A stretch of DNA of 22,729 bases. It comes from a virus. The stretch is taken from the IMG/VR virus record IMGVR_UViG_3300021185_000052, positions 1 through 22,729 of that record; one strand, 5' to 3'. Each line of letters opens with the position of its first letter. Position 1 is the stretch's first letter. A program made the position numbers and the translations under genes. The notes under the pieces are model-generated. The model did no database searches. It saw only the letters and a list, made by a program, of their open reading frames with translations, and was not told where the DNA came from. Shown here in pieces: positions 1-22,729 of the stretch.

Positions 1-106
1 GACGCTTAAACACTGTAGAAATTTGCTCCTCAGCCCTTGCTAGGGAAATCATGGTCTCGCTGAGCCTGTCTATTTTAAGCTCTACTCGCGTCAGCCGGTC
101 TTCCAT
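1..106 (-). CDS. Small coiled-coil protein, 3' end cut by window edge
   Basis: An ATG at 106 directly follows the TAG stop (109-107) of the metallophosphoesterase gene, and the frame stays open to base 1, giving 35 visible residues that begin MEDRLTRVELKIDRLSET. Hydrophobic residues at heptad spacing (L5, V8, L10, I12, L15, M19, L22) predict an amphipathic or coiled-coil helix. Small phage proteins with such an N-terminal helix often carry a transmembrane segment later, but that part lies outside the window, so no function is assigned. Its start is tightly coupled to the upstream gene, and only a weak GGTGATAT-type ribosome-binding sequence is visible. Confidence 0.6.
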   Translation of the reverse strand, partial: MEDRLTRVELKIDRLSETMISLARAEEQISTVFKR

Positions 107-1291
107 CTATATCACCACATTCGCTTGATCGTACTCTCGAGGGATCTCGTAGGTACAAGTCATCAGCTTGCCTCCCTCTGCCTTGTAAACAATTAGGTCC
201 ATCGTGTGATTTGAACCATATCCCATACTTGAGTGCCAACGGTCCGGTGGGGGCAAACAACCGTGCTTAGACACTGTTACTCCCTCAAACTCCTGAATAC
301 TCTGGTGGTGGAAATGGCCCACCAAAAACTGTCTGTGGGTGGTCTCACCCCAATCCTTTGGCATATCTCTAGGCATGATCTGAGCAAGTTTAGCGGCCTT
401 TATCTTATCGCCGTGGTGTATGCCGAGCAGCCACTTATTCCACCTCACATAATGCACATATTGAGATGATTTTAGCACATTTACCCTGGGTTCCTTTGCG
501 AAGTAGGTTTCCAGAATAACCTGAACCACCAGGCTAGTATGATCGTCATGATTACCTCTAGCTACTACCAAAGTGACGTTGTCGCACTTAGTGAGCATCT
601 GCTCAACGCCGTTCATTAGAACCTGTGCGCATGCCCTGAGCTGATCCTCGTAAGAGCACGACATGTCTACTAGGGTGCCCTTCGTGGTAGTAGATGGGTT
701 CGCCCGGTCTGAATGTGCCAGATCTCCTAGCGAAATTAGCAGCCCATTTTTCGCTTCCGGTATCTGCTGTACAAGCGTCCAAATAGCCTCGTCGATCTCT
801 TGAGTGGCCTTACCGACATTGAAGTCTCTGTCACCTGTCTCCTTCTTGAACGCAAGCGCACCAACGTGTGCATCCCCGATTATCACCGACGGCATAAGAT
901 CGTCTTTGCGGACCTTCTTGCCTTTAGCCTTGCGTTTGACCGGGATAACTCCCTTGCAGAGCTGCTCCACGAAAGCATTAAAGGCTTCTGCCTTCTCAGC
1001 CTCTGCGGCAGTCCTCTTCGTTTTTAGCCAGGTCTTGTTCCCATCTGGGTCTGCCGAGTACACAGAGCGACCGATCACTGTCTCACCTGGTCCCACTAGG
1101 TGGGTGCTGTCCCAGTGTTCTGTGTAGCCACGCTGAGCCGCAAAGTTTTTAACCGCCCCAATGTGGTCGCGTAATGTAGACGGAGAAACACCCAAGACAC
1201 CCGCCGCTTTGGCAACCACTTCCCCGCAGTCTTCCCACGCTTTAATGGCCTGGCGTTGGCGCTCAGTCTTGGCGTAATCTATTAGACTCAT
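107..1291 (-). CDS. Metallophosphoesterase with N-terminal helix-turn-helix
   Basis: This 394-residue protein has two parts. Residues about 8-50 form a helix-turn-helix-like segment (AKAAGVLGVSPSTLRDHI), suggesting DNA contact. Residues about 132-390 form a calcineurin-like metallophosphoesterase domain with the metal-binding motifs in order: GDAHVG (139-144), GDLAH (189-193), GNHDD (246-250), HHGD (292-295) and GHFHH (325-329). A basic linker (KRKAKGKKVRK, near 119-129) separates them. In this superfamily the domain hydrolyses phosphoesters with two metal ions; here the substrate is unknown, and a DNA nuclease or nucleotide phosphatase are both possible. The ATG overlaps the preceding TGA as ATGA, and an AAGGTGG ribosome-binding sequence precedes it. 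Similar HTH-phosphoesterase genes are common in phage genomes. The domain call is firm and the role is not known. Confidence 0.9.
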   Translation of the reverse strand: MSLIDYAKTERQRQAIKAWEDCGEVVAKAAGVLGVSPSTLRDHIGAVKNFAAQRGYTEHWDSTHLVGPGETVIGRSVYSADPDGNKTWLKTKRTAAEAEKAEAFNAFVEQLCKGVIPVKRKAKGKKVRKDDLMPSVIIGDAHVGALAFKKETGDRDFNVGKATQEIDEAIWTLVQQIPEAKNGLLISLGDLAHSDRANPSTTTKGTLVDMSCSYEDQLRACAQVLMNGVEQMLTKCDNVTLVVARGNHDDHTSLVVQVILETYFAKEPRVNVLKSSQYVHYVRWNKWLLGIHHGDKIKAAKLAQIMPRDMPKDWGETTHRQFLVGHFHHQSIQEFEGVTVSKHGCLPPPDRWHSSMGYGSNHTMDLIVYKAEGGKLMTCTYEIPREYDQANVVI

Positions 1292-1563
1292 TGACCACCT
1301 TCTTTGTAATACTTCAGATCGGTTTGCAGGATCAAGACTTCTTTCTGCAATGCTATGACTTCGTTTTCTAGTTTTCTTATATCAGGAAAGATATAGTTGT
1401 TCTGATTGCCCTTGAGATTTCTAGTCTCCTGAGCATTAACGTCTATCCGCTCGCTAATACTGGCATAGCCCCAAGTAGCAAAAGCCACTATAGATATAAT
1501 CTGCAAAAGCCAGACTATACTGATCGTTATCTCTGATCTGTCGTTTAGTTTTGGAACCGCCAT
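1288..1563 (-). CDS. Small single-pass membrane protein with coiled coil
   Basis: This 91-residue protein has one strongly hydrophobic segment at about residues 14-34 (ISIVWLLQIISIVAFATWGY) and then a hydrophilic C-terminal half. Residues about 57-86 show leucine/isoleucine/valine heptads typical of a coiled coil. The charged N-terminus and single membrane span fit a small holin-like or spanin-like lysis protein, but no family is recognised and no lysis enzyme is visible in the window. The ATG at 1563 has only a weak ribosome-binding site. Its TGA overlaps the ATG of the metallophosphoesterase gene, so the two are probably translationally coupled. Confidence 0.7.
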   Translation of the reverse strand: MAVPKLNDRSEITISIVWLLQIISIVAFATWGYASISERIDVNAQETRNLKGNQNNYIFPDIRKLENEVIALQKEVLILQTDLKYYKEGGQ

Positions 1564-1576
1564 TATTCACAAGAGC

Positions 1577-1858
1577 CTAATAGCCTTTTATCAAAAGCTT
1601 CTTGTAGTCAGGATCTGACAGCTTGCGACGGATGTACTTGGCGTACTCTTGAGTGCCGATAGATGCACCGCACTCGCGTGACCATTGCTCAGCAATGACT
1701 AGGGGAATAGATCCTACCCAACGAGCCTTGGCATCGCCGTGCATCGAAGGGACGTGATCTCTTAAATCATGAATCTCTTTTAGGATTCCGCTTACGTCTT
1801 GGCTTCGGACTACCTGTATCTTGCTGTCCTCCGCTGTTATCTTCTCGTTTATTGACAT
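1577..1858 (-). CDS. Conserved small phage protein next to head genes
   Basis: This 93-residue protein starts MSINEKITAEDSK and contains RSQDVSGILKEIHDLRD (19-35), followed by a segment with VIAEQWSRECG and a C-terminus of the type YIRRKLSDPDYKKLLIKGY. From memory, small proteins with 'RSQDV...' and '...KRKLNDPEYRYL...' signatures are common near the capsid genes of podoviruses, but their function is unknown to me. The ATG at 1858 has a good ribosome-binding site (TGAGGT, about 10 bases upstream). The start lies 92 bases inside the preceding gene, in a different frame. A later Met at residue 38 would avoid the overlap but would delete the recognisable RSQDV motif, so the upstream start is preferred. 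Confidence 0.75.
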   Translation of the reverse strand: MSINEKITAEDSKIQVVRSQDVSGILKEIHDLRDHVPSMHGDAKARWVGSIPLVIAEQWSRECGASIGTQEYAKYIRRKLSDPDYKKLLIKGY

Positions 1859-1994
1859 CTTCTACTACCTCAAAGAATCCTGTTTCTAATACCTTCTTAA
1901 CCATCTCAGGAGTGACTTCAACAATATCACCCACTTGGTAGCGAGCACCTTCTATCCACGGTTGACGTGAGCTAGTGCAGATAATTTTTGTCAT
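1767..1994 (-). CDS. Small protein of unknown function (75 aa)
   Basis: The gene is read from the ATG at 1994 (MTKIICTSSRQPWIEGARYQ), which lies 4 bases past the stop of the 53-residue gene and has a weak GAAG ribosome-binding sequence. A longer frame exists but runs back through the poly-lysine codons of the previous gene and is judged artefactual. Residues 1-46 look folded, with YQVGDIVEVTPEMVKKVLETGFFEVVE, a short beta-strand and helix pattern seen in small head-associated proteins. Residues 47-75 are low-complexity and charged, ending in PKPRRKRNPKRDS. That tail is encoded in the same DNA as the first 30 residues of the next gene. The function is unknown. Confidence 0.65.
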   Translation of the reverse strand: MTKIICTSSRQPWIEGARYQVGDIVEVTPEMVKKVLETGFFEVVEDVNKREDNSGGQQDTGSPKPRRKRNPKRDS

Positions 1995-1998
1995 ATGG

Positions 1999-2160
1999 TT
2001 ACTTCTTTTTTTTAGCTGTTTTAGACGCCGCCTTAAAAGCTGCTGCTGTAGGAGCACCAGGAGAGCCTGGGGAGCGCATACGCTCTACTCTGCCGCCTGC
2101 TGCCTTTTGTTTCTTAATTCGTGCGTTCTTCTTGTGGATGTTTTCGTACAGACCGGGCAT
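1999..2160 (-). CDS. Tiny conserved basic phage protein (53 aa)
   Basis: An ATG at 2160 and a TAA at 2001-1999 delimit a 53-residue protein beginning MPGLYENIHKKNARIKKQ and ending in KTAKKKK. The middle, VERMRSPGSPGAPTAAAFK, resembles a small protein I recall from many phages (GLY-NIH-K... then MR-PG--GAPT---F---A-TAKK). The match is from memory, and no function is known. AAGGA lies 6 bases upstream of the ATG and overlaps the TAA of the preceding gene. The protein is very basic, so nucleic-acid contact or packaging with the genome is possible but unproven. The gene fills what would otherwise be a 170-base gap. Confidence 0.8.
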   Translation of the reverse strand: MPGLYENIHKKNARIKKQKAAGGRVERMRSPGSPGAPTAAAFKAASKTAKKKK

Positions 2161-2169
2161 AACAGATCC

Positions 2170-2427
2170 TTATTTCTTTGTAGACTTAGCGCCACTACAC
2201 TTCCAACGCTTTCGGCTTAGGTTGTTAGGCGTGTTCGGGTCGTTCTGCTTTGCTTTTGATAAGCGTTTCTTGATCCCGAGAGATCTAGCGCAGTATGAGT
2301 TACCCTTGCTTGTGCCTGGACGTACTCTAGCCCCACCATCGCTAGCCTTACCGGCCTGCCCATAGCTAACCTTCTTGCCCGACGCCGTGACCTTTACTTT
2401 GGCCTTACCCTTTCTTGGTGTTGCCAT
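2170..2427 (-). CDS. Small basic protein with Cys motif (85 aa)
   Basis: This 85-residue Lys/Arg-rich protein starts MATPRKGKAKVKVTASGKK. Its second half is distinctive: SYCARSLGIKKRLSKAK (44-60), then NDPNTPNNLSRKRWKCSG. The pattern 'N-PNNLSRKRWKC' is familiar from small phage and cyanophage proteins, but I cannot give a function. Two cysteines (46 and about 77) could pair or bind a metal. The high positive charge fits a DNA-binding or virion-internal protein. The ATG follows GAGGT by 4 bases, and that sequence lies just past the U-tract of the terminator after the capsid gene, so expression needs terminator readthrough or a new promoter. Confidence 0.75.
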   Translation of the reverse strand: MATPRKGKAKVKVTASGKKVSYGQAGKASDGGARVRPGTSKGNSYCARSLGIKKRLSKAKQNDPNTPNNLSRKRWKCSGAKSTKK

Positions 2428-2440
2428 GCTTACCTCATAG

Positions 2441-2473
2441 AAAAGGCCGAGACCCCCGAAGAGATCCCGGCCT
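2441..2473 (-). terminator. Rho-independent terminator with cUUCGg tetraloop after capsid gene
   Basis: On the minus strand the 30 bases from 2473 to 2444 fold into a hairpin in which every position pairs outside the loop: 13 pairs, ten Watson-Crick and three G-U, closing an exact C(UUCG)G tetraloop. The stem base AGGCCG/CGGCCT is followed at once by UUUUCUAU. It begins 8 bases after the TAA of the major capsid gene (2483-2481). A GC-rich stem, extra-stable tetraloop and U-run are the standard intrinsic terminator signs. It should end or attenuate transcripts after the capsid gene and may also protect the 3' end of capsid mRNA. Confidence 0.9.
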
Positions 2474-2480
2474 ATCCGAC

Positions 2481-3443
2481 TTAGCTCACGTCAGCGATAA
2501 CGCCGTGTGCTGCTTCGTTGTCTACCTGGAGACCGAACTCTACAGAGATCAAGCGACGCTCGGCATGGCCGGTACGCGCTAGAGGCTTCTGTGAAGTAGG
2601 CTTGAGGTATGCTACTCGTGCGTAGTTAGGGTCGAGGACCAGAACGTCGCGTGAGCGGCTGAAGCGTGAAGGAACAATCTGTAGCTCACCGAAGTCTGAA
2701 ATGTAGACGTCGATTGCAGCGTTCAGCTTGCTGTCTTCTGCTTCTTTGTAGCGTGTAGCGTTACCTGTGAAGGCAGAGATAGTCTGCTTCTGTGAAGGGC
2801 CACAGATTACGACTGAAGGCTCAGCGCCTTGTGTCCAACAATCAGCAATAACGCCCTTAAGAAGAGCCTCAGTAATTGCTCGCTGTGTGCCGTCAGTTGC
2901 CGCTGCATTAACGTAACCTGAAACACCAGAGCCTGAAGTAGTACCATCAGCACCATTAGTTCCACGGCTTGCGTTAGTGCGCAGGTATGCAGGCAGACCC
3001 GCAGATGAACGAGCTGTGCCAGACGCACCGGCAGAACCTGCTACGTTGTCACAGAGCATAGACTCCATGTCACGCTTAAGCTCTTTCAGCTTGTAAGCGA
3101 TCTGCTTGGCAGTAGTCTGTGCATCGCCTGCGCCGTTTACAGCGTTGGCAGTGTCAGACACTTCTACGACCTTGTCAGAGATCTGCGTGTAGTTGCCCTG
3201 ACGGACAGCGTTAGTTGGTGCATCGTTACCTGGAGCAGACTCGCCCTCGATTACACGGTTTGAAGTGCTAGCTGCTGCTAGAGACACTACACCCCACTCG
3301 AAGTAAGTGTTGTCCACGTTGCGACGGCCAATAGCAGACATCACTGGTGTGTCAGTTGGAGAGATGGAGATCATCGCGTCTTGCAGATCTTCCTTGATGG
3401 TTGAGACGTCATACGTCTCGTTAGTGTTAGCTGTTACGCCCAT
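2481..3443 (-). CDS. Major capsid protein (SU10/phiEco32-like)
   Basis: This 320-residue protein would form the icosahedral or prolate shell and should have the HK97 fold. The N-terminus (MGVTANTNETYDVSTIKEDL) and the next segment, ISPTDTPVMSAIGRR, are typical of the SU10-type major capsid family. Further marks are an E-loop-like Gly/Ala/Ser-rich stretch near 130-190, KRDMESMLCDN (helical spine region), and a C-terminal part with DVLVLDPNYARVAYLKP and GLQVDNEAAHGVI. Its length is close to the family norm. An AGGTG ribosome-binding sequence lies 7 bases before the ATG. It follows the scaffold gene directly and is followed by a strong terminator, consistent with it being the most abundant product of the late operon. 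Confidence 0.92.
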   Translation of the reverse strand: MGVTANTNETYDVSTIKEDLQDAMISISPTDTPVMSAIGRRNVDNTYFEWGVVSLAAASTSNRVIEGESAPGNDAPTNAVRQGNYTQISDKVVEVSDTANAVNGAGDAQTTAKQIAYKLKELKRDMESMLCDNVAGSAGASGTARSSAGLPAYLRTNASRGTNGADGTTSGSGVSGYVNAAATDGTQRAITEALLKGVIADCWTQGAEPSVVICGPSQKQTISAFTGNATRYKEAEDSKLNAAIDVYISDFGELQIVPSRFSRSRDVLVLDPNYARVAYLKPTSQKPLARTGHAERRLISVEFGLQVDNEAAHGVIADVS

Positions 3444-3462
3444 AATAGTTCACCTAAAGTAG

Positions 3463-4434
3463 TTAGCTTAATAAGAATTTGGCTACATCATCGATGCTGC
3501 CGGTCTTGTTCATCCGAGCTTGAGCGTTCTGCCTCTGCTTGGCTGCGCCTGTTCTACCGGTTTTCTTAGTGCCTGGCTTGACCATTGGTCGTGCGTTACT
3601 GGCTTTCTGCGTGGCCTTAGACTTACCCTCAACGAGTTGGTCGTACTTCATAGCCTTTTGCAGTACCAGGATCGCTCGGTGGTCCATAACCTCAGATAGC
3701 TCTGACTCGGAATAACCGAGCTTGCTACCGAACTGTACTAAGTCTTCCTTAAGCTTGGATGCCGTTTTGGCGTCTCCAAACTCTGGTATTACTTTCGCTA
3801 GCTGCTGCATCTCACCTTGGAGATAATGTTGCTGTGCAATTTGCATCTGTTGTTGCTGAGACTCTGTAACTTGCTGAATCTGATACTGCTGATTCTGATA
3901 GTTTTGCATTGCCTCGTCATAAGATAGTTTCGCGTCCATGTAGCCTATAGGGTCGTTGTTAAACAGTTCCCTAGATGGTGGCACAGGGGCGCTAGCTAGC
4001 TGTCCAGTTTGCGCTTGCTGCAACAAGTGTGACAGTTGCTGTCGCTCATTTAAGAGAGCTTGGTATACACCTTCCGCTTCTTTCTTAGCTTCGGATGCTT
4101 CCTTCATTCCCTTTTGGATATAAGCTTGGCCACTGAAGGATTGCTTTAGGTCGTCTAGGGTTACTTCACGTTCCTCGCCATCTACTTTGACGGTGTAAAG
4201 TTCCTGCTGACCGGCGTCTTCAGCCTCTTCTGCTTCATCCTCATCTTGGTCATCCGACTCATCGTCAGTCGTATCATCAAGATCCTCTCCGTCCTCAGAC
4301 TCATCTGCATCGTTAGACTCCGCTTCGGGTTGGTCTAGCAGATCTTCCTCGGTTGGATTTTCTTCACCTTCGTTGCCCATAATTAGGCTGTCTGCGACGG
4401 AGTCTATGCTGCCGTCCATATCAGTCGTATCCAC
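3463..4434 (-). CDS. Capsid scaffolding protein
   Basis: This 323-residue protein lies between the portal and capsid genes, the usual scaffold position. Residues about 15-75 are extremely acidic (runs such as DDTTDDESDDQDEDEAEEAE). Residues 79-100 hold a compact YTVKVDGEEREVTLDDLKQ element common in podovirus scaffolds. Residues about 110-215 are Gln-rich and probably a long coiled coil. The C-terminus (about 270-310) is basic, fitting a capsid-binding tail, and ends GSIDDVAKFLLS. Such proteins direct shell assembly and then leave or are degraded. The chosen start is GTG at 4434, with AAAGGA upstream; an ATG five codons later is the alternative. Confidence 0.9.
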   Translation of the reverse strand: MDTTDMDGSIDSVADSLIMGNEGEENPTEEDLLDQPEAESNDADESEDGEDLDDTTDDESDDQDEDEAEEAEDAGQQELYTVKVDGEEREVTLDDLKQSFSGQAYIQKGMKEASEAKKEAEGVYQALLNERQQLSHLLQQAQTGQLASAPVPPSRELFNNDPIGYMDAKLSYDEAMQNYQNQQYQIQQVTESQQQQMQIAQQHYLQGEMQQLAKVIPEFGDAKTASKLKEDLVQFGSKLGYSESELSEVMDHRAILVLQKAMKYDQLVEGKSKATQKASNARPMVKPGTKKTGRTGAAKQRQNAQARMNKTGSIDDVAKFLLS

Positions 4435-4451
4435 GGTCCTGATTCCTTTTG

Positions 4452-4682
4452 TTACTTACGTTTCTCGAAGATCTTCTCGTCCGTTATAGCGGATTGGAGT
4501 CGTCCCTCGATCTTGCTTAATGCACTCACTATGGAGTGCGCTTCTTCCCTGATCTCTGAATCCGTCGACCCAGAGTTCAAGAAGATTTTGACCTGCTCAT
4601 CCCTCAGTTCGTCCATGACGGTCCTGAAGTTCTCATCTGCCAGTAAAGCCCTGGCTCGAGCAGCTCGCTGTTTGATATCCAA
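4452..4682 (-). CDS. Small helical protein between portal and scaffold (76 aa)
   Basis: This 76-residue protein is predicted to be almost wholly helical, with MDIKQRAARARALLADENF, a central DELRDEQVKIFLNS and a C-terminal amphipathic helix. The start is TTG at 4682, immediately after the portal TAA, with AGAGGTG 7 bases upstream inside the end of the portal gene, so translation is probably coupled. Short helical proteins at this place are common in podovirus head operons, but the function is not known to me; a helper in portal or scaffold assembly is a guess from position. Confidence 0.75.
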   Translation of the reverse strand: MDIKQRAARARALLADENFRTVMDELRDEQVKIFLNSGSTDSEIREEAHSIVSALSKIEGRLQSAITDEKIFEKRK

Positions 4683-6743
4683 TTATACACCTCTTGGAGC
4701 GCGTTGGAGCGCCCTGAGCTTCTCTGTTTCAACACTGGTCTCATACTTGCCATAGATCTCAGCAGTCTTAAGCATGAGGTCTTGGTCCATCTTATCACGC
4801 TCTAGGTCATCTTTAGCAGCAGCCTTAGCCATCTCCATCTGCATCTTAGCGGCATCGGTCTGAGCGTTAGCTTGAACCTTCATCTGCTCGGCCTGTAGAT
4901 AAGCCTGATTAGGATCAATTTGCTGCTGTGCTGTTGCTGCCTGAGCCTCTGACGCCATCTGCTGTAGAGCTGCCTCAGTCTGCGGGTCCATAGGAGCAAA
5001 GTAGCGGTCAGTGTTACGAACACCAGACATAGCAAGGATGTCGCCCAGAGAGTTACGGATCTGCGTCATGGTCACTAGACCGTTCTGAGGACCGTAAGTC
5101 TGATACATCTGGATCTGCATCTGTAGAGCCTGATTAAGCGCAGTGATCTTAGTCTCGTCCTTGCCGGTGCCCAGACCGACGTTGATAGAGAGATCCATTG
5201 CCGAGTTCCACACCCGAGGATCTATAGGGATAAACTTGCCATTGAGGCGCATCATCTCTTCGTCGGTTGTGTTCTTAATCATGAGGTCTAGCATGAGCTT
5301 AAACATCTGACGCATACCGCCCTCTGCGAAGTTCCTAGCAATAACCTCTACCTGCCCGGCACCTGCCTGCATAGTAGTCGCTACTGCCGTCGCCGTGGCG
5401 TTCTGGAGAGCGTCTGGGTCTAGGCCTAGTGATGCCCTAGATACGCCTGTCTTCTGCTCTGTCTGCTCGTCCATGTACTGCATAGCGGGTAGTGTGCTGC
5501 CTGCAATAAAGGGCACAGAGAGGTCTTGTATAGCGCCCATCTGCTTAACCCGGACAATGGCACCAATCTCGTTATTGAGCACGTCGTCCATATTGGTCAG
5601 GTCTTCTACTACCTGCTGTCGTGGCTGATTGGTCAGGGCCACGTTGTCTAGCATGCCACGGAGCATTGACGTAGATGCGTCCTGGTCGTTCATGATCAGG
5701 TCAGCAATAGACCGGCCATAGAATGCGTGAGGCTCTGGGTCGCACTCGAACACAGCGAATGGCACGTTGTCGCAAGGCATAAGGTCTAGCAGCTTGTAGC
5801 CGTTACCGCCCATTGTAAACTTGTGCAGCAGAGGTACGCCTGTGCCGTCCACATCAACGCGCATGTAGGCCTCAGTGATAAGCACCACTTTCATTGATGG
5901 GTCGTTATAGTCTTCCTCTGCACGGTCGCGTGAGTAGCCTCGACGTGCGAAGTCTTCCTCATCTACCAGGCTGTCAGTCTCTGATATCCCTGACAGCTCT
6001 GAGATCTCGTCAAAGTCAAAGCCCATAGCAACAACATCTGCCACACGCATCTCTGTGCGGTGAGCCACCACATAGGCGTCTTCAATACTGCGAGCGTTAC
6101 GGTCCACAAAGAATTCTTCAGGAGGTACAGACTCTACGCAGAGCTTGCCATCGTCGTGGGTCTTGATGATCTTGATGTCGTGCTTGCGGGTCTGAACCTG
6201 CATGCCCATCTGATCCATCTCAACCTCAATAACCTCTGAGTGCTCGATGACCTCGATGTCGTCCTCGTTAACAATGAGAGCGAACTCTTCGTCGTTAAGA
6301 TTGGTAAACGTGTAGGTCTTGCCTGTTTGGTACTCTTCCCAGTAGATCTTGGCTATGCCGTTCTTTTTGACTAGGGCATCGTGGAACACGTCAGAGAGAA
6401 CCTTGTAACCGTTGATCTCGCCAAACTTCCAGTGCATGTAAGACGTAGCTTGCTCTGCGCCTTGGGTGTCCTCTGGTCCACGAGGCACAAACTCGACCGG
6501 GCGCTCAGTAGACAGGAATATACGCATAAGGCTAGGCTTGATGCCACGGATAGCGTCACGGACCTTAGTAGCGACTACTCGTGAGCGGCCATCCTCAAAG
6601 CCCAGGTCTGTCTCGCCATCGAAGTAGCGTTGAGCCTTAATGCGATCTGGTGCTATCTCGCTCTCAACAAAGTCCACCGCATCAGTTATGGCGCTAGCTA
6701 CAATGCTTTCAATTTCGTCGTCTGTGAGTTGCTTTGGCTTCAT
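4683..6743 (-). CDS. Portal protein (SU10/P22-like)
   Basis: This 686-residue protein should form the dodecameric channel at one capsid vertex for DNA packaging and release, and the docking site of terminase and neck. The N-terminus carries RIKAQRYFDGETDLG and SRVVATKVRDAIRGIKPSL, followed by FLSTERPVEFVP and VFHDALVKKNGIAKIYW, all typical of portals of the phiEco32/SU10 and P22 groups. The middle has a wing-type region (PCDNVPFAVFECDPEPHAFYG, then the NDQDASTSMLRGMLDNVAL helix). The last 90 residues are Gln/Ala/Met-rich and helical, as expected for a barrel extension. Length matches podovirus portals of about 700 residues. The ATG overlaps the upstream TGA as ATGA. Confidence 0.93.
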   Translation of the reverse strand: MKPKQLTDDEIESIVASAITDAVDFVESEIAPDRIKAQRYFDGETDLGFEDGRSRVVATKVRDAIRGIKPSLMRIFLSTERPVEFVPRGPEDTQGAEQATSYMHWKFGEINGYKVLSDVFHDALVKKNGIAKIYWEEYQTGKTYTFTNLNDEEFALIVNEDDIEVIEHSEVIEVEMDQMGMQVQTRKHDIKIIKTHDDGKLCVESVPPEEFFVDRNARSIEDAYVVAHRTEMRVADVVAMGFDFDEISELSGISETDSLVDEEDFARRGYSRDRAEEDYNDPSMKVVLITEAYMRVDVDGTGVPLLHKFTMGGNGYKLLDLMPCDNVPFAVFECDPEPHAFYGRSIADLIMNDQDASTSMLRGMLDNVALTNQPRQQVVEDLTNMDDVLNNEIGAIVRVKQMGAIQDLSVPFIAGSTLPAMQYMDEQTEQKTGVSRASLGLDPDALQNATATAVATTMQAGAGQVEVIARNFAEGGMRQMFKLMLDLMIKNTTDEEMMRLNGKFIPIDPRVWNSAMDLSINVGLGTGKDETKITALNQALQMQIQMYQTYGPQNGLVTMTQIRNSLGDILAMSGVRNTDRYFAPMDPQTEAALQQMASEAQAATAQQQIDPNQAYLQAEQMKVQANAQTDAAKMQMEMAKAAAKDDLERDKMDQDLMLKTAEIYGKYETSVETEKLRALQRAPRGV

Positions 6744-8785
6744 TGATTACCGCCTGTGAGTAAACCAGGTATTACCTGCTCATTTATTGCCGGGGCTTGC
6801 TTGACTGTTGCTGTTGTTGCAGCCGTCATCATTGTGTCACCTATTCTCTGCAATAGCTTTACTAGAGAGTCGGCCGCTGTTTCATCTACCAAGGCTCTCT
6901 TAACCAAATCTGGATTAGTCTCTACCAGATACCTAGCAACCTGAGTAGACTGAGCATCACTTAAACCTCTTGGCTTTAAGGCTCTGCTAGCTAGTTGAGT
7001 CGCCGCAGAAATAATAGCTCCTGGGCTTCCAGTTATGGCATCTATTACCGTTGCAGCTCCAACGCCTCCAGAACCCTGCCTTGATGCCTCTGCTTGAGTT
7101 ATTTGAGTCTGAGAACCACCAAGGATTGTGCTTGATGCTTGTTGGCTTGAAGCTGCAATGTCTGCCTTTCGGAGTAGCTCGTCTAAAGAATCCTCTGGAT
7201 AGACTAAGCGAATGTTTTTACCTAAACGTGAAGTAGGATCAGTGATGTCAGCCATCACGCTTTTTCTGCTTCCTGTTTCCATTCTGTTTTTGATTCCAGA
7301 CAGCACACCCATTCTATAAGCATCTAGCTGTTCTGGGGTAGCGCTCCTGTATGCCGTAAATTGAGAATCCACTAGATCGCTTGCTTTACCTAAAGAATCA
7401 ACACCCTTTTTGAATGCCTCAGCCGAAGATTGAATGTTTGACCACTTTGCTCTCACCTGCGCTAAATCAGGGAAATTATTATCCAAAACATTTCTAAATG
7501 CAGTAGCTGAGGCATCAAATCTTGTGCCTGCTGTAGAAGCTCCTCTCTCAAAAGCATAGTCAGTAACCTCATCTAAGGCTCTTCTAGTGTATTCTGCGTC
7601 CTCGAGAGTAGGCATTCTCTTTAGCTTCACGACGCCATTTTCAAAAGTAAAGAAAGGGTCTTTATTTCTTCCTGCTTCGTAAATTTCAATCAGCGTTCTA
7701 CGCACTGAAGGCATACTTTCTACGATGTCTTGAATATCGTTTAAGAAGAAAGGTCCTATATCTCCGTAATTACTCCATACTGTAGAGTATTCTTCGGACG
7801 CTAATTTCTCTATTTCATCTTTAGTATTATTAAAGTATTGAGGGATATTGGTTCCTTTTAAATTAGGAGCCAGATTCTCTACCATGAAATCATAGGCCTG
7901 CGTTCTTGTAGCCTCCGGTCTTGCTTGTAGACCCTCACGCATAACAGTCCCAGAAGGCCCTACGTTGTAGGCTCTAGCGGCATTAACAATATTTTTATTT
8001 TCCGCTGCAATACGGCCGCTAGCGATGTCAGCAACAAACTCATCTATTTGCTCTGGGCTTAGATTATCCACAGTCTGACCTGGGAATGCCTGAGCTACTA
8101 GTCTTCTAAATTCATTAACAGCAGCCGTGTCGCCTCTTCCCGCTAGTCTGTTTCTAACAAATTCAGAGAACCTTCCTGCAGGCTTTTGTATTGCTGTTCC
8201 CCCGGCAGAAAGAGCGCCGCCAAGACCAAATCCAGTAACACCGCTCGTTAAAGCGGGATTAATTCTTTCAATTGGGCTTCCCTCGGCAGAGCCAAAGCCA
8301 GACAAAGCCCCTTGAAAACCTCCGTAACCCGCTTGGGCCAGAACATTTCCTTTTACAGTTCCTTGCCTCCCAGGTCCAGTAAATAACAATTTACCAAACC
8401 TAGCTAAGTAAGGCGCATTTACAGGCGCAGCAGAACCTCCACTCATAATTGTAGAGGCAATTACCGGTAATGCTCCCCCGCCCATCTCATACAACAAAGC
8501 CTCGCCTGGACGAGCTTCCTGATATTGTTGAAGCTTGGTTCTAACTTCGTTAACCGACTCGCTATAAGGCTTTCCAGTAAAAGCTGTCATTAGGGCAGCT
8601 TCAGCCTCGTCTGCTGTGTTAAAGGTCAATCCTTGAGCTATAGATCTAATTCGCTGAGTATCTGGCTCAGGTTGCTTTAAAGCATTGCCTAGCTCAACAA
8701 GTGCGCTTTCTAGATCTGGGCTTATTGAGCCGCCGCCAAATGCTTGCTCTAGGGCCTTCTTTTGCGCTTCAGTAAGTCCATCCAT
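6740..8785 (-). CDS. Probable internal virion / DNA ejection protein (681 aa)
   Basis: This large protein has no enzymatic motif that I can see. Residues about 85-105 (KPYSESVNEVRTKLQQYQEA) precede a long Gly/Ala-rich hydrophobic region at about 100-200 (MGGGALPVIASTIMSGGSA and similar), and another small-residue hydrophobic patch lies near 590-615. The rest is mostly predicted helix. In podoviruses, proteins of this build upstream of the portal gene are ejected with DNA and can associate with host membranes; this role is inferred from position and composition. The DNA is much more AT-rich than the flanking portal gene. The start overlaps the preceding stop as TAATG, and the stop overlaps the portal start as ATGA. 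Confidence 0.65.
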   Translation of the reverse strand: MDGLTEAQKKALEQAFGGGSISPDLESALVELGNALKQPEPDTQRIRSIAQGLTFNTADEAEAALMTAFTGKPYSESVNEVRTKLQQYQEARPGEALLYEMGGGALPVIASTIMSGGSAAPVNAPYLARFGKLLFTGPGRQGTVKGNVLAQAGYGGFQGALSGFGSAEGSPIERINPALTSGVTGFGLGGALSAGGTAIQKPAGRFSEFVRNRLAGRGDTAAVNEFRRLVAQAFPGQTVDNLSPEQIDEFVADIASGRIAAENKNIVNAARAYNVGPSGTVMREGLQARPEATRTQAYDFMVENLAPNLKGTNIPQYFNNTKDEIEKLASEEYSTVWSNYGDIGPFFLNDIQDIVESMPSVRRTLIEIYEAGRNKDPFFTFENGVVKLKRMPTLEDAEYTRRALDEVTDYAFERGASTAGTRFDASATAFRNVLDNNFPDLAQVRAKWSNIQSSAEAFKKGVDSLGKASDLVDSQFTAYRSATPEQLDAYRMGVLSGIKNRMETGSRKSVMADITDPTSRLGKNIRLVYPEDSLDELLRKADIAASSQQASSTILGGSQTQITQAEASRQGSGGVGAATVIDAITGSPGAIISAATQLASRALKPRGLSDAQSTQVARYLVETNPDLVKRALVDETAADSLVKLLQRIGDTMMTAATTATVKQAPAINEQVIPGLLTGGNQ

Positions 8786-9993
8786 TACTTAAATGCCTCA
8801 TGAAGTTGAATTAAAGTAGGCCATCTTTCAACAAATTCTTCATATGTCATATTGTATTGACTTAATATTGAATCTAATTCTGAATTATTAGCAGGCACAG
8901 GAGGAACAACCCTAGGCTCTTTGGGGACATTGGTCATGTCTATTTCAGGAGAAGGAACAGAGATTCCGACCCTGACGTTATCAAAGTTGAGGCCGTAATT
9001 ATCTGCAACGGATCTAGTCTGATTAATTATCTCATTGGCTTGCTCAGAAGCAACGGCATATCTTGATTGCGCTAGCTGAGCAATAGTGTTTCTAGTTTCC
9101 TGCGTCATCAAGCCTTCGCCAGTAATGGCGTTAAGCATTTGTGCTTTAAGAGCAGGAGCAAGAGCTGTGGACCTGTTAAGAGCATCAACCTCCTCTCCTC
9201 GAACAACAGAGCCTGGGTCAAGTATCTTTAAGAAGGCGATAGTAAGAGCGTAGTCAGAGATGCCGCTTGGACGCTCATAAAACTCTTTTACTGTGTTAAA
9301 TCCTTCTCTGACATCAAAGAATCCAAAACGGTCGAGATCTTGGTTTAGTCTGTTTCTTGTCCTATCTTCCATGTCGGCCTTGCCTTCAAAAGACAGTCTT
9401 GACTCAGATCCCTCGGCTATATATCTCTGGTATTCATCTGATCCAGGTTCATAACCCAAAGCCGAAGCCTCAGATTGTCTTACTCTGATAGCCTCTGGAT
9501 CTTTGCTTCGATCTTTATCAGCCTTATACATAGCAATAACGTCAGTCGCTTTGAGCGTTGGGTTATCTATAAGTAGCTGAGCGTATGCTGCGCCACCTGG
9601 CTGAGTCTTGAGCCATTCGGCTGTCTGATTGGCTTGCTTGCTCAGCATATCTATAGCTTGGCGTTGCTCAATATTCTTAGCCGCCTGCTGCATAAGGACC
9701 TGATTAGGATTGAGTGACATACCGCCTAGCCCGATCACTAGCTTGTCACGGAAGTTAGGGTCCTGAACACGGCTCCTGATCCCACCACCAATAGCGCCGA
9801 GGATGCCCATAGCGCGGCTACCTAGAGTCTGAGGCGGCTGTGGAGGCTGTGGAGGCGCAGGCTGATTAGCCATCTGATTAAGTCTGCCTAGATTATCTGC
9901 CTGATTGAGCGCCGACATGTCTGGCATAGGGGTCTGACCCATTGCTCCGGGTAGATTCGGCTGAAGCCTGTATTCATCTAATAAACCGGCCAT
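8785..9993 (-). CDS. Probable internal virion protein (402 aa)
   Basis: The first 100 residues are Pro/Gln/Met-rich and disordered-looking (APPQPPQPPQ near 47-56), then Gly-rich (ILGAIGGGIRSRV). After residue about 100 it is mainly helical. Residues about 245-270 include SDYALTIAFLKILDPGSVVR, followed by GEEVDAL, a signature I recall from many podovirus structural or ejection proteins, where a conserved 'F-KILDP-SVVR-GE' element follows a helical domain. The gene is translationally coupled to the 681-residue protein downstream (one-base overlap) and follows a short Met-rich protein. Base composition shifts from GC-richer at the 5' end to AT-rich at the 3' end. The exact role is unproven. Confidence 0.7.
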   Translation of the reverse strand: MAGLLDEYRLQPNLPGAMGQTPMPDMSALNQADNLGRLNQMANQPAPPQPPQPPQTLGSRAMGILGAIGGGIRSRVQDPNFRDKLVIGLGGMSLNPNQVLMQQAAKNIEQRQAIDMLSKQANQTAEWLKTQPGGAAYAQLLIDNPTLKATDVIAMYKADKDRSKDPEAIRVRQSEASALGYEPGSDEYQRYIAEGSESRLSFEGKADMEDRTRNRLNQDLDRFGFFDVREGFNTVKEFYERPSGISDYALTIAFLKILDPGSVVRGEEVDALNRSTALAPALKAQMLNAITGEGLMTQETRNTIAQLAQSRYAVASEQANEIINQTRSVADNYGLNFDNVRVGISVPSPEIDMTNVPKEPRVVPPVPANNSELDSILSQYNMTYEEFVERWPTLIQLHEAFK

Positions 9994-10003
9994 AATTCTC
10001 TCT

Positions 10004-10315
10004 CTACTTGAATAGGTCTAGCAGACCCTTTGCCTGCTTCTTGGCTTTCTTGCCGATTGTGCTTGGCGCTTCCATGATGCGAGCAGGCATAGACATTACG
10101 TTCTGCCCGGCAAACTTCATGCGGTCGCCCATGTCATCAGGGTTGAGACCAGACATCACCATCTGCTGCCGTCGCATCTCCTCGTCAGCCTCTGAGCGCA
10201 TTGGCATATTCACCATAGACTGCATGGGCTGATAAGGAGCCATTTGAGGAGGCAGGTACTGGCCCTGTGGCTGCATCTGCATCTGCTGAGCTGTGACGTA
10301 GTCTGGATAGTTCAT
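10004..10315 (-). CDS. Small Met/Gln-rich protein (103 aa)
   Basis: This 103-residue protein has a Met/Gln/Pro-rich N-terminal half (QQMQMQPQGQYLPPQ, then QSMVNMPMRSE), a short helical centre (EEMRRQQMVMSGLNPDDMG) and a basic C-terminus (KKAKKQAKGLLDLFK). The methionine content is strikingly high, with 17 of 103 residues by my count. GGAG lies 5 bases before the ATG. It sits within the group of presumed internal virion proteins and may be one of them, but I recognise no family. The basic amphipathic C-terminal tail could bind DNA or membrane. Confidence 0.65.
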   Translation of the reverse strand: MNYPDYVTAQQMQMQPQGQYLPPQMAPYQPMQSMVNMPMRSEADEEMRRQQMVMSGLNPDDMGDRMKFAGQNVMSMPARIMEAPSTIGKKAKKQAKGLLDLFK

Positions 10316-10327
10316 GATTTCTCCGAT

Positions 10328-12205
10328 TTACATTACCGACGCGCCGAGCTGCAAGTAGTCGAACAGTCCTGGCTGCTTGCTAGTGGTCTGCGTCTGAGCG
10401 TTAGTCTGAGAGCCACCGAACGCGCCTAGCTGAGTCTGTAGAGCTTGCAGAGGTGCGCCTGTGTATCCTGCGTATTGCGCTCTGCCTGCATCAATTAGAG
10501 CTTGATTAGCTGCCTGCTGCGCTAGTCCTGCCTGAGAGATGCCCTGCTGTACGTCCTGAACCATGCCGAACCCGAGGTTGCCGATGTTGGCTAGCTGACC
10601 TGCCGCCTGTAAACGCTGCCCGCCTGCCTGTAATCCTGCCGCTTGGTTAGCTGTCTGCGCTTGCATCATTGCCTGCTGATTAGCTAGAGCTGCTTGGTTG
10701 CTAGCACCTGCACCGAACTGAGCCGCTTGGTTCTGAGCTGCTGCGTTCTGCAATGCCGCCACGTTCTGCGCCTGAGCACCGAACTGACCCGCCTGATTCA
10801 TTGCTGCTGCGTTCTGAAGGGCCGCTTGAGTTCCTAGCTGTGCATTCTGTAGACCGGAAACATTCTGCGCCTGAGCGCCAAATTGAGCTGCTTGGTTCAT
10901 CGCCGCTTGATTAGCAAGGTTAGCCTGAGTTCCGAGCTGAGCGTTCTGCATAGCCGCCTGAGTGCCTAGCTGCGCGTTTTGTAGGCCTGCCACGTTCTGC
11001 GCTTGAGCACCAAATTGAGCAGCCTGATTTCCTGCCGCTTGATTAGCCATTTGAGCTTGCTGACCCAAGTTCGCAGTTGTTGTAGCTGCCTGTAGGCCTG
11101 TGGCTTGATTAGCAAGGCCCGCCTGCATGCGTGTAGCGATGTCTTGCTGCGCTGCCTGCTGAGCCTGTGTGAAGCCTGCCTGACGCAATCCTGACGCTGT
11201 GCGAGCTGCCTGCTCTGCAAAGGCTCGATTAGTCTCAGCTTCTGCAATACCCTGGCGTGAACCACCAAACGCATTTGCTGCTTGAGCCTGAGCACCGCCT
11301 AGATTCTGCTGCATCAATCGCTGACGCTCGAGGTCAGATAGAGACTGCTGTACGACTTGGTTCTCGTAAGGATTAAAGTAGGGGTCTAGGCTAGTGCCTG
11401 CTAATTGCCCTGCTTGCACTCGCTCTGAGGTTACAGGGCCGACACCTGCAATACGCTCTGCGCCATAGCCCTGTGCGGTAGCTCTCTCTGCTGCTGCTCG
11501 CTCTGCTGCTGCTTGCTGAGCTGTGTACCCTTGAGCTGTCGCTTGCTGTGCTGCTGCCTGTTGCGCCGTGTAGCCTTGAGCTGCTGCGTTCTGAGCATTG
11601 TAGCCCTGAGACCCTACTTGAGATGCTTGGACGTTTATGGGAGTAATGCCCATTCCCGCAGCGGTCCCTGTAGCAGCCTGACCCACAGTATTGACTATTG
11701 TTTGAGCTGCATTGCCGTCAACAATCGGGTTGCGAGTAGTAGCGCCACCAAACGTGTTGAATTGCTGCGGTGTGTTGGCCTGAGCCATCTGAGGCTGAGC
11801 AGCCTGCAATGCTCTCTGGTCTAAGTTAGCACCCAAACCTCCTGATTGAGCAAACTGCTGAGGAGTCATACCAGACTGTCGAGCTGCCATTTGAGCAGGG
11901 TCAGAGCCAAGAGGAGCGCGATTCATTTGCATTTGATCAGAAACGCTCATTGGTGATGCTGTTGGCTGTATGCCAGATGTCCCAGTTAGCCCCATTGACT
12001 GTTGTGGTAAATGCCCACTTTTTATCAAGGATTCTCTTAGTCCTTCAAGTCCTGAGTAACCTCCAGCCACCGAACTTTGTGGAACACCAGGAGCCTGCAT
12101 AGGAGGCATAACTGCAGGCTGCACACCCGGCATGCCAGGGCCTTGTATATTTTGGCCTGCTTTTTTGATCGCTGACACTGCTGCGCCGTTAGCTGAACCT
12201 GCCAT
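10328..12205 (-). CDS. Ala/Gln-rich repeat protein, putative internal virion protein (625 aa)
   Basis: The start is the ATG at 12205 (MAGSANGAAVSAIKKAGQN), 7 bases after AGGAG; the frame continues upstream to 12268 without ribosome-binding support and overlaps the previous gene. The protein is dominated by Ala, Gln, Gly and Asn. One array has units such as QGYTAQQAAAQ (DNA 11480-11600). A second has repeated QFGAQAQNV and NAQLGTQA blocks (DNA 10690-11035). Between them lies a conserved-looking helical stretch with YFNPYENQVVQQSLSDLERQ, then ANAFGGSRQGIAEAETNRAF, which is the least repetitive part and familiar from marine phage structural proteins. A long flexible or helical virion component, perhaps involved in ejection, is inferred; it is not an enzyme. 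Confidence 0.7.
   Translation of the reverse strand: MAGSANGAAVSAIKKAGQNIQGPGMPGVQPAVMPPMQAPGVPQSSVAGGYSGLEGLRESLIKSGHLPQQSMGLTGTSGIQPTASPMSVSDQMQMNRAPLGSDPAQMAARQSGMTPQQFAQSGGLGANLDQRALQAAQPQMAQANTPQQFNTFGGATTRNPIVDGNAAQTIVNTVGQAATGTAAGMGITPINVQASQVGSQGYNAQNAAAQGYTAQQAAAQQATAQGYTAQQAAAERAAAERATAQGYGAERIAGVGPVTSERVQAGQLAGTSLDPYFNPYENQVVQQSLSDLERQRLMQQNLGGAQAQAANAFGGSRQGIAEAETNRAFAEQAARTASGLRQAGFTQAQQAAQQDIATRMQAGLANQATGLQAATTTANLGQQAQMANQAAGNQAAQFGAQAQNVAGLQNAQLGTQAAMQNAQLGTQANLANQAAMNQAAQFGAQAQNVSGLQNAQLGTQAALQNAAAMNQAGQFGAQAQNVAALQNAAAQNQAAQFGAGASNQAALANQQAMMQAQTANQAAGLQAGGQRLQAAGQLANIGNLGFGMVQDVQQGISQAGLAQQAANQALIDAGRAQYAGYTGAPLQALQTQLGAFGGSQTNAQTQTTSKQPGLFDYLQLGASVM
10690..11035 (-). repeat. 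Coding repeat array: QFGAQAQNV / NAQLGTQA units
   Basis: Within the Ala/Gln-rich protein, three copies of QFGAQAQNV and a diverged fourth (QFGAGASNQ) alternate with copies of NAQLGTQA. At DNA level, related blocks recur near 10705, 10765, 10860 and 10990, each reading on the plus strand roughly as an 'acgttctgcgcctgagcacc' type sequence. Spacing is irregular, which points to repeated duplication and deletion rather than a fixed-period tandem array. Confidence 0.8.
11480..11605 (-). repeat. Coding repeat array: GYTAQQAAAQ units
   Basis: A short tandem array in the same gene encodes QGYNAQNAAA, QGYTAQQAAAQ, QGYTAQQAAAE and QGYGAE, with Ala/Glu/Arg spacers (ERAAAERATA). Plus-strand DNA here shows repeating 'gctgctgc' and 'ttgagctg' blocks. 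The pattern fits replication-slippage expansion. Confidence 0.75.
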
Positions 12206-12215
12206 AGTGGTACTC

Positions 12216-12704
12216 CTAGTTGATTCGTCGGCCGTTAGCGAAGTCGCCACCACCGTAGCCGCCACCATAGCCGCCTGACTCGTCGATCATTCCGTCAAAT
12301 CCGGGAATGCGAGTTACATCAGTGCCAGTGCCGTAAGGATTCACAAACTGCCTGTTGATTAGAGCAGCCTGCCCTGGTCGTCTTGCTGCAAGCTCTGCTA
12401 CTGCCTGCTCGTAGAGAGGTGCAGATGAGTAGCCACGGACACCGCCATCAAAGGTCTGCGCTTCAGGCATACCGGCCATTGCGTCCATCTGAGGCATGAG
12501 TCCAAACGCAGAGCCAAAGTCAGCAGCCGACTGCATCGCAGCAGCTTGCATAGGAGTGAACGCTGCAACGTCAGGACCGTAGTAGGGAGTGTAGCCGATC
12601 TGGCTGATTTCTTTGCCCTGGGCGATGTTGGCCCTAGATGCGTCCTCGATGTACTTGGGTATCTCTACCTGTGTAGTTTGGCTACCGCCTTTTCCACCTG
12701 ACAT
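12216..12704 (-). CDS. Small structural-type protein with Gly-rich C-terminus (162 aa)
   Basis: This 162-residue protein begins MSGGKGGSQTTQVEIPKYIE and continues with an IGYTPYYGPDVAAF segment, then TPMQAAAMQSAADFGSAFGL. This N-terminal signature is one I recall from many podovirus genomes, next to internal virion protein genes, where it is annotated only as a phage structural or hypothetical protein. The middle holds GGVRGYSSAPLYEQAV and AARRPGQAALINRQF. The C-terminus has a GGYGGGYGGG tract and ends FANGRRIN. AAGGA lies 8 bases before the ATG. No enzymatic motif is present; a minor virion component is inferred from position. Confidence 0.75.
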   Translation of the reverse strand: MSGGKGGSQTTQVEIPKYIEDASRANIAQGKEISQIGYTPYYGPDVAAFTPMQAAAMQSAADFGSAFGLMPQMDAMAGMPEAQTFDGGVRGYSSAPLYEQAVAELAARRPGQAALINRQFVNPYGTGTDVTRIPGFDGMIDESGGYGGGYGGGDFANGRRIN

Positions 12705-12705
12705 A

Positions 12706-13065
12706 TTAAATTTCCTTGCTCAGTGTTAGTAGTGTCGGCTCCCACCCAAACGGTGCTAGGGCCTTCTTCCATCCCATCCTGCCCGCTAGAGTAAGCGCCT
12801 GGCAGTCTTGTGCTTTTGCCCACCGTATGACGTCTTCGTGCATGTCGGTGATCTGGTCTAGCTCTCCTCCTGCGAGGAATATGTGCAATACCCGCTTTTT
12901 TGGATATACCGCTAGCTCCGTAACAATGCACCCGCGCTCGGCAGGCCATAGCTGCATATTTCCTGACAGTATACCATCAAATACGTCCTGTAGGTCGTGA
13001 GTGCCGCCGCCATAGGCTAGCGCGTCTTCAATCCACTTAGAGCACCTAACAAATTCGTCTACGAT
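12706..13065 (-). CDS. GNAT-like protein with apparent ATC start (119 aa)
   Basis: The reading frame gives IVDEFVRCSKWIEDALAYGG from an ATC at 13065 and ends WEPTLLTLSKEI. From memory, closely similar phage proteins begin MIVDEFVR and are annotated as N-acetyltransferase-like. They carry the RVLHIFLAGGELDQI strand-helix pattern, then a CQALTLAGRMGWKKALAPFGW segment near the acyl-CoA side of the fold, and all of these are here. No ATG, GTG or TTG occurs in frame between an upstream stop near 13185 and an internal ATG at 12957, which would remove 36 conserved-looking residues. GGAGG lies exactly 7 bases before the ATC. A rare start codon, or a G-to-C sequence error, is therefore likely. The substrate is unknown. 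Confidence 0.75.
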   Translation of the reverse strand: MVDEFVRCSKWIEDALAYGGGTHDLQDVFDGILSGNMQLWPAERGCIVTELAVYPKKRVLHIFLAGGELDQITDMHEDVIRWAKAQDCQALTLAGRMGWKKALAPFGWEPTLLTLSKEI

Positions 13066-13730
13066 GACACAACCTCCAATACAGATAGTGTTACCGATGG
13101 TGACGCAGGAGAGAATGCTGTAGCAGCCGAGCCGTGCAGATCTGCGTCTAGACCGTCTGTAGCAAACATAGCCTGCAAGTAATCACCCGCAGTCACAGAG
13201 AATATTGCTGACCGGCAGGTAGTCTTGCGCTGATCGTTATTGTGCAGAGTATCCACAATAGTAGTATTAGGTGCGTTAGTACCGTTGATGCGTGGCCAGA
13301 AATAGAACGTCTTGGTGTTAGCTGACTCTGAGTGCATCTCAGCAGTAAACGTAATATGAAACACGCCAGACTTCGTAAAGTTAATCTTCGATGCGTCAGT
13401 GCCGTCAACAGAGATGCCGTTTGCAGACACCGTAGTGTTCCAGGTTATCTCTGTGGCGGTGTTTATAGTTGCGGCAGCATGGATCGTCGTATCAACAATA
13501 TAGGCGTAATGCACCTGCCCGCCACCTAGAGCAAGAGGCCACCACGCTAGGTCCTTAGACACAACCGGGTACTTGCCGTCACGCTCCCACATAAGCAAGC
13601 CGTCCTCTGTGGCTCGCTCATCATCACCCTTATGACCTAATAGGTTTCGGGTTCTTCTCAGGTGTTGCAGTAGGCGATTAGCCCACGTCTGCCAAGCGCC
13701 ACCAGAGGGCTGTGGGAGCTGTTCACTCAA
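13059..13730 (-). CDS. Fibre protein with C1q/TNF-like C-terminal domain (223 aa)
   Basis: The start is placed at the TTG at 13730, whose last two bases form part of the TGA of the nozzle gene; GGGAGG lies 6 bases upstream. A TTG at 13778 would extend it but has no such site. Residues 1-75 include SEQLPQPSGGAWQTWANRLL and a short helical region suited to virion attachment or trimerisation. Residues about 80-223 form a beta-rich domain whose strands (GVFHITFTAEMHSE, TKTFYFWPRING, TAGDYLQAMFATDG, SPSVTLSVLEV) fit the C1q/TNF-like jelly roll frequent in phage head or tail fibres. Receptor or surface-glycan binding is inferred. The last 7 bases overlap the next gene. Confidence 0.7.
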   Translation of the reverse strand: MSEQLPQPSGGAWQTWANRLLQHLRRTRNLLGHKGDDERATEDGLLMWERDGKYPVVSKDLAWWPLALGGGQVHYAYIVDTTIHAAATINTATEITWNTTVSANGISVDGTDASKINFTKSGVFHITFTAEMHSESANTKTFYFWPRINGTNAPNTTIVDTLHNNDQRKTTCRSAIFSVTAGDYLQAMFATDGLDADLHGSAATAFSPASPSVTLSVLEVVSS

Positions 13731-15208
13731 CGCCTGCCTCCCGCCACTATATCTAGACGATTGATGCCTACACGCCAATCTGAGAGCCTCTCGCCCTCTA
13801 CACGGATGCGTAGCTGCCTACCAGTGAATCGCAGGCTAGTAGGAGAGGACATAGGATAAGGCCCGTACTCTCGCTCTACATCATTGGGGTAGAACCTAGT
13901 CTTGAAGGTAGCCGTAACGTCACCGGCTGTGCGCTCGTCTGGGATCATCTCAACCACAGAGGCTATCTGGTCTCCAGTGCCGATCATGATAGGGCCGCTC
14001 TCAGCGAACGGTGACAAACTGCCGTAGGATAATCCGACCTCGTGCTCGTAGATCTTGTTGTCGTCAGCGTCTGCCCATATTGGGTGACGGAATGCGCCGT
14101 GATCTACGCCAGAGGTTCTAGCTAGGGACCCGATTGACCAAGTATTCTCTACAAAGTTGTAGACCACATAGCGGTCACACTCGTTCGATGCGCCAGACGG
14201 ATAGAACCACCAAACCTCACCATAACGAGAGTTGGTCACTGCGAACGCCTTAGATTGCTGAGATACGTTGATGTCTGAGAAAACGTAGTCAGAGACATCA
14301 GACTGCACCTTAGCTACTGACCCGCCAGAGTAAGTGAAGAATGCTCTGCGACCCATCCACATTGCACCAAGGTCGGTTGTAGCGACTGCCTTCTGAGAGA
14401 TAATTCCACACGATGTGCCAACGCGCTCTATACCATAAACGTAAGGAGGACCCTGGTAGCTAGCAACGTGTGCATCGATGTTAGTCAGAATAAGAGCCTG
14501 ACCACGGACCCGAATGCCGCACATGATCTCACCGGCAGTCTGTAGCTCTAGGTCACCCGCCTCATTAGTAGCAGATGGCGTCCAGGTGGTGTTGTCTTCC
14601 TTGTCGGACCATTGCACTAGGCGAGGATTGCCGCCCGCGCCAAGAGCGAATAGGAACCGCTCCTCTGTCACCATCAGCGCAATATTACTTGTAGGCGCGT
14701 TAGCCACTACCGCAGCAGGTGTGCCAGAGTTCAGTTGCCATTCGTAGACCTTGCCGTCATCCCTAGTGCAGCCGACGAGGTACTCACCCCAGTTGTCTAG
14801 CGACCAGGTAGTAGCGGGCAGAATAGTCTGATTGTCTAGGCGCTCTGTGCCGTAGGTGTCAAATCCGTAGGTTGCCGCGCCGTATCCAGTGTAAGCAGAT
14901 GCAGTTTCCCTGCCCGCAGTAAACCCGGCAGGCGTGATGTCGTAACGAACGCCACCTTGGTTCCAGATGTAGAGAGAGCTGTACGACCCACCGGCAATGT
15001 AACGGCTGTTAGAGTTGTCCTTCCACGTCAACATGCCACGGACAGTATTATCCGAAGCGTTGTCGCTCTTGAGACGCCATCCACCTACAGGTCGCATGGT
15101 TCCGTCAATCCACCGAATCAGGTTAGCATCACGCCACCTGTTCGATGATTGAAGGTCCGTGCCATTGCGGTAGATGCCCGCCGGTATGTCCAGGGGAGTC
15201 AACGGCAT
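13727..15208 (-). CDS. Tail nozzle / stabilisation protein (P22 gp10-like)
   Basis: This 493-residue protein begins MPLTPLDIPAGIYRNGTDLQ, followed by SSNRWRDANLIRWIDGTMRP and a VGGW element. That opening is typical of podovirus tail hub or nozzle proteins of the P22 gp10 ('phage stabilisation') type, which form the tube below the adaptor. The body is beta-rich with Trp-containing repeats (LTWKDNSNSRYIAGG, TTWSLDNWGEYLVGC, GAMWMGRRAFFTYSGG, VWWFYPSG) that suggest a beta-propeller core. P22 gp10 is 472 residues, so the length fits. AAGGAG lies 6 bases before the ATG. It sits between the fibre chaperone and a fibre gene, as expected for a tail platform. Confidence 0.85.
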   Translation of the reverse strand: MPLTPLDIPAGIYRNGTDLQSSNRWRDANLIRWIDGTMRPVGGWRLKSDNASDNTVRGMLTWKDNSNSRYIAGGSYSSLYIWNQGGVRYDITPAGFTAGRETASAYTGYGAATYGFDTYGTERLDNQTILPATTWSLDNWGEYLVGCTRDDGKVYEWQLNSGTPAAVVANAPTSNIALMVTEERFLFALGAGGNPRLVQWSDKEDNTTWTPSATNEAGDLELQTAGEIMCGIRVRGQALILTNIDAHVASYQGPPYVYGIERVGTSCGIISQKAVATTDLGAMWMGRRAFFTYSGGSVAKVQSDVSDYVFSDINVSQQSKAFAVTNSRYGEVWWFYPSGASNECDRYVVYNFVENTWSIGSLARTSGVDHGAFRHPIWADADDNKIYEHEVGLSYGSLSPFAESGPIMIGTGDQIASVVEMIPDERTAGDVTATFKTRFYPNDVEREYGPYPMSSPTSLRFTGRQLRIRVEGERLSDWRVGINRLDIVAGGRR

Positions 15209-15218
15209 GGTGTGCTCC

Positions 15219-15671
15219 TTAAGGTGCTACCGGCCAATCAGCATTTTGCAGGTTTGGAAAGTTTGCGTGTGAACTGATATCTCTAAGCGCCTGACGATAA
15301 GCTGCCATCTCAGCAGACATAGTCACGTCGCTTAACGCATGCCAATCAGTCGCGGCAAGCTTATCATCCCGAACAGCTCTTACTCCGCTTGCCTTCTGAG
15401 CCAATACAGCAGCAATCTCTTCGTCTGTCAAAGAGGTTACCGTATTTTCATACGTCCAAACGCCATCGACTAAAGACGCCGTTTCATTTGTTATTACCTT
15501 TTGAGTAGCGGGTTCGTGAGGCAAAGCATCTGCAAAAACCGCAGGATATACGCCATACTCTGCTAGTAACTCATCTGGGATAGATCGTGGAAACGATACA
15601 TTTGGATTATCTTTTCTGAGCTGTCCAATTGTATAGTTTTGAGCAACGCCATTGTCTACTTTAACAAACAT
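15219..15671 (-). CDS. Tail fibre assembly chaperone-like protein (150 aa)
   Basis: The C-terminal 55 residues carry the signature of the phage tail assembly chaperone family (Phage_tail_APC type): VRDDKLAATDWHALSDVTM, then AAYRQALRDISSHANFP and NADWPVAP, i.e. R-x-x-R-D-x-L-L/A-x-T-D-W ... Y-R-x-x-L-R-D-I ... F-P ... W-P. The N-terminal part (residues 1-95) is beta-rich and probably domain-specific to its partner. Such proteins help fold or attach a neighbouring fibre, and some become part of it. It lies directly after the 504-residue receptor-binding candidate, its likely client, and shares that gene's AT-rich composition. AGGA lies 8 bases before the ATG. Confidence 0.85.
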   Translation of the reverse strand: MFVKVDNGVAQNYTIGQLRKDNPNVSFPRSIPDELLAEYGVYPAVFADALPHEPATQKVITNETASLVDGVWTYENTVTSLTDEEIAAVLAQKASGVRAVRDDKLAATDWHALSDVTMSAEMAAYRQALRDISSHANFPNLQNADWPVAP

Positions 15672-15681
15672 ATAAATAGTC

Positions 15682-17196
15682 CTAATTTACTGTTAGTGGG
15701 GATACAGTGCTAGAAAGCGTAGTAGTTACTGTTCCATCACCGTTCTCTATAATTAAATTCGTGCTGCCTTGATCCTCGTTGCGATAACCTTCTGAAGATG
15801 TTGAGCCGCTTGTGTAAGTCATAGACTGAAATAACTCGCTAAACACAGGTAATGATCCACCTGTAGTGCCGCTATTAAAATCCCATAACACAATATTGTC
15901 ATGGCTAGAACCACCACCTATAGTTTGTGCAGGTATCGTTGAAAAATCCAAAGGTAGCTTTAATAGTTTATGGCTATCAGCTCCTCTAGAATTTACTTTT
16001 GCATGCATAAAAGTAAAGTACAAACACGTCTCCTCCGCGTTTACGCCTAACATTGGGGGGTTGTTATAGATATACTCTGCGCCGCCAGTAGCCTTAACTC
16101 CTAAAGCATCTACTACTTGAAAGTTTGATGGGTCTATTTTAAAGATTGGGTACATAACAGAATCGTTTGATTCACCAACCACTCTAAACCTTACTCCAAC
16201 CGAAGCATAAAGATAACCATCAGCATAAACCATGCTTGGATAGTCAATGTATACGCTAACACTTTGACCGTTGTAACTAGATTGCTTTGTAAACTGCGAT
16301 TTTCTATAGGCTGAAAGACTTGACCCATACACCTGAAAAAGATTCAGTTTCCCACCAGTAGCTCTCCAACCATAAACAGTATTGCCGCTTGATGAGCGCA
16401 TTCTGTCGCAATAATCGTTACTTAGAGTGCTTGTTTCCGCAGTGATTGTCCGTACAGCACTTGGGTTTGGTATAGAATTTACCGCTACAGAGCCATACTT
16501 CCAAAAACCCATTTTGAAATCGCCATCATCCCTTCTAACTCCAGTTATGACTTGGCTGCTGCCAGTGTTTACCCAAACTGCATAATGTGTATCGTCTCCA
16601 GTGCTAGTAGGCTGCGTTCTTCTTCTATCACCGCCATTAGAGGTAGAGGTATGGTTAGTAGAATCATATGGGTGACACTCAATTTCGTTACTGTTGACAC
16701 AAACAAAGAACTCACCGTTCCCCGGGGCCGTTCTGCTACGAAAGTTATCAAGCACTTTTTCCACGATAGTGCCGTCACTATCTATTTGTATTCCGCCGAC
16801 TCTGCTGCTGTTGGCTGAAGAATCATACCACTGTCTAGCTCTCAAAAAACAAGCATCCATATCTGGGTGGTAGAAAATAACTTGTGATTGTAAAAACTCA
16901 TAGGCTTTATTAGTTGCGTTTGGTTCAGCCTTCCTTGTTGAAGAAATACTTCCATCAACAGGGTCTCTTAATATAATGTAAGAGCAAGCGTCGCCTTCAC
17001 TAAGGGCAAGAGCGTTTGAGCTTATGGCTTGTACTATGTTGCCACCCGGACCAAATTCGACGGCGTTGTTAAAAAGGCGATCTGGACTTTGCCCGCTCGT
17101 TAAAGAGGTGGTTATCCTTAACGAACTAGCCCAAAAAGTTTCTCCACCTGCGGCCCCCGCAGTTGCTATAGTCATTACCGTAGAAATTAAACTCAT
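15682..17196 (-). CDS. Putative receptor-binding tail protein (504 aa)
   Basis: This 504-residue protein begins [20 protein letters not shown] and is beta-rich throughout, with repeating strand-turn elements such as YSSPTAG-free Gly/Ser/Thr/Asn loops, [38 protein letters not shown] and [17 protein letters not shown]. These resemble blades of a beta-propeller adhesin. There is no recognisable lyase or hydrolase motif. It follows a repeat-containing fibre gene with an ATGA overlap and is followed by a fibre chaperone, so a distal adhesin is the best inference. The base composition is visibly more AT-rich than the nozzle gene, suggesting an exchanged host-range module. No named family is assigned. 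Confidence 0.65.
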
Positions 17197-17921
17197 GATA
17201 CTGCGTCCCCTGCTAGGAATCCGTACCAGGTCGTGCCTCCGTCGTGAGTGATGAAGCCAAGAACGTCTGTCTCACCGCTAGCGGGCGCGTCTGGAGCTGT
17301 GCCACCTGCCCAATCTACACTAGAGGGCCAAGTCACCGTGCGTGTGCCGCTCACTGTCAGCTTAAATACAAAGCCGTAACCAGTGCCGCTTGCAGGCGGG
17401 TTGCTAAACGTAAAGGTAGTGTTAGATGAGATTGTCTTAGAGAAGAAGTTTCCTGTCTCGCAATCAATGTCGTTTGCGCCTATTGCCACATAAGTCTCGT
17501 TGTAGCTCTTAGCCTTCAGCTCTTCAGCGATGTTAACGTCACCATTGGCGTCAGCAGTGACAGCCTTAGATGCCTCGCTAGTACCGAGAGTGGTTATGTC
17601 TAGGTAGTTGATCTCTGCGGCAGTGGCTGTGACACCAGTTAAAATATTTAACTCGGCAGTAGAGGAGGTAACTCCGTCTAACAGGTTAAGCTCTGTGGCA
17701 GTTGAGGTAACACCATCAAGGATGTTTAACTCAGCAGCAGTAGAGGTTACCGCAGTACCGGCAATCTTAAGCGTAGACAAGTTCGGCGCAATCGCCGTAG
17801 TGCCGTCTAGCAGATCGTCTAGCAAGTCTAGGTCAGTATTGAGCTTAGTACCCCAGGTGTCGTCAGATGCACCGACCTCGGGTTTAGTTAAGCCATAGGT
17901 TGTGGTGGTTGTATCAGCCAT
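17193..17921 (-). CDS. Tail fibre with 13-residue repeats (242 aa)
   Basis: The N-terminus, [20 protein letters not shown], is the classic start of phage fibre proteins that dock to the tail. Residues 62-108 hold four copies of a 13-residue unit of the type (A/T)[12 protein letters not shown], very common in marine phage fibres and predicted to form a trimeric shaft. A helical segment ([12 protein letters not shown]) leads to a beta-rich C-terminal domain ([18 protein letters not shown], then [20 protein letters not shown]). The ribosome-binding sequence GAGGTGA lies 6 bases before the ATG. The stop overlaps the next gene's ATG. The fibre call is firm and the ligand is unknown. Confidence 0.88.
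17598..17738 (-). repeat. 39-base coding repeat (fibre shaft), about 3.6 copies
   Basis: Residues 62-108 of the fibre repeat every 13 residues: [47 protein letters not shown]. The DNA units are similar but not identical, as expected for an old array under selection. Confidence 0.9.
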
Positions 17922-17923
17922 CG

Positions 17924-18529
17924 TTAGTCACCTCGGTAATCAGATTCCGTCCAGGTCTCGGACGCATTAATTTGCTCTATCCATTTGTACCTAGCGAACG
18001 TGCCGACTTCTGTGTCGGAGGTATCACTAGCAGCGAATGGTCTAATTCTAACATAGTTTATTGCTACTGAAGACGTGGAGGCTCCTGCTGCTGCCCCCAC
18101 GATTGCTAGGAATGCCTGAGCTGCGACTGTTGCAGTGCTCGTGTCTGCTATATCACCTAGCCTTACCCGGACACCTACCATCGATGTGCTAGAGGTAGAC
18201 GAGTCTGCTACTGCTGAATTCTGGATGCGCTCGTAGTCAGCCTGAGTGACGCTAGATGTCACAGAGACAGCAGATGCGCCCTCCCAGATCTCTGGGTAGC
18301 CGTAGCGGGCCTCGCTGTACGGTCCGGTGCCGTAGCCTAGACGACGCCTTACTAGCCTTGATGTGCCGGTAGATGTCGCTGTTGCTAGAGCAGATACCTG
18401 GAATACATAGGACCCAGACACGGTAACAGAGGCCGCCGAGCTGTCTGCTACGGAGGACTCATATACCTGCGGATAGCCATACCTTGCTACGTTGTATGGA
18501 CCAGTGCCGTAACCGGCTCTCAGCGCCAT
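17924..18529 (-). CDS. Protein with duplicated Tyr/Gly-rich motif, tail region (201 aa)
   Basis: This 201-residue protein contains a 20-residue motif twice, [19 protein letters not shown] (6-24) and [19 protein letters not shown] (65-83), 59 residues apart and 14 of 20 identical over aligned positions. The segments after each copy are rich in Ala, Ser, Thr and Val ([19 protein letters not shown]), giving a low-complexity beta-strand pattern repeated down the protein (also [20 protein letters not shown]). I do not recognise a family. Position between a gp80-like protein and the main fibre suggests a tail or neck-fibre component. The ATG overlaps the upstream TAA (TAATG) and lacks a clear ribosome-binding site, so translation is likely coupled. 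Confidence 0.7.
18281..18517 (-). repeat. Internal duplication encoding GYGTGPYxxARYGYP
   Basis: Two 60-base segments, 18458-18517 and 18281-18340, encode near-identical 20-residue motifs with many synonymous differences. The duplication is therefore old, with the amino-acid sequence conserved. Confidence 0.85.
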
Positions 18530-18912
18530 TAGTCTAGCGTGATGTCCAGATCACCAGTAGGGATACGGAAGACGTCCCCTATGGCAATAGCCTTGGCAGT
18601 CGTTAAGATTGCATGGACTAGCATAGTGCCGCCGCTAGAGGCAGTGAATACGCCAATGTGGCTCACCGTGCCCCAATTCGCAGTAGCAGCAGGAAACTCT
18701 ACCGCGCCGCTGTTGCTAGCCGTGTCACCTGTTACGGTGAACGTGGCCGCTGTGCGAGCGTATGAGCCGCCTGTGACCTCTGTACCGGCAGCGCCAGTGT
18801 CAGTAGGGTTAGATGTAAAGAGGCCGATATACCACGCTGTAGGGCGTGTGACTGAACCTGCTGTTAGTCCCCAGTTGAGGACGTCTGTCTCGAACGAGTT
18901 AGTAAAGCTCAT
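18529..18912 (-). CDS. Phage tail/fibre-like protein, gp80-type family (127 aa)
   Basis: This 127-residue beta-rich protein has the layout MSFTNSFETDVLNWGLTAGS, PTAWYIGLFTSNPTDTGAAG, EVTGGSYARTAATFTV, then AVEFPAATANWGTVSHIGVF, and ends FRIPTGDLDITLD. This arrangement ('..LYVGLFT..PTD.G...EV.GG.YAR......F..A...WG.V.....' ) is a widespread small phage protein family annotated as tail fibre-like or gp80-like. It is probably a virion surface or neck-attached component. AGGAG lies 7 bases before the ATG, which follows the adaptor stop at once. The precise place in the virion is not known. Confidence 0.85.
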   Translation of the reverse strand: MSFTNSFETDVLNWGLTAGSVTRPTAWYIGLFTSNPTDTGAAGTEVTGGSYARTAATFTVTGDTASNSGAVEFPAATANWGTVSHIGVFTASSGGTMLVHAILTTAKAIAIGDVFRIPTGDLDITLD

Positions 18913-19533
18913 CTAATAGCTCCTGATCTTTAATCGTAAACCAGAGCCGCCAGACTTGGCTTTATCGCTCTGCAAATTAGTTCCTGCTACAGCACCAGAG
19001 TATAACACACTCCAGACCTGCATTCGGGCGTCGTCCTTCAAGTATGGGGCAGACTGAGTCAGCGATCCGTACAGGTAGGCATCCGGTGACATCTCTAGCA
19101 GCCAGTTGGAGGCGTTAGAGTCTGATAGTTGTTCTAGCTCTGCGTAGTACAGTAGCTCGCCGCTATAGGTAGTATCGGGCGTAGGATAGACCTCTATAGC
19201 CTCACCTGACACAGCGTAGTAGCGTGGCTTGCCTTGGGCGTCGTTAGTGTCCATGCGGTATTGCAGCATGTCGTCTAGCGATAGCAGCTCTAGCCTTGAT
19301 GATTTGCCGTCGTCTAGGTGAAAGCGAACAGGCTCGAGGAAGTCTGCCGGTAGCTGCGAGTACCTGGTGTCTATCTGACCCTCGGACCGCTTCTGCATCT
19401 TGTAGTGACGCACCTCACGCTCCATCTGGGCCTCTGCCAGAGAGATGAACGTAGGGATGATCGCCGTTAGATCGTCCCGGTTGAGGAAGTCAGCTATTGT
19501 AGACTTCAGCTCTGTATATGTTGTGATTGCCAT
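18913..19533 (-). CDS. Head-tail adaptor (SU10 adaptor family)
   Basis: This 206-residue protein begins MAITTYTELKSTIADFLNRD, then LTAIIPTFISLAEAQMEREV, the standard opening of SU10-type adaptor (neck) proteins, which bind beneath the portal and link it to the nozzle. Further family features are QLPADFLEPVRFHLDD, LSLDDMLQYR, GKPRYYAVSGEAIEVYPTP and the C-terminal helical region with MSPDAYLYGSLTQSAPYLKD. Its length is normal for the family. AGGA lies 7 bases before the ATG. In phiEco32/SU10-like virions it forms the dodecameric ring between portal and nozzle; that role is inferred here by homology. Confidence 0.88.
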   Translation of the reverse strand: MAITTYTELKSTIADFLNRDDLTAIIPTFISLAEAQMEREVRHYKMQKRSEGQIDTRYSQLPADFLEPVRFHLDDGKSSRLELLSLDDMLQYRMDTNDAQGKPRYYAVSGEAIEVYPTPDTTYSGELLYYAELEQLSDSNASNWLLEMSPDAYLYGSLTQSAPYLKDDARMQVWSVLYSGAVAGTNLQSDKAKSGGSGLRLKIRSY

Positions 19534-19546
19534 GTTTGTGTCCTGT

Positions 19547-21049
19547 TTACATCATCACGTCGAATATAGACTGCGGATTGTACACCTTAGTCTTGGGCGT
19601 AGATGACAGATCAAGAAGGCCTCTGATTGCGTCCCTGGCGAAAGATGGCATCGCCATTTCTCTCTCTCCAGTTTCAATGTTGCGACGATATGGCAGTAAG
19701 TCGCCGTATTCGTAGCCCTGCTGTGGTTGCGGGTCTATGCCAAGCGTTTGCATCTTCTGGTTAACCATAGCGTTGTGTCTTGCTATAGCCTCGTCCTGCA
19801 TCGGATTGACGCTGTCTGCGTTGCCCATAGATGTCATTCCTAGCAATCCTGTAGCAGCTCCCGCCGTTGGGCTGCTGTAGAGAGACTTGCCTGTCTCTAG
19901 GTAGGTTCTAATGTTGTCTAGCCACTTCTGGTCAGTAGGCTGCCCTACGTTTTTGCCTCGAATGTTAGCAGCAACAATAGCTTGGTTGTGGCTAAAAGGC
20001 TTGGGCGCATTTCCAGAGCCTGCCTTTGGCTTAGTCATTTCTTTTCTAAGGCTATTGTAGACGTCAGGCATCATCACTCTGAATGGTACGCTTTGCTCTA
20101 GCCCGCCGTAGTAGTCACCTGGCATTCCTGAGTCATAAGACAAATGAGTATCTATAGGTCTGATTGCCTCATCTATTCTTGGCGTGTACATAGACATGCC
20201 TGCGTCGCCTAGCTCTGTGCCGCTAAGAGCTTTGTCGTTAACCGCATCAATGGTCTCTCTGTAGATTGGGAAGCCCTTATCTCTATAGTCGGCTTTAGCC
20301 ATAATCTTCGTAAAGGCAGTTCTCATCTTACCAATAGACTTAAAGCCACCTTGGCCCATTAACTGATCCATTGCGTTAGGGTCGTCTAGTCCTACCCATT
20401 GCGGATACTTATCCCTAAGCTCGGCGTCAAAAGCAGCTTTATCTTGCTTGCTAAGCGGCAATTGATTGACCTGTGTCATCAATGATTGAGCGGGAGGAGT
20501 GCTGAAGTTTGTAGAATCGTCCCCCATTCGATTATAGACAGCCAGAGGCTCTTTCTTAGAGTCCTTAGCCATCTTAATCTGGCGATTATGAGCACTTTTA
20601 GCTATATCTCTGCTAGATGCCCACCCAAGGCCTTGATCAGCATTCTGCTGACTAAACCTGTAACCACCCTGCACTGGAAGCTCACCGACATTCTGCCCAC
20701 CGACCATTCTAAGCAGGCCAATGTCAGAGGGATCGCCACGGTTAGCTATCAGCAATCTGTCCATCATGTCTTCTGGCTGAACGATTCTTCGCTCGCCTAG
20801 ATCCGCTCTTTCAAAGTCAGTGCGGAATTGATTTTGAGCAGCGTTCATCTCTCGCTGAGCGACAGCAGGGTTCTCTAGCGTTTTCTGATACTTGGTTGCG
20901 GCTGACTTGACAGCGGATGGGTTACCGGCAGACTCTGGCTTAAGGAATCCAGTAGATACAAGTCTATCAGTCAGCGTCATGCCTGCTTGATCTAAAGCAT
21001 CTGTGATGTTAGCCAGTAGTCCTGCGACTATTTTCGCCTTGCCTGCCAT
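19547..21049 (-). CDS. Polyvalent-protein-like phage protein (500 aa)
   Basis: This 500-residue protein is mainly helical in its N-terminal third. Residues about 180-340 then resemble a region I remember from very large phage polyvalent proteins: MGDDSTNFSTPPAQSLM, AAFDAELRDKYPQWVGLDDP, MRTAFTKIMAKADYRDKGFP, SMYTPRIDEAIRPIDTHLSY and YYGGLEQSVPFRVMMPDVY. In those proteins the segment occurs among toxin, nuclease or peptidase domains and may be delivered with the genome. Here it stands nearly alone; the C-terminus adds SSPTAGAATGLLGM and a basic loop but no catalytic motif that I can see. GAGG lies 7 bases before the ATG within a hairpin. The gene is more AT-rich than its neighbours. The function is unknown. 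Confidence 0.6.
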   Translation of the reverse strand: MAGKAKIVAGLLANITDALDQAGMTLTDRLVSTGFLKPESAGNPSAVKSAATKYQKTLENPAVAQREMNAAQNQFRTDFERADLGERRIVQPEDMMDRLLIANRGDPSDIGLLRMVGGQNVGELPVQGGYRFSQQNADQGLGWASSRDIAKSAHNRQIKMAKDSKKEPLAVYNRMGDDSTNFSTPPAQSLMTQVNQLPLSKQDKAAFDAELRDKYPQWVGLDDPNAMDQLMGQGGFKSIGKMRTAFTKIMAKADYRDKGFPIYRETIDAVNDKALSGTELGDAGMSMYTPRIDEAIRPIDTHLSYDSGMPGDYYGGLEQSVPFRVMMPDVYNSLRKEMTKPKAGSGNAPKPFSHNQAIVAANIRGKNVGQPTDQKWLDNIRTYLETGKSLYSSPTAGAATGLLGMTSMGNADSVNPMQDEAIARHNAMVNQKMQTLGIDPQPQQGYEYGDLLPYRRNIETGEREMAMPSFARDAIRGLLDLSSTPKTKVYNPQSIFDVMM

Positions 21050-21087
21050 GTTATGTCCTCATGTACCGATGACATGAGTATAACACA
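21050..21087 (-). promoter_or_regulatory. Hairpin over ribosome-binding site, with extended -10-like sequence
   Basis: Between the terminase stop and the ATG at 21049, the minus strand contains CTCATGT, a 7-base loop, and ACATGAG (stem arms 21078-21072 and 21064-21058). Outer arms GTTAT and ATAAC (21084-21080 and 21054-21050) add five more pairs across a small internal loop. The 3' arm contains the GAGG ribosome-binding sequence of the next gene, so folding would mask it. The same stretch includes TGTTATACT (21085-21077), which matches an extended -10 promoter element in all but one base, though no good -35 is visible. A transcript starting there would lack the 5' arm and so be free to translate. 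Confidence 0.5.
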
Positions 21088-21089
21088 GA

Positions 21090-22367
21090 CTAAGCGATCC
21101 CTCGGATGTTGCGACGGATAGGTGCTCCCCAGACATGTGTAGGCTTGTAGCCCACTGCTAGGTAGCGGAAGGAGTCTGCTGCGTGTGAGGTCCAATCGTG
21201 TAGAGGTCTGCCACGCCAGTGCTTACCGTTCTCGTCCCAATCCCTGCGGTACTGCCTTAGAGCGTCAATGCCACGCTCGCAGCGCTCCTGGTCAAACCAA
21301 CACTGAGGGATCATTGAGCGGACCTGCTGTATACCGTCCTCGATGCTGAGCATAGGCGCTACTATGACGTTGTTAAGGCCTAGAGACTGCAATACCTCTA
21401 GCCTAGACTTTCCGGTGCCTAGCTCCTTGACCCGGACGTCGTGCGGCAGGATATGTTGGTCGTAGGTGTAGCCCTTGCCCTGTAGCATCTGCACATAATG
21501 GTCTAGAGCGCAGCCAGAGTTCTCGTAATAGTCAATGATTCGGATCTCTTTGCCGATATACTGCGCGAACCAGATCACGGTCGTGTCGGCCATACCAAGG
21601 TCCCAAGAGGTCACCACAGCAGTAGACTTGTCGTAGGGCACAGCGCAGAGCTTGCCCTCTGTCTTAGCCTGTAGCATCTCTAGAGCGTAGTAGCTGCCCT
21701 CAACGTGGATGCGGTAGTCGCCTTCCCAGACGTGCTGATAGATGTCTGGGCGCTTCTCTAGATCCTCTAGCCTTGCCTGCTCTAGCACATCAGGGAACCA
21801 CGGATTGTCAGACCACTGGAGTTCAGCGATCTTGGCGTCCTTTGGCGGGTCCTCACGGAATCGTTTGTGCGTTGCTGAGTTCTTGCTCTCCGGGTTCCAC
21901 GTCACCCAGATCTCTGAGTCGTGCTCTCGGACCGACGGTATAAGCTTCTGCCACGCTGTCTCGCTGACACTCTCTGCCTCATCTACCCAGGCTAGCAATA
22001 GACGCGACTTAGACTTGAGAGAGTCTACGTTAGTGCGGAGGCCTGCGAATGCGTAGTTGATCCTGCCGTCCTTGCTGCGGATGTAGCGCTCACCGATCTC
22101 GTAGTAGTCAGCCAGGAACGACACAGAGCTGATAGCTGCCTTGATCTCCTCGAGGGATGACTCACTGAGAGAGTTGAGGTGCTCACGACCACAGAGGATG
22201 ATGCCTGCCCTGCCCGCCTTGCCTTCCTGGTAACCCCTTAGAGCTGTCATTAGAGCAAAGGTGCGAGTCTTGCCTGATCCACGGCCACCATAGGCGCCAC
22301 GGTATCTAGCCTTGCCCTCAAACACAGGCACTAGCTTGTCGGGGATATCAATCGTCGCTGCTGTCAT
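21090..22367 (-). CDS. terL: Terminase large subunit
   Basis: This 425-residue protein is the ATP-driven packaging motor and nuclease. The N-terminal ATPase has a Walker A GGRGSGKT (27-34), a Walker B LLLAWVDEAE (D129, E130), and a coupling-type VTWNPESKNS segment (155-164). The C-terminal RNase H-like nuclease shows its acidic residues in SWDLG (D256), LPHD (D310) and HAADSF (D398). Motif order and length fit the PBSX/Terminase_3-like group. The ATG at 22367 is chosen because GGAG lies 9 bases upstream and the product starts just before the ATPase; a TTG at 22391 would add eight residues with no ribosome-binding support. It overlaps the small-subunit gene by 20 bases. Confidence 0.95.
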   Translation of the reverse strand: MTAATIDIPDKLVPVFEGKARYRGAYGGRGSGKTRTFALMTALRGYQEGKAGRAGIILCGREHLNSLSESSLEEIKAAISSVSFLADYYEIGERYIRSKDGRINYAFAGLRTNVDSLKSKSRLLLAWVDEAESVSETAWQKLIPSVREHDSEIWVTWNPESKNSATHKRFREDPPKDAKIAELQWSDNPWFPDVLEQARLEDLEKRPDIYQHVWEGDYRIHVEGSYYALEMLQAKTEGKLCAVPYDKSTAVVTSWDLGMADTTVIWFAQYIGKEIRIIDYYENSGCALDHYVQMLQGKGYTYDQHILPHDVRVKELGTGKSRLEVLQSLGLNNVIVAPMLSIEDGIQQVRSMIPQCWFDQERCERGIDALRQYRRDWDENGKHWRGRPLHDWTSHAADSFRYLAVGYKPTHVWGAPIRRNIRGIA

Positions 22368-22729
22368 CTGCCCGCACTCCACGCAGTACAATACTGGTCG
22401 GAGCCAATGCGCCGTCAGAGCTTGTCACGTCCTGCTCAACGCGATCAGAGTAGCCATGCTTAGTCAGTATCAGCTTGGTGATAGTCGGGTTAAAATCGCC
22501 TGTGAGACCGTTAGAGAACAGCTCCTTGGCTTGCCTTGCCATTAGGTCGTCCAAAATGTGTAAAAATTCTTCGTTTTCGGCCTTCCAATTGTATAGTGTC
22601 TTCCTTGATACATTTAGATACACAGACAATCCCTCAATGGTTGGGATCACTTCACCATGCAATAAATACTCTTTTGATGCGTATCTACCTGCCTGCTCTA
22701 TTAGAGCGTCGGTCAGCTTAGATGGGCGT
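22348..22729 (-). CDS. terS: Terminase small subunit, 5' end cut by window edge
   Basis: The frame is open to the window edge and reads (G?)RPSKLTDALIEQAGRYASKE, then YLLHGEVIPTIEGLSVYLNV and SRKTLYNWKAENEEFLHILD. A phage small terminase often starts M-G-R-P-S-K, so probably only one or two codons are missing. Residues about 25-60 hold a helix-turn-helix (IPTIEGLSVYLNVSRKTLYN) for pac-site recognition. The remainder has an oligomerisation-type helical pattern (FSNGLTGDFNPTITKLILTKHGYSDRVEQ) and a disordered Asp/Ser tail. Although a TTG at 22662 could open a shorter product, the conserved HTH approach makes the upstream start much more likely. It lies immediately before terL, the usual order. 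Confidence 0.85.
   Translation of the reverse strand, partial: RPSKLTDALIEQAGRYASKEYLLHGEVIPTIEGLSVYLNVSRKTLYNWKAENEEFLHILDDLMARQAKELFSNGLTGDFNPTITKLILTKHGYSDRVEQDVTSSDGALAPTSIVLRGVRADDSSDD

Follow-up and report, generated by a model that had tools for sequence, protein, structure and literature searches.

The tail genes of phage T7 come after the terminator T-phi in the same operon. T-phi is a stem-loop terminator right behind the capsid gene, in T7 as in T3, that works on the phage-encoded RNA polymerase, with low efficiency in T7 (PMC3276506). Among the LUZ24-like phages (Bruynoghevirus), phiIBB-PAA2 has an annotated Rho-independent terminator, a GC hairpin with a UUCG loop and a U-tract 7 bases past the capsid stop, and in UFV-P2 two late transcription modules were based on a terminator predicted at the end of the capsid gene (PMC3890496). 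The terminator predicted in SU10 lies between CDS10 and CDS11, close behind the capsid gene (CDS9), of which CDS10 is the frameshift partner (PMC4281155). For a pelagiphage of the HTVC010P type, PMC10504331 reports that no terminator was found; its passages and those of PMC9004378 have no bearing on the post-capsid site of the window. The capsid protein is the product that a phage needs most, and its excess over the products of neighbouring genes in phages with few promoters is usually guessed from a terminator call. Here such a call is backed by covariation among close relatives and set against 117 capsid lineages.

The element that we studied lies in a window of 22,729 bases (the whole stretch of viral DNA analysed), in which all proteins with family matches are encoded on the minus strand. 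The features around it are the following.

2481..3443, minus strand: major capsid protein gene, 320 aa, Pfam SU10_MCP PF17236, with its stop codon TAA at 2483-2481
2444..2473, minus strand: putative terminator stem-loop with a 13-pair stem and the loop UUCG at 2457-2460, from fold and covariation
2441..2444, minus strand: U-tract UUUU, continuing C U A U G, the first U of which can pair with A2473, from the sequence
2432..2436, minus strand: GAGGT, ribosome-binding-like sequence of the next gene, from the sequence
2170..2427, minus strand: gene for a small basic protein of 85 aa, the first behind the hairpin
1999..2160, minus strand: 53-aa gene (MPGLYENIH...), phrog_16028, a family with no assigned function
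1767..1994, minus strand: 75-aa gene (MTKIICTS...) that weakly matches the head-tail connector family phrog_748 (E = 0.00095)
1577..1858, minus strand: 93-aa frame, phrog_3982 (E = 5.7e-8)
1288..1563, minus strand: gene for a 91-aa protein whose N-terminal stretch looks hydrophobic by eye, called a membrane protein in an earlier, sequence-only reading; no PHROG or Pfam match
107..1291, minus strand: 394-aa calcineurin-like phosphoesterase, phrog_704 DNA repair exonuclease

Judged by sequence comparison, the element is of an already known kind, the annotated or predicted post-capsid terminator of LUZ24-like phages. Like the window, phiIBB-PAA2 has a homologous capsid protein (34.5% identity), a hairpin, loop and U-tract at this position and a phrog_3982 gene behind them; the window shows this LUZ24-like arrangement with an SU10/DUF5309 capsid gene. 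In phiIBB-PAA2, phrog_3982 lies directly behind the terminator, whereas three small genes intervene in the window, and LUZ24-like phages differ further in that virion structural and tail genes come after the capsid gene. The 75-aa gene of the window was considered as a homologue of the gene after the phiIBB-PAA2 terminator and rejected, the shared gene being the 93-aa one. The SU10/phiEco32 late region has the SU10-type capsid family (a Pfam name) and a predicted terminator behind the capsid gene in common with the window and differs from it in its 77-kb genome and the frameshift extension of the capsid gene. The sequence-only reading had drawn a parallel to the late terminator of T7, which holds only for the position right after the capsid gene. 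T-phi is read by a phage-encoded single-subunit RNA polymerase. A search for a T7-like polymerase (PF00940), run without a positive control, found none in 7 records, which may be fragments, and likewise none in 14 controls. Unlike T7, the window has its recognised tail-fibre and ejection-type genes upstream and just the weak connector match downstream (7 of the 16 proteins searched to this end had no match). Rfam family RF03012 (Mu-gpT-DE) is likewise a structured RNA named for its place behind a phage capsid gene, gpT being the capsid gene of Mu and DE standing for downstream element. Its covariance model had no match in the window at gathering, and the Rfam scan of the window gave nothing at that cut-off.

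In the order of transcription, genes for terminase, virion, tail-fibre and ejection-type proteins, and then for portal, scaffold and capsid, precede the hairpin. As the tail-fibre and ejection-type genes that could be recognised are upstream, the main virion block ends with the capsid gene. One of the small genes behind that block is weakly connector-like, and small virion genes may still follow the hairpin. Behind it come the 85-aa, 53-aa, 75-aa, phrog_3982, 91-aa and phosphoesterase/exonuclease genes. Ten proteins searched from further downstream in relative G002, where most reading frames run in the same direction, comprised an esterase, two endolysins, an endonuclease, NinG, a helicase and a primase, one member of a family of unknown function and two without a match. 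A sigma-70 pattern scan of positions 1-3600, which is blind to phage-specific promoters, gave 0 matches (2.9 expected by chance), so the genes behind the hairpin seem to need readthrough or an unrecognised promoter, much as had been suggested. Within the window we also observed that a 162-aa ejection-protein-like frame (12216-12704) overlaps a 646-aa frame (10328-12268) in a different frame; a split gene, a frameshift or a sequencing error is possible in this region (10328-12704). Repeats such as QNAQLGTQAA are abundant in the 646-aa protein.

On the minus strand, the capsid stop is followed by a 7-base spacer and then by the stem, which starts at the 8th base, as originally described, and pairs 2473-2461 with 2456-2444, closing C(UUCG)G. 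The stem had been called fully paired and the tetraloop perfect: all 13 pairs are indeed standard, 10 being Watson-Crick and three G-U, and 'perfect' is true only of the cUUCGg loop (UUCG at 2460-2457). After the stem comes UUUUCUAUG, the first U of which is the last base of the stem. The U-run is thus UUUU at 2444-2441, followed by C and U, in agreement with the UUUUCU tail that had been noted; its first U pairs with A2473, and the bases 3' of the stem read UUU C U AUG from 2443. The GAGGT at 2436-2432 begins 4 bases past the U-run and ahead of the ATG at 2427, placing the ribosome-binding-like site of the next gene just past the U-tract, as first reported. Read on the plus strand, the hairpin is followed by ATCCGACTT, with no T run, and what had been termed a strong terminator therefore resembles a one-directional intrinsic one. 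The observation of a hairpin with a U-tract is confirmed.

The fold proposed as a check gave the same picture: the 71 bases at 2420-2490 have a minimum free energy of −31.5 kcal/mol, against −20.2 (s.d. 2.8) for shuffled versions (z = −4.0), with 0 of 200 shuffles folding as low, and the 13-pair hairpin alone, stable and GC-rich, reaches −21.9 kcal/mol. In a simple terminator scan, also suggested earlier, the post-capsid site came first of 26 matches in 1-20000 (15.4 expected), an excess too weak on its own, and stricter scores were therefore adopted. A first combined score ranked the site first in the window and in relatives G001 and G002, second in G007 and G010, ninth in G009 and outside the best nine in G003, G004, G005, G008 and G011. 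It placed many hairpins within reading frames high, and we relied instead on D, a classical score that combines a tail score with the hairpin energy per length (the tail recursion is also given in PMC12207403). Scored in this way on both strands of the window, the post-capsid site has D = +19.7, with a tail score of 3.66 for the U-rich UUUUCU, and is the only site with D > 0; in G001 and G002 it is the best intergenic site by D. No second copy of the hairpin was found in the window within 3 mismatches.

The nearest relatives form a set of eight junctions, the window included, with capsid proteins that are at least 93% identical. Variants that destroy the pairing, which the sequence-only reading had named as evidence against itself, are absent from this set: pairing is held in 104 of 104 cells of the alignment, with 0 broken pairs. 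Two-sided changes at 7 of the 13 pairs show selection on the pairing. Covariation was 0.624 compared with 0.323 in shuffles (0 of 500 as high) and far above every slid version; the pairing kept and the two-sided changes were each matched by 0 of 500 shuffles and the number of further pair types by 12 of 500. The loops are UUCG, UUAG or UAAC, and D is positive at all eight junctions (19.7 to 40.0). In L004 and L007, the 85-aa gene is missing at this place and the hairpin is retained, as read from the sequence. That the hairpin is a chance palindrome with no function is consequently hard to credit. The frequency of terminator-like pattern matches in the window (26 against the 15.4 expected) would fit such an origin, but the site alone has a positive D there, a hairpin recurs in 116 of 117 lineages, and the covariation among the eight junctions speaks against chance unless the alignment is wrong.

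We consider the element to be probably an intrinsic (Rho-independent) terminator, a leaky one, which would end most transcripts of the virion block just after the capsid gene. We infer that a polymerase, probably that of the host, pauses on the U-tract while the hairpin forms and stops here with partial efficiency; readthrough would then supply the small genes and phosphoesterase behind the hairpin at a reduced dose, giving a step in expression. The U-run, with just 4 U before a C, counts against termination, as does the 7-base gap to the stop; given both, the terminator should be leaky and the genes downstream reduced. In E. coli, terminator tR2 was almost fully repressed by translating ribosomes when placed a few bases behind a translated gene and required a gap of more than 27 nt for maximal efficiency (PMC4824070), and the gap in the window falls within the repressed range. 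The U-run ends 40 nt behind the capsid stop compared with a median of 48 nt behind the gene for mapped E. coli termination points (PMC12207403), a spacing that is short, not freakish. By analogy with tR2, a trailing ribosome could possibly hinder the window hairpin, given its closeness to the stop, and the terminator may be gated by ribosomes. Such closeness is general in the family, in which stop and stem core are a median of 11 bases apart and no more than 27 in 113 of 117 lineages.

To place the window in its wider family, we collected 389 capsid-bearing sequences from five scans of viral contigs, together with phage records, which gave 375 usable junctions, 193 of them unique, in 117 clusters. 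A hairpin with dG ≤ −12 occurs in the first 77 bases past the capsid stop in 116 of the 117 clusters, compared with 43 of 245 control gene ends (those of the other reading frames in these loci that have 150 codons or more; Fisher P = 8e-57, an indicative value, as the clusters are related). These values allow loops of up to 22 nt; a limit of 10 nt missed the large-loop hairpins of pelagiphages and gave 103 of 117. The only exception, L108, reaches −11.6 with seven T behind the hairpin and is therefore terminator-like too, and L107 passes the limit through a doubtful long-range fold. D is positive at 43 of the 117 capsid ends and at 0 of the 245 other gene ends. The stem-loop is thus more conserved than its U-tract, and the 74 lineages with D ≤ 0 count against the terminator reading. 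Among the 25 junctions closest to the window, with capsid identities of 79% or more, just 13 have a positive D, and in L011, L013 and L016 (85 to 91% identity), where the capsid stop overlaps the next start (TAATG), it is −7.9, −28.7 and −9.5. By eye, these three have a strong hairpin around 30 bases further down, which falls within the next reading frame and has no classical U-tract behind it (L011:3961-4055, L013:3961-4055, L016:2577-2671).

The hairpin's main job could instead be protection of the capsid mRNA at its 3' end, or setting how stable the mRNA segments of a co-transcribed operon are, with termination secondary or absent. We regard this as unlikely, although it would account for several observations: a hairpin stands at nearly every capsid end and a positive D at a minority; the hairpins with D ≤ 0 are not weaker (median dG −19.35 compared with −17.5); compensatory changes occur at 3 pairs in a set of four sequences without a U-tract, a weak signal (17 of 500 shuffles as high; L161 was omitted for its loop length); and genomes with a U-less capsid hairpin, such as G022, G023 and G024, have clearly positive terminator sites elsewhere. 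Against it, hairpin and U-tract are both retained in the window and in the seven relatives nearest to it, and T is enriched just past the stem across the 117 lineages (61, 54, 54 and 41% at positions 1-4), with at least 4 T in the 8 bases past the stem in 63 of 117 compared with 5 of 43 control hairpins. On a quick capsid tree, the U-tract label, a loose T count, changes around 29 times, at least 21 of the changes being forced by supported branches, compared with around 39 times for shuffled labels, so it is partly inherited; both label and count are approximate because the automatic choice of hairpin is not always the obvious one (for example, in L021, L059 and L107). In each of the ten scanned genomes whose capsid hairpin has no U-tract, one or more sites with D > 0 occur elsewhere outside reading frames, and the hosts thus seem not to do without U-tracts; we do not favour hosts that lack terminator U-tracts as the reason for the U-less hairpins. 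In G016, G017 and G019, three of the four GC-richest, these sites are few and weak (0.8 to 6.0), and for them the host explanation may hold. The loop is of the UNCG type in 29 of the 117 lineages and of the GNRA type in 20. Separately, G is nearly absent from the first 8 bases past the stem (0 to 8% per position compared with 24% further downstream), across all 117 post-capsid hairpins, with or without a U-tract.

In relatives of the HTVC106P type, the large loop of the post-capsid hairpin and the loop of a second hairpin, just ahead of the next gene, are complementary. We selected such elements for a GAA...GGAAC pattern and a next gene that begins ATGAGAAC, variants outside this pattern being missed, and obtained 56 unique elements (138 occurrences, some from one contig fetched twice). 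In 35 of the 56, the loops have 5 to 8 complementary bases; in 16, both hairpins have short loops with 2 to 4 complementary bases; and five that failed automatic parsing were placed by sequence, four as long-loop and one as short-loop, giving 39 and 17. The proposed structure has 21 pairs, including 4 between the loops, and across the 38 distinct long-loop sequences 98.1% of the cells are paired. Covariation is 0.383; shuffles give 0.236, with 0 of 500 as high, and no slid version exceeds 0.191. Of the five measures, one does not rise above the shuffles, the number of further pair types being 22 compared with 23.5. One loop-loop pair is C-G in 23 sequences and U-A in 15; the 38 sequences fall into few groups, so few independent events are counted. 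In these phages, the post-capsid hairpin thus appears to be half of a covarying two-hairpin kissing element, a candidate RNA. A model of the two hairpins matched 6 of 8 records at E ≤ 0.001, with one sense site each where the capsid position is known (in G025 and G026, directly behind the gene) and one overlapping opposite-strand match in G029; at this threshold it found none in HTVC106P, which has the short-loop form, or in G031, and at E ≤ 1 none in the window. Rfam gave nothing at gathering in the five HTVC106P-type loci scanned whole (L102, L210, L216, L238 and L240) or in four short stretches of L469, L434 and L460. The element of L469 was rejected as a member of RF03012, its 11.2 bits against a cut-off of 49 amounting to chance. 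A mixed-term literature search had no report of the kissing element among the matches listed, so prior publication is possible.

The kissing element lies between the capsid gene and the next gene (MRTLNDYF...), at L469:2160-2262, L434:2159-2261 and 37 more loci, with the short-loop form at L455:2160-2258. Loop 1 is UAACCUU or UAAUCUA and the complementary loop 2 AAGGUUA or UAGAUUA; an AA/GGAA internal loop is conserved in the second hairpin, whose end lies right ahead of the ribosome-binding site.

The presence of a hairpin directly before the next gene, with a loop that can pair with that of the first, would suit a role in translation, in which the structure prevents ribosomes at the end of the capsid gene from continuing into the next gene or re-initiating there. 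The tight packing of stop, hairpin and ribosome-binding-like site in the window would suit it too. For the window we nevertheless find this improbable: its UUCG loop is closed and has no free partner sequence, and the U-tract would be needless. The terminator reading is preferred there, and the family comparison hints at room for a second role of the stem-loop. More broadly, and with somewhat less than even confidence, we suggest that the post-capsid hairpin may be a family-wide RNA element of phages with SU10-type capsids, the core of which would be the stem-loop and not the terminator. U-tracts would have been gained and lost, and the element would tune capsid output relative to that of the genes that follow, some lineages using termination and others RNA stability or structure; in the HTVC106P type (SAR11), it would have become half of the two-hairpin kissing RNA, with short loops in both hairpins where the kissing is lacking. 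The comparison raises the question of what the hairpin is for when most lineages keep it and not the terminator score, and the kissing element is a compact candidate RNA on which this could be tested.

Rfam at gathering gave only a tRNA in 16 related loci. Past the capsid stop of L021, L022 and L028, we observed a short hairpin and then a second structured-looking stretch with the common letters GGGGCTGGCAGGCA...TTTGCCGCACAAGG; a tRNA was considered for this second structure and none was found. In Sinorhizobium phage phiM5 (L106:3521-3595), a tRNA-Met gene lies directly behind the post-capsid hairpin, ahead of the next gene.
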